A stretch of DNA of 64,000 bases from Flagellimonas aequoris. GTDB taxonomy: Bacteria; Bacteroidota; Bacteroidia; Flavobacteriales; Flavobacteriaceae. Shown in pieces: positions 1 to 64,000 of the stretch (positions within the stretch are counted from its first letter, which is position 1; the number at the start of each line of letters is the position of its first letter). The notes beneath the pieces were generated by a model. That model made no database searches, was not told the DNA's origin, and saw nothing but the letters and a program-made list of their open reading frames with translations. A program made the position numbers and the translations under genes. The DNA lies in contig NZ_QXFJ01000017.1 in NCBI RefSeq assembly GCF_003584165.1, positions 1 through 64,000 on the forward strand, given 5' to 3'.

Positions 1-803
1 CCTATGTTCAGCCCGTTGCTGATATTGAACAGCACCAGGCCACTGACACTCTCATCGAAACGGTAGGAGGCACCGAATTCAAAACGCTCCCCGAAATCCA
101 AGATCCCCGTAAGTTCCAGGGACATGGGCGAGGCATCCGCGTAACGGAACATCCCCATGGTCTTCAGATCCAGGGTCTTGCCGAGGAGAAAGGTGTACCC
201 CCCGCTCAGATAGGCGTGCATACGGTCCACACCCAGGTAGGCATTGCCATCACGCTCCTGGAGACGGTCAGGGGTCAACAGCTTCGGTGCCGACACCGAA
301 ACAAAATACCTGTCGTGCTTCAAGAACACCCCGGCGCCCACATTGGGCGTGAAACGGCTCTCGTAGCCCACAAGTGCCCCGTCCTGCCCCACTCCGTAGG
401 TGATCAATCCATCGGTATTGGCATCGTAGGAATTCGCGCTCCCCTTGATACCAAAGTACAATGTATGGTCCCCATCCAACTGTATGTGATAGGACACATC
501 GATGGCCACCCAGGTCTGGTGCTCTATAAAGGTCTTGTCGTTCAGGATGGAGACCCCGAGGCCAAGGTTCCTGCCCATCGGCATCCCGAAGATCGCACTT
601 TGGCTCTCCGGTGCCCCTTGGATGCCCGCCCATTGGCTCCTGATGCCCAACGAGAGTTCTGCCGACTCCGAACTTCCCGCAAAAGCGGGGTTATAGATGT
701 TCATATTGTACCGGTAAAAGGTATAGTTCGGATCCTGTTGGGCAAAGACAGAGCATGTTGTGGTTAACAACAGGATTCCTATGGTGGTTAAAAAGGTTTT
801 CAT
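1..803 (-). CDS. PorP/SprF-family outer-membrane protein, 3' end cut by window edge
   Basis: The minus-strand frame opens at the ATG at 803 and runs without a stop to base 1, giving about 267 residues; the C-terminus lies outside the window. A Sec signal peptide ends in a VFAQQ-type site. The mature start reads DPNYTFYRYNMNIYNPAFAG, the hallmark opening of the PorP/SprF family, followed by repeated beta-strand segments such as GIRSQWAGIQGAP and VGAGVFLKHDRYFVSVSAPKL. Family members are outer-membrane beta-barrels that partner T9SS substrates carrying type-B C-terminal domains (SprF with SprB in gliding flavobacteria). The gene lies 29 bp downstream of exactly such a substrate, so the two probably form one operon. 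Sampled lines of this gene are about 60% G+C, far above the rest of the window. Confidence 0.88.
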   Translation of the reverse strand, partial: MKTFLTTIGILLLTTTCSVFAQQDPNYTFYRYNMNIYNPAFAGSSESAELSLGIRSQWAGIQGAPESQSAIFGMPMGRNLGLGVSILNDKTFIEHQTWVAIDVSYHIQLDGDHTLYFGIKGSANSYDANTDGLITYGVGQDGALVGYESRFTPNVGAGVFLKHDRYFVSVSAPKLLTPDRLQERDGNAYLGVDRMHAYLSGGYTFLLGKTLDLKTMGMFRYADASPMSLELTGILDFGERFEFGASYRFDESVSGLVLFNISNGLNI

Positions 804-832
804 TGATTTAATTTTCTTGTTGATGTTGATTT

Positions 833-3800
833 TTAGTAATTGATAAATATCCAGCCTTGTATTGGGGTAGACCCGTCTCCAAGGTCTATCACGTACAGAT
901 AGGATCCCGCAGGGAGTTTTTCGTTCCTGCTCTTGTAGAAACCTCCCCAATCATTGTGGTAGGATTGGGTCGCATACACTTCATGTCCGTAGCGATTGAA
1001 AACTTTTACCACATTGTTGGGATAGTTTTCAATGCCTGGAACAATCCATGTATCGTTGTTGCCATCGCCATTGGGCGTAAAGGCCTGGGCCGGGATAATG
1101 TTTGGTTTGCTATCCGTTGGGAAATCATCACTGCCATCGGGAACGCCGTCATTGTCATCGTCATCATCGGCGTTGTCCCCAACACCATCTCCATCATTAT
1201 CAGAATCTTCCATAGCATCTTGTGGAAAAGCATCTTCATTGTCCGGAGTACCATCATTATCATCATCGGTATCGGCATTGTTACCAATTCCGTCTCCATC
1301 GGTATCGATATCTTCGGAGGGATCCCAAGGAAACGCATCTTCCGTATCAGGGGTTCCATCATTGTCGTCATCGTCATCGGCATTGTCCCCTATACCATCT
1401 CCGTCGTTGTCCACACTCTCGTTCGGATTGTTGGGGAAAGCGTCTTCTGCATCGGGAACGCCATCATTGTCTGAATCCGTGATTTCTCCATAAGGGTAAA
1501 CATCCTGATCATTGGGAATTCCATCTCCATCAATGTCATCATCCGTATTATTACCAATTCCATCCCCATCGGTATCGGTGTCCTCATTAGGATTCAATGG
1601 GAAGGCATCCTCATTGTCCGGGGTTCCGTCATTGTCGTCATCGGTATCGGCATTATCGCCTGTTCCGTCACCATCGGTATCGGTGTCTTCCGTTGGGTCT
1701 TTCGGGAAAGCATCGTTGATATCAAGTGTGCCGTCACCATCATCGTCGTCATCGACGTTGTCGCCGGTTCCGTCGCCATCGGTGTCGGTATCCTCCGTTG
1801 GGTCTTTCGGGAAGGCATCGTTGATATCCAAGGTACCGTCACCGTCATCATCGTCATCCGCATTGTCGCCTGTTCCATCACCGTCGGTATCGGTATCCTC
1901 TGTAGGATCTTTCGGGAAAGCATCGTTGATGTCCAGGGTACCGTCACCGTCATCATCGTCATCCGCATTGTCGCCTGTCCCGTCACCATCGGTATCAGTG
2001 TCCTCGTTGGGATCAAAGGGAAAGGCATCTTCTGTATCGGGAGTTCCATCATAGTCGTCATCTGGGTCTGTGCTATCCCCGATACCGTCATTATCACTGT
2101 CCAAATCATAATAAGTACCATTTACAAAGCCTAAGGGCTCTGTAGGATTACCTGCTTCATCCCGAGCGATTCCATACATATCATTGAAGAACACCAATTC
2201 TCCGGGAATCAATGGGGTAACCAGGATATTGTAGACCAAACCAGGGGTAACCTCCTGTAGTGCTCCAAAGCTGGCCATAGGTTGTCCATTGCCATCCGGA
2301 GCGATCATTACCGGGAAAGGAGCCAAGTCAAACACAGGTTCGGAGAACTGCAGTTGAATGCTAAAAGGTTCCAGATAAACGGATTCTTCAATTACCAAAC
2401 TAGGCTGGGGTCCTGTGGTGTCGATGGTCACTGAACTGCCATCCGTAGTTGCTGTGGCGACCAAATTATCGGTGGATGGATTCGCTGTCAACGTGAATCC
2501 AACAGGACCTTCGGAGGTGGTTCCAGATACTTCCACCCATCCCAAATAGGTGTTTTCACCGATTAGGGCACTGTCATCAAAAACGATGTTGGTATTGAAA
2601 ATGGAAAGCACCACTTCATCAACGGGCCTATTGAAACCAAATTCAACCGATACCCGGTCACCTTCCCTGGCCAATTCCGATGAAGGGTTATCCGAGGTCA
2701 TTGTAATATGGGTGAACTCAAGGTCCGTTATTATGGTATGGTTGGTATTGGTGGTCTGCGCCGAAGGGTTGCCCAACGCATCCTGATACACCAAGGTGAT
2801 GTCATAAGAGGCGCCATTTACCAAGGAACTACTGCTAGCCGACACTACTTCGGCAGCGGAAGCAAGGTTTTTGGCATCCACCACTATGGTAGTCAGTTCA
2901 TCCTTCAATGGATTTTGTAATTGAAGCGTAATGGGGCTATTGGAATCTTCCGCTGAGTTGAAAATTACCTGCACGCTATTGGCCAGTGGTGCTTCGGGCA
3001 CATAATAATGTATGGTTAGATTGTCATAGGATGTTTCATCCGAAGCGGGCAATAACAATACCGGTGCAGTGGTTTGGGTGTCCACTAAAGGATTAGGGTC
3101 CTCGCCATCCAAAAGTCCATCATTATCGTCATCGGTGTCTGCATTGTCCCCAATTCCATCCCCATCGGTATCGGTATCTTCGGTATCATCCAATGGGAAG
3201 GCATCATCCACATCTGGAGTACCATCGTCATCGTCATCCGTATCACAAACATCACCTTCACCATCACCATCGGTATCCAATTGGTCGGCATTGGAGATGC
3301 TGGCACAGTTGTCTACATCATCGCGAAAACCATCCCCATCGGAATCTGGGTATAGATAGGTAAATCCTGATAATGTTCCTGTGCCTACAGCCGTGACAAC
3401 TGCAATATCTCCTGATGTTCCCTGGTCCACAACCGCACTGATTTGGGTCGGGGAATCCACAGTAAAGGACGCTGCTGATGTGCCGCCAAAGGTCACATCG
3501 GTTGCATTATCAAAATAGGTACCTGTGATCACAACGGTATCGCCAGGTTCGCCGCTGGTTGGTGTAAAACTGTCAATTACAGGAGGATTGTCATTGAAAT
3601 CAATGTTCGCATCAGAACTGTAAGGACTTCCTGCGCCTGAATTCACTACAATGGATGCATTCCCTCTTCCGAAGGCTGCATCGGTAAACACGAATTGAAG
3701 GTTGTCCACATCATCCCCATCAATATGATCGGTGGCGCTACCCGTAAAGGTCAATGTTACTTCTGTAGGTGAGTTAATGGTGAACACTGCGGTTAACCCT

Positions 3801-6800
3801 GCAGGCAGGTTGGTGATATTGACTTGAGCGGCCGTAAGTTGGCCAGAGCCTAAATCCACAAAGGTATCTTTGGCCAGTAGGAGTTTTAATGCCTTTGAAT
3901 TATCCAAACTGCCATCATTGGCTGGATTTTCTGCATAGGATGCCCCGAAAGAATATTCATAAATAGTGGAACTTGACTGACCAATTACGAACATTCTATC
4001 GTTGTTGGTATTGAATTCCACATCGTAGGGGGATACATCTTCGGCAATCATGTAGGAATCAGCAAGGGTTGCCGAGGTGATATCAAAAGCGGGATCTAGA
4101 TCATACTCATAAACGGTATTGTGCTGGTCTCCCATGAGATACATTTTTCGCCCGGCCTTTCCAAAGGTCAATCCGCGAACGGAGCCATCTTCGGCAACTG
4201 TATAGGTGTTCGCTGTAACAGAGGCAGTGGACACTGAAAACGGAGTTGATAGGTTGTACTCAAAAACGGTATCGGAGAAATCACCAACCATATACATTTT
4301 ACTTCCATCCAGATTAAAATCAAAACCAAATGGGTTCTGTTCTTGGGTCGTAAAGGTGAAGGAGCCAACGTATGAGGCCGTGGAAATGTCGTAGGCCGTT
4401 GCCAGGTTATATTCTTTTACATCGTTGTTCACATAACTTCCCACGTACATTTTGGAACCATCTGTGTTGAATTTTATCTCTGATGGATTAATGGAACTTA
4501 CCACATAGCTCTGGGAGTATGTAGCGGTTTCTATGTTGAAAGCCTCGGTAAGTTCATATTGGTCAATTTCTTGTGTGGCATCAGCACCCAAGGTGTATAA
4601 TTTGGTGCCCGAAGGGTCAAATCCAAAACCCAACGATCCTGTTTGGTTGGAGGAAAGGTCCAACGAGCGTTCCAGTGAAGCCAATGAAATTCCCGCTACA
4701 TAAGATAGAACTGGCTGTTCCAAGAAGGTGAAACCTCCTAAAGTGGCAGTACCACCGGCAGTGGTCACTTCCACATCACCAGATGCAGCAGCGCTGCTCA
4801 CCACAGCGGTAATTTGGTTGCTGGAATCCACTGTATATGAAGTTGCATCAACTCCACCAAAGGTAACCTGGGTTGCCCCATCAAAATTGGTACCCGAGAT
4901 GACAACAGAGTCTTCTTGTCCGGCAATGGCTGGAGTAAATGAAGTAATGGTAGGCTCCGGCAAGGCAGTCACCGCTTCAATTTCTCCGCTGGACAGAGCT
5001 CGGTCGATAATCACCAAATCATCAATACATCCATTAAAGTATTCCCAAGAAGTGGGTGCTAGATTGTATCCGTTGGTATACGCAAAGCCCAACTGATTAA
5101 AACTCATATCCAAATGGGCCACTGATGCCCCAGAGGTATTGGCTTCCAAATTACCGTCCAAGTAAATGGATACCGAATTGGTTCCGGCAGTAAAGTCAAC
5201 TTGGTGCCAGTTACCGTCATTCACTGCAGTGGATGATATGGCTTGTATACTGGAACTGATTGAAGTCCACAAAGTACCTTTCAATTTTCCATCCGAAGTG
5301 ATCATCAAAATGGGAATCCAGTTGCTTGGACTGTTGGAAGTGCTGGCGGCAACATTTTGATATCCCAGAATACTACCAGTCCCTGTTGTTTTAAATCTTA
5401 AGGAGATGGTAAACTCAGAAAGGTTTCTGATTAGATTGTCCGGTAATTTTACAAATCCGGGGCCATCGTCAAAACAAATGGCCTGACCTTGGGCACCCGT
5501 TTGATACGCAACGGTATTGATTTCTGTACCGTCATAGTTGTTGGCGGTGGCATCATCTGCATTGTTTTCGAAGTCATATTGTGCCACTTTATAAATAAAG
5601 CCAGAAGCTACGTCATTTCCAGCAGGATTTATTACGGAAACATCTCCGGAAGCACCTGCACCTACTACCGCAGTTACCTGATTATCAGAATCCACGGTGA
5701 AACTTGTTGCGGACACTCCACCAAAAGTTATGGCTGTTGTTCCCGTAAAGTAGCTACCCGTAATGATCACGGTTTCCCCATTCCCCGCAATTTTGGGAGA
5801 GAAATCCGTTATGATCGCAGAGTCGTCCAAATTAGTGACCGAAATGGTAATGGATTGGCTTGAGCTGCCGTCGCCATCCAAGGCATTTACGGTAATCTGA
5901 TAGGTATTGTCCGTATTGGCATCACTAGGATGTTCATAATCGGGTGCTGTTTGGAAGGTCAATTCACCTGAGTCTGGATCTATGGAAAATAAATCATTGT
6001 CTCCCCCCGATGCCAAACTGTAGGTAATGCCAGAATCATTGCTGCCCCCATCACCATTATTGGCGTTTACATCCAACACGGTTCCTGTACCGTTTTCAGC
6101 AAAGTTGGCTGTATTGGCACTGGTAAATGCCGGAAGATTCAATAAAGTATTGTTAGTTACCTGAACGGTTTCACTTAAATCATCCGTGGTGGCATTGCTG
6201 TCCGTTTGGTCTTGGGTATGGCTGACGGTATTGATAATATTGTTGGAACTGCCATCGTTCCCCACCACATAATCCGCAGTGGCTTCAATGACCAAAGTTT
6301 GCACTGCTCCACTGTTTAGTGTCCCAATGGTCCAATTTGGGCTAGACCAACTACCCGCCGTGGGTGTTGCGTCTACCAAGGTCAATCCAGCGGGAAGCAC
6401 ATCGGTAACCACCAAGTTAGTTACTGGTGCATTTCCCAAGTTTTGTACCCTAATGGTAAAATTGACCGTGTCACCATCGTCAATACTGTTGGCATCAGCC
6501 GTTGTGCGAACATATATATCCGGATCACAGTAGTATACCGATGTAGTCTGTGAATCATAGTCACAGTTACTTTTGGACACCTGTACAAAATAATCGCCTG
6601 CCTCAGTTGGGTTATAAGTGGCGGAAGTGGCTCCCGAAATCTCCTCTCCATTAAAATACCATTGAAACGACTGGTAATCCCCAGAGTTGGTCACAGTTAG
6701 GCTTGCCCCTGGAAGACAAACGTCCCCTGTTATGGCCACATTCACGTCTGAAACGTTATCAAAACCGGAAAAATAACCGGCAACACTCCTACTTCCCGCG

Positions 6801-8158
6801 TATCCAAAAAAACCAACGGCTATAGAAGAGGTGGAAGTCACCTCTACCTTACCGCTTAGCCCAGAAATATAGAATGTTTTCCAATCCGAGTTCCCCGATA
6901 CTGCTTGGGAAGCCGGTTTGGTAACCACCCCGCTTCCATCTGTGACCACAATATCATTATCAGGGGAGGCTGTTGAGGCAATTATGGTTATACCTGAAGT
7001 AAAGCTCAAGCCGGCAATATTGGAAATATCGCTAATATTGTTCAGGGTATCAGGCAGCAGACAGCTTACCGGTGCAATAAAGTTCATGCCAATGTTGGCC
7101 CCAGAATCCGTTCCCGCATTGGTTTGATAGGCATAGGCATTCTTAGAAGTCCTCACATACATATTGGCTCCAGCCGTTGTTCCTGAATAATTGGAACCAT
7201 CTACTTTGTAGTATTCTCCTGCATCAATGGTGGCAACGGCCGTACCGCTGTTCCCTACAAAAACGTCCGTACTATTTTCGGTTGCCAGAATAATGGCAAA
7301 CTCGAGCGGGTCGCTTCCATTGCCACGGACAAAAATGTATTCTTTTCCCAATAAATCAACCGGAACGGGCTGGTCAATACCAGCATCCCTGATATCCGAA
7401 TCTGGGAGAACGGAATAGTTTAGACCTCCATTGCTGATTACAATATCTTTATCGGAAGATACCGAAGCACCCAACCAACCTTCCAAATTATAATCGGTTT
7501 GGTCCACCACGGCTTCTACCACATAGCTTTCATTTGCGTTCAAGGTAATGGTCATGGTGTCATCAGTGATTCCGGCTGCATTGGCACCCAAACGAAAAAC
7601 ACTGTTGATATCATAATCTGAAATGGTCACCGTGGTATTATCCTCAGTGGCCATGATTCCCAAAGTAGTACTGTTGTTGACATTTCCCGACCTTGATTGA
7701 GGAATGCCTCCCCATCTAAATTGGGTCCCCATGGCTGCCCGTCCCTTACTGGTCAGTGACGTTGCTTGGGAACCACTGTATGCCCTATAGTTTACATAAA
7801 ACTGTTCACCTCCCTGTGATTTGAACCTAAGACCACTACTGGAAAGTACCACCCCGGTATTGGCATCGGTTACCATGGAGATATTGTTGTCCCCATTGCC
7901 CAAAGAATACACTCCAGGAGACGAATTGGAAATGGAAATCGTAGTTACCGGTGTGACACTCGTCCCTACAAAAACATCTACATTAAATGCAGTGGAGTTT
8001 GGGGTTGATAGATATACCGATTGCGTTTCAACAGCAGCCGTTGACGACCTTTGTTTTAAGGGCGGTAAATAATGTAGATCACTAAGTTGTGCAAAACTCT
8101 TTCCTACAAATAAAAACAACAGTAAAAAGAAAAAAAACGATGGTTTTTGGTTGTGCAT
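833..8158 (-). CDS. Giant secreted multidomain adhesin-like protein with T9SS type-B C-terminal domain
   Basis: The protein has 2441 residues. Residues 1-24 are a Sec signal peptide (phenylalanine/leucine-rich core ending SFAQ). Then, roughly: an IgGFc-binding-like region (30-470), an Ig-like module (475-540), a DUF11 repeat (545-650), a cadherin-like module (680-777), an IPT/TIG module (775-857), a LamG-like jelly roll (864-1058), a second TIG (1067-1145), propeller-like repeats (about 1150-1400), a third TIG (1523-1602) and a short thrombospondin type 3 array (1605-1692). After an Ig-like stretch comes a long thrombospondin type 3 array (2019-2349) rich in DxDGDG calcium loops. The last ~90 residues start AFTPNGDGNNDTW and end in the gliding-motility/type-B sorting domain used for T9SS export. 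The PorP/SprF gene follows at once. It is probably cell-surface or released; ligand unknown. Confidence 0.9.
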   Translation of the reverse strand: MHNQKPSFFFFLLLFLFVGKSFAQLSDLHYLPPLKQRSSTAAVETQSVYLSTPNSTAFNVDVFVGTSVTPVTTISISNSSPGVYSLGNGDNNISMVTDANTGVVLSSSGLRFKSQGGEQFYVNYRAYSGSQATSLTSKGRAAMGTQFRWGGIPQSRSGNVNNSTTLGIMATEDNTTVTISDYDINSVFRLGANAAGITDDTMTITLNANESYVVEAVVDQTDYNLEGWLGASVSSDKDIVISNGGLNYSVLPDSDIRDAGIDQPVPVDLLGKEYIFVRGNGSDPLEFAIILATENSTDVFVGNSGTAVATIDAGEYYKVDGSNYSGTTAGANMYVRTSKNAYAYQTNAGTDSGANIGMNFIAPVSCLLPDTLNNISDISNIAGLSFTSGITIIASTASPDNDIVVTDGSGVVTKPASQAVSGNSDWKTFYISGLSGKVEVTSTSSIAVGFFGYAGSRSVAGYFSGFDNVSDVNVAITGDVCLPGASLTVTNSGDYQSFQWYFNGEEISGATSATYNPTEAGDYFVQVSKSNCDYDSQTTSVYYCDPDIYVRTTADANSIDDGDTVNFTIRVQNLGNAPVTNLVVTDVLPAGLTLVDATPTAGSWSSPNWTIGTLNSGAVQTLVIEATADYVVGNDGSSNNIINTVSHTQDQTDSNATTDDLSETVQVTNNTLLNLPAFTSANTANFAENGTGTVLDVNANNGDGGSNDSGITYSLASGGDNDLFSIDPDSGELTFQTAPDYEHPSDANTDNTYQITVNALDGDGSSSQSITISVTNLDDSAIITDFSPKIAGNGETVIITGSYFTGTTAITFGGVSATSFTVDSDNQVTAVVGAGASGDVSVINPAGNDVASGFIYKVAQYDFENNADDATANNYDGTEINTVAYQTGAQGQAICFDDGPGFVKLPDNLIRNLSEFTISLRFKTTGTGSILGYQNVAASTSNSPSNWIPILMITSDGKLKGTLWTSISSSIQAISSTAVNDGNWHQVDFTAGTNSVSIYLDGNLEANTSGASVAHLDMSFNQLGFAYTNGYNLAPTSWEYFNGCIDDLVIIDRALSSGEIEAVTALPEPTITSFTPAIAGQEDSVVISGTNFDGATQVTFGGVDATSYTVDSSNQITAVVSSAAASGDVEVTTAGGTATLGGFTFLEQPVLSYVAGISLASLERSLDLSSNQTGSLGFGFDPSGTKLYTLGADATQEIDQYELTEAFNIETATYSQSYVVSSINPSEIKFNTDGSKMYVGSYVNNDVKEYNLATAYDISTASYVGSFTFTTQEQNPFGFDFNLDGSKMYMVGDFSDTVFEYNLSTPFSVSTASVTANTYTVAEDGSVRGLTFGKAGRKMYLMGDQHNTVYEYDLDPAFDITSATLADSYMIAEDVSPYDVEFNTNNDRMFVIGQSSSTIYEYSFGASYAENPANDGSLDNSKALKLLLAKDTFVDLGSGQLTAAQVNITNLPAGLTAVFTINSPTEVTLTFTGSATDHIDGDDVDNLQFVFTDAAFGRGNASIVVNSGAGSPYSSDANIDFNDNPPVIDSFTPTSGEPGDTVVITGTYFDNATDVTFGGTSAASFTVDSPTQISAVVDQGTSGDIAVVTAVGTGTLSGFTYLYPDSDGDGFRDDVDNCASISNADQLDTDGDGEGDVCDTDDDDDGTPDVDDAFPLDDTEDTDTDGDGIGDNADTDDDNDGLLDGEDPNPLVDTQTTAPVLLLPASDETSYDNLTIHYYVPEAPLANSVQVIFNSAEDSNSPITLQLQNPLKDELTTIVVDAKNLASAAEVVSASSSSLVNGASYDITLVYQDALGNPSAQTTNTNHTIITDLEFTHITMTSDNPSSELAREGDRVSVEFGFNRPVDEVVLSIFNTNIVFDDSALIGENTYLGWVEVSGTTSEGPVGFTLTANPSTDNLVATATTDGSSVTIDTTGPQPSLVIEESVYLEPFSIQLQFSEPVFDLAPFPVMIAPDGNGQPMASFGALQEVTPGLVYNILVTPLIPGELVFFNDMYGIARDEAGNPTEPLGFVNGTYYDLDSDNDGIGDSTDPDDDYDGTPDTEDAFPFDPNEDTDTDGDGTGDNADDDDDGDGTLDINDAFPKDPTEDTDTDGDGTGDNADDDDDGDGTLDINDAFPKDPTEDTDTDGDGTGDNVDDDDDGDGTLDINDAFPKDPTEDTDTDGDGTGDNADTDDDNDGTPDNEDAFPLNPNEDTDTDGDGIGNNTDDDIDGDGIPNDQDVYPYGEITDSDNDGVPDAEDAFPNNPNESVDNDGDGIGDNADDDDDNDGTPDTEDAFPWDPSEDIDTDGDGIGNNADTDDDNDGTPDNEDAFPQDAMEDSDNDGDGVGDNADDDDDNDGVPDGSDDFPTDSKPNIIPAQAFTPNGDGNNDTWIVPGIENYPNNVVKVFNRYGHEVYATQSYHNDWGGFYKSRNEKLPAGSYLYVIDLGDGSTPIQGWIFINY
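1110..2105 (-). repeat. Tandem thrombospondin type 3 coding repeats, 105-bp period in the core
   Basis: Within the adhesin gene the phrase TTCGGGAAAG (or TTCGGGAAGG) recurs at 1701, 1806 and 1911, a 105-bp spacing equal to 35 residues. Each unit encodes an acidic DTDTDGDGTGDN loop plus an INDAFPKDPTE linker. Flanking units are more divergent. A shorter array of the same kind lies at about 3085-3345. These are calcium-binding stalk repeats. The near-identity of three central units points to recent duplication, so copy number may vary between strains. Confidence 0.9.
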
Positions 8159-9070
8159 TGGTTGTTGGTTTTAATATCTATTTGGTTTTTTGATTCAGCC
8201 CTAAAAAGGACATAGCATGGTCATGCCACAAGACAAGGGTGATTGTGATTTTGCTCCAAATCACTTGAAGCATCCGAAAAAGACCTGAAAAATTAGACGG
8301 AAATTCTAGTAGTGCTATGTCATAAAAATGGGAACTGTTTTGGTTTTTCTAAACTGTGTTATTAAACCATTTTCTTACAGTGTTCATTTGGGTGTCGTAT
8401 GTTTGTACGATGTTTCCTATTCTCATGAAAAAAACGGGGTGTGTTCCGGGTTATTTTATGGAATCGTCCAAGAAATTGACAAATATCAATTTTAGGTCAT
8501 TTTCTTACAAAAAACAAAGTAATTCAACCAATAAATCTATATGAATCAATACCGTAAGTGTTCTTACAGAATAAAACATGGGGAAACAAACCACCTTAAA
8601 TCCAACGTATTGTGACCTATATCAATGTTCAACACCATACCTATCCTGTGTATTGAGGGATTTTATGTCATGGAGGCGACGGTAGATTAAATCAAAAACA
8701 GGGTAGGTCTTCCAAGGCCGATCTGAGGATATTGAGGTCTTAATAGCGCCCCTCAAACATTATCCATGCATGATCGGAAATGGATTTTCTTTCTTCTTGA
8801 CCTTTTTATAAGGAATCTAATTGTGAATGAGTTGAAACCGTTCCTGTGGTTTCGCTTTAAGTAGTATAATACGTTTGTCCAAAATCAAATCATATGAAAA
8901 GATATGAATAAGATAATGACCACACCCAGTCTTTGGCAGATGCATTGGTCTTTGAACATCTTTAGCTTTGTTCACTTTAGAGTTTTTCAGAATCTAATCC
9001 TGAATAAACCAATCAGTATCACTCAAGCGACTAAAATAACGCCCCGCTCGAAGTTTTGTAAGGACAAATA
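8159..9070. other. 912-bp intergenic region between the adhesin and the glucan locus
   Basis: This stretch is AT-rich with no convincing gene; the few short open frames lack signal peptides, recognisable motifs or plausible starts. It should hold the promoter and leader of the adhesin operon and the 3' end of the glucan operon. The 12-mer CATTTTCTTACA occurs twice, near 8370 and 8501, and a related TGTTCTTACA near 8560. A small inverted repeat TCGTA/TACGA sits near 8396-8411. No clear terminator hairpin was seen. Confidence 0.5.
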
Positions 9071-10414
9071 TCAATTCTCCCCAACATAAAAGGGAATATT
9101 GGCAGTTGCCGAATGATTGTTCCCATCATTTGCATAAACAAACAATCTATATGCACCTTTTTGACTTGGTGCAGCAAATTTCAAGGTAGTTCCAGATTCT
9201 TGTATGAACAATCCCTCAACACTTCTTGGGCGATCCTCATGATCCCCCCCTTCACCTTGACTTTGACTTTCCGGTAATATTTCCCAATGAAAATCCAAAT
9301 TATCACCATCTGGTTCTGTTAAGGAAAGTTGTGAAGCATATTCCTGACCTGCCTTTAAATGAACATTTTGTTGAGCCGTTTTTCCATCCAATACAAACGA
9401 AACAATTTTGGGGGATCGGTTTGCAGGCCATTGTCCGTTCCATATATAGTGCATCACATCTACTGCTTCCGTTTCATTTCCATTTTCCAAGAAAATGCCG
9501 TACCAAGTTGGAGTTCGTTCCTGTTTGTTCCCCCATAGAAAAACGTAGGAGCCCAAACACTTTTCTTGATCCACGGCAATACCATTTTGATACCTTTTCA
9601 AATAGTTATCGGCTTTGACCGTGGTATTTTCTTCCAAAGGAGCACCCCATTCCGTTTGGGGAACTTCCCAATGTCCGGTGGCCCCCCATTCCGTCACCAT
9701 GTAAGGCCCATCCCATTGATACTCTTGCAACAAGCGAGGCAAGCTGGGTAGGTCTCCGTACATCTGAATGGATAAAATGTCAATTTGGGGGCATTTTTGC
9801 TTAACGAAATCAATCTCCCGTTGTGATACCCCTGCCAAAGTGGTCGTAGTAGGGTGATTGCCATCAATCTGATGGATCATGTTTGCAATATCATTCACGG
9901 CATCCCATACTTTGGGATTGGTGTAATTCAAATTCAATTCATTTCCAATGCACCAAATTAGAAGGGCTGGATGATCCTTTAGGGACATGACCTCCTCACG
10001 GATCCGTTGTTTTTGAGCTTCCACCAGATCAGTATCGTTATAGTCGAATCCATGGCGTTCGCTACCCATTTCCAATCCCATGGTCACCATCAACCCATTT
10101 TTCTTGGCCTCATCCAATACTTCCTTTCCAGATTGTTGTCCATTGCCAGTACGCCAAGTCCTAAAACTATTTCCTCCATGCTCGGCCAAGGACTTTATGT
10201 TTCCAAATTCCAAACCGGCCCCATGAATAAAAAAAGGTTTCCCATTAACACTCAGGGAAAAACCGCCCTGTTTTTCAGTGACCGTTACGGATGAGGGACC
10301 CTCGGTTTCCCTTTTTGAACTGCTATTTACTATCTGTTCACTATGGACCTTTTCTTTACAACCCAGAAACAGAGCCATAAGGGCCAGGACTGGCAAAAGT
10401 TGCTTCATGTTCAT
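9071..10414 (-). CDS. Clan GH-A (GH2/GH158-like) glycoside hydrolase lipoprotein of the beta-glucan locus
   Basis: The start is set at 10414 (MNMKQLLP) because a lipoprotein signal peptide follows (LALMALFLGC); the frame is open further upstream but that part has no signal features. The body is a TIM-barrel of the GH2 C-terminal type, with the acid/base motif IGNEL (Glu about 159) and a nucleophile motif VTEWGA (Glu about 242), 83 residues apart. A C-terminal Ig-like domain begins near residue 330 (NRSPKIVSFVLDG). The GH2 N-terminal jelly roll is missing, so ordinary GH2 is unlikely. Position beside GH16 and the Glu spacing suggest a GH158-like endo-beta-1,3-glucanase, but family assignment needs a profile search. 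It is the last gene of the glucan operon, 68 bp after GH16. Confidence 0.75.
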   Translation of the reverse strand: MNMKQLLPVLALMALFLGCKEKVHSEQIVNSSSKRETEGPSSVTVTEKQGGFSLSVNGKPFFIHGAGLEFGNIKSLAEHGGNSFRTWRTGNGQQSGKEVLDEAKKNGLMVTMGLEMGSERHGFDYNDTDLVEAQKQRIREEVMSLKDHPALLIWCIGNELNLNYTNPKVWDAVNDIANMIHQIDGNHPTTTTLAGVSQREIDFVKQKCPQIDILSIQMYGDLPSLPRLLQEYQWDGPYMVTEWGATGHWEVPQTEWGAPLEENTTVKADNYLKRYQNGIAVDQEKCLGSYVFLWGNKQERTPTWYGIFLENGNETEAVDVMHYIWNGQWPANRSPKIVSFVLDGKTAQQNVHLKAGQEYASQLSLTEPDGDNLDFHWEILPESQSQGEGGDHEDRPRSVEGLFIQESGTTLKFAAPSQKGAYRLFVYANDGNNHSATANIPFYVGEN

Positions 10415-10482
10415 TATAAATCCCTTAAAAATTATGGTAACACAATAGGGGTACAATTCATTGGCCCTCATAAAGAATCCGA

Positions 10483-12168
10483 TTATTGATACACCCTGAT
10501 ATAGTCAACTTCCAATGTTGATGAAACGAACGAAGGATCTATGGCCCCCCCAAAATTACCTCCCATGGCCACATTCAAAATCAAGAAAAAGTCTTTATCG
10601 AACGGACGGTTTGCATCATTGGAAAGGGTACCGTATTCCACATCGTCTACCAAGAATGTAATTTCTGTTTCAGTCCAAATAACACTGTACACATGAAAAT
10701 CATCGGAAACACCGCTGATGGTAGTTGTAACACTTCTGGAATTGCCCGCAAAATTTAAAGGGTCGTGGGTGGTCCCTACGATCACATCTTGGTTGTTGCC
10801 CACATGTTCCATGATATCAATTTCACCGGCGGCCGGCCAACTATTGGTTTCAAAATCCGCACCCAGCATCCAAATGGCCGGCCAAGTACCCCCACCTGTT
10901 GGCAATTTGGCCCTTGCATCGACCCTACCATACTGAAATTCAAAATTTTGATAGGTTTGGATTCGGGACGAGGTGTAACCACTACCATTAAAACTTTCTG
11001 CTTTTGCCGTAATCTTGAGCAGACCATTTTCCTGGATGATGTTTTCAGGACGATCGGTATAGTATTGTAACTCGTTGTTGCCCCAGCCATTGTCCCCTGT
11101 GCCCAAATCATAGTTCCAAATGGAAGGGTCCGGTGCACCATCTACATTAAACTCTTCTGACCAAACCAAGGTATCAAAATTGGCTTCAGAACCGCCATCA
11201 CCCTGTTCGCTTACCGGGGTGGTAGAGAATTTAAGATACCAAGCCAAATTGGGATCATTACCATCTATAGCCCTTACATACATGGAAGTAGCCGTGATAT
11301 TGAGAATTTCATAGGTTGAGGTGCTGATGTAGTATCCCATAAAGCCATCATTGGTGAAATTCATAACCGTACCCCTTGCACTGAATGCCGGATCTGGAAC
11401 CTGGGACCAGTCTACCGTTGTAGGAGATAAAGATACACTGCTCACTCCCGAAGTATCAAAATCAAAACAGGCATCTTCGGCACCCGGGCCGCCAACCACA
11501 TCTTGGTGCCCGACATTAAAGAACGTGGCTCCTTTGTTATCCTGCACATAGGTCAACTGGTTTCCTGTTGCATTCAATGAAAATGTAAGCTCGTCATCGC
11601 AAAAACAGGAACTGGCCTCCAAATCACACTTTTCAAAAGGATTGGCAGAATAGAAGGCTGGATACCAAAATTGATCGGGCAAAAAGGCGAAAGTTGCCCC
11701 CACCCCAAGATGACCGGGCTCCACAGCGGCCAAATACCAAGTTTTGGATGATGGAGAAACAACCGTTCCTTCATCATTCAATTCCCCGCCCGTCAATAAT
11801 TCCATGGCTTCATAATCAGAGAAATCACTTTCAACAGCCACTTGATATGATGCCGATGAACTTACCCCACCAGTACCATAAGCCACTACGGAATAGTTAT
11901 AAGTATTCAATCCCACCAAAGTAAATCGTTTGGTAACGGTTCCATTGGGCGAAACCTGAACGTCTCCATCACTGAATTTGAAGGTATAGGATATTGCGTT
12001 GTCCGCACTGGCAGTAAACACCACTATTCCAGAACCATCGGTACTTACCTGTGTTGAAACCGATAAATTAGACGGCACCACAATGAGATCCAAGGTAGGT
12101 TCTTCCTCCTGGCATCCTATAATGATAAGAGCGATTGCCCATGTTAGTGCTAATATGGCCTTTTTCAT
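10483..12168 (-). CDS. GH16 laminarinase-type endo-beta-1,3-glucanase, surface lipoprotein
   Basis: The protein has 561 residues with a lipoprotein signal (ALIIIGC, then acidic EEE, typical of surface export in Bacteroidota). Order: a PKD-like domain (about 25-115), a ~170-residue middle module (about 130-310), and a GH16 catalytic domain (about 325-561). The catalytic motif EIDIMEH has Glu449, Asp451 and Glu454, the GH16 nucleophile/helper/acid-base set. The DGAPDPSIWNYDLG and YYTDRPEN segments resemble laminarinases. The middle module contains TWYLAAVEPGHLGVG and is related to the triple repeat of the adjacent binding protein. The enzyme probably cleaves beta-1,3-glucan at the cell surface for the SusCD pair. 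The gene starts 12 bp after the binding-protein stop. Confidence 0.92.
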   Translation of the reverse strand: MKKAILALTWAIALIIIGCQEEEPTLDLIVVPSNLSVSTQVSTDGSGIVVFTASADNAISYTFKFSDGDVQVSPNGTVTKRFTLVGLNTYNYSVVAYGTGGVSSSASYQVAVESDFSDYEAMELLTGGELNDEGTVVSPSSKTWYLAAVEPGHLGVGATFAFLPDQFWYPAFYSANPFEKCDLEASSCFCDDELTFSLNATGNQLTYVQDNKGATFFNVGHQDVVGGPGAEDACFDFDTSGVSSVSLSPTTVDWSQVPDPAFSARGTVMNFTNDGFMGYYISTSTYEILNITATSMYVRAIDGNDPNLAWYLKFSTTPVSEQGDGGSEANFDTLVWSEEFNVDGAPDPSIWNYDLGTGDNGWGNNELQYYTDRPENIIQENGLLKITAKAESFNGSGYTSSRIQTYQNFEFQYGRVDARAKLPTGGGTWPAIWMLGADFETNSWPAAGEIDIMEHVGNNQDVIVGTTHDPLNFAGNSRSVTTTISGVSDDFHVYSVIWTETEITFLVDDVEYGTLSNDANRPFDKDFFLILNVAMGGNFGGAIDPSFVSSTLEVDYIRVYQ

Positions 12169-12180
12169 TTCCTTAGATTT

Positions 12181-14262
12181 TTAATCTTTTATCAACTTAT
12201 ATTGCCAAAATACCCCAGCTCCTGATTCAATGATTACGTTCATGGTAGTATCATTATCGGTCAATGTTACCGTGTAAGTAATGGAATCCGGAAGGGCCAC
12301 ATTGGGAAGCTCCCCTGCATTTACCGCCTTTGGGAGTCCAATATAAGCTCCGGCTCCATTAATGGTCAATGTACCCGCATTGGCCTCATATGCAAAGGTT
12401 GCAGCAGCAGATCCATCATGGGGAGCAACGGGTGTTCCACAAGCGTCGGAACCACCTTGCCAGCCTTCAATCCAAGTATCGGCACCCAAAACGTTCATAA
12501 AAGAACCATCGCCACCGAACACATAGGTATCATCAAAATAACAGGCCCTTGTGGTCACCCCTGCTTCATCTATGGCAAACCAACTGATATCGCCAGGTGC
12601 AGGACCTACACCCAATGAACCTGCTTCAGGGGCCATTCTCCAAGTACCTTCCAATGGGGAAGGAGTGTCTTTAATCAGTTTATATTGCCAGAAAACGCCT
12701 GCTCCCGACTCAATGATTACGTTCATGGTGTTATTGTTGTCCGATAAAGTAACATTGTAAGTGATGGAAGTAGGCACCGCCACATTGGGAAGTTCTCCCG
12801 CATTCACTGCTTTGGGAAGCCCAATATAAGCTCCGGTACCATTAATGGTCAATGTACCAGCGCCTGCATCATAAACATAGGTTGCGGGAGCCGAACCATC
12901 ATGTGGCGCGACCGGCACTCCACAGGCATCCGAACCTCCTTGCCATCCTTCGATCCACGTTTCCGAACCTAGCACGTTTGCAAACGAACCACCTTCACCA
13001 AAAACATAAGTATCATCAAAATAACAGGCCCTTGTGGTCACTCCTGCTTCATCAATGGCAAACCAACTGATATCCCCGGGGGCAGGACCTACACCCAATG
13101 AACCCGCTTCTGGGGCCATGCGCCATGTTCCTGCCAATGAAACAGGTGGAACACTTCTCAACAGTTTATACTGCCAGAACACACCGGTGCCGGATTCAAT
13201 GAACACACTCAACGTATTGTTGTCCACAAGGGAAACATTATAGGTAATGGATGATGGTACTGCCACGTTTGGAAGTTCCCCTTCATTCACTGCCTTAGGA
13301 AGACCAATATAGGCTCCAGTACCGTTAATGGTCACTGTACCTGCCACACCATCAACTGTGTAGGTCGCAGGTGCGGAGCCATCATGCGGTGCAACGGGAG
13401 CCCCACAGGCATCTGAGCCTCCTTGCCATCCCTCAATCCAGGATTCAGCACCAAGGCTGTTCACAAAAGTACCATCCTGATTAAAGGTATAGGTATCATC
13501 AAAATAACAGGCCCTTGTGGTCACTCCAGCCTCATCAATGGCAAACCAACTGATATCCCCGGGAGCAGGGCCCACACCAAGTGAGCCTGCTTCTGGAGCC
13601 ATTACCCAGGTTCCGATCAAATCCTCAGTGGTGATGGTCACCGGATCTTTTATGTTAATGGTCTGTGTTGTTTCTACAGTAACAGCGCTTACCCCACGTG
13701 CAACCACTCTTACTTCGTAGTCGCCCGCTGAGGCATAAACGTGATTTACGGTTTCCCCATTCATGATGGTCGTCGGTTCCTCATCCTCAACATCGCCAAA
13801 ATACACATCAAAAACAGTAGCATTGGCTGCCGTTGGCGCAACCGTAACTTCATAGGAATTTGTGGCGGAAACGGTCACATCCACGTTCAAATCACTGGGT
13901 GGTGTAAACGAAATGATCACTATCCTACTCAACTCGCTGGTAAGACCTGTTGGACCCACCCCGATTATTTTCAGGGTGAATTCGCCCTCCCCATACGTAT
14001 GGGTAACCATCTCCCCCGGAGCGGCTTCGGTGGCGTCCTCGTCCTCGGTATCCCCAAAATATATTTGGAATACAGAGGCTCCTTCCCCTGTTGGAGTCAC
14101 AGAAACGGTCCCTGTGTCATCATTAGAAATATCGAAGATGGCACTTAGGTTTGTAGGCGCGGAGATATCCTGAAAAACATAGGATTGTTCCTTATCGTCT
14201 TCGCAAGAACCAAGCATGCCAAGCACTAGAAAAAGTACTGTTAGGTGTTTAAAATATTTCAT
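12181..14262 (-). CDS. Surface glycan-binding lipoprotein with two PKD-like domains and three tandem repeats
   Basis: The protein has 693 residues. Its lipoprotein signal (LGMLGSC) is followed by EDDKE, an acidic surface-export signal. Two PKD/Ig-like domains (about 35-210) precede three ~155-residue repeats, each opening with MAPEAGSLGVGPAPGDISWF and ending with FWQYKL. The repeats keep conserved Trp and Cys residues (CYFDDTY, WIEGWQGGSDAC, GAYIGLPKAVN). No catalytic motif is recognised. Position between SusD and GH16, a surface lipoprotein signal and multivalent repeats fit a SusE/F-like glycan-binding protein for laminarin. A ligand-binding role for the repeat is inferred; one diverged copy sits inside the GH16 enzyme next door. 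Confidence 0.82.
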   Translation of the reverse strand: MKYFKHLTVLFLVLGMLGSCEDDKEQSYVFQDISAPTNLSAIFDISNDDTGTVSVTPTGEGASVFQIYFGDTEDEDATEAAPGEMVTHTYGEGEFTLKIIGVGPTGLTSELSRIVIISFTPPSDLNVDVTVSATNSYEVTVAPTAANATVFDVYFGDVEDEEPTTIMNGETVNHVYASAGDYEVRVVARGVSAVTVETTQTINIKDPVTITTEDLIGTWVMAPEAGSLGVGPAPGDISWFAIDEAGVTTRACYFDDTYTFNQDGTFVNSLGAESWIEGWQGGSDACGAPVAPHDGSAPATYTVDGVAGTVTINGTGAYIGLPKAVNEGELPNVAVPSSITYNVSLVDNNTLSVFIESGTGVFWQYKLLRSVPPVSLAGTWRMAPEAGSLGVGPAPGDISWFAIDEAGVTTRACYFDDTYVFGEGGSFANVLGSETWIEGWQGGSDACGVPVAPHDGSAPATYVYDAGAGTLTINGTGAYIGLPKAVNAGELPNVAVPTSITYNVTLSDNNNTMNVIIESGAGVFWQYKLIKDTPSPLEGTWRMAPEAGSLGVGPAPGDISWFAIDEAGVTTRACYFDDTYVFGGDGSFMNVLGADTWIEGWQGGSDACGTPVAPHDGSAAATFAYEANAGTLTINGAGAYIGLPKAVNAGELPNVALPDSITYTVTLTDNDTTMNVIIESGAGVFWQYKLIKD
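12184..13623 (-). repeat. Three ~480-bp direct repeats inside the glycan-binding protein gene
   Basis: Units lie at about 13153-13623, 12670-13143 and 12184-12655. The block TAACAGGCCCTTGTGGTCAC recurs unchanged at the same point of each unit, and long stretches are near-identical at DNA level. The copies appear recently duplicated and could recombine or collapse in short-read assembly. Confidence 0.9.
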
Positions 14263-14282
14263 ATTTCAAAGTTTAATTTTTA

Positions 14283-15734
14283 TTAATACCCAGGGTTTTG
14301 TTGCCAGCGGTTCCCGGCCAATTCAATTTCTATGGATGGGATGGGAAACAATTCATTTTTTCCGACCTGGAAGCCATCTATCTCAGTGGCGGCCCTACCC
14401 GTTCTTACCAAATCAAAGAAGCGATGACCTTCCCCAACCAACTCCACTCTTCTTTCTTGATATATGGCTGTTGTCAGTGCGTTTCCAGTACCAGTAGCAT
14501 CGGGAAGACCAGCCCTGTTCCGTACCTCATTCAGATACAGTAATGCAGTATCATCGTCTATTCCTCCCCTGTTTAGGGCTTCGGCAGCCATGAGCAGCAC
14601 ATCTGCGTAGCGGATAGCGCGATAATTATTCGGGTTGGTCAAATTGGCATCTCCCGTGTTCAGGTCTCCTTTTCTGGCGATGTATTTTCTATTATAATAT
14701 CCAGTATGTTCAAATCCTTCATTGTAGGAAACTCCAGTATTCGATGCTGCCCAAGCTTCTATATCCAGAATGGCCACATCCCTTCTTAGGTCCCCATCCT
14801 CAAAGGCATCATATGCTTCCTGGGTCGGTACGTTAAAGCTAAAACCAGATTCAAAAACGGGCCCTGTATAGTTTCGGATACCATTGAAACCTACTGCAAC
14901 GTTTCCTTCGCTACACTGTAGACAACCAAACCCTGCTCCTTCTACATCGGTATACTGTACTTCAAAGACGGACTCTATATTATTCTCGTTATCGTTTTCG
15001 AACATGGTACTGTAATCTTCCAAAAGGTCATAGTTTTTTGAGTTGATAACCTCCTGCAGCACCGCAGCCGATTCTTCAAATTTCTCCTGGTAGAGATACA
15101 CCTTACCCAAGAGAGCCTGTGCGGCACCCTTCGTGGCCCTTCCTACCTCAGATTGAACCTCTGGAAGATTGGACGCGGCATAAATGAGGTCTTGCTCAAT
15201 TTGCGCGTACACTTTAGAAGCCGGAGTCCTTTCCACTACGTTCTGGTCTCCGAACAACAGCCGTTGGTCCACGGCCAAGGGCACGTCACCAAACCATTTC
15301 ACCAATTCAAAATAGTAATACGCTCTCAGAAAAGTTGCCTCGGCAAGTACTACATTTTTGTTTGGAAAATCTGTTTTGTCCTTAAATTCCAACACATAAT
15401 TGGCCCGATTTACCCCAGCGAACATCCAACTCCAAATATCCCTTAACTGTTGGTTCACAGGAGTGTGTGTCATATTATCCACTTCTTGGATTCCAGGGAC
15501 ATCCGTGGCGCTTTCACCACCGGCCAAAGTGTTATCGGAAGCAATTTCTCCCAACATGACATTCAAATAGGTAGACTGCAACATATCGTATGCGGCAATT
15601 AGGGCACTTTGGTAATCCTCCTCGGAATTGAAGAAGTTTTCGGTATCCTCATTGAACGAATCCACATCAACAAAGCTGTCTGTACAAGCCCATAAGATCA
15701 GGCTCAATAGCAGTACAACAAGACTATTTTTCAT
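14283..15734 (-). CDS. SusD/RagB-family nutrient-binding outer-membrane lipoprotein
   Basis: The start is placed at 15734 (MKNSLVVL) since a lipoprotein signal follows (SLILWAC). The mature protein opens DSFVDVDSFNEDTENFFNSEEDYQSALIAAYDML and has SusD features throughout: NRANYVLE, EATFLRAYYYFELVKWFGDVPLAVD, LGKVYLYQEKF and a C-terminal YADVLLMAAEALNR/YLNEVRNRAGLP block. Such proteins are alpha-helical TPR-like lids over the SusC barrel that capture oligosaccharides. It directly follows SusC and precedes the glycan-binding lipoprotein. The substrate, inferred from GH16, is a beta-1,3-glucan oligosaccharide. Confidence 0.95.
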   Translation of the reverse strand: MKNSLVVLLLSLILWACTDSFVDVDSFNEDTENFFNSEEDYQSALIAAYDMLQSTYLNVMLGEIASDNTLAGGESATDVPGIQEVDNMTHTPVNQQLRDIWSWMFAGVNRANYVLEFKDKTDFPNKNVVLAEATFLRAYYYFELVKWFGDVPLAVDQRLLFGDQNVVERTPASKVYAQIEQDLIYAASNLPEVQSEVGRATKGAAQALLGKVYLYQEKFEESAAVLQEVINSKNYDLLEDYSTMFENDNENNIESVFEVQYTDVEGAGFGCLQCSEGNVAVGFNGIRNYTGPVFESGFSFNVPTQEAYDAFEDGDLRRDVAILDIEAWAASNTGVSYNEGFEHTGYYNRKYIARKGDLNTGDANLTNPNNYRAIRYADVLLMAAEALNRGGIDDDTALLYLNEVRNRAGLPDATGTGNALTTAIYQERRVELVGEGHRFFDLVRTGRAATEIDGFQVGKNELFPIPSIEIELAGNRWQQNPGY

Positions 15735-15771
15735 GACTAATATTTTAGATTTGCTCATCATTTTTATCCCA

Positions 15772-18700
15772 TTAAAATTTTAGGTTCACTCCCAATAAAT
15801 AGGTTCTGGGTACCGGATAAAATCCTTGGTCTATACCTGCACCTATCGGTGCCCCGGAGGAAGCACTTGGGTCGTACCCGCGATATTTGGTAAAAGTGTA
15901 AATGTTATTGACAGAAACATAAACCCGGAGCTTATCGGCACCGAAACGATCCATAAAATCATTGGAAAATGTATAGCCCAATTGTGCATTTTGTAGCCGG
16001 ACAAAAGAGCCATCCTCAACATAAAAATCAGAAAACAACGTATTGGAAGTGGCCCCAGTGGTTACCCTTGGATAGGTATTGGTCGATCCTTCACCCGTCC
16101 AACGATTGAGTGCATAAACAGATTTATTCACCAAGGGTTGATTCCGTTCATAATTCCTCACAATTTCATTCCCTATGGATGCAAAGGCGTACGTGCCAAA
16201 GTCGAAGTTTTTATAGGTTATGGACAAATTCAGCCCCATTGTCGCATCAGGAATGGGATTTCCAATGTCTACACGGTCGTCGGAATCAATGACATTGTCC
16301 CCATTTTGATCCACAAAACGCAAATCGCCGGGAGCAGCATTCGCTTGGGTCGCATGGGCATCCACTTCGCCTTGGTTTTGAAAAACACCATCGGTTTCCA
16401 AACCAAAGAAATAGCCAATAGGTTTTCCTGCTTCCATCCTAGCCGGTGGGTCTTGCCCAACACCGAAGCCCCCTCCTTGCAGAAAGCCCGCTTCATTGTT
16501 TACCTCGGTCACCTCATTTTCCAAAAGGGTCACATTATAGTTGACCCCCAATGAAAAATCCTCTGATGGGCTGTACTTGTATCCAATGGCAAATTCGATT
16601 CCCTTGTTCACTACGGTTCCTCCATTGACGATTGGGGCCTGTGCCCCCGGTGCCGAAGCCCCCAAAATTCCTGATACTTGGGGCTGCAAAAGCAAGCCAT
16701 CGGTTGTTTTGTTGAAATAATCCGCGGTAATATCAATGGCATCATTGAAAAGACGAAGATCAAGACCGATATCATAGGTTTTTTGTTCTTCCCATTGAAT
16801 GGCGGGATTGGGCAGTACTCCCACTGCTTGACCAAATACCAATTCACCATTCAGCACATAGGCAGCCTCTCCTCCCAATACACCCCTAAAACCGTTGGAA
16901 GCAATTCTGTCGTTACCCAAAATTCCGTAGCTACCTCTCAATTTTAAAAAGTTGATGGTCTTGTTTTCCTTCAAAAAATTCTCATCTGAAGCAATCCAAC
17001 CTACAGAACCAGAGGGAAAATACCCGAATCGGTTTTCTGGACCGAACTTGGTGGAACCATCCCTTCTGATAACCCCTGAAAAAAGATATTTTCCTTTGTA
17101 GTCATATTGAACCCGAGCAAAATATGAAAGGAGGCGTTCATCGAACTTGCCACTCAATCCACTGTCGACCAATCCATTTCTTTGATCAACGGTGTTGGCA
17201 ATATCAGCTTCGGGAAAAGAGACTTCATTTTCGAAGAATCCTGTAGTGGTTCCCGAAAAAAGTCCTGTGGTCCTAAAAACCGAGGTTCCTAGGGTCACTT
17301 GAAAATTATGGTCCCCATTCAGGGTTTTGGTATAATTCAGGAAAGCATCAAAAGTGTAATCCCTGAAAAGATCCTTGTTCACTGCCAATGAGTTTCGACC
17401 AATATTGTTGAACACCTTCCCTGAACCGTAAAAAACCGTAGGTGAAAAATTCCTTCCCTGTACTTCTGCATAATTGAACTGTAAACTCGTTTCTACCGTA
17501 AAATCCTCCAAAAACTTATAATTGAGCGCAAACTTTCCGCTCAATCGGTCCACTTTGTTTGCATTGAAGGTGTTAGCTACCTGAGCTATCGGATTTATCA
17601 CTTCATTGCCCAGACCTTCGGCCAATGTATAGTCGCCATTGGCGTCCCTCACCGAAAAAGTCGGTGCATTGTTCAAGGCATTAAATAGGACTGAACCTAT
17701 AGCATTTTCGGACAGGGTTTTTCTTTCGGTCCCTGTGTACAACAAATTGGCGGTCAACTTGAGATTTTCTAATAAATCCGTATTAAAATTGACCCGCGTG
17801 GTATATCTTTTGAAATTGGCCTTGTTCCCACCTACAATACCATCTTGTGTTAAAAGTGAAGCTCCAAAGGAATAGGTGGATTTTTCACTTCCCCCATTGA
17901 TGGTCAAATTATGGTTGAAGATCGGGGCATTTTGAAAGACCTCATCTTGCCAGTCGGTCCCTGTACCCAATCCAGCAAAGTTGGGATAAGGGTTGGGCTG
18001 GCCATTGGCTGCGAAAGCCTCGTTGATCAAAACGGCATATTCGGTAGCGTTCAATACGGGAATGGTCCTGGAGGTTTGTTGAAAGCCACCGTAGGCATCA
18101 TAACTAAACTTAAGTTCCGAGTTTTTACGACCGGTCTTGGTTGTGATCAATACAACACCATTTGCAGCCCTTACCCCATAAATTCCCGCGGTGGCATCTT
18201 TCAATACATTTATGCTTTCTATATCTCCGGGGTTGAGCACACTGAGGTCTTCTATTACGTTGCCATCGACCAATATCAAAGGTCTATTGTCCCCGTTGGT
18301 GGAGATTCCCCTGATCCTGATATTGGAACCACTACCTGGTGACCCGGATTCTGAAGTAATGTTGACCCCCGAAATTTGGCCTTGAAGGGCTTGCTCGATC
18401 CTTGTTGGATTCAGTTCCTCAATGGTCTGTGACCCAACGACCGCAACTGCGCCTGTCACTTCCTTTTTAGTCTGGGTGCCATATCCAATGACCACAACCT
18501 CATCCAGAGCACTGACGTCTTCTTGCATGTAAACTGTGATGGCGTTAAGATTACGTATTTCAATTTCAGTGGTCTTGAAACTGATGTAGGAGAAAACCAG
18601 AACATCCCCTATGCCAACATTGGAAAGGGAAAAGTTACCATCAAAGTCGGTTGTGGTTCCGTTGGAGGTATTTTTCACCACAACATTAACTCCGGGAAGT

Positions 18701-18807
18701 GGTTCATTGGTAGACTGATCGTATACCATACCCGTTATGGTGGAATTTTGGCCGTATGTGAAACTTATTGCTAATAGCAAAAACAGAATAGATAGGATAT
18801 GCTTCAT
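15772..18807 (-). CDS. SusC/RagA-family TonB-dependent oligosaccharide transporter
   Basis: The start is set at 18807 (MKHILSILF) in front of a Sec signal ending TYGQ. A carboxypeptidase-D-like domain follows (GMVYDQSTNEPLPGVNVVVK), then the TonB-box region DEVVVIGYGTQ, the plug (LQGQISGVNI, RIRGISTNGDNRPLILVDG, VLKDATAGIYGVRAANGVV) and a 22-strand barrel ending in the aromatic TYLLGVNLKF. It takes up oligosaccharides across the outer membrane together with the next gene, a SusD 37 bp downstream. There is no N-terminal STN domain, so sigma/anti-sigma signalling is not expected; the sensor gene just upstream is the likelier control. Confidence 0.96.
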   Translation of the reverse strand: MKHILSILFLLLAISFTYGQNSTITGMVYDQSTNEPLPGVNVVVKNTSNGTTTDFDGNFSLSNVGIGDVLVFSYISFKTTEIEIRNLNAITVYMQEDVSALDEVVVIGYGTQTKKEVTGAVAVVGSQTIEELNPTRIEQALQGQISGVNITSESGSPGSGSNIRIRGISTNGDNRPLILVDGNVIEDLSVLNPGDIESINVLKDATAGIYGVRAANGVVLITTKTGRKNSELKFSYDAYGGFQQTSRTIPVLNATEYAVLINEAFAANGQPNPYPNFAGLGTGTDWQDEVFQNAPIFNHNLTINGGSEKSTYSFGASLLTQDGIVGGNKANFKRYTTRVNFNTDLLENLKLTANLLYTGTERKTLSENAIGSVLFNALNNAPTFSVRDANGDYTLAEGLGNEVINPIAQVANTFNANKVDRLSGKFALNYKFLEDFTVETSLQFNYAEVQGRNFSPTVFYGSGKVFNNIGRNSLAVNKDLFRDYTFDAFLNYTKTLNGDHNFQVTLGTSVFRTTGLFSGTTTGFFENEVSFPEADIANTVDQRNGLVDSGLSGKFDERLLSYFARVQYDYKGKYLFSGVIRRDGSTKFGPENRFGYFPSGSVGWIASDENFLKENKTINFLKLRGSYGILGNDRIASNGFRGVLGGEAAYVLNGELVFGQAVGVLPNPAIQWEEQKTYDIGLDLRLFNDAIDITADYFNKTTDGLLLQPQVSGILGASAPGAQAPIVNGGTVVNKGIEFAIGYKYSPSEDFSLGVNYNVTLLENEVTEVNNEAGFLQGGGFGVGQDPPARMEAGKPIGYFFGLETDGVFQNQGEVDAHATQANAAPGDLRFVDQNGDNVIDSDDRVDIGNPIPDATMGLNLSITYKNFDFGTYAFASIGNEIVRNYERNQPLVNKSVYALNRWTGEGSTNTYPRVTTGATSNTLFSDFYVEDGSFVRLQNAQLGYTFSNDFMDRFGADKLRVYVSVNNIYTFTKYRGYDPSASSGAPIGAGIDQGFYPVPRTYLLGVNLKF

Positions 18808-19045
18808 CTGTAGAGTAATTAGAAGCTGCAACCTATCCCTAAAATTTTAAGATGCCATAAAAATCACCTCAACAAAAAATATACATTATTAAAAAAAAGC
18901 ATGTAAAATTACATTATCATCAAGAAAAGCCCTATTTAATCAGCTATTTCAGAATAACAGCACTGTTGTATAATTTTAAGAATAACTTAAGATTTTGGTT
19001 CTTGTATAGGTAATGTTGTGGTAAACTGAACATTTGTATTGTTTT

Positions 19046-21847
19046 TTAAATGCTTAAAATATACTCAATCAGTCCCTCTTCATGCGGAAGTTTCATTTTT
19101 TTGCGCAATCTGTATCGCTTTACCTCCACACTTCTAAGGGAAATGTTCAATAATGGGGCAATTTCCTTGGAGGACAAGTTGAGTCTTAAATAAGCGCAGA
19201 GGCGAAGATCGTTTGCCGTGAGTTCCGGGTGTTGTTCCTTGATCTTTTTTAAGAAATGTTTGTCGGCATTGTTAAAAGCTTCCTCAAAAAACTTCCAGTC
19301 ATCTTCATTGGAAATATTTCGGTCAATGGTTCGGATCACCGATTTGATGGCACTCTCATTATTAGCTTTCTTTAGTTGGTCTTTGATGGCATTCAAAAAT
19401 TCATTCTTTTTGATCAGACTCATTGTGGAAACCGCCAATTCCCTATTCTTTGCTTCTATCTCCTGCAGAAGTCTTTCATTGTTTATCTGAACAATCCTCT
19501 TTTGGTTCTGAATTTTCTTACGCTTCAATTTGCGTTTATTCTCTTTAACAATGCGTTCCCTTTGCTTGCGATAGTATCGTTTATAAACCCTGTGGATAGA
19601 AAAGGACATCACCAAAAAGACCAGACCATACATCACCAATGCAGGTATGGATAAATACCATGGCCTACGGATGATAAAAGCATAGCTTGCTGTATTTTCG
19701 GTCAAACTACCACCTACTTTTGCCCTTACCTTAAAAATATAATCCCCAAATGGCAGATTTTCAAAGGAAATTTCTGGTTGGGACGACCAATTACTCCAAC
19801 TGTCATAGAGTCCTACCAATTGGTATTGGTACCTTACCTCAGTATACTTGTCATATTCGGGTACACTATAGGCAAAACCCAAACTATTGTCCTCAAATCT
19901 GAATTCCATTATGGAATCGTGGGGAACCGATTGGGACGGTTTGTTGTGGTATTCCTTTGTAACACCCGTGAGATAAATTGGATAGTCATGGGCTACAACT
20001 TTCTCGAGGTCCAAGGTCACATATCCACCAGAAGTGCCAATCAAATAGTTGCCATTTCCCAAGGCATTGATATTTTCAAAACCTGAAACACCTAGGTTGC
20101 TCCTAAAAAAAGAGGGGATGGCAATTTTGCTCAATCTAGGGGTATTGCCAATATTGCTCGGCTCAATATAAAGCATATCATGATCTGCAAAACGCCACAG
20201 TCTATTATTGCTATCATCGGGAATCAAGATACTCATAGGTCCCTCTCCTTCAGCTTCAAAAACCTTGGTAAGAGTTGAATCTAAAACAAACTCTTGGTCT
20301 TGGTTCGCAAAGGAAAACACCCCATTATTTGTCGCGTACAACAGTTGATCATTGAACCGCACCAAACTGGTCGCATACCCTTTCCCTAATTCCGGTGTAT
20401 TGGATACCACCTTGGTTTTCCCCGAGTTGAGTTCCAAATGAAAAAGCCCTTTGTATTCATGATTAACGACCACATGGTCGGGGTCCGAAAACTCAAAAAA
20501 CCTACTGGAAACATTAAACCCTTCAATTTTGTATCCCAACCCCCATTGGCCTTGTTGGTATTTCAATACGCTCAAACCATTATAATTGCCTTGCAAAAGT
20601 CTGTCGGGTACGCCTTCAATTTCCTTAATGTTCCACGTTCCTGGAACATTACTGATCAGTTCTGCGCGATTCCCCTCTACAAGATAGGTGCCGTTATTAT
20701 GGCCACAGAACAATTTGTTTTTCAACTTCACCAAACACCAGACTTGTCCTTCTGTTCCAGGAACCAAATCAAAATTGTTCGTCGAGGACCGACTTCTGAA
20801 CAAACCTTGATTGGTACCCAGATATAAATCTCCATTATAGACGGTAGAGGTGTAAACCACCCCTAGATTACCGGCCGTATCATTGTACTCCTGAAAAGGT
20901 GAGCTTAGATTGAGTATACTCAGCCCTATATCATGGGCCAGCCAAAGATTGGAGTCCTTATCCTCAAAAATGTTCAATATAGTGTTATTGTTCAATCCAT
21001 TTTGCTGATTGATATGTTGTAGCAATTGACCCTCCTTGGTCATTTGGTACATTCCATGGGATATGGTACCCAAAATCACACTTTGATCTTTGAGTTGCAA
21101 AAAACTGTAGATACTCAAGTCAGCTGACCCGGAATCAAGATTGAATTGCCATGGACGTATTTCACTTCCTCCTTTTGAAAAAAAACCTTGCCCATCCGTG
21201 GTCAAATAGACCAACCCATCGTTATTTTCAAATATCCCGACCACGGTTCGACTTTTTATGGATGGATCATCGGTTACCAGTTCTGGTCTATTCTTGGTTA
21301 TTTTGTAAATCCCCTTATCCTTTATCTGGAACAAGATACCATGGTCCCTTAAATTGAAAATTTTTGCCTTTGCGGTCTCGGCCTCGATTATGCCAATACT
21401 TTTATCCAAAATATTGTATACATAAATTCGACTCAAGGATTGAAACAAAACAGAATCATCCACTACTTGAACATTCCAAAATTCCTCATCCTCCAAAACA
21501 GGCTGATCAATAATGCCTAGTAAGGAGGTATAGGAAAGCCTGCCCAAACCATCCTTGGTCCAAAAGCCAAAGTCCATATAACAACCCGTGTAAATGACGT
21601 CGCCCGCCACGGAAACAGCACGAAAAATTGACCCATTTGGGGATGGATAGGATTTCCATCTTACCCCATCAAATTCCAATAGAGTATGATTATTGGCTAC
21701 ATATATAAACTTATCATTGGTTTGGGCCAAACTCCAATTTTGGTTTTCGCCCAAATACCTTGAGGGAGTAAATACTTGTATCGGTGAAAGTTCCTGAGAG
21801 AAGGAAACACAACAACAGAAGCAAAGAAATAAGCTAAAAATTTTCAA
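19046..21847 (-). CDS. One-piece membrane sensor: two-component-type propeller, Y_Y_Y domain, LuxR-like HTH
   Basis: The protein has 933 residues. A Sec-type signal is followed by an extracytoplasmic beta-propeller built of Reg_prop-like blades (LWLAHDIGLSILN, DLYLGTNQGLFRS), then a Y_Y_Y domain (about 640-710: YQYQLVGLYDSWSNWS, FGDYIFKVRAK), one transmembrane helix (about 720-745), a basic coiled coil and a C-terminal LuxR/GerE-like helix-turn-helix (LTANDLRLCAYLRLNLSSKE). Histidine-kinase and receiver domains are absent, so this is not a full hybrid two-component system; it resembles SusR-like regulators that bind sugar outside and DNA inside. It lies upstream of susC on the same strand with a 238-bp gap holding the presumed target promoter. 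It probably activates the glucan locus. Confidence 0.87.
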   Translation of the reverse strand: MKIFSLFLCFCCCVSFSQELSPIQVFTPSRYLGENQNWSLAQTNDKFIYVANNHTLLEFDGVRWKSYPSPNGSIFRAVSVAGDVIYTGCYMDFGFWTKDGLGRLSYTSLLGIIDQPVLEDEEFWNVQVVDDSVLFQSLSRIYVYNILDKSIGIIEAETAKAKIFNLRDHGILFQIKDKGIYKITKNRPELVTDDPSIKSRTVVGIFENNDGLVYLTTDGQGFFSKGGSEIRPWQFNLDSGSADLSIYSFLQLKDQSVILGTISHGMYQMTKEGQLLQHINQQNGLNNNTILNIFEDKDSNLWLAHDIGLSILNLSSPFQEYNDTAGNLGVVYTSTVYNGDLYLGTNQGLFRSRSSTNNFDLVPGTEGQVWCLVKLKNKLFCGHNNGTYLVEGNRAELISNVPGTWNIKEIEGVPDRLLQGNYNGLSVLKYQQGQWGLGYKIEGFNVSSRFFEFSDPDHVVVNHEYKGLFHLELNSGKTKVVSNTPELGKGYATSLVRFNDQLLYATNNGVFSFANQDQEFVLDSTLTKVFEAEGEGPMSILIPDDSNNRLWRFADHDMLYIEPSNIGNTPRLSKIAIPSFFRSNLGVSGFENINALGNGNYLIGTSGGYVTLDLEKVVAHDYPIYLTGVTKEYHNKPSQSVPHDSIMEFRFEDNSLGFAYSVPEYDKYTEVRYQYQLVGLYDSWSNWSSQPEISFENLPFGDYIFKVRAKVGGSLTENTASYAFIIRRPWYLSIPALVMYGLVFLVMSFSIHRVYKRYYRKQRERIVKENKRKLKRKKIQNQKRIVQINNERLLQEIEAKNRELAVSTMSLIKKNEFLNAIKDQLKKANNESAIKSVIRTIDRNISNEDDWKFFEEAFNNADKHFLKKIKEQHPELTANDLRLCAYLRLNLSSKEIAPLLNISLRSVEVKRYRLRKKMKLPHEEGLIEYILSI

Positions 21848-22648
21848 TGGTAGCGGCTTTGTTAGCTCCCTAAATTTATCAAAATAATCCCAATCAATTG
21901 GTCAAAATCAGTCAGGCCCTACCCAAATTAAGACCTCCAACAAAGTGCACATTTCCCTTAACCTATCAAAGGGACAATAATCACACCGCTAAAGCTTTAT
22001 TGAAGAATACCAAAGAATTCCAATAAGAATGATTACAAATCAAGGCATTTTAATTGTCATACAAGTTACATTGAAGTAACACCATTACTTAAAAAGTATG
22101 TACAACGAGTGCTGTGCAAAATTTGACTGTCAAAATTTGCCTTCGTCCTAATTCAAACAAAATCATGTATCCAATCAAAATGCTCCGCAGTGATCCGATC
22201 CTTGTTTTTGTCCAAATAATTCAAAAGGCGGCCATACAACAATTCGTTGACCATAGATGCAGACGACATATCAAAAATTCATGTGGCACACTGGACTTCT
22301 CTTGCCAAGCATAAAGGCTTACCGAGCACTTTTGGCCAAGACCGTTGATCTTGCTTTTGCCAAAAAGGACTAATGTCCCAAAATGGTACTGCAGGGAAAT
22401 TTGCACTTTAATTAATAGGATGAACACAACCATTTTTATTCTTCTATTAATACTCCTCTTTTGTAGGTTTAAATCATCATAAAATGGATTTCAAAGGGTT
22501 TTTATTTTTCATTTCTTTCGTTTAAGGGCAAGAAATCAGTTGAAACGAAAGCCAAATGTTGAGCAAGGTGAAGAAATAGACATTTTGTACTAAAAAAAAG
22601 TCCTTTTATTGGACTTGGTACTATTGCATGGCTGGCCTTAAAACAAAA

Positions 22649-22680
22649 AATGAGTGGTAGTAACATAACTACCACTCATT
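22649..22680 (-). terminator. Perfect 13-bp hairpin with minus-strand T-run
   Basis: Arms AATGAGTGGTAGT (22649-22661) and ACTACCACTCATT (22668-22680) are perfectly complementary around a 6-nt loop. Read on the minus strand the hairpin is followed by a T-rich run (TTTTTTGTTTT), a classic intrinsic terminator. No gene ends just upstream of it on that strand except the tRNA-like remnant, so it may be the leftover terminator of a lost tRNA gene. Confidence 0.8.
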
Positions 22681-22699
22681 TATATTTTGATGAAATATT

Positions 22700-22727
22700 A
22701 AAGCCGGGGTGACGGAGTCGATACTCC
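22700..22727 (-). pseudogene. tRNA 3'-end-like remnant
   Basis: On the plus strand the text reads GCCGGGGTGACGGAGTCG then ATACTCC, resembling the reverse complement of a tRNA acceptor/T-arm end. The T-loop is altered and nothing upstream on the minus strand can form the rest of a cloverleaf. A minus-strand terminator lies 20 bp beyond its 3' side, the usual arrangement after a tRNA. A similar remnant lies at 57004-57022. The identification is by eye and tentative. Confidence 0.35.
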
Positions 22728-23672
22728 TTTCCATATCATATTATATATCAATCGATTAGTTATTTAAAAACTTGACTGCTAACCAATTTTGCATCCTAAT
22801 GAACCTGAAGTAATTTGCTTTGCTTTCTGATGGTATAAAGTTATGATTCTTTAGGAAAATGCTTTAATTGACAATAAGCAAAGTGTGGTCCTCTTATAGT
22901 TGAAAATTTATAATTAATGTCCAGAAGTAAATCTCCACAGAAAAGGATTCTGGGTGAGGAGAGTCCTTTCATTAACTTCGTCTTAGTCTTAAAATTAAAT
23001 GTTATCCAACAAAAGTCAAATCACTATCTAAAGATATATATATCATCTGAGCCATAATGTATTATATAAAAGATAGCGATGGAAAATTATGAAAACACAA
23101 ACTTGTTAATTACACAATTGACAAGTTTTGGATTAGGTCTGGATATCAGACATATTGAATCGAGAATATATTATGGTTAACCCTTTTGCCCCTTATATCT
23201 TTACTAATTTCTCTTACGTACTACTAAGGGTGAACAGCTATCCTATTTGTGGTCAACCGTGGAATTTTAGCTAATTGGCAATAGGTAAAGGGGTAGCATC
23301 CAAATCCCTTGTATTACAATATCTCTCATATCACCACCAAAGAAACACGGCCCCTAGGGACCGTATCTCACTAATTAACTAAACTAACCTAATTCTTCAA
23401 CTTTTATATTTCAGCAATAGAGACTTTCCTATTTGCTTTTCCTCTACCACAGAATTTGCAAAGTATATTGTAAATCCAATAGTCCTTTCGTTTTAAAAAG
23501 TAGGATCTTTTAAACAAGACCTGCAGTGTAATTTGAACTACCAGCTGGAATCCAACCCAAGCTACCTTGGGCTGGTTTTCCTCTAACACAAAACTTAACA
23601 CAACTTTTGATTTGTAATAATTTTACTTTTGAACAGTCATCAGTACTATACTGGATAAATTCATATTTGGAC

Positions 23673-24341
23673 TCAGTTACGAATCATTACCATAACATCC
23701 ATAACTTTTTTCACTGCTTTTTTCAAATTGCCAAAATCTTGAGTATCCAAAATCTCCTTGCTGATCAACTGGGATCCCATGCCCACACAAGTCACCCCTG
23801 CGTTGAACCATGCTTTCAGATTGGATTCCTCTGTAGTTACTCCTCCAGTAGGCATGACCTTGGTCCACGGCTGCGGGCCCTTTATGGCCTTTACAAATTC
23901 GGGACCGTACACGGACCCGGGAAAAAGCTTGATAATCTCGCACCCCAATTCCTCGGCCCTGTTGATCTCCGTTAGAGAACCACAACCAGGTGACCAAAGT
24001 ACTTTTCTACGGTTACACACTATTGCGATATCTTCCCGCAAGGATGGGGTCACCACAAAATTCGCCCCCATCTGCATATATAAGGAAGCGGCGGCGGCAT
24101 CCGTTATGGAGCCTACCCCCATCATCATTCCAGGGAGTTCCTTTATCGCAAATTTGTTGAGTTCCGAAAAGACCTCGAAGGCAAAATCGCCACGTGCCGT
24201 AAACTCCATCAATCGGGCCCCACCATCATAACACGCTTTCAATACTTTCTTGCCCAATTCCACATCGGGATGGTAGAACAAGGGCACCATTCCTGTTTTT
24301 TCCATGGCCATCGCCACCTCTATCCTTGAATACTTTGCCAT
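23673..24341 (-). CDS. kdgA: 2-keto-3-deoxy-6-phosphogluconate (KDPG) aldolase
   Basis: The 222-residue protein is a class I aldolase that splits KDPG into pyruvate and glyceraldehyde-3-phosphate in the cytoplasm. Visible family residues are Glu46 in LMEFTARGD with Arg50, the Schiff-base lysine Lys138 in EIIKLFPGSVYGPEF, and phosphate-binding MPTGGV. Length fits the Eda/KdgA family. It is the last gene of the long minus-strand array, 9 bp after kdgK, and completes the mannonate to KDG to KDPG route with uxuA. Confidence 0.95.
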   Translation of the reverse strand: MAKYSRIEVAMAMEKTGMVPLFYHPDVELGKKVLKACYDGGARLMEFTARGDFAFEVFSELNKFAIKELPGMMMGVGSITDAAAASLYMQMGANFVVTPSLREDIAIVCNRRKVLWSPGCGSLTEINRAEELGCEIIKLFPGSVYGPEFVKAIKGPQPWTKVMPTGGVTTEESNLKAWFNAGVTCVGMGSQLISKEILDTQDFGNLKKAVKKVMDVMVMIRN

Positions 24342-24350
24342 ACTATTTGC

Positions 24351-25391
24351 TTATCGTGCCACTCGACCGGAGGCATCCCCGTCCATCAATTTTTCCACTT
24401 CTTCAACCGTTACCAAATTGGCATCTCCCTTTATGGTGTGTTTCAAACAGGAGGCTGCCACTGCAAAGTCCAGTGCATTTTGGTCATCCTCCGGATATTT
24501 GAGCAACCCATAGATAAGTCCTCCCATAAAGGAATCCCCCCCACCTACCCGGTCCACGATGTGTGTGATCTGATATTCTCGGGATTTGAACATAGTGTTG
24601 CCATCATAGAGCACTCCGGCCCATGTGTTGTGCGAGGCACTGATTGAGCCACGCAATGTTGTGATCACCTTTTTGGCATTCGGGAACTTTTTCATCATCT
24701 GCTGACAAACAGATAGAAAGGCTTCGGCCTTTACGTGTTCTCCCTGGGTGGTGATATCCAACCCTTCGGGTTTGATCCCAAAATGTTTTTCGGCATCTTC
24801 CTCATTGCCCAAAATAATATCGCAATATGAGGTCAATTCGGTCATGATGGCCTCCGGTTCCACTCCGTACTTCCATAATTTGGCCCTGTAATTCAAATCT
24901 GTGGAAACGGTAACACCATGTTCTTTCGCTGCTTTCACCGCTTCCAAACAAACATCTGCGGCACCTTGTGAGATGGCAGGGGTGATTCCCGTCCAATGGA
25001 ACCAATCCACACCTTGGAACACTTGGCCCCAATCGATCATGCCTTTTTCGATTTCGGCCATTGCGGAATGGGCCCTGTCATAAACTACCTTGCTCCCCCT
25101 GCTTACTGCACCGGTCTCCAGAAAATAAATACCCAACCGGCTGCCCCCAAATATGATCTTATCCGTACCCACTCCTCTTTTTCGCATTTCCATCAAGGCA
25201 CATTCGCCTATATCGTTTTTGGGGAGACGGGTAACAAAATCCACGGGCACCCCATAATTGGCCAGCGATACTGCCACATTGGATTCACCTCCGCCGTACA
25301 CGACATCGAACTGGTTTGTCTGCGAAAACCTTAAATATCCGGGAGGTGCCAATCTTAGCATGATCTCACCGAACGTCACTACTTTGCTCAT
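24351..25391 (-). CDS. kdgK: 2-keto-3-deoxygluconate (KDG) kinase, PfkB family
   Basis: The 346-residue protein is a ribokinase/PfkB-fold sugar kinase. The N-terminal MLRLAPPGYLRFSQTNQFDV and GGGESNVAVSLANYG segments bind the sugar. The C-terminal DRVGGGDSFMGGLIYG block holds the GxGD anion hole and catalytic Asp. It phosphorylates KDG to KDPG. It sits between GH76 (65 bp) and kdgA (9 bp). PfkB kinases vary in substrate, but adjacency to KDPG aldolase and the presence of uxuA in the same array make KDG by far the likeliest. Confidence 0.93.
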   Translation of the reverse strand: MSKVVTFGEIMLRLAPPGYLRFSQTNQFDVVYGGGESNVAVSLANYGVPVDFVTRLPKNDIGECALMEMRKRGVGTDKIIFGGSRLGIYFLETGAVSRGSKVVYDRAHSAMAEIEKGMIDWGQVFQGVDWFHWTGITPAISQGAADVCLEAVKAAKEHGVTVSTDLNYRAKLWKYGVEPEAIMTELTSYCDIILGNEEDAEKHFGIKPEGLDITTQGEHVKAEAFLSVCQQMMKKFPNAKKVITTLRGSISASHNTWAGVLYDGNTMFKSREYQITHIVDRVGGGDSFMGGLIYGLLKYPEDDQNALDFAVAASCLKHTIKGDANLVTVEEVEKLMDGDASGRVAR

Positions 25392-25456
25392 TTGGCTGTT
25401 TAATCTTTATTGTTCTTAATTTTCAGTAAATACCTATGTGAACGGGTTACCCTGGA

Positions 25457-26851
25457 CTACGACGTCATTTTTATTACCGCTCCAAGTGTATCCAACCCTA
25501 TGGCCTGGCAAACACCTAGCCTGTTCTTTTCCTTCATTTTGTCAAGATTCCATTTATGGACATTGTCCGCCAGCCCCCAAAGCTCCTTGAACTGCTCAAC
25601 ATAGTTGCTATCATTTTCAATACTTGTAAATTCTGGAGGGAATTGATTGTTGGATTTATCACGAGTTTCCCATAAAGCCTCCATGGTTGCCAGAACAGTT
25701 TTGTCCAAATCAACACCCAACAATCCATTTTCATGGGTTGTCCCTATATATCGCAACAGGATTCCTCTGCCCGCCACATAGTCATTTCCGTGTTGTGGGC
25801 CAAAGCTGGATAAGCATGGGGCTTCCCTAATAATCCCATCCCTGTTACCAACTAATGCCAACTTAATCCCCTGTCCTATTTTCTTTATTACGGAATCGAC
25901 ATTGGCTTTAAAAGCTGCTTCATCAAAACCGGAATCCATGTCATTTTTTTTCACATATATGGAAATTTCATGACCCAATGCATGCATGTCCATCAAAGCT
26001 GCCAACAGCATGCCTTGATCACCTGTCCAAACCCAACCTTCCGACCAAGGTGGATGTATCTTTTCCTGATAATCGGAACCTTCAAAAAAAGCCATGGGTC
26101 TTTCTTGTACCAAAGCGGCAGAACTGGATATCTCCTTCAGATACCCGTACTGCTCCAAGTTAAACCATTGATCGAACCATACCCATTGTTTGTAGGCCAT
26201 ATCCAAATACTTCTCATTATCTTCCAGATTTTCCTCCAAAGTCAACCTATATATCCTTGATGACAGTAAAAACAATAGCACATTGGTCACCGTATTTTTG
26301 ACTCCCTTGCTACTCCCGTTTGCATCCCCGTTTCTACAACCATGGGCAACTGGTCTGCTGTCTTCCGAATGGTCATAGGCTGTTTTTCTTTTGTACTCCC
26401 AGCATAAATCCATGGAAAGTGCCAGATATTTGTCAGCAAGCTCCCTATCTTTCATTCTTAGAAGATGCTTGCGTGCATTAAGTCCCATTAGACCCCACCA
26501 GCCAAAATCATCTGCCCATAAAGTCCCTGGATCGTAGCTGCTAAAAAAAGTGAGGTTTTCCCTTAACATCGCTTGGACCTCTGACTGTATTTCTTTCACC
26601 CGCTCTTCATTTGGCCAGCGTTCTATCATTGCATCCACAAATACCAAGCAGGCATCAAAAGTGTTTCCCCTTTTCCAAAAGTCCTTGAAATCCCATACTT
26701 CCGAAAACCGCTTGAACGCTTGTATTGATTGTTCCAACAGTTTTTTATCTTGGTCTTCACCGATAAAGGAGCCACAGCTGACCAAGCTTCCGGTAGCGGT
26801 CAGCAGCAAACCGGAGCTTCCTGTGACCTTTATAAATTTTCGTCTTTTCAT
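25457..26851 (-). CDS. GH76-like (alpha/alpha)6-barrel protein, putative alpha-mannanase lipoprotein
   Basis: The 464-residue protein starts MKRRKFIKVTG, a Tat-like signal, with Cys in LVSCGS as a possible lipidation site. The rest is an (alpha/alpha)6-type helical repeat with WADDFGWWGLMGLNA, matching the Asp-Asp catalytic pair and following Trp of GH76 endo-alpha-1,6-mannanases, and a later WSEGWVWTGDQGMLLAAL helix. Family level is tentative since other six-hairpin glycosidases share this fold. It lies 20 bp after one GH38 gene and upstream of kdgK. Export with the GH38 proteins suggests periplasmic or surface trimming of a mannose-containing glycan. Confidence 0.7.
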   Translation of the reverse strand: MKRRKFIKVTGSSGLLLTATGSLVSCGSFIGEDQDKKLLEQSIQAFKRFSEVWDFKDFWKRGNTFDACLVFVDAMIERWPNEERVKEIQSEVQAMLRENLTFFSSYDPGTLWADDFGWWGLMGLNARKHLLRMKDRELADKYLALSMDLCWEYKRKTAYDHSEDSRPVAHGCRNGDANGSSKGVKNTVTNVLLFLLSSRIYRLTLEENLEDNEKYLDMAYKQWVWFDQWFNLEQYGYLKEISSSAALVQERPMAFFEGSDYQEKIHPPWSEGWVWTGDQGMLLAALMDMHALGHEISIYVKKNDMDSGFDEAAFKANVDSVIKKIGQGIKLALVGNRDGIIREAPCLSSFGPQHGNDYVAGRGILLRYIGTTHENGLLGVDLDKTVLATMEALWETRDKSNNQFPPEFTSIENDSNYVEQFKELWGLADNVHKWNLDKMKEKNRLGVCQAIGLDTLGAVIKMTS

Positions 26852-26871
26852 AATTATGTTAGATGGTATTA

Positions 26872-29568
26872 TTATTCAAATTTTATGGTCTCAATGGCAT
26901 TGTGCCCCATTTTCAAGTACATCATCGCATCACCAACCTTCAGTTCGTTTTTGGGTTCCTCAATCAATGTAGTCTGCCAAGCCTTTTCAACTGGTTTAAA
27001 AACCGATATCCTTGCTTCTGTGCCAATACCATCGGCCTCAAAAATTCTTATGACACTTTCATTATCATTTTCGGCTTTCTTCACGGTACTGATGACTATA
27101 TTATCACTCCCGGTGCTGAAAAAACTCAATCTTTCTGGCAATCCGCCATCTTTATAGGAAGAAGGACCTACCACGGTAAGGATTTTTTCATTGTGCTGGT
27201 TACCAAACTGACGCCCTTCTTGCCAGCCAGGTGTATGGGAAGTAAGACTGAATGAAAAATTATGATCCCCTGTCTGGTGGTAATCATTGCCTTCATGATG
27301 GCAACTTTTCCTCGAAGCCAATAAAATGGGCTGCAAAACAACTTTGGTGTTCAAGGAATCCGTTGGATCGCCCCAATCCGCTGAGGCTACTGTTGATGCA
27401 AGGGTGACCCCATACCCGGAGTCACTTGCCGAAATCCAATTTCCAATGGCCCTTGGATGAATTTTACTTACCTCCCCTTTATAAAATTCACCTCCTGTCC
27501 CCTTTAGCTCATCCTGTCCAACAGTGACTGCCCCAAAAGGCACTTCGTAGGTAACCTTTCCGTTATCCATTTTTAGGGGAAAAGCTATCCGAAATTCCCG
27601 GAACATGGTCCCGTTCCAATTCAAAAGGTCTACATCAAAGTCTATTTTCTTTATGTTATGGTAAAGTTTGATGCTCATTTCCACAACGGCATCCTTCATG
27701 GGTTGTCTCATGACCACACTGGTATACACTGGTCCAATTTCCTGGATTTTCCAATTGGTTTTGGAAGTACCCAATTGATCAAAATAATCTGTGTTTGCCT
27801 GTTGAACCTCGGAAAACTCGCCTGCTCCGTTCCCATCAGAGCTCAATTCAAAAATTTCACCAGCTTTAAATTTCCCAGACTCGATCAAATCCCTGTTCAA
27901 TTCCTTATCATGTATTTGGGTAAGCCCCCCATTGCCGAACTCCAATCTGTAAAATTTGTTCTCCAAAGTTTCATTAAAACCGTTACCGGACAATTGGGGA
28001 TTGGGCAAGGCCTTTTTCAAGTAATATGTGGAATAACCCACCGAGGGTACGTCATTGGCAATAAAATGGACCATTACAGCCTTTATGGAGCCATCGGAAT
28101 AATGCTCCAAGTTGGACAGCTGTACTGGAATTGGATTGTTATCCAAATCAGACAATTCAATTCCTGTGGTTTCCCCTTCATCAAATTTTATTGAAAAATC
28201 CACCCTGTCAGTACGGTCCCAACTCAAACTATTAAAGACCACTATCGGAATTCCCTTGGTTGTTTCAAAACCAATTTTCCCGGCTATATCCTTAATGGAG
28301 GATCGCACAATTTGTTCTGCCTCTGATTTTGCGAAAAGGAATTTTTGCAAAAAAACATTATCGGTGACATCTCCCCCTTTACCTCCCCATCCGTGGTCCG
28401 GGTATATTTTTGATTCCCATGCATTCTGCAGCTTTCGCTCAGGGTATTTTTTGAACGATCCCTCGATCATGGCATTTGCCGTGGCAAACTTCTCTGCCTG
28501 GGTCATCAATATATCGCCTTCCCTACTGGCCTTTAATGCCTTTTGATGGGATGCCCCATGAATATATACCCACATATTTGGCCGTTCCCCTTTGATGGTC
28601 TTTTGTGGAACGGTTGTTTTTTCAACTTTTGCAAAAAACTCGTCGGCCGTGGAGTATACAATCTTGGGCAACTTGACCTTCAACTTCTTTCTGCCCTCAG
28701 ATTCGATATATCCAATCCCGTTCCACCTACCAATGAAAGGTTCCAGGTTCTCCACGGGTTTTTGATTCCAGATGAACTCATAATTGAGCATGACCGGCAT
28801 TACGGGATGGTCCTGGGATTTATTGTTGTAGACCTTATACCAATCCACGGCATCTTTGGCCATCTTTTTAATCCCTTCAGGTTCCTCCATTCCCAAAAGG
28901 TTATAAAAATCCATATAGTGGTTGCCTGGACTGTAGCATGTTACCTTAGTTCCATCAGGGGATTCCCAATTGAACAGGCCCTTAATATGGCGACTGAACA
29001 CAAAATGATCGATTCCTGCTTTGCTTGCCAATTGCGGCATTTGCATGGTCCTTCCTGGTACATCAACATTATAATAGGTTTTGGCTTGATATCCGTTCAG
29101 GCTGTCTTCCATCCATTTTTTTCCGAAGTAGAACTGTCTGGAAAGGGATTCCCCAGAATACATACCTTCATAAGTCTGTACGTAGGCTCCCCCGATACCT
29201 ATTCGTCCTTGATCAATAAAGTTCACGATATTTTCCCTTTCTTCCGGGTGACGATGTAGGTATTCCATCACTATGGAGGATTGCTCTATATCCATCTTGA
29301 AATCAGTTGTGGATTTCAGTTTTTCCAAATAGGGTGTCAACCATTTTTCATCCCTGTCAATCTTGCATATCTCCGGTTCATCCAACCAAGCAATGTCTTC
29401 ATGTGTGGTTACGAACAACAGGATATTTCCTTTGGAAAGTTTGGATTCCGATAGGGATTTGAGCAAATCATAGGTCTCCCCATCACACTTCAACGTTTCT
29501 TGGGCATCTATTGAATTGATTCCTATAAAACAGTATACTAGCGCTAAAAGACTTATCGTTTTTTTCAT
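26872..29568 (-). CDS. GH38-family alpha-mannosidase-like protein (copy 1), periplasmic
   Basis: Start chosen at 29568 (MKKTISLLAL), giving about 898 residues and a Sec signal ending IDAQ. The N-terminal GH38 domain has the zinc-binding HEDIAW (His56, Asp58), a candidate nucleophile in YYNVDVPGRTMQMP, and further conserved IGGAYVQTYEGMYSGESLSRQFYFG. The C-terminal beta-rich half holds CHHEGNDYHQTGDHNF. These motifs match GH38 topology, but HxDIAW and NxDVPGR differ from the HxHxDPGW and FGHS blocks of characterised mannosidases. It probably cleaves alpha-mannosides exolytically. A bulged hairpin separates it from uxuA, and the GH76-like gene follows after 20 bp. Confidence 0.82.
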   Translation of the reverse strand: MKKTISLLALVYCFIGINSIDAQETLKCDGETYDLLKSLSESKLSKGNILLFVTTHEDIAWLDEPEICKIDRDEKWLTPYLEKLKSTTDFKMDIEQSSIVMEYLHRHPEERENIVNFIDQGRIGIGGAYVQTYEGMYSGESLSRQFYFGKKWMEDSLNGYQAKTYYNVDVPGRTMQMPQLASKAGIDHFVFSRHIKGLFNWESPDGTKVTCYSPGNHYMDFYNLLGMEEPEGIKKMAKDAVDWYKVYNNKSQDHPVMPVMLNYEFIWNQKPVENLEPFIGRWNGIGYIESEGRKKLKVKLPKIVYSTADEFFAKVEKTTVPQKTIKGERPNMWVYIHGASHQKALKASREGDILMTQAEKFATANAMIEGSFKKYPERKLQNAWESKIYPDHGWGGKGGDVTDNVFLQKFLFAKSEAEQIVRSSIKDIAGKIGFETTKGIPIVVFNSLSWDRTDRVDFSIKFDEGETTGIELSDLDNNPIPVQLSNLEHYSDGSIKAVMVHFIANDVPSVGYSTYYLKKALPNPQLSGNGFNETLENKFYRLEFGNGGLTQIHDKELNRDLIESGKFKAGEIFELSSDGNGAGEFSEVQQANTDYFDQLGTSKTNWKIQEIGPVYTSVVMRQPMKDAVVEMSIKLYHNIKKIDFDVDLLNWNGTMFREFRIAFPLKMDNGKVTYEVPFGAVTVGQDELKGTGGEFYKGEVSKIHPRAIGNWISASDSGYGVTLASTVASADWGDPTDSLNTKVVLQPILLASRKSCHHEGNDYHQTGDHNFSFSLTSHTPGWQEGRQFGNQHNEKILTVVGPSSYKDGGLPERLSFFSTGSDNIVISTVKKAENDNESVIRIFEADGIGTEARISVFKPVEKAWQTTLIEEPKNELKVGDAMMYLKMGHNAIETIKFE

Positions 29569-29618
29569 AGTTTGTTTGTTAATATTCACTTAGGTTAACC
29601 TCATCATGATTTACTGAT

Positions 29619-29669
29619 CTTTTTGAATGGAGTGCACCTCCATGTTAGATGCACTCCAGGATTCAAAAA
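29619..29669. other. Bulged inverted repeat between uxuA and GH38 copy 1
   Basis: Inner arms GGAGTGCA (29629-29636) and TGCACTCC (29650-29657) pair perfectly; outer arms TTTTTGAAT and ATTCAAAAA pair with a small bulge. There is no T-run following on the minus strand, so it is not a classic terminator. It may be an mRNA processing or stabilising hairpin that sets differential expression of uxuA and the GH38/GH76/kdgK/kdgA genes. No LacI-type palindrome is present here. Confidence 0.6.
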
Positions 29670-29717
29670 GGCTAATTCAACCAACCGCTATAAGTAGCGT
29701 TCTTTGATTTTTTGGCA

Positions 29718-30782
29718 TTAGTTCCCTACCAATTTTATGGCAGCCTTCATAAAACCCATGGCGTATGCCATACCGGCATGCCATGGTGCACCACAACTCA
29801 TTTGCGGGGTATGATCTGGAATAAGGACCCCTTCAAAATTATTCTTCTTCAAAATCTCAAGTATTCTGAACATATCTATGTCCCCTTCATCCACAAAAAC
29901 TTCTTTATAATGGGGGACTTTTCCTTTGACATTTCGAAAATGTATGTAGGAAACCTTACCCTGTTTGGTATATCTGTCCGTTGCTTCATAGACATCTCCT
30001 TCCGACATTTCTGCAATGGAACCCAGACAGAACTCCAAATTATTATTGGGACTTGGTCTCAGATCTATCAAACGTTGGTACATATCGGGTTGATAGACCA
30101 AACGAGGAGTATCTCGGACATAGGGCATAGTTGGGTCATCGGGATGAGCGGCCAATTTGACTCCTGCCTCCTCGGCCACCGGAACCAGTGCATCCAAAAA
30201 GTATTGCACCCTACTCCATAATTCGTCATGGGAAATCCTTGGAAGGGTTCCTTCAACGGCATTTTCATCATAAACCATGTTCCAGACCATTCCATTGGGA
30301 ATGGGGTTCCAATCTACCTTACCCTCCATGCCAACAGATACTGCTTCTCCCCTGGCGTAGGCCCCAACAGTTCTTGAGGACACCCCCGCAAGTGAAAAAT
30401 TATATCCAAAAACAGGAATTCCCGCTTTGCCGACATTTCGGATGAGCTGCTTCAAATTTTCAAGTTGTTCATCCCTCTTGGGACCTCCCAAAAGGACATC
30501 ATACCAATGGGCCGGATCAAAGTTTTCAATGGCTTCCAATTCCAATCCATTGGCATTGATTTCATCTTTGATGGATCTCAACTCTTCATAGCTCCATATT
30601 TTATCCTTACGACCGGCCTTGCCCCATCCTGTGCTTCCACCAATAGGCTGGTCCGCATGCTTGTCATTGTGCCCAAAATAGTCTACCATGTGTATGACCA
30701 AATGGGTGGCCCCGCACTGTTTTGCAAACTTATAATGTTCTTGGTCTAGCATGTGCCGGTACAGTCCAAAACCTAATTTCAT
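29718..30782 (-). CDS. uxuA: Mannonate dehydratase family protein (UxuA)
   Basis: The 354-residue protein is a TIM-barrel of the xylose-isomerase-like UxuA family, which dehydrates D-mannonate to 2-keto-3-deoxygluconate with Mn/Fe. Typical blocks are CGATHLVIHMVDYFG, AAHPDDPTMP, NLEFCLGSIAEMSEG, YIHFRNVKGKVPHYKEVFVDEGDIDM and the C-terminal GMAYAMGFMKA. The start codon overlaps the stop of the CoA-transferase gene (ATGA), implying translational coupling. With kdgK and kdgA in the same array it forms a complete mannonate-to-pyruvate route. UxuA homologues can act on related sugar acids, so the exact substrate is open. Confidence 0.88.
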   Translation of the reverse strand: MKLGFGLYRHMLDQEHYKFAKQCGATHLVIHMVDYFGHNDKHADQPIGGSTGWGKAGRKDKIWSYEELRSIKDEINANGLELEAIENFDPAHWYDVLLGGPKRDEQLENLKQLIRNVGKAGIPVFGYNFSLAGVSSRTVGAYARGEAVSVGMEGKVDWNPIPNGMVWNMVYDENAVEGTLPRISHDELWSRVQYFLDALVPVAEEAGVKLAAHPDDPTMPYVRDTPRLVYQPDMYQRLIDLRPSPNNNLEFCLGSIAEMSEGDVYEATDRYTKQGKVSYIHFRNVKGKVPHYKEVFVDEGDIDMFRILEILKKNNFEGVLIPDHTPQMSCGAPWHAGMAYAMGFMKAAIKLVGN

Positions 30783-31969
30783 TTTGTCTTGATTTTTGTT
30801 TCGTTATGGTTGATTTCTCCGCAAAATGTTACGATGATTTCTTCACGGTGTTCGTTCAGTAGTGGTGCAGGTCTATAAATACTCTGTGGGGTATCACTGA
30901 ACTCCACAGGAAACCCGGTTGTTCCAATATTCCCGATAGTAGGGTGTTCATAGGACATGATCATGTGGTTATGAAGCACCTGAGGGTCGCAAACCATCTC
31001 TTCCAAGGTATTCACCTGTGAACACCAAATATCCTCTTTTAATAGGTCATCGAGCCATTCCTTGGTGGTCCTTGTCACAAAAACGGTCTCAAAATCCTTT
31101 CTAATTTCATCCCTGTCACTCATGATATTGTTGGATTCATATTCCGGAGACTTATATTTATCCAACCCTACCAAATCTGCCAATTTTCGTACCGAGTTCA
31201 TGCCTATCGCCAAATAACCGTCTTTGGTTGGATACAATCCGTATGGTGCTCCAAGCCATGGGTTCGGTATTCCTCTTTCACTGCGTTCGGGCCTCTCTTT
31301 TTGGTAAAGAAATGCAGTGATTTCTTGTATATGAAACCCTATGATAGAGCTCAACAAATTGGTTTCTATCTTCTGTCCCTTTCCCGATTTCTCCCTTGCG
31401 TAGATTGCTGCCAAAATGGACTGGACCAAGAACAAGCTTGTTAACAAATCTGCCTGACCAACTGCCGTAACCATGGGAATATCGTTCTTCTTGCCATTCA
31501 AGGAAGCAGTTCCACTTACCGCTTGGGCCAACAAATCCTGTCCCGGGCGTTTGGTGTATGGGCCCGATGAGCCATATCCTGAACTGGAACAATATATCAA
31601 CCCAGGGTTCAGTTCCTTCATCGCCTCATAGCCAAGACCAAGCCGCTCCATCACCCCTGGCCTAAAATTCTCCACAAGGATGTCCGCTTTACGGATAATA
31701 TTCCTTGCAATCTCATGGTCGGCACTATCCTTTAGATTCAAGGCGATACTCTTCTTGTTCCTGTTGAAACTTACAAAGGATATACTTTCCCCTTTGGGAT
31801 ATAGGTTTCCATATGAGAAATGCCTCATCCAATCTCCTTTTAAGGGCTCAATCTTGATGATTTCCGCCCCCATATCCCCTAGCATTTGGGTAGCCCACGG
31901 ACCTTGGGCCAATTGCGAAAAATCGGCAACTATCAGATCTTTCAAGGCCCCTTTATTTGTTTTATCCAT
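30779..31969 (-). CDS. Family III (CaiB/BaiF) CoA-transferase
   Basis: The 396-residue protein has the class III CoA-transferase fold: opening LIVADFSQLAQGPWATQMLGD, IIKIEPLKGD, NRNKKSIALNL, ENFRPGVMERLG and GYGSSGPYTKRPGQD, whose Asp145 corresponds to the catalytic aspartate. Such enzymes move CoA onto carboxylic acids such as carnitine, formate or hydroxy acids. A LacI-type palindrome lies 11 bp upstream of its start, so transcription may restart here. A CoA-transferase in a sugar-utilization array is unusual and suggests that part of the glycan, or an acid made from it, is activated as a CoA thioester for the nearby crotonase. Acid unknown. Confidence 0.9.
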   Translation of the reverse strand: MDKTNKGALKDLIVADFSQLAQGPWATQMLGDMGAEIIKIEPLKGDWMRHFSYGNLYPKGESISFVSFNRNKKSIALNLKDSADHEIARNIIRKADILVENFRPGVMERLGLGYEAMKELNPGLIYCSSSGYGSSGPYTKRPGQDLLAQAVSGTASLNGKKNDIPMVTAVGQADLLTSLFLVQSILAAIYAREKSGKGQKIETNLLSSIIGFHIQEITAFLYQKERPERSERGIPNPWLGAPYGLYPTKDGYLAIGMNSVRKLADLVGLDKYKSPEYESNNIMSDRDEIRKDFETVFVTRTTKEWLDDLLKEDIWCSQVNTLEEMVCDPQVLHNHMIMSYEHPTIGNIGTTGFPVEFSDTPQSIYRPAPLLNEHREEIIVTFCGEINHNETKIKTK

Positions 31970-31980
31970 ATAAATTTTAT

Positions 31981-31996
31981 ACTAAAACGGTTTAGT
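31981..31996. promoter_or_regulatory. LacI-type operator (copy 4), upstream of CoA-transferase
   Basis: ACTAAAACGGTTTAGT differs from the perfect palindrome at 46763-46782 by one base and has the central CG typical of LacI-family sites. It lies in the 34-bp gap between the lactonase stop and the CoA-transferase start, so it would control an internal promoter or act as a roadblock. Confidence 0.75.
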
Positions 31997-32003
31997 TTTT
32001 TAC

Positions 32004-33053
32004 TCAATTTAGAAATGCCACACAAACTGGCGATAAAATTTCCTTGGTCCTGAATTTCTCGGACAACATTCCATTCCCATTGATGTTATACACCACGATA
32101 TCGTGTGAGTTTTGGTGGCATGCCAACAACCAGTTGCCATCTGGGGTTATGTTAAATTCACGCAGTTCCTCACCTCCAGTGTGTTCATATCCTACCAGCT
32201 CCAATTTTTCTTTTGCGATGGAAAAAACCGTAATCGTCTCTGATCCCCTATTGGCGGCATATAAAAATTGACCATTGGGGTGGATACGAATCGCTGAAGC
32301 ACTTGGCTTTCCCATATAATTCTTAGGAAGAAAGGGATAAACATCAATCTCCCTATAGGATTCTCCATACATTCCAAGGACAGAAATTTTCCCTTTCAAT
32401 TCATTGATGACATAGGCACGGCCTCCCTCCGAATCGAAGACCAGATGGCGGGGCCCACTACCTTTGCTTACCGGACAGTCTCCCATGGCGTTTGGACTTA
32501 ACTTTGCTCCATCATACCTATATGCCTTGATGGTGTCAATACCCAAATCGCAAACATAAATGTCCTTTCCATTTGGATGGACCTCAATCTGATGTGTATG
32601 AGGCCCTTCTTGACGATCTTTGTCCATCCCAATTCCCTGATGTTGGTATTCTGCAATGGCAACCCCCAATTTTCCATCGGCACACAACGGATATTGAATG
32701 ATATTGCCAGTGGCGTAGCAGGCCACAAAAACACTTTTGGAATCTACAGCAACATGACAGGGATAACCTCCAGAAATAGGCTGCCCGTTCAAAAAATCAA
32801 GTGAAAAATCAGAATTGATCTTATAGGCCCCAATCCTGGGGAACTCGGTCTCATCCAACTCTGTGGGACAGTATAAAAACCTGTTATCATTGCTAATGGC
32901 CAAATAACTTGGGTTACGTTCCTTTTTGGAGTGTATATGTTTTAATTCACCTGTTTTGGTATTCAGAGAGACCGTATAAATCCCTTGGCCCACTCCCCCA
33001 AAACCCGGTATGGGGTATTCCGTATAGCTGCCGATAAAGAATGTCATCCACAT
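32004..33053 (-). CDS. Seven-bladed propeller lactonase (6-phosphogluconolactonase/YbhE-like)
   Basis: The 349-residue cytoplasmic protein has the lactonase/YbhE fold: FFIGSYTEYP, GIYTVSLNTKTGEL, NPSYLAISNDNRFLY, GPHTHQIEVHPNGKDIYVCDLG, GSGPRHLVFDSEGGRAYVINE and ASAIRIHPNGQFLYAANRG. The pattern of His, Glu and Arg on these blades matches lactonases that open sugar-lactone rings. It has no signal peptide. Placed between a crotonase (3-bp gap) and, beyond an operator, CoA-transferase and uxuA, it fits hydrolysis of an aldonolactone made by the SDR, giving the aldonate for UxuA. The substrate is inference. Confidence 0.85.
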   Translation of the reverse strand: MWMTFFIGSYTEYPIPGFGGVGQGIYTVSLNTKTGELKHIHSKKERNPSYLAISNDNRFLYCPTELDETEFPRIGAYKINSDFSLDFLNGQPISGGYPCHVAVDSKSVFVACYATGNIIQYPLCADGKLGVAIAEYQHQGIGMDKDRQEGPHTHQIEVHPNGKDIYVCDLGIDTIKAYRYDGAKLSPNAMGDCPVSKGSGPRHLVFDSEGGRAYVINELKGKISVLGMYGESYREIDVYPFLPKNYMGKPSASAIRIHPNGQFLYAANRGSETITVFSIAKEKLELVGYEHTGGEELREFNITPDGNWLLACHQNSHDIVVYNINGNGMLSEKFRTKEILSPVCVAFLN

Positions 33054-33056
33054 ATC

Positions 33057-33842
33057 CTACCTTTTATGCATAAAGTCATGAATGGCCTTTTGGGCCTCCT
33101 TACTATAAAATAGTGCCGTTACAACCTTTCCTTCCTCTTCAATCTTTTGATCAAACGGAATGGAAGTAACACTCAAATTTGCCAAACGCTTCAACTGTCC
33201 AATAGCCCTTGATGGCCTTCTGCTCAGTTTTTGTGCAAAACCAGTAACCCCTTGATCAAATTCTTCTTCCTGAAACACTTGATTGACAATTCCCCAACCC
33301 AATAATGTTTCCGCCGAATACTGTCCACCTGTAAAAAGCATTTCCTTTGTTCTGTTGATTCCTATCTTCTGAATCAAACGTTGGGTTCCTCCACCTCCGG
33401 GCACCAAGCTCAAAAACACCTCGGGCAGACCCATTTTGGCCACCTTGGAGGCCACAATCATATCACATGCCAAAGCGATTTCAAATCCCCCTCCCAATGC
33501 AAAGCCATTTACAGCGGCAATCCAAGGTTTTTGGGCTTTTTCTATACTTTCATATAATCTTACCCCTTGCTTTTGGAAGGCTTCAAACTCTTCCGGGGTC
33601 TGACCGGCATATTCCTTTATATCGGCTCCGGCCATAAAAGCCCTGCCTTCGCCCGTAATCACGGCAACTATAATTTTATCGTTCGCATTGATCTCTTCGA
33701 TTCCAGAAATGATTTCATCCATCATTTCCCTGTTCATCGCATTCAGTTGATTGGGTCGATTGAAACGAAGTGTTGCCACACCTTCATGGATTTCTATTTT
33801 AATATTTTTATACCCTCCGTCCATATTATACTGTTGACTCAT
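33057..33842 (-). CDS. Enoyl-CoA hydratase/isomerase (crotonase) family protein
   Basis: The 261-residue protein is a crotonase with both hydratase glutamates: Glu121 in GFALGGGFEIALACD and Glu141 in GLPEVFLSLVPGGGGTQRL. The oxyanion-hole segment AFMAGADIKEYAG is also intact. It should therefore hydrate a 2-enoyl-CoA or perform a related reaction rather than be a degenerate paralogue. Its start overlaps the stop of the upstream solute-binding-protein gene by 17 bp, so the two are translationally linked. Together with the CoA-transferase two genes downstream it forms a CoA-dependent branch whose substrate is unknown. Confidence 0.9.
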   Translation of the reverse strand: MSQQYNMDGGYKNIKIEIHEGVATLRFNRPNQLNAMNREMMDEIISGIEEINANDKIIVAVITGEGRAFMAGADIKEYAGQTPEEFEAFQKQGVRLYESIEKAQKPWIAAVNGFALGGGFEIALACDMIVASKVAKMGLPEVFLSLVPGGGGTQRLIQKIGINRTKEMLFTGGQYSAETLLGWGIVNQVFQEEEFDQGVTGFAQKLSRRPSRAIGQLKRLANLSVTSIPFDQKIEEEGKVVTALFYSKEAQKAIHDFMHKR

Positions 33843-34977
33843 ACAATTGATTCAAGTCCTTCATTATTTTGCTCGATTCAACATCACTTATCAGTCCCAA
33901 ATGCAATAGATCTGCACCTTGTTCCTGAAATCGGTTCCAGCCGGGATGTTGAGGACGCACATACACATTCTCCATCGTCTGAAGGGTATTTTTGAAAAAA
34001 TCAAGGCTTCTATTGTTGTTATCCTCATCTTGCCAAGCAATTAGGTTACCAGGCTGTCCCCCGTTTTTAGCATAAATGCCCTTTTGAACATTGCCCATTG
34101 CAGTATAGACCACATAGGAAACAGCTTCATCAGGATGTTCACATTTGTTGGAAACCGCAAGTCCTACTCCACCAAGAATAGTGGAAACGCCGTTCTTTGC
34201 TCCGGTGGGACTATTATGAAAACTCACGGTTTTTCTTGCGAACCCGGTTTGGGAGTAGTTGACATAACCAAACAAAAAAGGAGAATATAGGATTTCATCC
34301 CCCGATGCCATTGCGTCCAAAATTTGGATAGGGTTCCAGTTCAGTGAATCCGGATGAAGATGTTCTAAATGTTGTTTTATTTCATTGAGCACCGAACTCC
34401 CTGCTTTTTCATTAATCGTATAATCTTTGATAAAGTCCCTTCCCATGTCCTGCGCACAGAGGGTCAAAAAGGTACACCATAAGTCGGTAGGACATAAGGG
34501 CCATGCAATGCTTTGTCTATCGGGAACTTTCTTATAGAGCCTGAATAGGTCCGCCCTTGTCATGGGCAATCCTATTTTAAGTTCCTTGACCAGGTCATCC
34601 CTGGATGCGGCAACCAATGCCGCAGCATCGATGGGCAATGCATATAAATGGCCCATATATCGGTACGAGTTGAAACTTGGACCAATGGATTGCTGTTCCA
34701 GTATCTGTAGTATTTTTTCAGATATCTTTTTCTCCAGGGGTAAAAGCAACTTGTTAGCATGGGCCTGGCCCATATAAGGGTGATCTACAGTTATTAGATC
34801 ATACGTTTCCATCAGGTCTTCAATAGGTGTATCCCCAAATTCCTTCAAGGACCGTACATCCCATTGAATGGAAATTTCTTGGTTCTGTTCTGAAAATGCC
34901 TTAGAAGTTGCTCTTAATGGCTGATAACCTCTGGGGTGGTCCCAAGCAATTCCTTTTAATATAATTTTATTTGACAT
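33826..34977 (-). CDS. Family 1-like solute-binding protein without signal peptide
   Basis: Start set at the ATG at 34977 (MSNKIILKGIAWDHPRG), giving about 383 residues; a GTG nine bases upstream adds nothing signal-like. The fold is that of ABC sugar-binding proteins: YDLITVDHPYMG, LPIDAAALVAASRDDL, LLGGVGLAVSNKCEHPDEAV-type hinge segment, and a C-terminal QGADLLHLGLISDVESS. There is no Sec, Tat or lipoprotein signal and no ABC permease or ATPase anywhere in the window. It overlaps the crotonase start by 17 bp. It may be a cytoplasmic sugar or sugar-acid binding or chaperoning protein, or an enzyme evolved from a binding protein. Function not known. Confidence 0.8.
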   Translation of the reverse strand: MSNKIILKGIAWDHPRGYQPLRATSKAFSEQNQEISIQWDVRSLKEFGDTPIEDLMETYDLITVDHPYMGQAHANKLLLPLEKKISEKILQILEQQSIGPSFNSYRYMGHLYALPIDAAALVAASRDDLVKELKIGLPMTRADLFRLYKKVPDRQSIAWPLCPTDLWCTFLTLCAQDMGRDFIKDYTINEKAGSSVLNEIKQHLEHLHPDSLNWNPIQILDAMASGDEILYSPFLFGYVNYSQTGFARKTVSFHNSPTGAKNGVSTILGGVGLAVSNKCEHPDEAVSYVVYTAMGNVQKGIYAKNGGQPGNLIAWQDEDNNNRSLDFFKNTLQTMENVYVRPQHPGWNRFQEQGADLLHLGLISDVESSKIMKDLNQLYESTV

Positions 34978-34989
34978 GACGAACACAGC

Positions 34990-35790
34990 CTAGTTATTTT
35001 CTTTTTTAGGTCTTGGATCATATTGGATCGTGTGGTTCATATAGGAACCGTCAATATAAATGTCCGCACCATTGATATATGCCGCCAGATCACTTGCCAA
35101 AAAGGCAACCGTTGGAGCAACATCGGCTATTTTCCCTATCCGTCCCTGAGGAATCCATTCCTCAAACCTATGTTTCCCGAACTTGGCGATTTCCTCCCGG
35201 TTCATTTCCGTTTCGATTGCTCCGGGCGCAACGGAAACCACCCTTATATTTTTATCCGCCAATTCAAGTGAAAGACATTTGGACAACATCTTTAACCCTG
35301 CTTTTGCTGAACAATAGTGCACCAAACCCTTTCTAGGAACCACATCATGTATTGAGGTTATATTGATGATCACGCCCTTTGCCTTGATCAACATTCGATG
35401 TGCAGCTTGCTGAGAGCAAAGGAAGGGGCCTTTCAAGTTTGTATCAACAACCCTGTCCCATTCGTTTGGATCGAGATCTAGGACATGGGAAATACTCTCT
35501 GTTCCTGCATTATTGACCAAAATATCCAACGCACCTATTTCATGGTCCATTTGATCGAAAAGATCCTTGACCTCCTGGGCATTCGAAATATCAGCTTTGT
35601 ATATGCCTGCCTGAACACCATATTTTTCCTGGATTTCTTTCTTCAATTCAATTGCCTCATTTTCCCTATTGAAATAATTAATGAATATATCCGCACCACA
35701 TTTGGCCAACTCACGACATATTCCTGCGCCAATACCCCTACTCCCACCTGTCACCAAAGCTTTCTTTCCTGTTAAATCTATTTTTTGCAT
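34990..35790 (-). CDS. Short-chain dehydrogenase/reductase, putative sugar dehydrogenase
   Basis: The 266-residue classical SDR has the cofactor loop TGGSRGIG (14-21), NNAG (about 93-96), Ser146 and the YxxxK pair Tyr159/Lys163, and the usual C-terminal GADIYIDGSYMN. It is NAD(P)-dependent; the family includes glucose 1-dehydrogenases and 3-oxoacyl reductases. In this array it is the best candidate to oxidise an imported hexose at C1 to a lactone, which the propeller lactonase could open. An alternative is oxidation of a hydroxyacyl-CoA made by the crotonase. It lies 26 bp after a cupin gene and 12 bp before the solute-binding protein. Confidence 0.9.
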   Translation of the reverse strand: MQKIDLTGKKALVTGGSRGIGAGICRELAKCGADIFINYFNRENEAIELKKEIQEKYGVQAGIYKADISNAQEVKDLFDQMDHEIGALDILVNNAGTESISHVLDLDPNEWDRVVDTNLKGPFLCSQQAAHRMLIKAKGVIINITSIHDVVPRKGLVHYCSAKAGLKMLSKCLSLELADKNIRVVSVAPGAIETEMNREEIAKFGKHRFEEWIPQGRIGKIADVAPTVAFLASDLAAYINGADIYIDGSYMNHTIQYDPRPKKENN

Positions 35791-35816
35791 CTTTCTTGTT
35801 GGATTGTTTCGACCCT

Positions 35817-36239
35817 CTATATCTCGGAGTCGAAAAATTTCTTGACCAGGTTCCTCAACTCTCTTACTTGGGTTTTGTTCAATTGAAATTGTTCAAAATC
35901 CGACACATGTGTATTGGATTTTTCAGCAATCAATACTTCACTTCCTTCCTCCATGGCTATATTGTGCCATCTTCCTTGAGGAATATTATATATTACATCG
36001 GACCTCATGAGCTCCGCCTCAAAAATGGGCTCGCCATTGTGGATAGTCGCTCCGATCAATACTGCCTGTCCTTTGATGAGGACAAACACTTCATCCGTGT
36101 GCCTATGCACATCCAAATGGAAAATTTGGTCAATGTGCTGTGATTCAATATAATTAAGTTGGGCCAATTGCCATCCTTCCCTTATCAAAAAAGGGTGGTA
36201 GCCAATCCCCGACACCACATAAGTTTCTATCATTTCCAT
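35817..36239 (-). CDS. Cupin-domain protein (copy A, metal ligands intact)
   Basis: Start placed at 36239 (MEMIETYVV), 16 bp past the sugar-porter stop; the longer upstream frame would run into that gene. The product has about 140 residues with one cupin barrel. HRHTDEVFVLIKG and IPQGRWHNIAM supply the His-x-His, Glu and His metal set. Small cupins of this sort can be sugar isomerases, lyases, dioxygenases or sensors. It is a paralogue of the cupin at 38427-38882, sharing the IxTYxVxxxGxHPFLxRxxWQ opening, but only this copy keeps all ligands. Confidence 0.82.
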   Translation of the reverse strand: MEMIETYVVSGIGYHPFLIREGWQLAQLNYIESQHIDQIFHLDVHRHTDEVFVLIKGQAVLIGATIHNGEPIFEAELMRSDVIYNIPQGRWHNIAMEEGSEVLIAEKSNTHVSDFEQFQLNKTQVRELRNLVKKFFDSEI

Positions 36240-36255
36240 ATTTTTAAAACATTCA

Positions 36256-37701
36256 TTATCCCTGTTTTTTTGTCCAACTGTGTTGTATTTCTTCCAAGGT
36301 CTTTCCTTTGGTCTCGGGCACAAACCGCCAAATGAACCATATGGCGGGAAGGGTCAGTGCGGCATATAGAAAAAATGTCCCCGAAGGCATAATTTCCTTT
36401 ATTAGCATAGGATTGGTCAGCGTTATCAAGAATCCGGTGGTCATTAAGGAAAAGCTCCCCACCGATACTGCAAGCCCTCTAATAGATGTTGGGAATATCT
36501 CACTGATCACCACCCATACAACGGGACCAAAAGAAAAGGCAAAACAGGCCACATAAACCAATAAAGGAACAATGACGTATGATGACCCAACGGCAAACAG
36601 AATACCTATGGAAGACAATGAAATGAACGTACCCACAACCCCTGCCAACAACAATTTCCTTCTTCCTAGGCTATCAATCTTAAAGATGGCCACAAAAGTG
36701 AAGGCGCTATTGACAATTCCTACCATTACAGCTCCCAAAAAGGAGTTCTCCACACTATTGACCGATTCGTTGATAATGTTGGGAGCAAAATACATGATGG
36801 CAGCTATTCCGCTCAAGTGGGAGAACATGGGTAGTAAAATACCTATCAAAAGCGGAGTTCTCAGCACGGGATTCAATAGTTCCTTTATCCCTTTTGATTC
36901 TTCCTTAACGGCACTTCGAATTTCATTCAAGCTGGTCCTGGCATACTCGGGCCCGTTGACCTTCTGCATGATTTCGTTGGCTTCTTCAAACCTGTCTTTG
37001 GATACCAGCCATCTTGGGGATTCTGGCACAAAGAACAGCAGTAGAAAGAACAAAAGGGCAATGGGAATTTCAGTACCCAGCATTCCCCTCCAAAGCTCAC
37101 TTACAAAAAGCCAGTTGATAAAACTGGAAGGTTCCTGTGCAATGACTCCCGCTGCATCACCTGCAAAACCCAGCACCAACCAGTCAACAAGAAAGGCGAA
37201 CAAGATACCCAGGGTTATGGACAATTGATAAAGAGATACCATTCTCCCACGGCTGTTAGGCATGGAGAGTTCCGAGATATATATTGGTGCCACCACCGAG
37301 GTAATACCAACGCCAACTCCTCCAAGCAGGCGTACCGAAATGAGTACTTTTAGGGAAAGATCTTTATTGGCCAAAATCCAGAGTGGATTTTCCAGATCTC
37401 CCAAAAACTGTGGTGGGAGCATGGATCCGACCGCAGAAAGCGTAAGACAGCCTGCGGCAATGATGAGTGTTTTTTTTCGGCCCAATCCGTCCGTTATAGC
37501 GCCAGAAGCTATACAACCAATGATGGTTCCCAAAAGTGCGGAGGAAACAACCCAACCCAACATAGCTGGTGTAAGGTCAAATTGTTGTTCCAAGAAGCCA
37601 TTGCAGCCAGAGATTATAGCGGTATCATAGCCGAACAAAAAGCCCCCAATGGTTGAAACAAAACTTATCCTCAATAAATAAAATGATATCTTACTCTTCA
37701 T
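36256..37701 (-). CDS. MFS sugar porter (XylE/GLUT-like)
   Basis: The 481-residue protein has twelve predicted membrane helices and the sugar-porter signatures: GGFLFGYDTAIISGC in helix 1, DGLGRKKT in the 2-3 loop, PESPRWLVSKDRFEEA in the central loop, DSLGRRKLLLAG in the 8-9 loop and PETKGKTLEEIQ at the C-terminus. It imports a monosaccharide, generally by proton symport, across the inner membrane. In this locus it would carry the hexose set free by the GH38 and GH76-like proteins. It is preceded by the RraA-like gene (21 bp) and followed by cupin A. Confidence 0.93.
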   Translation of the reverse strand: MKSKISFYLLRISFVSTIGGFLFGYDTAIISGCNGFLEQQFDLTPAMLGWVVSSALLGTIIGCIASGAITDGLGRKKTLIIAAGCLTLSAVGSMLPPQFLGDLENPLWILANKDLSLKVLISVRLLGGVGVGITSVVAPIYISELSMPNSRGRMVSLYQLSITLGILFAFLVDWLVLGFAGDAAGVIAQEPSSFINWLFVSELWRGMLGTEIPIALLFFLLLFFVPESPRWLVSKDRFEEANEIMQKVNGPEYARTSLNEIRSAVKEESKGIKELLNPVLRTPLLIGILLPMFSHLSGIAAIMYFAPNIINESVNSVENSFLGAVMVGIVNSAFTFVAIFKIDSLGRRKLLLAGVVGTFISLSSIGILFAVGSSYVIVPLLVYVACFAFSFGPVVWVVISEIFPTSIRGLAVSVGSFSLMTTGFLITLTNPMLIKEIMPSGTFFLYAALTLPAIWFIWRFVPETKGKTLEEIQHSWTKKQG

Positions 37702-37722
37702 TTCGTGTTTCTTATACCGGCA

Positions 37723-38430
37723 TTACATGATGCCAAATTTGTCAAATGCATCCACGGTGCTCATTCCTTCTTCCAATGCTTTTTTGACCAATTGTTCACC
37801 ACGGGCCTTTTCAATGGCTCCGCTGAACGCCTCGACCACCACTTCCGAAGGGACCACAAGGACCCCATCCCGATCCCCATAGATCACATCTCCTGGGTTT
37901 ACCCTTACCCCATCGATCTCAATGGGCACACGATAATCAATTACCTTTCCCCTAGGACCTTGATCCTGGGCATAGCCCCCATAACTGAATGTAGGGAACC
38001 CCAACTTCAATATCTCGTTGGTATCCCTAGACCATCCATGCAATACAGCCCCGGATGCCATAAGTTTCATGGCCCTTGTGCTCATCAATCCACCCCAAAG
38101 CGCATACCTCGGAGAAGCACCTGAACATATATATACCTCGTTTGGCCGTAAACTGTCCAAAGCCTCGAACATTAGCCCAAAGGGCTTCATCATCATAGCG
38201 TTTTTGGTATTTTCCACCACTTCTTCAAAGACATCGGCCTCCAACACTGGCATGGCACGCCCGATGACCACAAAATCATTGTGCAAGGGCTTTATTGTTG
38301 GGGGCAAAAATTGGTTTCGAAACCCAATTTTATCCAAAATGTCCCCGACAAGAGCAACAAAAAGCTCCTTCTTGGCAATGGAGAACAATTCATCATCAGT
38401 TTTCCAGAGTGTTTTTTTAGGATCGATCAT
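37723..38430 (-). CDS. RraA-like / HMG-aldolase family protein
   Basis: The 235-residue protein belongs to the RraA/4-hydroxy-4-methyl-2-oxoglutarate aldolase superfamily. GRAMPVLEAD, WGGLMSTRAMKLMASGAVLHGWSRDTNEI and VNPGDVIYGDRDGVLVVP carry the Arg-Asp pair and the phosphate/pyruvate pocket of metal-dependent pyruvate aldolases. Its start overlaps the stop of cupin B (ATGA). RNase E regulation is unlikely as the protein is in a catabolic array; retro-aldol cleavage or decarboxylation of an oxo-acid is more plausible. The substrate is unknown. It offers a second way to make pyruvate besides KdgA. Confidence 0.85.
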   Translation of the reverse strand: MIDPKKTLWKTDDELFSIAKKELFVALVGDILDKIGFRNQFLPPTIKPLHNDFVVIGRAMPVLEADVFEEVVENTKNAMMMKPFGLMFEALDSLRPNEVYICSGASPRYALWGGLMSTRAMKLMASGAVLHGWSRDTNEILKLGFPTFSYGGYAQDQGPRGKVIDYRVPIEIDGVRVNPGDVIYGDRDGVLVVPSEVVVEAFSGAIEKARGEQLVKKALEEGMSTVDAFDKFGIM

Positions 38431-38882
38431 AATTTTACTTTTTTGGAATTGAACAATTCCCTCAAGAGATTTAACTGTGCTTCATTTAATTGAACTGTAA
38501 CCGTGTCGTTCAACTGGGTATCTGGCTTTTCGAGTAAGATGAGTTCCGATCCCTCCTCCATTATAAAAGTGTACCACCTTTTTTTTGGAATATTGTAGGA
38601 CACCCCTTTCTTCAGTAGTTCCATTTCAAAATGGGTAAGGTCATCCACAGTTTCCATTGCGATAACATAAACGGTCCCGGACATTAAGGCTATACCCTTG
38701 TCGGTGTCATCATGTCTGTATAATGTTCCCATATTTAAAAAACCATACTTTTCAAAATAATTCAACTTGACCATTTGCCAACTGTCCCGGACCAAGAAAG
38801 GATGACTGCCCTTGTCTTGAATACAATAGGTATCTATGGTACCTAAATTGGGAAGTTTCCCTTCTGCCTTCTTGTTTGTCAT
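38427..38882 (-). CDS. Cupin-like protein (copy B, metal ligands degenerate)
   Basis: The 151-residue protein aligns with cupin A: TYCIQDKGSHPFLVRDSWQMVKLNYFE and PKKRWYTFIMEEGSELILLEKPDTQ. Where copy A has HRHTDE and RWHN, this copy has YRHDDTDK and RWYT, so the first His, the Glu and the last His are replaced. It probably does not hold the catalytic metal and may be a partner, sensor or scaffold for copy A. It lies 8 bp after GH38 copy 2 and overlaps the RraA-like start, so it is firmly in the operon. Confidence 0.8.
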   Translation of the reverse strand: MTNKKAEGKLPNLGTIDTYCIQDKGSHPFLVRDSWQMVKLNYFEKYGFLNMGTLYRHDDTDKGIALMSGTVYVIAMETVDDLTHFEMELLKKGVSYNIPKKRWYTFIMEEGSELILLEKPDTQLNDTVTVQLNEAQLNLLRELFNSKKVKL

Positions 38883-38890
38883 TAATAGGC

Positions 38891-41770
38891 TTACTTTTTT
38901 AAGATTAGTTTATACGTGTCGATGGAATTGTGTCCGATATCCACATTCAAGTTTTTGGAAATTTTTCCCAGGGACTCCTTGTCTTCCTCTATCAAGTTTG
39001 TGCGGATCAATTCTTGAAATTGAGTAGGAAGGGAAATAGTTGCATGTCTGTCCTTACCTTCCATTTCCACCAATCTGACAATGACATCCTCCCCGCTCTC
39101 ACTTTTTTTAATTGTACTTATCCGCACCATGGGTTCCGACACTTTAAAAAAGCCCATCTCTTGTGGCAAGGTTCCCGAGCCATCGGAATGCTTCTTCAAC
39201 ACAGCGCGGAACGGATGGTTGGACCCTACTCCGAATTCGTACGAAATCCTATCGCCAGGCACATGGGACGCCACGGAAAACTTAAAATGATGGTCTCCCG
39301 TTTGATGGTACCAATTACCCTCTGCATGACAGCTCTTATGGGATGCCAACAATATCCCTTGAAGTACAGTATAATCAACAGCTTCCCGTGTCGGGTCCAC
39401 CCAATCCGCCAAGGCTACGTCTGTTCCCAGCGTTACTGCCAGATCATCATTCTGAGATGATATATAGTTCATCACCTCCCTTGGTCTGATCGTCACAGGT
39501 TTTTGGTCATAGCTGCCACCCCAGGCCCATCCACCGGGAGCTTCCTTCATTTCGCTTTTGCCAACTTCCGCTATAGCCATGGGAACTTCGTATTTGATTC
39601 TCGATCCTACCATCTGTAGGGGAAGTGCAAAACGGAATTCACGATTATGGGTTCCGTCCCAATCCAACAAATCGATAAAAAAATCTATTTTCTTTTCATG
39701 GTGGTACACCCTGATCCGTTGGACAATTCCCGTATGTTTAAACTTTGTTTCGTTCTTAAACTCGGCAAATACATCGCCGTCCGAAGTTAGGGCCCAATTT
39801 GCGACATGGTCGCTCATCTTGTCATAATCCTGCATATTGGGTTCCGTTATCTGCGTAAACTCACCGGCCCCATTACCATTATATCCTAGGGTAAGAACAT
39901 CCCCACCCGAAAATCTAGTCGTATTCAACACTTCTTTATCAAGGACCTTGTCATACAGGTATGCTATACCACCATCTCCAAGTTGAATTGAATAGAACTG
40001 GTTGGTCAGGGAATTGGGAAGTACGGTTTTATTGGTTGCAACGGCCTTTCTTCCTTTTTTGAGGTAATAGGTCTTATATCCGATTGCAGGTATTTTTGAA
40101 GCGTGAAAATAAAGTAATTTACCATTGGCATCTGACATTTGAGAGGGCACGACCATCCCTTTTTCATCAATCACATAAAATGGCCCGTTGTCTTCCAACT
40201 CCACCGTCACCAAGCCGTCCCTATCCCAAGATAGGTCATTGAATACCAAAATGGCATTCTTTGCTTTGGTCGCGACCTTGTTTGAAATGGATTTTAAGGA
40301 TGAATCCAAAATTCTATCCGCTTCATTCGCCGCAAACTCAAGCTTTGATCTAAAGATGCTATCTGTGATATCCCCATTTTTTCCGCCCCAACCGTGATCG
40401 GGATAAATGGACTCTTCAAATGCCTTGGACAGTTCCTTTTGTGGATAGTCTTCAAAGGAATCTTTGAGCAGGGCATCAACTGTACCGAATATCTCAGCTG
40501 AGGGTAACAGCCTGCCCGCCTTTCTTGATGCGGTTACAGCTTCATAATGTCCGGGACCGTGGATATACGCCCATAAATCGGGCCTGCTACCTTCCAACTG
40601 TTCAAATTTGGCTCCCGGCCGTTTGATTTCGGAAAGAAATCCTGACACGGTTGAGTGTCTTATTTTGGGCATTGCCATTCCTGTTGTGGAAACAATGTTG
40701 TTCCATTCCTTTATCAGATTACCATAGTTGGCCGGCCCCGAGGCATCATTGCTGATGACAATGGCAAAATGGGGAGGCAGGTTATGCTCTTTGTAATAAT
40801 CACTCCACATCTCCACTCGGTTTTGTATCTTATGCATTGCCTCAATGGCATCCTCTTCAAACAGCTTATAGAATATTACTGCCCAGCCATAGTTTCCAGG
40901 GGTATAGGTAAGAACTGAAGAACCATCCGGGGAGTACCATTCATAAAAACCCTCCCTCATTCTGGACACAAATAAATTCTCCACATCGGCCTTTGCCAAT
41001 ATCTGGGGAAATTGAAGCGTTCGCCCGGGCACATCGGTATTAAAGGCAGTTTCTTCAACGATCCCATCAAAGTTGTCCTTGATCCAACGTTTTCCGAAAT
41101 ACATTTCACGAACAAGCTGTTCTCCTGTTTGCATTCCCTCATAGGGTTGGTTGTATGTGGCCCCCCACGTAAACCTTCCTTCTTTCTGTCTTTGGATGAC
41201 CTCTTCCTTTCTTTCAGGAAATTCTTCAATGAACTCCTTTAAGTTTAGCGCCTGTTCCATTCCAAAACGATATTCCTTATCTTTCTTCATGATGTCAAGG
41301 GCAGGAGCTATAATATCGTTAACCCTTTCATGGCGACAGTAATCTGGTGTATCCATCCATGCAATGTCCTGATGTGAAGATGAAATAATATGGAACGTTC
41401 CCTCCTTAAAGTACCCCCAATCCGAAGTTACCAGAGGTTTAAACAATTGTTCTTTGACCGCATGTTTCTTTGAGGCCACAATCTTCATTGTTTGTGGTTT
41501 CCCAAAAACCGGTAACCACACCCATGCTTTACCGTTTTCAAATTCCAAATTAGAGGTATAGCCATTTTCAAGAACAATTCCTTTGAAATCCCGTGGGCGT
41601 TCCAGGTCTAGGAAGGCCTTGGTTACGAGATTTTTTCCTTGTTGATGGTACTCATAAGGTTTTACATATTCTATGGCAACCATGGTCAAGTTTGTATCGG
41701 TCTGGCCAAAGCCATGGCAACACCACATTACAAACAAAATATGTAAGTTCCTTTTGATTTTTGATGCCAT
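38891..41770 (-). CDS. GH38-family alpha-mannosidase-like protein (copy 2), periplasmic
   Basis: Start at 41770 (MASKIKRNL) with a Sec signal ending GFGQ; an ATG six codons upstream is also possible. The product has about 959 residues. A ~110-residue beta domain precedes the GH38 catalytic domain, which has SSSHQDIAWMDTPDYC (zinc His and Asp) and AFNTDVPGRTLQFPQ (candidate nucleophile Asp). The C-terminal half has SCHAEGNWYHQTGDHHFKF. It shares HxDIAW and NxDVPGR with copy 1, marking both as one GH38 subgroup that departs from characterised mannosidases. It is the first gene after susD, beyond a hairpin, and leads the catabolic array. A role in removing mannosyl or related units is likely. 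Confidence 0.83.
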   Translation of the reverse strand: MASKIKRNLHILFVMWCCHGFGQTDTNLTMVAIEYVKPYEYHQQGKNLVTKAFLDLERPRDFKGIVLENGYTSNLEFENGKAWVWLPVFGKPQTMKIVASKKHAVKEQLFKPLVTSDWGYFKEGTFHIISSSHQDIAWMDTPDYCRHERVNDIIAPALDIMKKDKEYRFGMEQALNLKEFIEEFPERKEEVIQRQKEGRFTWGATYNQPYEGMQTGEQLVREMYFGKRWIKDNFDGIVEETAFNTDVPGRTLQFPQILAKADVENLFVSRMREGFYEWYSPDGSSVLTYTPGNYGWAVIFYKLFEEDAIEAMHKIQNRVEMWSDYYKEHNLPPHFAIVISNDASGPANYGNLIKEWNNIVSTTGMAMPKIRHSTVSGFLSEIKRPGAKFEQLEGSRPDLWAYIHGPGHYEAVTASRKAGRLLPSAEIFGTVDALLKDSFEDYPQKELSKAFEESIYPDHGWGGKNGDITDSIFRSKLEFAANEADRILDSSLKSISNKVATKAKNAILVFNDLSWDRDGLVTVELEDNGPFYVIDEKGMVVPSQMSDANGKLLYFHASKIPAIGYKTYYLKKGRKAVATNKTVLPNSLTNQFYSIQLGDGGIAYLYDKVLDKEVLNTTRFSGGDVLTLGYNGNGAGEFTQITEPNMQDYDKMSDHVANWALTSDGDVFAEFKNETKFKHTGIVQRIRVYHHEKKIDFFIDLLDWDGTHNREFRFALPLQMVGSRIKYEVPMAIAEVGKSEMKEAPGGWAWGGSYDQKPVTIRPREVMNYISSQNDDLAVTLGTDVALADWVDPTREAVDYTVLQGILLASHKSCHAEGNWYHQTGDHHFKFSVASHVPGDRISYEFGVGSNHPFRAVLKKHSDGSGTLPQEMGFFKVSEPMVRISTIKKSESGEDVIVRLVEMEGKDRHATISLPTQFQELIRTNLIEEDKESLGKISKNLNVDIGHNSIDTYKLILKK

Positions 41771-41837
41771 AATTGATTGTGCAATCATAGGGTTCTATTT
41801 TTCTTTCAATTAAGTTACTTGATTTTCCCTTTGGAAG

Positions 41838-41868
41838 AATTCAGCCTTGAAATTTTCAAGGCTGAATT
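41838..41868. terminator. Hairpin between susD and GH38 copy 2
   Basis: Arms AATTCAGCCTTGA (41838-41850) and TCAAGGCTGAATT (41856-41868) are perfectly complementary around a 5-nt loop. The T-run on the minus strand is weak, so termination would be partial. Such hairpins after susCD commonly lower expression of downstream enzyme genes relative to the transporter. Confidence 0.7.
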
Positions 41869-41883
41869 TTCTATACATATGCC

Positions 41884-43377
41884 CTAATCTGCCAGTAAAG
41901 GATTGATCTGAACCTCGGACAATGGTATTGGAAAAGGCAAATAATCCCCAGGCACCACCGCCCCACTGGGCAATTCAAATCCGGCTAGGGGGACAAAGTC
42001 CCCTAGTTGTGTATCAAAGACCATTTGTGTCCTTACAATATCAAAATAGGTTTTGTTCTCCGCACAAAGTTCCCAATACCTTTGTTTCCATACCTCTTTT
42101 CTGAACTCTGACTGTGTTAGACCGGATACTGGGGCCAAACCGGCCCTTTCCCTGATATCGTTCACTGCCTGATAGGACGTTGCGTTGGGATTTCCATCCA
42201 CCTCGTTCTGTGCCTCGGCGTAGGTGAGTAGCACATCGGCATATCTCAACAATGGGAAATTTTTACCATTATTTGGGGCTGTTTGCAAGATTCCCTTATC
42301 AAAAAACTTGTAAACGGCCCAAGGAAAGTCATAGGTCTCCCCTCCTGTTGTAAAGGAATTATAGAAAAAACCCATGTTGTTTCTTCCCCTCAAGTCTTCA
42401 CTGGCGTAACTGTCCAGGAAGGATTCGTCAGGATAATATCCTCCAAATTGAAAAAATGCGGTTTCTGTGAATACAACTCCCTGGGGAAGGAAATAGATAT
42501 TGAATCCATTTGGATAATCCGGTTGGTTATAGTTCAAATCCCAGATATGTTCTTCAAGATTGTCATAATCCGCATTGTTCAACTTGTCAAACCAAGTCAG
42601 GCTACCATCACTTTGGAACAAGGAAAAATCACCACTGTCCATAACCTCCAAAGATTTTGCCCTTGCCAGCTCCATGGTATTGTCCCTATTCAATGGATGC
42701 CCTGCCATGCTGAGATATACCTTGGCCAAAAGGGTTTTTGCAGCTCCAACGGAAGCCCGGCCATTTGCCACAGGAGTAGCAAATTTTAGGTTTTCTTCGG
42801 CAAAGATCAAATCAGGTACAATGGCCTCATCATAGATGTCTGCAATCGGGGTCTTGGGCAACAACCCATCGTTGATCGGCGAAACCGTTGAGGTCAACTT
42901 TAGGGGGACATCCCCAAAAATATTGACCAATAGATAATAATAGTACCCCCTTAGAAAGCGTGCTTCTGCAAGTAGGCTGTTTTTCTCACCGTTATCCAGA
43001 AAATCGACACCCTCTATATTGTCTATCACCAAATTGGCGGATTCAATACCCTTGTAACAACTTTCCCAAAATATTTTCACATAGGAACTACCCGAAGTAT
43101 TGGTCAAATTGTAGTAAAACCCTGTTTCGGGATATTGGGATACATTGTTCCATTGGCCTGTGACCATTTCCAACATTGCACTTGGAAAATCATCAAAACC
43201 ATAACGGGCATATGGCGCATAAAGAAATGAATACACCGAATTCACGGAAGATTCAATATCCTCCTCCGTCTGATAGAAATTCTCATTGGTCTGCATGCTC
43301 CTTGCATCCTCTTCCAAAAAATCTTCACAGGAAGCCAGGCCCAAAACCACACATATAATAATTACATACTTTTTCAT
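41884..43377 (-). CDS. SusD/RagB-family lipoprotein of the LacI-regulated locus
   Basis: Start at 43377 (MKKYVIIICVVLGLASCED), which begins a clear lipoprotein signal; the longer open frame upstream overlaps susC and has no signal. The mature 497-residue product shows SusD blocks: EDFLEEDARSMQTNENFYQTEEDIESSVNSVY, ESANLVIDNIEG, AEARFLRGYYYYLLVNIFGDVPL, LLAKVYLSMAG and RYADVLLTYAEAQNE. It forms the lid of the SusC barrel 10 bp upstream. The ligand is unknown; the GH38 and GH76-like enzymes suggest a mannose-containing oligosaccharide. Confidence 0.95.
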   Translation of the reverse strand: MKKYVIIICVVLGLASCEDFLEEDARSMQTNENFYQTEEDIESSVNSVYSFLYAPYARYGFDDFPSAMLEMVTGQWNNVSQYPETGFYYNLTNTSGSSYVKIFWESCYKGIESANLVIDNIEGVDFLDNGEKNSLLAEARFLRGYYYYLLVNIFGDVPLKLTSTVSPINDGLLPKTPIADIYDEAIVPDLIFAEENLKFATPVANGRASVGAAKTLLAKVYLSMAGHPLNRDNTMELARAKSLEVMDSGDFSLFQSDGSLTWFDKLNNADYDNLEEHIWDLNYNQPDYPNGFNIYFLPQGVVFTETAFFQFGGYYPDESFLDSYASEDLRGRNNMGFFYNSFTTGGETYDFPWAVYKFFDKGILQTAPNNGKNFPLLRYADVLLTYAEAQNEVDGNPNATSYQAVNDIRERAGLAPVSGLTQSEFRKEVWKQRYWELCAENKTYFDIVRTQMVFDTQLGDFVPLAGFELPSGAVVPGDYLPFPIPLSEVQINPLLAD

Positions 43378-43387
43378 TTTCAATCTT

Positions 43388-46300
43388 TTAAAAGTTAAGG
43401 TTAATACCAAACGTATAGGTTCTTGGACGAGGGGTGCCATAAAAGGTCTGTCCTTGCTGTGCATATCCTCCGCCAAAGGAAGAAGCTTCCGGGTCAAAAT
43501 CCCTGTTATGGGCAATCAAGAAGAAATTGTCCATATTAAAGTACAATCGTACGGCCTTCATCCCAAATTTGTCCACTGTGTCAGTAGGTAGTCTATATCC
43601 TAGGTTGAAACTTCTTCCTCTGACAAAAGAACCATCTTCCAACCAATGACTGTCCGCAAAACTGCCAAAATCGGTGTTCCAGGGATCAGACCCCATACGC
43701 AATGCCGGGACCATAGTGTTTTGATTATCAGGTGTCCAAGCGTCTTTCAATACCGTTGCATAACCCGAAGCATACCAAGTACGGTCCTCGACGGTAAGTG
43801 CCGCCACATTCTGTATTTTGTTTCCCTGTCTGATCTGGATATCCATGTTCATGTCCCAGTTCTTGTAGCGAACAGAAGTGGAAACCGTCATATCATAGTC
43901 GCCAAAGGGACTTCCCAAAAATTTCATATCGGCTTCATCAAACTGACCGTCATTATTGACATCGTTCCTTTTGATGTCACCTGGTCTTTTACCGTATCTG
44001 GCCGCTTCCTCAACCTCATCGGTACCCCAAGTCCCCAATCGTTCAACGCCTATAAAAGATCCCATTGGTTTACCTACCCTCAATATTGTGGCATTGCCCA
44101 AAAAGCCGGAGGATATTACATCTGCATCGGTTGCACCAAGTTTAAGAACCTTGTTCCTGTTCTTTGAAAATACCGCTCCAATGTTCCAGTTAAAGTCGGC
44201 GTTTCTAACTATATCACCTGATAAAGCCAGTTCTATACCCCTGTTCTGAACACTTCCAATATTGGAGGTAACCGTGGAATAACCAGAAACCGTGGAAACC
44301 GGCACATTGAACAGAAGATCTGTGGTTTTCTTGTTGTACCAATCCGCTGTAAGGGACAAACGATCATTGAACATCCGGATATCTGTCCCGATGTTGAGCT
44401 GGGCCGTTCGTTCCCATTTCAAGTCAGGGTTCGGTGCCCCACCAATACCTGATCCCTTAACAATCTGGTTGTTCAGGTTTATGGTATAGTTCCCAATAGT
44501 ACCCAAGGAAGAATATGGGGCAGGCGAATTACCTGTTATACCATAGCTTCCCCTTAGCTTAAGAAAGGATACCAGTTTTGAAAGGGATTCATTTTCGGCA
44601 ATGAAGTTTTCCTTTGACACCACCCATCCCAAGGCACCGGAAGGGAAAAAGGAATACTTGTTATCCGCACCGAAGACAGAAGAACCGTCATATCGGGAAC
44701 TGAAAGTAACCAAGTATTTCTCATCGTAAACATAGTTCAACCTTCCAAAAAAGGAGTTTAACGAAAATGCACTGTATGCCGAACTGACCGTTGGTGGTTG
44801 GGAACCTACGCCCAAATTGTAATATTTAAAAAACTCGGTCGTGTACCCTGAAGAATTGGCCCCCAGGTTATGGGTATCGGAAGAAGACCATTGGGCACCC
44901 AACATTGCATTGAAATGATGTTTCTCGTTGAAGTACTTATCGTACGTGAAGTAATTGTCCGACGTCCATATGGTAGTTCTAAATGTGCTGCCATTAGCAC
45001 TTCCTAAGCCATTCCCGGAAATGTTCTTATAGGTGTTCCATGAATAGCTCAGGTTATTCAGGGTTTCATTGGTATAAACCGATTTAAACTCCAACCCCTC
45101 GTAAAGCTTGAACTGTGCAAAACCACTAAAACGTAAATTGGATTCCCTGACCGGTGACTCTCCCAAGGAATTATTGGATAGGGCCACGGGATTATTCCCC
45201 TCAAAATAATAAATATCAGGTTCGCCACTGGTATTATAGCCCCAGTCCCGGAACGTGGCAAAACTGCCATCAGGGAACTGAACTGGTAAAATAGGAGGGG
45301 TCTCAATCAAGGTACGGGACAAGTTGAGTCCGCCTATACCTAAATTACTCCTTATCTGTTGTGTTACGGACCAACCGTTAAGCTCTCCGCCTACCGTTAG
45401 CCAATCACTCAAATCGTATTCCACGTTTACCCTGTATGTGGCCTTCTTCTGGTAATCTGATTTGAACAGCCCTTGTTCGTCATTGAGTCCCAAGAAAATT
45501 CCAGTACGGGATTTTTCGGTTCCATTGGTTATGGACAAGTGATGGTGCGTTGAATATGCCGTCCTCAATGCTTCATCTTGCCAATTGGTATTATAGATCG
45601 GATCGTTGTTCTCATCAAACAAAAGGGGGTAATCATCATGAAGCCTTGGTCTTATGACCTCGTCATATGAGCCTCTCGCCGGATCGTATTCCCACATTCT
45701 TTTGAAGAGTTCCATATAGCCGTCGGCATCCAACATTTCTATTTCCCTTGCGGCAACACCAATACTTAAATTACCATCATAGGTAACATTGAAACCTCCT
45801 TCTTTTCCTTTCTTTGTAGTGAAGAGAATAACCCCATTAGTTCCCCTCGCACCATAAATGGCTGTGGCCGAAGCATCCTTGAGCACCGATACGGAAGCAA
45901 AGTCCGAAGGATGGTAACCGTTAATATTGTTTGTGATAACGCCATCTACAAGAATCAAAGGCGTATTGGACCCGTTTATCGAAGAAAACCCCCTGATGTT
46001 AAAACTCAAATCCCCTCCAGGGTTCCCATTATTGTTATAAATGTTCAATCCAGGGACCTTGGCCTGAAGGGATTGAAGTGGGTTTGTGGTCACGCGCTCC
46101 TCGAGCTCGCTCTCGGAGACTGTACTGATGGCACTGGTCAAGTCGGAACGCTTAACGGATCCATATCCAACAATGACTACCTCGTCCAAACTGGCTACAT
46201 CCTCTTGAAGGGTGATTGTAACATTGGTCTGTCCATCCATGGGCAGCTCTTGGGTCACGTAACCCAAATACGAAACCACCAAAACAGCACCATCATCCAC

Positions 46301-46594
46301 CTTAATGGAGAAATTCCCGTCGAAATCCGTCTGAACACCATTGGAAGTTCCTTTTTCCACTACACTTGCCCCTGGCAAGGGATTTCCGTCACTATCGGTC
46401 ACAGTACCTCTAATAGTGATGTCCTGTTGACCCTCACGGCCCTGCTCTCTTTCTAAACTTAATGCATTATTAAAGTCCAAAGGACCTAGGAACGATTTGG
46501 GCACAGCCGCCCAAATCCCTTGCAGAAACCCTATGGAAAGGTATGCAAGGAAAATACAAGTTCCCTTTTTAAAGGATACGAATTGATTTAGCAT
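43388..46594 (-). CDS. SusC/RagA-family TonB-dependent transporter of the LacI-regulated locus
   Basis: The 1068-residue protein has a signal peptide followed by a ~35-residue linker, then the carboxypeptidase-D-like domain ([20 protein letters not shown]), the TonB-box region [15 protein letters not shown], the plug ([45 protein letters not shown]) and a barrel ending in [12 protein letters not shown]. It moves oligosaccharides over the outer membrane. A perfect 20-bp LacI-type palindrome lies about 170 bp upstream, so it is probably derepressed when the sugar ligand binds the adjacent LacI protein. Confidence 0.96.
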   Translation of the reverse strand: [1068 protein letters not shown]

Positions 46595-46762
46595 AATTTC
46601 TAATTGTTTGTTTGTTAAAATTTAATTTGCTTGGTGACAATTCGGTCAATAGATTGATTTTGACCCAATTGTTCTTTTGGTTCTTAGTTTATTTCCATCC
46701 TCTATTGTTTAACATGTTGAACGAACGTTTCCGTCGACACGATCCATAAAATCCAAATCATT

Positions 46763-46782
46763 TAACTAAACCGGTTTAGTTA
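46763..46782. promoter_or_regulatory. LacI-type operator (copy 1), perfect 20-bp palindrome before susC
   Basis: TAACTAAACCGGTTTAGTTA is a perfect 20-bp inverted repeat with a central CG, the form expected of a LacI-family dimer site. It lies between the lacI-family stop and susC start. Three near-copies exist at 47945, 48318 and 31981. Confidence 0.88.
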
Positions 46783-46800
46783 TTGTTTAAATTTTTATAA

Positions 46801-47826
46801 TCATGCCCCACAGGACTTCCGTATTTTAAAATTCGTGTCAAGTACTATTCTTTTATCTTTAGTTTTTATCATATGATCACCTTTCATTTCATCAACCAAT
46901 ATGTCCACGGCGAGATCCCCAATTTTTTGAACGGGTTGTATAACCGCTGTTATAGGAGGATTTACCAGATCAAAAGCCGACATTTCGGAAAAACTGGCTA
47001 TGGCCACCTCATCCGGTATCTGTATATTCAGTTCATTGAGTGCCCTTAACCCCTCACGTGCCAAATAGTGCGTTGAGAACAAAAGGGCATCCACCCTTTT
47101 CTCCGGAGTTGTAATGGCCCTTATCATTTCTGCCATATCGGTAACATAGGTTTTTTGATCCAGTTCGGATACAAATCGACCATCTTGTTCCACCCCATGG
47201 TCATCCAAGGCCTTTATATATCCTAACAATCGTTGCTGCATGGCATCCAAATCGGATTTTATCGTAACAAAACCTATTTTTTTCCTTCCCAAATCCAATA
47301 AGTGTTTGGTTGCATGATATATTCCACCAAAATTATCGACAATGACATAATTGGTATCCAAATTTGGATAATGCCTATCGATTAGAACAAAGGGGAAATC
47401 ATTTTCCTGCAACCTTAGGATATCCTTCTCATTTTTTTGAGTGGAGGATATGATCAAACCATCTACCTGTCTATTCAACATAGATTGTATCAATTTAGAT
47501 TCCTTTTCCGGTTTCTCATATGAACTACTAAACACCACCGTATATCCCATCTCCATTGCCCTTGCCTCAACAAAACCTGCTATCTGCGCATAGAAAGTAT
47601 CCGAAATATTAGGGATTATCAAACCTATCGTTTCACTTTTCCCCCTACTCAGACCACGTGCAAGTTGGTTTGGCACATAATTATATTTTTTGACATAAGC
47701 AATGATCCTTTCCTGGGTTTCCTTGCTTATCTTATTCTCGTCCCCTTTATTGTTCAGCACCAGCGAAACCGCCGTTTTGGAAACATTAAGGTTTTTGGCA
47801 ATATCTTTTAAGTATAATTTTTTCAA
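46801..47826 (-). CDS. LacI-family transcriptional regulator
   Basis: The 341-residue protein has the N-terminal helix-turn-helix KDIAKNLNVSKTAVSLVLNN, a hinge helix (NQLARGLSRGKSETIGLI) and a periplasmic-binding-protein-like effector domain (DRHYPNLDTNYVIVDNFGG, RKKIGFVTI, LLFSTHYLAREGLRAL). It should repress by binding the palindromes in this region and release DNA on binding a sugar or sugar acid. One palindrome lies about 120 bp upstream of its own start, suggesting autoregulation, and another just downstream before susC. Confidence 0.94.
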   Translation of the reverse strand: MKKLYLKDIAKNLNVSKTAVSLVLNNKGDENKISKETQERIIAYVKKYNYVPNQLARGLSRGKSETIGLIIPNISDTFYAQIAGFVEARAMEMGYTVVFSSSYEKPEKESKLIQSMLNRQVDGLIISSTQKNEKDILRLQENDFPFVLIDRHYPNLDTNYVIVDNFGGIYHATKHLLDLGRKKIGFVTIKSDLDAMQQRLLGYIKALDDHGVEQDGRFVSELDQKTYVTDMAEMIRAITTPEKRVDALLFSTHYLAREGLRALNELNIQIPDEVAIASFSEMSAFDLVNPPITAVIQPVQKIGDLAVDILVDEMKGDHMIKTKDKRIVLDTNFKIRKSCGA

Positions 47827-47944
47827 TACAAATTGTAATGTGGCCTACCAGCCTATATTCTTCCAAAGATAATTCAAGTCCACATCATTCGCATCCTTTG
47901 GTTTTAACTATCCCCCAGGGATACATATTTGATAATTTAGATTC

Positions 47945-47962
47945 TACTAAATCGGTTTAGTA
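47945..47962. promoter_or_regulatory. LacI-type operator (copy 2), upstream of lacI
   Basis: TACTAAATCGGTTTAGTA is an 18-bp inverted repeat with one mismatch, matching the consensus of copy 1. It lies about 120 bp upstream of the lacI start, a position compatible with autorepression. Confidence 0.82.
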
Positions 47963-48317
47963 TTTGATCAAAAATATATAATTTTATGAAAACTCAAAAA
48001 TTTTGCTAAAATTTAACATTTTCACTTTGGAGGATACTTATCCATGGAATTTGTCATTTTGTTCTTGAGCGCCCGGTCAAAGTTGTATCCGTTATTCGGC
48101 CCGAGCAGAAAAAGTACCTGCCCTCTCGAAGTTACCAATACTTATAAAACAAGATCTGATCCATACAGTGCCAATGCCATACTTAGTAAAGAATGTCAAT
48201 TAAAAACATAAACCAAAACATCGATGTTTTTCGATATTCACCTATTTCAATCAAGAACTATTTTTACTAATTTTTTGCCGTTTTATGGATTTTGAACAAG
48301 ATAAATTGTATTTTCGA

Positions 48318-48337
48318 TAACTAAACCGATTTAGTTA
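48318..48337. promoter_or_regulatory. LacI-type operator (copy 3), upstream of the cytochrome module
   Basis: TAACTAAACCGATTTAGTTA is a 20-bp inverted repeat with one mismatch to perfect symmetry and one base from copy 1. It ends 19 bp before the ATG of the PSCyt1/DUF1549/DUF1553 gene, where a bound repressor would block transcription or translation start. Confidence 0.86.
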
Positions 48338-48356
48338 TTAATGAAATAAACGCCAT

Positions 48357-51300
48357 ATGAAAGTGATTTTACGATTATGTATCAGTTTTTGTTTGATTCT
48401 TTCGGTCTCCTGCCACAATTATAAAACAGAAGAATTGGTTTCAGTGGAGCAATCAATCCCCGATTTGATCGACTACAACTTTCATGTGCGTCCCATTCTG
48501 TCCGACAAGTGCTTCGCATGCCACGGCCCTGACAAATCCAAACAGGAGGCCGGGTTACGTTTGGATATCCGCGAGGAAGCCTTAAATGAACTCAAACAAA
48601 CACCCGGAAATTATGCCATTGTACCCGGAAAACCAGGTAAAAGTGTTGTATTTGAGCGTATCATGTCCGCAGATCCCGAAATGGTAATGCCCCCGATCGA
48701 ATCCCATTTGGAACTTACCTCAAGAGAAAAGGCAATTTTGGCCAAATGGATTGACCAAGGAGCCGAATATGAAGAACATTGGGCATTCCAACTTCCTAAA
48801 AAACAACCGGTACCAGACATCAAGTACCCCGGGGAAGCTTACAACGAAATTGACCATTTTGTATTGAAAAAACTGAGGGACGAAGGTCTGGAATTCAGTC
48901 TGACGGCCAATAAGGAGAATTTGTTACGGAGATTATCCTTTGATCTTACCGGTCTACCCCCAACTCTTAAAGAATTGGACCAATTCATTTCTGGACAAAA
49001 GTCATATGAAGATATGGTCGACCACTATTTGGCTTCCGATTCTTATGGTGAAAAAATGGCCACAGCTTGGTTGGATCTGGCCAGATATGCGGATACCCAC
49101 GGTTACCAAGATGATGGTCCAAGAAGGATGTGGCCCTGGCGGGATTGGGTCATTAATGCTTATAATGATAACATGCCATACGACCAATTCATCAAGTGGC
49201 AGCTGGCAGGTGATAAATATCCGAACCCAACTCTGGAGCAAATGATAGCCACCGGCTTTAATAGAAATCATCTTATCAATGTGGAAGGGGGCATTATTGC
49301 GGAAGAGTATCGGGTAGAGTACGTATTGGACCGGACCAACACCTTTGGCAAGGCCTTCTTGGGCCTAAGTTTTGAATGTGCGCGATGTCATGACCATAAA
49401 TATGACCCCATTTCACAAAAGGACTACTACAGTACCTCTTATTTTTTCAATAGTGTTGACGAAATGGGACAGGGACAACGAGACTTCCCCGAAGTTCAGC
49501 CCCCATCGGTACTCTTGACCACAGAAGAGAAAGATAAGGTCCTTTTGTTCCTGAAAAACCAGACCGAGGAATCGAGAAAAAGCTTGGAAAACATTGCCCT
49601 ATCATCTGCCGGGGACTTTAAGGGTTGGGTGAACAAGGTAAACCTTAAGGATTTGTTCAATGCCCCTTTGGTTGAGCCTGTGGAGAGCTATCCCTTTGAG
49701 GACTCCAAAGAATTCAAATCTATTGAGGGTATAGAGGGTAGAGCCGTTTTGTTTGATGGTGGAGGCGGGTTGTCTTTTCCTGGCAAAATGGATTTTGAAC
49801 GCTACGATCCCTTTTCCTATTCTTTCCATATAAAACCTCCTGAACCCAATGGAACCTTCAACTTCTTTACCAAATCCACAGGTGAGTTTGGTGGCTTTCG
49901 GGGCATCGAGATGCAACTGGTAGACAATAGGCTCGAGTTGCGGATGTCCCACAGATACCCTAACAACGCTATCAGGGTCAGAAGTTGTGATCCCCTTCTT
50001 CCCGAGCAATGGGCCCATGTCGGTGTAACCTACGATGGTTCAAGCGAGGCTAAAGGTATACGGATTTTCATCAACGGGAAACTGCAGGAATTTGAAGTCT
50101 TAAGGGACAATCTTTATAAATCCATTGTCCCCTACCTCAACAATTCAAATGGGACATATGGCATTGTTTTCGGATATCAGTTCAATGCACAAGGCTTCCC
50201 CAATGGTGCCCTTGATGAATTCAAAATTTTCGATGTGGAACTCTCACAGTTTGAAATGAACCTCTTGGCCAAAAACAACGACTATAAAGAACAATTAATG
50301 GCTCTTCCAAAGGAAAATCTTAAGCAAAATGAACAGCTCAAGGAATTCTATCTTCTAAGGAAAAGCAAAGAGATGGAGACTGAACGTGAGCAACTTGCCC
50401 TAGCTAGGAAGGCGGAAAATGATACGTTATCCGGCATACCTGAAATCATGGTGATGAAGGACATTCAAGACAGTGTCCGAACAACATATGTCCTCGAACG
50501 AGGTAATTATGATTCCCATGGCGAGCAGGTGGGACCCGGTTTACCAGATGCCCTGATGTCAACTTCCGTTGTACAGCCCAAAACAAGGATGGAGTTGGCA
50601 GAATGGGTGGTGAGCAAAGAAAACCCCCTAACCTCACGGGTCGTCGTGAACCGCCTGTGGCAAAGTCTTTTTGGCCGTGGCCTTGTGGAGACCTCCAACG
50701 ATTTTGGGAGTCAGGGAAGCTTACCAACACACCCAGAACTTTTGGACTGGTTGGCCATTGATTTCATTGAATCCGGGTGGGACGTCAAACGGATGATCAA
50801 ACAGATTGTCATGTCAAAGACTTATCAGCAATCCTCAAAAGCAAGTCCAGAACTCTTGGACAAAGACCCCAACAATGAACTCCTGGCCAGGGGTCCCAAG
50901 TACCGATTGCCCGCCGAAATGATCCGGGACAACATCCTCGCGGCAAGTGGCCTGTTAGTGGAAAAAATAGGGGGACCTAGTGTTAAACCCTATCAGCCGG
51001 AAGGTCTTTGGCAGGAAAAAGCCTCATTTGTAGGGGAAAATAAATATGTGCGAGGTACCGGTGATGACCTTTATAGGCGGAGTCTTTATACCTATTGGAG
51101 ACGAACGATACCTCCGCCATCGATGATCACCTTCGACGTTCCCGATAGAAATATGTGTACGGTAAGACGACAATCCACCACTACTCCACTTCAACCCTTG
51201 ATAATGCTCAATGGCCCGGAATACATGGAAGCCGCAAAGGTCTTGGCAAGCCGGGTGGCTGAATCGGAACATGAAAATGTGGAAAATCAGATAACAAGGG

Positions 51301-51530
51301 CATTTAGACTTTTAACCAGCAGGCTTCCAAAGGAAGAAGAACTAGAAACCCTGCTGGAACTTTATACCAAAGAAAAAAGTCGTTTTGAACAAGAGTCCGA
51401 GGAAATGTCACAACTTCTGGATATTGGGGATTACAAATTGGACACTAAAGAGCAAAATGCCAATATAGCGGCACTGACAGTGGTGAATAACATCATTATG
51501 AATTTTGACCCTGTTTATACTAAATATTGA
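48357..51530 (+). CDS. Planctomycete-type cytochrome: PSCyt1-DUF1549-LamG-DUF1553 lipoprotein
   Basis: The 1057-residue protein has a lipoprotein signal (LILSVSC). Residues 40-135 form the PSCyt1 domain with a c-type haem site (Cys52-x-x-Cys55-His56, KCFACHG) and a distal methionine region VMPP. DUF1549 follows (about 165-375: DHFVLKKL, LRRLSFDLTGLPPT, ARYADTHGYQDD) with a second CxxCH near 340 (ECARCHDHKYDP). A LamG-like jelly roll lies at about 455-640 and DUF1553 at about 735-1010 (PLTSRVVVNRLWQSLFGRGLVETSNDFG, HPELLDWLA). These proteins are typical of Planctomycetes and of unknown biochemistry; carbohydrate oxidation or binding is suspected. A LacI-type operator immediately upstream ties it to the GH38 locus. 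Confidence 0.92.
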   Translation: MKVILRLCISFCLILSVSCHNYKTEELVSVEQSIPDLIDYNFHVRPILSDKCFACHGPDKSKQEAGLRLDIREEALNELKQTPGNYAIVPGKPGKSVVFERIMSADPEMVMPPIESHLELTSREKAILAKWIDQGAEYEEHWAFQLPKKQPVPDIKYPGEAYNEIDHFVLKKLRDEGLEFSLTANKENLLRRLSFDLTGLPPTLKELDQFISGQKSYEDMVDHYLASDSYGEKMATAWLDLARYADTHGYQDDGPRRMWPWRDWVINAYNDNMPYDQFIKWQLAGDKYPNPTLEQMIATGFNRNHLINVEGGIIAEEYRVEYVLDRTNTFGKAFLGLSFECARCHDHKYDPISQKDYYSTSYFFNSVDEMGQGQRDFPEVQPPSVLLTTEEKDKVLLFLKNQTEESRKSLENIALSSAGDFKGWVNKVNLKDLFNAPLVEPVESYPFEDSKEFKSIEGIEGRAVLFDGGGGLSFPGKMDFERYDPFSYSFHIKPPEPNGTFNFFTKSTGEFGGFRGIEMQLVDNRLELRMSHRYPNNAIRVRSCDPLLPEQWAHVGVTYDGSSEAKGIRIFINGKLQEFEVLRDNLYKSIVPYLNNSNGTYGIVFGYQFNAQGFPNGALDEFKIFDVELSQFEMNLLAKNNDYKEQLMALPKENLKQNEQLKEFYLLRKSKEMETEREQLALARKAENDTLSGIPEIMVMKDIQDSVRTTYVLERGNYDSHGEQVGPGLPDALMSTSVVQPKTRMELAEWVVSKENPLTSRVVVNRLWQSLFGRGLVETSNDFGSQGSLPTHPELLDWLAIDFIESGWDVKRMIKQIVMSKTYQQSSKASPELLDKDPNNELLARGPKYRLPAEMIRDNILAASGLLVEKIGGPSVKPYQPEGLWQEKASFVGENKYVRGTGDDLYRRSLYTYWRRTIPPPSMITFDVPDRNMCTVRRQSTTTPLQPLIMLNGPEYMEAAKVLASRVAESEHENVENQITRAFRLLTSRLPKEEELETLLELYTKEKSRFEQESEEMSQLLDIGDYKLDTKEQNANIAALTVVNNIIMNFDPVYTKY

Positions 51531-51535
51531 TCACA

Positions 51536-52993
51536 ATGGAAAAAGAAGAGTATATTATAAAAGGTTTGGGGAGACGGGATTTCTTGGGCAAGATGGGAAT
51601 GGGACTTGGTTCGGTGGCCCTTTGGTCACTTTTGAACCCAGTTGATGCCCTAGCCAAAACGGGGCTAAAAGGAGGGTCCGGTGGTGTCCTTCAAATGCCA
51701 CATTTTGTTCCCAAGGCAAAAAGGGTGATATATCTATTTCAAAGTGGCGGACCGGCACAGCAAGATCTCTTTGATTATAAACCCTTGCTCAGGGAACTCA
51801 ATGGACAGGAGCTACCAAGCAGTGTTAGACAAGGACAAAGACTCACCGGAATGAGTGCTTTTCAGAATTCCCTTCCTTTGGCCGGTAGTCACTTCAACTT
51901 TAAACAATATGGAAAAAATGGCATGTGGGTGAGCGATCTTTTGCCCCATACGGCCAAAATTGTGGATGAGCTTTGCTTTATCAGATCAATGTATACCGAG
52001 GCCATCAATCACGATCCGGCCATCACTTTTTTTCAAACAGGTTCCCAGCAACCTGGCCGACCATCAATTGGTTCATGGTTGAGTTACGGATTGGGCAGTG
52101 ATAATGAAAATCTTCCTGCATTCTCCGTGCTACTGTCCAGGTCTCACCCTTTTGGTCAGCCACTATATTCCAGACTTTGGGGCAATGGTTTCTTGCCATC
52201 ACAGCACCAAGGGGTACAGTTCAGATCCGGAAAAGACCCGGTACTTTACTTGAACAATCCCCATGGAATAACAAAACAAGCAAGAAGAAATGCCCTCGAC
52301 ACTCTTGAAAAGCTCCATACCTTGAACGAGGATCATCTTGGGGCCCAGGAGTTGAACAGCAAAATCAGCCAATATGAGATGGCCTATAGAATGCAGACCT
52401 CTGTACCGGAGGCCATGAGTATAACCAAGGAACCAGATTATATTCTGGACATGTACGGCCCGGAAGCCAGAATTCCGGGTACTTATGCCTACAACTGTGT
52501 TCTGGCACGCAGGCTTGTTGAAAGGGATGTCAAATTTGTTCAATTGTATCATCAAGGTTGGGACCAACATGGCAATCTCCCTACTGATATCCAAAGACAA
52601 TGTAAGAGCACCGATCAGCCATCCGCTGCCCTAATATTGGATCTAAAACAGCGTGGATTGCTAGAGGATACACTGGTGATCTGGGGAGGAGAGTTTGGTA
52701 GGACCAGTTATAGCCAAGGAAGGCTTACAAAGGAGAACTATGGAAGAGACCATCACCCCAGGTGCTTTACGATGTGGATGGCAGGTGCCGGGGTAAAACC
52801 GGGTTATATCCATGGCCAAACCGATGATTTTGGTTATAATATTACCGAAAATCCGGTCCATGTACACGATTTTCAGGCTACGCTCATGTATTTGCTGGGC
52901 ATAGACCATGAAAGACTGACCTATAAATTTCAAGGAAGAAGATTCAGGTTGACAGACGTCCACGGATCTATAGTGAACGACATCCTATCATAA
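51536..52993 (+). CDS. DUF1501 protein, alkaline-phosphatase/sulfatase-like fold, Tat-exported
   Basis: Start at ATG 51536, five bases after the previous stop. The 485-residue protein has a Tat signal (GRRDFLGKMGMGLGS). DUF1501 blocks: VIYLFQSGGPAQQDLFDYKP, SMYTEAINHDPAITFFQTG, SWLSYGLGS, LYHQGWDQHGN and VIWGGEFGRTSYSQG with GRDHHPRCFTMW, equivalent in place to alkaline-phosphatase-clan metal sites. It always travels with DUF1549/DUF1553 proteins, as here, and the two probably act as a periplasmic pair. Activity is not known; no formylglycine Cys motif is visible, so ordinary sulfatase chemistry is unlikely. Confidence 0.92.
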   Translation: MEKEEYIIKGLGRRDFLGKMGMGLGSVALWSLLNPVDALAKTGLKGGSGGVLQMPHFVPKAKRVIYLFQSGGPAQQDLFDYKPLLRELNGQELPSSVRQGQRLTGMSAFQNSLPLAGSHFNFKQYGKNGMWVSDLLPHTAKIVDELCFIRSMYTEAINHDPAITFFQTGSQQPGRPSIGSWLSYGLGSDNENLPAFSVLLSRSHPFGQPLYSRLWGNGFLPSQHQGVQFRSGKDPVLYLNNPHGITKQARRNALDTLEKLHTLNEDHLGAQELNSKISQYEMAYRMQTSVPEAMSITKEPDYILDMYGPEARIPGTYAYNCVLARRLVERDVKFVQLYHQGWDQHGNLPTDIQRQCKSTDQPSAALILDLKQRGLLEDTLVIWGGEFGRTSYSQGRLTKENYGRDHHPRCFTMWMAGAGVKPGYIHGQTDDFGYNITENPVHVHDFQATLMYLLGIDHERLTYKFQGRRFRLTDVHGSIVNDILS

Positions 52994-53006
52994 CCTATAC
53001 TTGATT

Positions 53007-54332
53007 ATGGACATAACCGGCTTCATAGGAAGATTGCACCCACTTTTGGTTCATTTACCCATCGGATTTCTCACGTTGGCCCTACTTGTTGAATGGTTTA
53101 TGGGGAAAAATCAAGGAAAGTCCCAGGTAAAGGTCATCATGTTCGTCCTTGTCCTTGGCGCCCTGTCCTCCATTGTGGCGGCCCTATGCGGATGGTTTCT
53201 GGCCAATAGCGGAGGATACGAAAACAATACCTTGGCCTGGCATCGTTGGCTCGGAACATCCATATGCCTGTTGGCCATTGTGGCTCCATTTGCCAAACAT
53301 TACAAGCAAAAAAAATCCTATCGCTTTATATTGGTAGCCATAGGGGCGCTGCTTTTTGCCGTTGGACATTTTGGGGGGTCCTTAACCCATGGCTCCGACT
53401 ATTTATTGCAACCACTCCGAGGAGACAAAGGAGATGGGTACAGCAACGTACCAGAGGCTAAAAACCCAGATTCATTGATTGTTTTCCAGCATTTGATCCG
53501 TCCTATTTTAGAGCAAAAGTGTTATGACTGCCATAATACGGAAAAAGATATGGGAGGATTGAACATGATGACCTATGAAAAACTTATAGCGGGGGGCGAA
53601 CACGGTGTAGTGATCGAAAAAGACCCATGGTCGAGTGAGTTGATCAAGCGGGTGACCTTACCATCCAAAAGCAAGTACTTTATGCCTCCGAAAGGCGCCC
53701 CTTTGGATTACAATGAAATCAGTATTTTGAAATGGTGGATAGAACAAGGGTTCGACTCCATCAAAAGTGTAATGCAAATGAAACCCGATAAAAACATAGC
53801 CCATATTTTGGCCACAGTCTATAAAGTAGATACAAGTCCAAAGACCTTCTTTGAAAGGACCAAGGTAGATCCAATGGATGAATCTGTATTGGATTCCCTG
53901 ACCGGAATGGGATGGCAAATTAAGCGGATTGCACAGGACAATCATTTTGTTGAAGTTTCACATAGATTCGACACCCCTCTTTCCAAGGGTAGTCTTTCGG
54001 TTCTTGGAAAGATTAAGGACAACATTACTTGGCTGGACCTGTCCGGTATAAAATTGACCGATTCGGATATGGATGGCATTTCAAAGTTCAAAAACGTGAC
54101 CAAATTGCATTTGAACGACAATGCCATAACCGGACAAGGGCTCCGGGCCCTATCTGAACTGAAAAATCTTGAGAGCTTGAACCTGAACAATAACCCGTTG
54201 TCAGTGGAAGATCAAGATTGGATAAAACCCCTGACCTCCCTTAAACGAATTTACCTTTGGAAAACGGATATTAAACCGGAATACATAGAGCAGATACATA
54301 AAACTTCTCCTGAACTTCAAATCATTCTATAA
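53007..54332 (+). CDS. DUF2231 membrane domain fused to c-type cytochrome and leucine-rich repeats
   Basis: Start at ATG 53007. The 441-residue protein begins with four membrane helices of DUF2231 type (GRLHPLLVHLPIGFLTLALL, then three more to about residue 120), followed by a PSCyt1-like haem domain (CYDCHNTEKDMGGLNM near 171, distal YFMPPKGAPL) and a C-terminal leucine-rich-repeat segment (about 335-440: LDLSGIKLTDSDMDGISKF, LHLNDNAITGQGLRAL). The architecture fits an inner-membrane electron-transfer anchor with a protein-interaction tail on the periplasmic side. It lies 13 bp after DUF1501 and 10 bp before the propeller protein. It would pass electrons from the module to the respiratory chain. 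Confidence 0.88.
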   Translation: MDITGFIGRLHPLLVHLPIGFLTLALLVEWFMGKNQGKSQVKVIMFVLVLGALSSIVAALCGWFLANSGGYENNTLAWHRWLGTSICLLAIVAPFAKHYKQKKSYRFILVAIGALLFAVGHFGGSLTHGSDYLLQPLRGDKGDGYSNVPEAKNPDSLIVFQHLIRPILEQKCYDCHNTEKDMGGLNMMTYEKLIAGGEHGVVIEKDPWSSELIKRVTLPSKSKYFMPPKGAPLDYNEISILKWWIEQGFDSIKSVMQMKPDKNIAHILATVYKVDTSPKTFFERTKVDPMDESVLDSLTGMGWQIKRIAQDNHFVEVSHRFDTPLSKGSLSVLGKIKDNITWLDLSGIKLTDSDMDGISKFKNVTKLHLNDNAITGQGLRALSELKNLESLNLNNNPLSVEDQDWIKPLTSLKRIYLWKTDIKPEYIEQIHKTSPELQIIL

Positions 54333-54342
54333 CAAAAACAAT

Positions 54343-55431
54343 ATGTCCACTCAGAACCCAAAAAACAATCGGCGCAAATTTCTTAAATCTTCGACCTTAC
54401 TAGCATCCGGAACTGTGATATCCCCTATTCTTGGAAGTTCCTTTGGAAATAAGACAAATGGGAATGAAAATCCATTTTCAAACCATGGTAAAATTATAGG
54501 TCATGGTGATTTTAAGTATCGTATCAACAAAGAATGGGGCATACAGGACCTAGATAAATACCCCGTTATGGATTGTCATGAGATGGTTCAGGACAAAGCC
54601 GGTCGTCTTTTGCTGCTTACCAACCATCCGAAGAACAACATGATCATATATGATAGATCCGGCAAGGTATTGGAAACATGGACCCTTGGTCTCAAAGGAG
54701 CCCACGGGCTAACCATTTCAGAAGAAGGTGGTGAAGAATTCCTCTACATTGCCACCACTACTGATCATAAGGTGTTTAAAACGGACATAAAAGGGAATAT
54801 TCTTTTGGAACTTGATTATCCCAAGGAAACGGGCAAATATGATTCTCCCGACAAATACCTTCCAACAGAAACTGCCATTGGCCCAAATGGTGACATTTAT
54901 GTATCAGATGGTTATGGCCTTGATTATATCATGCAGTACAACGCTAAAGGAGAGTTCATTCGGTTTTGGGGAGGAAAAGGTGATGGAAAAGACAATTTCG
55001 ACTGCTCCCATGGCATAACACTGGATAATAGGGACAAAGAAAATCCTACCTTATTGATTACCTCAAGATCCAAACAAGAATTCAAGAGGTTTTCACTAGA
55101 TGGACATCACATAGAGACTATTCCTCTGCCCGGTTGTTGGATATGTAGACCCGTTATTAAAGGTGAGCATCTATATTTTGCCGTTCTGGTTACAAAAACT
55201 TGGGGAGCATATGACGGCTGTGTTGCCGTCTTGGATAAGGACAACAAGGTGGTGTCCTTGCCAGGAGCGTCCGATCCAATTTATGAGAATGGATTATTGA
55301 AAGCACCTGATTATGATGATTTTTCATTCTTGAACCCTCATGATGTTTGTATTGATGATGATGAGAATATTTATGTCCCACAATGGATGTCAGGAAGGAC
55401 CTATCCATATAAGCTTGAGCGGCTACACTAA
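54343..55431 (+). CDS. Tat-exported six-bladed beta-propeller (NHL-type) protein
   Basis: The 362-residue protein starts with a Tat-like signal (NRRKFLKSSTLLASGTVISP). Repeated blades follow, for example MVQDKAGRLLLLTNHPKNNMIIYD, GPNGDIYVSDGYGLDYIMQYN, GEFIRFWGGKGDGKDNFDCSHGI and DVCIDDDENIYVPQWM. This resembles NHL-repeat proteins annotated as peptidylglycine monooxygenase/lyase-like. No certain catalytic set was identified. It is the fourth gene of the LacI-type regulated plus-strand operon, 10 bp after the DUF2231 protein, and may be a lactonase, a dehydrogenase partner or a binding protein. Confidence 0.82.
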   Translation: MSTQNPKNNRRKFLKSSTLLASGTVISPILGSSFGNKTNGNENPFSNHGKIIGHGDFKYRINKEWGIQDLDKYPVMDCHEMVQDKAGRLLLLTNHPKNNMIIYDRSGKVLETWTLGLKGAHGLTISEEGGEEFLYIATTTDHKVFKTDIKGNILLELDYPKETGKYDSPDKYLPTETAIGPNGDIYVSDGYGLDYIMQYNAKGEFIRFWGGKGDGKDNFDCSHGITLDNRDKENPTLLITSRSKQEFKRFSLDGHHIETIPLPGCWICRPVIKGEHLYFAVLVTKTWGAYDGCVAVLDKDNKVVSLPGASDPIYENGLLKAPDYDDFSFLNPHDVCIDDDENIYVPQWMSGRTYPYKLERLH

Positions 55432-55643
55432 GTTTTAAAATTTTAAATTGTCGTGGGTGAGATGCAAAACATTATATTTTGTAGGGAAAAGCTAGGCCCA
55501 TTTTGTGCATCGGGTTCAAGAAGAGGGTACATATTTGTATGGTTGGGAAGTAGATATTTTAACCTTTGATATTCGCCAAATTGATAATTACCCACCAAAA
55601 TAAAATCCCTTTGAACTATTTTTAAATTATTACGTTTTTGACA

Positions 55644-56651
55644 ATGGAGATAATTGATACTATTTACAACGAAATCATTGGCTTTTTAGGAATTTCAAAA
55701 GCTTGGGAAATTTTACAGGAAGGAAATTATAGTGCCTTTAAAACCTTTGACGGCATAGTCTCACTTATTTATCCCATCATCCCCTTATTATTAATACTGG
55801 AATTTATTCTGGGGCTTATCTACAAAAAGCCGGATACCAAGGTCTACAAGGTCAACTTCTTGATTTATCTGTTCAACAGATTTGTTGGTAGGTTCATAGC
55901 CATTGCCATGGTAACACTATGTATTGGGCTATTTCAAAAATATGCCCCTTTTCAGACCAAAATGACCTGGTATTGGTTCATTTACGGCTATATCATTTGG
56001 GAATTTGCACATTTTCTATACCATTACTGGGGGCATAAGGTACGGCTTCTCTGGTGCCTTCATTCCACCCACCATGCCGCCGAAAACATGAACCTTTCCG
56101 TAACCTATGCCCATTTCTTTTTGGAGGCCCCCTATGCCGATACCATCAGGACCACTGTCTGCATCCTATTGGGTGTACAACCAGAGCTTTTGTTTTTGAT
56201 TATGTTTGTTGACGGAACATATGGTGCCTTTATCCATGTGGGTGAAAATATGATTAAGGATGCCAGATTCGGGCCCTTGAACAACTTTATGCTTACTCCA
56301 TCCCACCATCGTGTACACCATGCCAAAAACCCTTTGTACATGGATACTAACTTTTGCAATCTCCTGAATATTTGGGATCGTGTTTTTGGCACATACCAAG
56401 AAGAAAAAGAAGAGATTAAAATAGAATATGGGATTACCAGGGAAATGGATTCGGGAAACTTTCTGAACGTTTATTTTGGAGAGTTCATTGCCCTTTTCAA
56501 GGATATTATGAAAGCCCCAAGAATAAAGGACAAGCTATTGTACATTGTTATGCCCCCGGGGTGGAGCCATACGGGAAATCATAAAACATCCAAGGTAATA
56601 AGGACAGCATTTTTAAATAAAAACTACAATGTTGTAGAACAAATAAAATAG
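55644..56651 (+). CDS. Sterol desaturase / fatty-acid hydroxylase family membrane protein
   Basis: Start at ATG 55644. The 335-residue protein has several membrane helices and the eight-histidine di-iron motif of this superfamily: HFLYHYWGH, HSTHHAAE and HRVHHAKNP. Such enzymes hydroxylate or desaturate lipids with O2. It follows the propeller gene after a 212-bp gap without clear operator, so co-transcription is uncertain. Its relation to the sugar locus is not obvious; lipid or carotenoid modification is possible. Confidence 0.88.
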   Translation: MEIIDTIYNEIIGFLGISKAWEILQEGNYSAFKTFDGIVSLIYPIIPLLLILEFILGLIYKKPDTKVYKVNFLIYLFNRFVGRFIAIAMVTLCIGLFQKYAPFQTKMTWYWFIYGYIIWEFAHFLYHYWGHKVRLLWCLHSTHHAAENMNLSVTYAHFFLEAPYADTIRTTVCILLGVQPELLFLIMFVDGTYGAFIHVGENMIKDARFGPLNNFMLTPSHHRVHHAKNPLYMDTNFCNLLNIWDRVFGTYQEEKEEIKIEYGITREMDSGNFLNVYFGEFIALFKDIMKAPRIKDKLLYIVMPPGWSHTGNHKTSKVIRTAFLNKNYNVVEQIK

Positions 56652-56949
56652 GCACATTCTCGGTCTAAATTATCAGGTAAGTAGATGACAATGTCCGAGT
56701 AGGTCTTCTAAGACTACGAATACTTAATTGTACTCTTCCAGTGAATCTTAGCAAACATGGACAAAAACAATAAAGACAGGTCACAATGTGAAATCTACGA
56801 TTACCCGAAATCAAAGTCAACTAACTAATGTACTGAGCCGGGCAAATAGAGGACTTCCAATAATGGTGAATGCCATTTAACCACTCAAGAAGTTCTAGCC
56901 CTTCTTTTTAATGGTTTTATTTGATATCAGATGAATGCATAAAAAATGA

Positions 56950-56983
56950 AAAGCACTGAAAATCATACGATTAACAGTGCTTT
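56950..56983 (-). terminator. Hairpin with minus-strand T-run beside the second tRNA-like remnant
   Basis: Arms AAAGCACTG (56950-56958) and CAGTGCTTT (56975-56983) pair, with inner AATC/GATT also able to pair. On the minus strand it is followed by TTTTCATTTTTT. Placement relative to the remnant at 57004 mirrors the 22649/22700 arrangement, although the arm sequences differ. Confidence 0.72.
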
Positions 56984-57003
56984 ATTGTTGCCTATTTCTA
57001 GGC

Positions 57004-57022
57004 TAGTCGGGGTGGCAGACCT
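57004..57022 (-). pseudogene. tRNA 3'-end-like remnant (second)
   Basis: The plus-strand text TAGTCGGGGTGGCAGACC looks like the reverse complement of a tRNA acceptor end (a GTCGGGGTGGCAGGA form is usual), but the T-arm breaks off and no cloverleaf continues. It shares the core CGGGGTG-C-GA pattern with the remnant at 22700-22727, same orientation, 34 kb apart. Identification is by eye and tentative. Confidence 0.35.
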
Positions 57023-57323
57023 AATATAGGAAATACAACACACTGCATATTAATTACTTACAACATCTTTTGAAGCTTGCACACCTATTTGCACAAAAAA
57101 AACAAAAAAGAGCTTTTGAGGATATAATTTGACCTCTATTTAATTGTTTAAAATACAAAAAAGTTGAAAAAGAATCCATAATTAGAAAATCAGGACTTCA
57201 AATTGGCTTCTTTATCTGAATTTCGAATTGAAACAAATCAATTGTAACAGGTAGCTTATTTTTAAAATAGGAGCTAAAAAGATTACATTGCACATAAGTA
57301 GCTACAATTGGAAATTTATAAGA

Positions 57324-58097
57324 ATGAATATACATGTCCTAATTGTTGACGACGAAAAAATTGCTAGAAACCGGGTACGAAAACTTTTGAACGAGATTCC
57401 CGAAGTCACGAAGATAACCGATAGTGCCAACGGTTCCAGTGCGATTAAAAAGCTTTCTGAAAACACCCCTGACATTGTCATACTTGACATTCAACTACGG
57501 GACATGAACAGCTTTCAAGTTTTGGATAGGGTCCATCTAAAAAATCCTCCCCATATCGTGTTTGCTACAGCCTTTGATGAATTTGCCATTAAAGCCTTTG
57601 AAATAAGTGCGGTGGATTATTTACAAAAACCATTCAATGATGAACGTTTTTTTGAGGCCATGAAGAAAGCCCTTACCCTTGTTAAATCACAAAACAAAGA
57701 TGTGATACAGAACAACCTCAATAAGTTGCTGGCCCATTTTCCAGATTTACAATCCCATACAATACCCCAAGATGATAGGATTCCAATTAAAACTGGGACA
57801 AAAATCACTTTCGTCTATGGGAAGGACATCAAATATATCATTGCATCTGGTTATTACTCCGAAATCCATACCACCGAAAAGAAACAGTTACTAAGAGAAT
57901 CCTTGGCCAATCTGATATTAAAATTAAATAGCGCAAAATTTGTGAGGATTCACCGATCATTTATCGTCAATACCGATTTTATTACAGAAGTAACAACCAC
58001 CTCTTATGGAGATTTAAATGTAAAAATGTTTGATTCCAAGATCTTTAGGGTAAGTAAAAGTTACCGAAAGGATTTTATGGATAAAATGGGCATCTAG
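57324..58097 (+). CDS. LytTR-family response regulator, no kinase nearby
   Basis: Start set at ATG 57324 (MNIHVLIVDDE), directly opening the receiver domain; the longer frame begins at a TTG. The 257-residue protein has Asp9/Asp10, the phospho-acceptor Asp55 (ILDIQLRDM), the Thr/Ser in FATAFDE and Lys in YLQKPF. A C-terminal LytTR DNA-binding domain follows (about 155-257: IPIKTGTKITFVYGKDIKYI, KFVRIHRSFIVNTDFI). The usual membrane histidine kinase (His_kinase/5TM-LYT type) is not in the window. It faces the convergent SusD gene with a bidirectional terminator between them, so any link to that SusCD pair is only positional. Confidence 0.93.
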   Translation: MNIHVLIVDDEKIARNRVRKLLNEIPEVTKITDSANGSSAIKKLSENTPDIVILDIQLRDMNSFQVLDRVHLKNPPHIVFATAFDEFAIKAFEISAVDYLQKPFNDERFFEAMKKALTLVKSQNKDVIQNNLNKLLAHFPDLQSHTIPQDDRIPIKTGTKITFVYGKDIKYIIASGYYSEIHTTEKKQLLRESLANLILKLNSAKFVRIHRSFIVNTDFITEVTTTSYGDLNVKMFDSKIFRVSKSYRKDFMDKMGI

Positions 58098-58153
58098 CAT
58101 ACCTATTCGAAGGACTCGAATTACTATGAACTTGAAATAGTTCAATAAGCAAT

Positions 58154-58184
58154 AAAAAGCCCTCCACTTTCTGGAGGGCTTTTT
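58154..58184. terminator. Bidirectional intrinsic terminator between LytTR gene and susD
   Basis: Arms AAAAAGCCCTCCA (58154-58166) and TGGAGGGCTTTTT (58172-58184) form a 13-bp perfect stem with a 5-nt loop. A-run and T-run at the two sides allow termination from both strands, serving the plus-strand LytTR gene and the minus-strand susD. Confidence 0.93.
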
Positions 58185-58206
58185 GCATTAACTAAACTTG
58201 AGAACC

Positions 58207-59853
58207 CTAATTTTGATCTGCTGGAGTCAAATTTGGATTCGCATCAATTTCAGACTGTGGGATTTTAAAAATCCAATCATCATTTAGGGATGGTCTTTCT
58301 ACTTGAAATGCTCCTTGGTAAAGCACAGCGGAAGCACCTGAACCACCATTGGCAGCATGATCGATGCCCTCATCCCATCGGATGTGATCGGTATAACCGA
58401 AACCTTCTCCCCACAATTCCAATCGTCTTTGGAACTTAATGTGTTCCATCATGGATTCCTGTGTATTGAATATGGTTACGTCATATGCACTGTCTCTTTC
58501 TTCACCCAACGGTCTCAATGCTTCCTGGGCACCGGGGATATCGTTCATCATAGCCTTGGCCTCTGCCTCGATCAAATACATTTCAGATGTTCTCATATAG
58601 ATAACATCATCCGGTGCAATATCCGCTGGTATTGCATTCTTTAGCTTAAAATGCATATAGGGATGCAAGTTATAGGTGGTATTTATACCGTACGCCGCGT
58701 TGATTTCAGCTCTCCTTGCATTGAAAGCGTCCTGATCTGTATAGTTCGGATCATTACCGAATCCTCCTTGACCATTTGCTGCTGAACTATTGGTATTAGG
58801 TGCATCTATGATGAATACTTTCTTTCTGTAATCCGAATCCGGAATGGCATCGACCAACCTTCTATCCGCAATCTTAGGATTGTTTCTAATCTGGCTCCCA
58901 TTAAATGTATTGCTGGCCAAATAGAAATAGGACCTAAAAAATGTGGTTTCAGCAGGAAGCACATTGCTTCCCCAAATCACTTCAGAAAGGTTATTGGTAT
59001 TAAACCCGGACAACCAATCATCCTCATTCATCAAAGGAAAATTTTGTCGTGCCATTATTGCAGCGTCTGCCGCAGTCTGCCAATCTCCTTTGGACAAAGC
59101 CGTACGGGCCAAAAGTCCATAAGCGACATCAATGCTCAATTGGGACTTTACCTCTGGTCCTCCATTGGGTCTTCCTGTACCATTTTCAAAGGCCGCAATA
59201 GCTGAATTCAAATCGGATTGGATTTGATCATAAATTTCCTGTACCGTTGACCTTGGAGCACTGGTGAAAGGTGATTCGGATGAAAATAACAAGGGAACTC
59301 CGGGATCGGATGAAGGGTTCCCAATCAAGTATCCCTTGGCATAATGCTGTACCAAGGAAAGATATGCATAGGCCCTATAGGTATATGCCTGCCCCAATAT
59401 CTCATTCAGCATTGGAGAATCCACCAATGAACCATCTGTACCTTTATTGATCAAAAGGTTGGCACCTGCAATAATATTGTACCGATGATACCACAATATT
59501 TCACTTGTAAATGACGTAGGAATCGTGTGCTCGTTCCATTGCATGACATCACGCCAACCTAAATTATTGGCATTTGCGGAATGTATAAGGTCTCCACTGA
59601 TATTATCCCCCATGGGTACCCAAAAATGGTTATTCGCTCTTTCACTTGCTCCTCCAGGGAATATGGTTTGGGACTGGGAGTACAAACCACGATGCAGTCC
59701 ATTTAATACCAGTTGCATATTTTCTTCATTGGCCAAGGCATCGGATGCAGAAATCGCATCAGTTGGCTTGGTCTCCAAAAAATCCTCATCACAAGAAGTC
59801 ATGACAATTCCGAGGATTGCCAAAACCATTATATTTATTTTTCTATACTTCAT
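58207..59853 (-). CDS. SusD/RagB-family lipoprotein (third pair)
   Basis: The 548-residue protein has a lipoprotein signal (IVMTSCDED) and SusD blocks: DFLETKPTDAISASDAL, YNIIAGANLLINKG, GQAYTYRAYAYLSLVQHYAKGYLIG, RTALSKGDWQTAADAA, MRTSEMYLIEAEAKAM and a C-terminal ERRLELWGEGFGYTDHIRWDEG-type segment. It follows susC by 11 bp. No glycosidase, protease or sulfatase is coupled to it here, and the downstream direction meets a strong terminator, so this SusCD pair seems to stand alone. Cargo unknown. Confidence 0.95.
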   Translation of the reverse strand: MKYRKINIMVLAILGIVMTSCDEDFLETKPTDAISASDALANEENMQLVLNGLHRGLYSQSQTIFPGGASERANNHFWVPMGDNISGDLIHSANANNLGWRDVMQWNEHTIPTSFTSEILWYHRYNIIAGANLLINKGTDGSLVDSPMLNEILGQAYTYRAYAYLSLVQHYAKGYLIGNPSSDPGVPLLFSSESPFTSAPRSTVQEIYDQIQSDLNSAIAAFENGTGRPNGGPEVKSQLSIDVAYGLLARTALSKGDWQTAADAAIMARQNFPLMNEDDWLSGFNTNNLSEVIWGSNVLPAETTFFRSYFYLASNTFNGSQIRNNPKIADRRLVDAIPDSDYRKKVFIIDAPNTNSSAANGQGGFGNDPNYTDQDAFNARRAEINAAYGINTTYNLHPYMHFKLKNAIPADIAPDDVIYMRTSEMYLIEAEAKAMMNDIPGAQEALRPLGEERDSAYDVTIFNTQESMMEHIKFQRRLELWGEGFGYTDHIRWDEGIDHAANGGSGASAVLYQGAFQVERPSLNDDWIFKIPQSEIDANPNLTPADQN

Positions 59854-59864
59854 CTTTTCTTTTT

Positions 59865-62800
59865 TTAAAATGTTACGTTCAACCCAACCGAGATAATCTT
59901 TGCAGGATTAAAGTCATTACCACTTGGTGTTCCCGAAAGATTGAATTGTGGGTTCAATCCTTTACGATTACTTCTCAAATACAGGTTTTCGCCAGTAACG
60001 GAAACCCTAAGTTGATCTAGTCCCAGTTGTTGTGCGATTTTACGATCAAAGGTGTAGCCAAGATTAATATTCTTGATTGCCCAGAATGAGGCATCTGTCA
60101 AGAACCGTTCAGATGCAGCTCTAACAATATTGGGATTACCCGCTTCCATTCTAGGAACATCAGTAATGTCACCTGGTTGACTCCATGCCTTCAAGATATC
60201 TGGGTGAAGTGATCTTCCAAAGGTTCCACTATGCATCATGGCCGCATATCCCAAGTCCAAAAATTTACCCCCTAGACCATAATTAACCAAAACATCCAAG
60301 GAAAAGCCTTTGTAACTGATGCTATTGGAAATAGACCCCAAAAGGTCAGGAATCGAACTGTCACCTGTATAGGCACGTTCGGTTGCCTGCCAATCATTTG
60401 TTGTGGCAATCTCACCATTGGCATCCAAAACCGGCACACTATTGCCTTCTTCGTCCAATTCATATTGCAAGAACAACTGATCTCCTGTATCTGGATCAAC
60501 ACCAGCGGTCCTAAGAATATAAAAATCAAAGAGTGAGCGTCCCTCTTCCCATCGTTGCTGTCCTTCTATAAATGGATCTGGCAGGCTCGTAATCTCATTT
60601 TTAAAAGTGGAGGCCTGTAATGCCAAATCCCACTTGAAATCATTTTTATTGATAAGATGTGTGGTCAATGCCAACTCCCATCCCGAATTGTACATATCAC
60701 CAACGTTTGTAGGCACCTCATTCAAACCATTACTAGGAGCAATAGGAAGAAGATATAATAGGTCTGAGGAATTTTTCTTATAGTATTCCACTGAACCTTC
60801 CAAGAAATTGTCGAACAAGGAAAATTCCAAGGCCAAATCAAAATTTTCAATGGTCTCCCATTGCAAATCGGAATTTCCTATATCCGTGTAGATGATAGCA
60901 GGTGCGGCAGCATTTGCCGTAATTGAGAATCTTGCTTGGGATATAAAGTAATCGCCAAGATCATCGTTCCCTACTTCCCCATAGGATGCCCTTAGCTTCA
61001 AACGGTTGATAACCGATGAATTTTCCAAGAACTTTTCTTGATCGATTCTCCAACTTGCACCAATGGAATAAAACGTTCCCCATCGGGTATCTTTATTGAA
61101 GACCGATGAACCATCACGTCTAACGGAACCGCTTATGTAGTATTTATTATCAAAATTATAATTCAACCTTGAGAAATACCCTTCGATACTTTTCCTTGTT
61201 GAGGAACCTCCCAGGTTAACAATATTGGAAAAGTTATCGAACTCATAGATACCATTGGCCGCTTGTACGGTGGCCATTCCATTATTACTGCTAAATGTCC
61301 GATCAAAGCTTTCATGTCCCGCGGTAATATCGAAATTATGGTTTCCAAAGCTTTTGACATAGGTCAAAATTTGATTGAAATTTTCTACCTGTCTTCTAGA
61401 TCTTGTCTCCCTATAGCGTCCGGTAGGCTGTGCGTCACCAATAGTTGCATTTTCATACTCTTTGTTCAAACCTTCATTGATATCCCTACCATAGTTGACC
61501 CGTGCGCTCAGTCCATCAAAAATGTCCAATTCAGCAAAGAACCTAAACCCATAGGTATTGTTCCTATTGCGCTCATCATTTAGTAAAAGCTCCTGCAACG
61601 CATGACGCCCTTGGTTGACAGGTCTCGATCCGATATTATAATCTGGGAACCCTTCCCCATTATCGAAAACAGGGTTTCCAGATATATCCGTCACAATATT
61701 CCCTTGCAAATCGTTCACATATACGGGGTATATGGAACCGATATTCTTTGCAAATCCAAAGGGATTTACAATACTATTTGTACCTGCGGAACTTGGAGCA
61801 GTAGCTTCGGTAATAGCAATATTGGCACTCCCTCCAAGGGTAAGATTGTCATTGACATCAAACTCCGCATTCAATCTCGTCGTGATACGATCAAATTTTG
61901 ATTTGATGACAAAACTTTCCTCGTCCAAATAGGAAGCCGAGAAAAACACCTTATGATCGTCACCACCTCCGGAAACGTTGACATTATAATTTTGTCTCAC
62001 TCCGGTTCTTGACATTACATCATACCAATCAAGGCTTTGATAAATCACATTGGCATTTGAGTTTAATCTGCCATCTGTTCCCACAATTTGGTCATTGGGC
62101 ACATCAAATGGATTATATCCCAAAGCGTTGTTAATATTTGCTGAAGCAAAGGCGGGATCCCCTCCTCCTGCACTGGAATTCTTCAAAGCCTCCCACATGG
62201 TCTCGTAGTATTGACCTGGTGTCACTTCCGGGTAAAATGGAATAGCCGTGGAAACCAATCCATATTGCATGGAAGCATTTACCTGAACCCCTTCCTTTCT
62301 ACCACTCTTGGTGGTGATGATCACGACACCGTTTGCCGCCCTTGAACCATAAAGTGAAGTTGAAGCTGCATCCTTTAAAATAGTGAAGGATGCAATATCT
62401 TCTTGATTGATGGTATTCAGTGAGCCTTCATACTGTACACCATCGACAATAAATAAAGGGTTGGTATCCCCATTTAGTGTTCCAACCCCCCTAATCACAA
62501 TGCCAGGTGAAGAACCCGGTCCACGCGATGAGATGAACTGCACCCCTGTCGCCTTACCTTCCAGTGCAGCCACGGGGGATGTTACGTTCCTAATGGCTAA
62601 ATCTTCTGCACCTACGATACTTGCAGAACCGGTAAAAGCCTCCTTTGTACTTGTTCCATAAGCGGTAACAATTACCTCATCAAGAGCTTGGGCATCCTCC
62701 TCCATTTGGACATCGATGGTATTGGAGGTACCTACTGTTCTTTCCACGGTCTTTTGCCCGATGTAACTAAACCGAAGCACACCACCCTGTGCAACACCAA

Positions 62801-62981
62801 TAGTGTAATTCCCATCAAAATCTGTTTGGGTTCCCGTGGTCGTACCCACTACTAGTACCGAAACTCCCGGCAGCGGTTGACCCGAACCATCAGTCACTTG
62901 TCCGGATACCGTTTTTTGTTGCGCATAGGACTGGAATGCACACAGCAAAAGCCCTACACAAATAATCATGTTTCTAAACAT
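59865..62981 (-). CDS. SusC/RagA-family TonB-dependent transporter (third pair)
   Basis: The 1038-residue protein has a Sec signal ending SYAQ, the carboxypeptidase-D-like domain (GQVTDGSGQPLPGVSVLVVG), the TonB-box region DEVIVTAYGTSTKEA, the plug (VIRGVGTLNGDTNPLFIVDG, ILKDAASTSLYGSRAANGVVII) and a barrel ending PAKIISVGLNVTF. It imports an unknown oligomer with the SusD that follows. No operator of the LacI type is seen upstream. Confidence 0.96.
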   Translation of the reverse strand: MFRNMIICVGLLLCAFQSYAQQKTVSGQVTDGSGQPLPGVSVLVVGTTTGTQTDFDGNYTIGVAQGGVLRFSYIGQKTVERTVGTSNTIDVQMEEDAQALDEVIVTAYGTSTKEAFTGSASIVGAEDLAIRNVTSPVAALEGKATGVQFISSRGPGSSPGIVIRGVGTLNGDTNPLFIVDGVQYEGSLNTINQEDIASFTILKDAASTSLYGSRAANGVVIITTKSGRKEGVQVNASMQYGLVSTAIPFYPEVTPGQYYETMWEALKNSSAGGGDPAFASANINNALGYNPFDVPNDQIVGTDGRLNSNANVIYQSLDWYDVMSRTGVRQNYNVNVSGGGDDHKVFFSASYLDEESFVIKSKFDRITTRLNAEFDVNDNLTLGGSANIAITEATAPSSAGTNSIVNPFGFAKNIGSIYPVYVNDLQGNIVTDISGNPVFDNGEGFPDYNIGSRPVNQGRHALQELLLNDERNRNNTYGFRFFAELDIFDGLSARVNYGRDINEGLNKEYENATIGDAQPTGRYRETRSRRQVENFNQILTYVKSFGNHNFDITAGHESFDRTFSSNNGMATVQAANGIYEFDNFSNIVNLGGSSTRKSIEGYFSRLNYNFDNKYYISGSVRRDGSSVFNKDTRWGTFYSIGASWRIDQEKFLENSSVINRLKLRASYGEVGNDDLGDYFISQARFSITANAAAPAIIYTDIGNSDLQWETIENFDLALEFSLFDNFLEGSVEYYKKNSSDLLYLLPIAPSNGLNEVPTNVGDMYNSGWELALTTHLINKNDFKWDLALQASTFKNEITSLPDPFIEGQQRWEEGRSLFDFYILRTAGVDPDTGDQLFLQYELDEEGNSVPVLDANGEIATTNDWQATERAYTGDSSIPDLLGSISNSISYKGFSLDVLVNYGLGGKFLDLGYAAMMHSGTFGRSLHPDILKAWSQPGDITDVPRMEAGNPNIVRAASERFLTDASFWAIKNINLGYTFDRKIAQQLGLDQLRVSVTGENLYLRSNRKGLNPQFNLSGTPSGNDFNPAKIISVGLNVTF

Positions 62982-63289
62982 ATAGAGTTAGTTTTGAGTT
63001 AATGAAGTCATAAAAATATCCGTTCACCAAACAATCTTTTCACTCTTATTAATCAATGACCTTGTTTATGATCTGAACTAACTGTTAATTGAACTGAACA
63101 ACCAAGAACCGTGTCAGAAAAACCAATAAAACATTGATTTACAACAAAAAAACCCACAACATATAGTTGTGGGTTTAAACTATGAAAGGTCTTCAGCTTT
63201 CATTGTAATGGGCATCCCTACATTCCCATGATATCCAAAATAAATTAGACAGGATGGTGTAGCATGAAATGGGATATGTCATTCACATT
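62982..63289. other. 308-bp gap between the alpha/beta hydrolase and susC
   Basis: The gap contains an intrinsic terminator (63150-63176) for the upstream minus-strand hydrolase and the leader of the third susC. No open frame or RNA gene was recognised. Confidence 0.6.
63150..63176 (-). terminator. Intrinsic terminator downstream of the alpha/beta hydrolase
   Basis: Arms AAACCCACAAC (63150-63160) and GTTGTGGGTTT (63166-63176) form an 11-bp perfect stem around ATATA. On the minus strand it is followed by a T-run, placing termination about 115 bp after the hydrolase stop and isolating it from the susC downstream. Confidence 0.9.
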
Positions 63290-64000
63290 TTAATATGATT
63301 GAACAAAATCAATGATTAGATTCTTGAAATTCGTAGGATCGCTTATGTAGGGTTCATGGCTGGAATTTGGCAAGAGTTCAAAGAATTTATCCCCAACCGG
63401 GGTACCAAAATTGTCAAAAACAGCCCTACCTTCTTCAGGTACGATCAAATCATCATATCTACCCCAGATAAGCAAGGAAGGTAAGGTTATATTGGAAACT
63501 TCACTTATGAGGTTATCCCCTTCTGCATCAGCATTCAATTTATGATTGACAATTTCAAGATTTGTAGACAAAAAAGCTGGAAACGGATTATAGGAAGAAG
63601 CAAACCCTATCCCCAAATACTGTTTAATGGAAATACTGGATTCTTCTTCCGGGATAATGATCTGACCGGGCCATCCAATAAATTCCCTTAATTGGTTCTT
63701 TTGCTCCCTTGTTGTAATTACCGGGTTGGCATCGGCCCATTCCAAAGCGCTTGTCCAGTGTTCAAGCCTATTCCCTTTCCCCAATTCTTCCAGGGCAATA
63801 TTCACCATAAAGGTCCTTCGGTATTGCCAACTCAAATCATAATCAAAGTTATAGGCACCATCCACGGAAATCCACCCATCGATTTTCGACTCTAAATTAT
63901 CATCCATCAAATACTTGGCCCCAATATAGCCCCCAAAACTCGCTCCCATCAAATAAATACTGGGATTGTCATACTTATCCTGTAAGACCGTTACTATGGC
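63290..64000 (-). CDS. Alpha/beta hydrolase, 5' end beyond the window
   Basis: The frame stays open to base 64000 and continues upstream: it begins AIVTVLQDKYDNPSIYLMGASFGG, so the start lies outside. About 236 residues are visible. The nucleophile elbow GASFGG (Gly-x-Ser-x-Gly) is followed by YIGAKYLMD, a helical lid (NPVITTREQKNQLREFIGW), LPSLLIWGRYDDLIVPEEG with the acidic residue, and NSSHEPYISDP with the catalytic His. Ser, Asp and His of the triad are thus present. Substrate unknown; family members include esterases and peptidases. A terminator follows, so it is not clearly operonic with the SusCD pair. Confidence 0.85.
   Translation of the reverse strand, partial: AIVTVLQDKYDNPSIYLMGASFGGYIGAKYLMDDNLESKIDGWISVDGAYNFDYDLSWQYRRTFMVNIALEELGKGNRLEHWTSALEWADANPVITTREQKNQLREFIGWPGQIIIPEEESSISIKQYLGIGFASSYNPFPAFLSTNLEIVNHKLNADAEGDNLISEVSNITLPSLLIWGRYDDLIVPEEGRAVFDNFGTPVGDKFFELLPNSSHEPYISDPTNFKNLIIDFVQSY

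Follow-up and report, generated by a model that had tools for sequence, protein, structure and literature searches.

A lipocalin-like module, putatively binding beta-1,3-glucan, shared by a three-repeat surface protein and a GH16 enzyme of Flagellimonas aequoris

We analyzed positions 1-64,000 (forward strand) of contig NZ_QXFJ01000017.1 from assembly GCF_003584165.1 of Flagellimonas aequoris (Flavobacteriaceae); this whole stretch of 64,000 nucleotides is referred to as the window. Comparisons with Pfam, NCBIfam and PDB sequences identified a SusC/SusD-SGBP-GH16-GH158 locus (Table 1), in which an earlier note on this DNA had correctly placed the SGBP and GH16 genes. The Y_Y_Y / LuxR-type regulator is likely the sensor of the locus. 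The genome holds four GH3 genes, none of them on the window's contig. G+C content in 4-kb windows is 0.40-0.47 across the PUL and 0.38-0.49 in the remaining window. As the two resemble each other, base composition is uninformative as a sign of recent import, and a tRNA search of the window, which turned up no tRNA, does not help either.

Table 1. Genes and features of the locus in window coordinates.
Feature	Position	Strand	Remarks
GH158 enzyme (endo-beta-1,3-glucanase family)	9071..10471	-	9oro GH158 E 1.8e-100; 6pal E 6.2e-73
GH16 enzyme gene	10483..12168	-	561 aa
GH16 catalytic domain, EIDIME motif	10486..11172	-	closest solved structures are laminarinases (3iln E 3.7e-57)
Module G, diverged relative of R	11206..11823	-	206 aa; AF2 model at pLDDT 95.6, closest solved structure 7KV5/6/7
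PKD-like domain of GH16 enzyme	11824..12087	-	Pfam PKD E 0.53, weak; inside 7kv5 match, residues 28-314
Signal peptide and lipobox of GH16 enzyme (IIGC, then QEEE)	12112..12168	-	by eye from translation
SGBP gene (three repeats)	12181..14262	-	693 aa
Repeat R3	12184..12654	-	157 aa; AF2 model at pLDDT 96.9, closest solved structure 7KV5/6/7
Repeat R2	12670..13137	-	156 aa
Repeat R1, lipocalin-like putative glycan-binding module	13153..13623	-	157 aa; most diverged copy
Two PKD-like domains (stalk) of SGBP	13645..14166	-	approximate boundaries
Signal peptide and lipobox of SGBP (LGSC, then EDDKE)	14203..14262	-	by eye from translation
SusD-like protein	14283..15761	-	Pfam SusD_RagB 3.5e-32
SusC/RagA TonB-dependent transporter	15772..18831	-	TIGR04056 6.9e-257
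Y_Y_Y / LuxR-type regulator	19046..21847	-	Pfam Y_Y_Y 5.7e-10; GerE 1.7e-4, under cut-off

Judged by the lipobox rule and the acidic export signal that follows the lipobox, the SGBP is presumably an outer-membrane lipoprotein. The first of its PKD-like domains was recognized by eye, while the second (residues 146-202) accounts for both Pfam matches (PKD, E 3.4e-4; PKD_4, E 5.2e-4), each below the gathering score. Three units of about 157 residues follow with a period of 161 residues (R1 to R3, together R). The earlier note had described three near-identical repeats. Three are indeed present, but near-identical is too strong: amino-acid identity is 83% for R1/R2, 78% for R1/R3 and 88% for R2/R3, and nucleotide identity is 73-80%. 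Their amplification is real, yet old, with pS values of 0.60-0.68. Since synonymous sites are thus near saturation, a recent local duplication is ruled out. At dN/dS 0.06-0.10 between the copies, R1 to R3 are under purifying selection. A gain in avidity from the additional copies may fairly be assumed.

The GH16 catalytic domain is unbroken (residues 333-561) and carries the EIDIME motif, read from the sequence. Between this domain and the PKD-like domain lies the diverged relative of the repeats, module G; TWYLAAVEPGHLGVG stands close to the beginning of G, and LAWYLKFSTT closes it. The earlier note had spoken of a unit of about 155 residues; G, which contains extra loops, is about 206 aa long. 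When the two proteins were scanned against Pfam and NCBIfam, only weak PKD matches, GH16 and kin, and chance matches came back. No Pfam or NCBIfam model matched any of 63 R members or any of 50 G members at E 0.001.

We asked how firmly R and G are related. Direct two-sequence BLASTP of R1 against G gave a weak match (28% across 94 aa; E 0.002, valid for this one pair), and overall R/G identity is 21-24%. Profile-profile comparison was decisive: it gave a probability of 96.2 (E 2.2e-9), and hhalign with alignments from the window and the named genomes gave a probability of 97.4 (E 1e-11) over 139 columns with a score of 74.8, the alignment being loose in its middle. All of 60 column-shuffled versions scored at most 20.9, a reversed one scored 18.6, and alignments of the GH16 catalytic, PKD and upstream domains scored 17.8-20.9 against the repeat. 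The relation thus goes well beyond chance. Searching 299 genomes of the family with a single R sequence gave matches at 10 places at E 1e-5 to 1e-3; a single G sequence also matched five of these (G031, G082, G109, G174, G179), with no single-G match at E 0.001 in the other five. In the source genome, searches found only four copies: R1, R2, R3 and G.

Structure prediction points in the same direction. The AF2 models of R3 and G, both of high confidence, have the same best solved structure, SGBP-B of Bacteroides fluxus (BfSGBP-B). The R model matches 7KV5/6/7 with Z 14.2 (135 aligned, 2.7 A; next best Z 9.2) and the G model with Z 21.1 (167 aligned, 2.2-2.4 A; next best Z 8.2); Foldseek gave E 1.9e-6 and 7.6e-12, respectively. 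In both models the lipocalin-like fold is predicted to span the whole domain, so that the unrelated folds that would have spoken against a shared module were not seen. G also matches 7kv5 by sequence (phmmer 5.8e-7, profile 8e-19). R, about 20% identical to BfSGBP-B in the structure alignment, had no match among PDB sequences up to E 10, whether searched within the whole protein or as a profile, and is therefore tied to BfSGBP-B only through G and through the fold. By eye, an LGVGP stretch and an aromatic pair after it are common to the G/7kv5 and R/G alignments. The claim of a module common to binding protein and enzyme is thus borne out by profile score and predicted fold alike.

One scan yielded 464 R-type stretches. 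Gene context was sampled in 79 loci that the repeat profile had identified, from the best 80 by score of the 464, and the counts therefore hold for close relatives only. Among these 79 loci, a related GH16 was found in 73, a G module in 70, SusC and SusD in 68 each, and a relative of the Y_Y_Y / LuxR-type regulator in 65; a GH158 relative was absent from 63 within the sampled stretch, in smaller context samples. The G gene directly follows the R gene in 70 of the 79, across many genera, and in all 70 the distance from the R stop codon to the G start is about 90 nt at most. Both modules occur as discrete domains attached to a carbohydrate-active enzyme, as expected of a CBM: of the 70 G genes, 57 have GH16 on the same ORF and 13 (296-353 aa) lack it, and R shares an ORF with GH16 in four loci (L065, L077, L085, L120). 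Related R copies were found in GH16 enzymes of Allomuricauda and Croceivirga, and a GH16-bearing protein from a Halieaceae MAG also contains the R form; the spread of R in Marinimicrobia and Halieaceae is read solely from loci of the 464-stretch scan. R copy number ranges from one to three among relatives, and an unrelated domain can fill the slot. Indeed, most relatives carry a different upstream domain where R1 sits here, for which we found no Pfam match up to E 0.1 (L074) and no useful PDB match (best E 0.46).

The earlier note had further proposed that the module spread within one operon. The data do not support this. R and G are two old families, each conserved on its own, and a transfer from SGBP to enzyme inside this operon is rejected on that ground. 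Given their low identity, their separate conservation and their adjacency in most sampled loci, the split predates the operon's present owner. Movement of the R form is seen elsewhere, in GH16 proteins of other lineages.

A shared fold by itself shows no ligand, and lipocalin-like barrels bind many things. Because R and G are homologous and both models match BfSGBP-B best, the two are nevertheless best read as a putative lipocalin-like beta-1,3-glucan-binding module. The PDB titles describe 7KV7 as a laminaritriose complex and 7KV6 as a mixed-linkage glucotriose complex, and affinity gels and ITC show binding of BfSGBP-B to laminarins and to barley mixed-linkage glucan (PMC7157763). The locus adds to this, with a GH16 domain that matches laminarinases and a GH158 enzyme whose Bacteroides counterparts favour laminarin (PMC7157763). 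The carbohydrate-binding role suggested in the earlier note is thereby supported as the best reading.

We consider the following account likely as a whole. R and G would both descend from a single carbohydrate-binding module, a lipocalin-like beta-barrel with a solved relative in the C-terminal domain of BfSGBP-B. The lipid-anchored SGBP would hold three R copies out on its PKD stalk and, at the cell surface, catch chains of the beta-1,3-glucan laminarin, while the single G copy may keep the GH16 enzyme on the chain during cutting. GH158 would cut further, and SusC/SusD would import the pieces.

R and G might instead share fold and origin while R has switched to another ligand, such as a mixed-linkage, branched or cell-wall glucan, with G keeping laminarin. 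The low R/G identity would fit such a switch, as would the R-invariant residues R36, E63, W65, Q66, K109 and N112, which have no counterpart among the nearly invariant G columns, and BfSGBP-B itself accepts mixed-linkage glucan. However, in most of the 79 sampled loci the repeat SGBP has GH16 and SusC/D as neighbours within the same locus, and the GH16 enzymes of L065, L077 and L085 carry R where G would otherwise stand, which suggests the same substrate; we regard a switch as unlikely. That the repeats serve mainly as a spacer, or as a docking platform for SusC/D or the enzyme without binding glycan, would agree with their variable number and exchangeable slot, yet it is improbable given the low dN/dS, the 21 invariant columns (63 sequences), including W5, R36, E63, W65, Q66 and W150, and the presence of R in a GH16 protein on a contig lacking SusC/D (L120; the contig is only 4.8 kb). 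A chance match of short motifs (LGVG, WY) between unrelated domains, to which the weak BLASTP result could point, is practically excluded by the hhalign controls and the common structural match.

Laminarin is among the largest algal carbon pools, and surface proteins that possibly catch it often carry no annotation beyond "PKD-domain" or hypothetical. With a family model built on R and G, many such genes could be named, as the number of R-type stretches indicates, and the capture of beta-glucan in the sea would be connected with that in the gut by a common fold. Natural proteins with one, two or three modules make the value of multivalency directly measurable. More tentatively, and with rather less confidence than in the account above, R could be an undescribed, widespread laminarin-binding family of lipocalin-like barrels that is used as one, two or three copies, swaps with an unrelated domain in surface proteins and has reached GH16 proteins in at least two further lineages (one binned outside Bacteroidota), with tandem copy number tuning how this major store of algal carbon is captured.

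The earlier note had called the module uncharacterised. As a whole this fails, because BfSGBP-B, its relative in fold, has been solved in complex with laminaritriose and binds laminarin. For G there is also a precedent, as the PKD and second domains of Maribacter GH16_3 enzymes have already been assigned to the BfSGBP-B type in PMC11345257. The term stands for R, which lacks a Pfam or NCBIfam model and a direct PDB sequence match; its laminaritriose-bound relative is already known from a gut bacterium. A title and abstract search of the open literature, outside which lie subscription journals, most preprints and CAZy, found no paper on a tandem module of the R type in a laminarin SGBP.

Among known systems, other lipocalin-like Bacteroides proteins (4gzv, 4qrl, 4iab and others) have the barrel fold seen in R but match it far more weakly than BfSGBP-B (Z 8.9 to 9.2) and may share the arrangement only. 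The Maribacter GH16_3 laminarinases resemble the window enzyme in combining a PKD domain, a BfSGBP-B-like module, a GH16 catalytic domain and a lipid anchor. They differ in their length of about 700 aa, in a second domain inserted in GH16 and in lying outside PULs in the Maribacter genomes of PMC11345257, whereas the window enzyme has no insert and belongs to a PUL. The Bacteroides 1,3GUL likewise encodes a TBDT, a SusD-like SGBP-A, an SGBP-B and GH16 and/or GH158, and the window has the corresponding SusC/SusD pair, SGBP, GH16 and GH158. In contrast, GH3, a core gene of the Bacteroides loci, is missing here, the regulator is of the LuxR-type Y_Y_Y kind rather than an HTCS, and a multi-repeat SGBP is added; without GH3, the locus would function as a 1,3GUL does, yet it is not assigned to the Bacteroides type. 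The closest likeness is to BfSGBP-B, matched by G in sequence and by R in fold. It too places a lipocalin-like module after a PKD-like domain and is encoded as the SGBP of a beta-1,3-glucan locus with SusC/SusD. Its solved chain of 290 residues matches one module, whereas the window encodes one protein with three R copies and a GH16 enzyme with G as part of its chain.

Beta-1,3-glucan is cut by GH16 laminarinases and GH158 enzymes, glycan capture is performed by surface glycan-binding proteins (SGBPs) and the resulting oligosaccharides are imported by SusC/SusD. We read the gene set at 9071-21847 (the PUL) as a locus for beta-1,3-glucan utilization. Solved laminarinases match the GH16 domain of the 561-aa enzyme (3iln, E 3.7e-57), and PDB sequence matches identify the 466-aa protein as GH158 (9oro, E 1.8e-100; 6pal, E 6.2e-73), its Pfam label being a GH2-type barrel only. 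Lipobox-like N-termini were seen by eye on the 693-aa, 561-aa and 466-aa proteins. Elsewhere in the window, three SusC-size ORFs (1038-1068 aa; 43388-46594, 48357-51530 and 59865-62981) each adjoin a SusD-size ORF, and these pairs are perhaps further PULs. A 2441-aa protein (833-8158) carries long DxDxDG-type repeat runs, noted by eye, and a C-terminus which presumably resembles gliding-type sorting domains.

Features of the locus and of related loci (L-numbers denote loci found with the repeat profile in other contigs)
Feature	Position	Strand	Remark
LuxR/Y_Y_Y regulator	19046-21847	minus	1st in transcription order
SusC	15772-18831	minus	2nd in transcription order
SusD	14283-15761	minus	3rd in transcription order
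693-aa protein with repeats R1-R3	12181-14262	minus	4th in transcription order
561-aa protein with GH16 domain	10483-12168	minus	5th in transcription order
466-aa GH158 protein	9071-10471	minus	6th in transcription order
GH16 enzyme, R in place of G	L065:7614-9680
GH16 enzyme, R in place of G	L077:7569-10166
Slot domain (ISIYSGYYTD..NWGQ)	L074:7041-7511		fills the place that an additional, third repeat has in the window

The earlier note had proposed that the three SGBP repeats (R1-R3, jointly R) share a module with the neighbouring enzyme, where a diverged relative (G) lies between the PKD-like and GH16 domains. G spans enzyme residues 116-321 (11206-11823), and the motifs that had been picked out by eye sit near its start and at its end. 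A two-sequence BLASTP of R against G was weak (E 0.002). Comparison of alignments gave probability 96.2 and E 2.2e-9 for 35 repeats against 34 enzyme modules, and 97.4 with E 1e-11 (score 74.8, 139 columns) for 63 R against 50 G rows drawn from the window and named genomes. None of the 60 column-shuffled controls scored above 20.9. The reversed alignment reached 18.6, and when set against the repeat, unrelated alignments (GH16 catalytic domain, 57 rows; PKD region, 70 rows; the relatives' upstream domain, 60 rows) stayed between 17.8 and 20.9. The relationship is thus real. Pfam and NCBIfam models at E 0.001 matched none of the 63 R and none of the 50 G members, a useful gap in these collections.

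Structure prediction had also been suggested. AlphaFold2 models of R3 and G (mean pLDDT 96.9 and 95.6) were searched against the PDB, and for both the chains of 7kv5, 7kv6 and 7kv7 were the best and the sole matches below E 0.001. By their titles, 7kv5 is Bacteroides fluxus SGBP-B (BfSGBP-B) on its own, and 7kv6 and 7kv7 are its complexes with mixed-linkage glucotriose and laminaritriose, respectively. VIA-align placed BfSGBP-B first for R, with Z 14.2 (135 aligned at 2.7 A) ahead of lipocalin-like proteins at 9.2, and for G, with Z 21.1 (167 aligned at 2.2-2.4 A) and the next match at 8.2. G also matches 7kv5 by sequence (5.8e-7 as a single sequence, 8e-19 as a profile), and the R sequence found no match in the PDB, 7kv5 included, so that the link of R to BfSGBP-B runs via G and the modelled fold. 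With the same top structures for R3 and G, the shared module is best read as a putative glycan-binding one.

The reported ligands of BfSGBP-B include laminarins and barley mixed-linkage glucan and, weakly, yeast beta-glucan (passages in PMC7157763). Beyond the homology, predicted fold, gene context and selection on the repeats that our analysis demonstrates, we propose that laminarin would be bound by the three R modules, that their array would confer higher avidity for long chains and that G would hold the GH16 enzyme on its substrate. Most doubtful is the assumption that R still shares the ligand of BfSGBP-B; R has invariant residues of its own that allow for a shift of ligand within the beta-glucans.

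R1, R2 and R3 start 483 nt (161 aa) apart in the 693-aa protein and are 83% (R1/R2), 78% (R1/R3) and 88% (R2/R3) identical in amino acids, with a single variable position in residues 3 to 43. DNA identity is 73-80%, the fraction of synonymous sites that differ is 0.60-0.68, which rules out a fresh duplication, and dN/dS is 0.06-0.10. The copies are therefore old and under purifying selection.

The profile search with the repeat unit, likewise proposed earlier, returned 490 pattern matches in genome contigs, of which 464 were relatives; the best 80 relatives define 79 loci. Among these loci, with stretches that end early scored as misses, a related GH16 was found in 73, G in 70, SusC and SusD in 68 each, the regulator in 65 and GH158 in 16. 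Wherever R and G genes were both present (70/70 loci), the G gene starts at most about 90 nt from the stop of the R gene. GH16 follows on the same ORF (PKD-G-GH16) in 57 of the 70 G genes; the other 13 lack GH16 and encode 296-353 aa, the shape of BfSGBP-B. The window's enzyme therefore looks like an SGBP-B joined to GH16.

Within this best-80 set, a different domain of ~160 aa precedes the repeats in 67 of 79 R proteins, 64 with two R and three with one. This slot domain is absent from all five three-R proteins, and the window's SGBP also lacks it. The L074 copy had no Pfam match and no useful PDB match; the domain recurs in 12 other ORFs of the 79 loci, in some of them in several copies. A third R occupies the slot, as in the window, in M. 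vaceletii (L064), another Maribacter (L070) and a Cellulophaga MAG (L096). In a tree of 157 repeats the L096 copies cluster (100/99) apart from those of Maribacter and of the window, and this points to more than one origin of triple arrays. Six proteins of the set have one R and no slot domain: three are broken by contig ends (L063, L071, L115) and three are GH16 enzymes (L065, L077, L085). L130 is the sole protein of the set with two R and no slot domain.

Single-sequence queries at E 0.001 matched R in 51 of 299 sampled family genomes, some of these matches being weak and partial, and G in 96 of 299. In the phylum, the R profile (1e-5) matched 13 of 395 sampled genomes, the window's included. 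Among 71 genomes of the genus, R was found only in the window's own and G in two, one of them the window's. The PUL is therefore rare among its closest relatives at genus level. Horizontal acquisition, which may have brought it in, would explain the rarity, as would loss from the other genomes.

Spread of the module inside this operon, as the earlier note had it, proved wrong. R, not G, lies upstream of GH16 on one ORF in L065 (Allomuricauda) and in L077 and L085 (Croceivirga). In L120 (binned as Halieaceae, 4.8 kb) a GH16 fragment is followed by three R on one ORF; in L140 (likewise, 6.4 kb) three R and a GH16 fragment are on separate ORFs. Both contigs could be misbinned. The three R of L065, L077 and L085, the six of L120 and L140 and the window's three form a 12-row set in the tree, with support of 99/93 for the set as a whole. 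The presence of R in GH16 proteins of L065, L077, L085 and L120 thus shows that R has moved between glycan-binding and GH16 proteins, in lineages other than the window's. In the Marinimicrobia MAG contigs L115 and L130, R lies within large proteins, that of L130 being a 1464-aa ORF with two R and matches to CBM9 and Por_Secre_tail. Like L120 and L140, these two contigs come from MAGs assigned to groups other than Bacteroidota.

That the module was uncharacterised holds insofar as R and G lack Pfam and NCBIfam models; it does not hold for Maribacter GH16_3 enzymes, whose PKD and second domain are already assigned to BfSGBP-B in passages of PMC11345257. These passages also describe a further BfSGBP-B-like domain, inserted in the Maribacter enzymes. 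For Formosa, proteome figures of laminarin PULs show PKD-domain proteins (PMC6246565). The order in L065 is PKD, R and GH16 with nothing between, and in L077 a CBM_4_9 domain separates R from GH16. The GH16 domains of both carry an inserted stretch, interrupting the match at residues 368-523 in L065, like the insert of the Maribacter GH16_3 enzymes.
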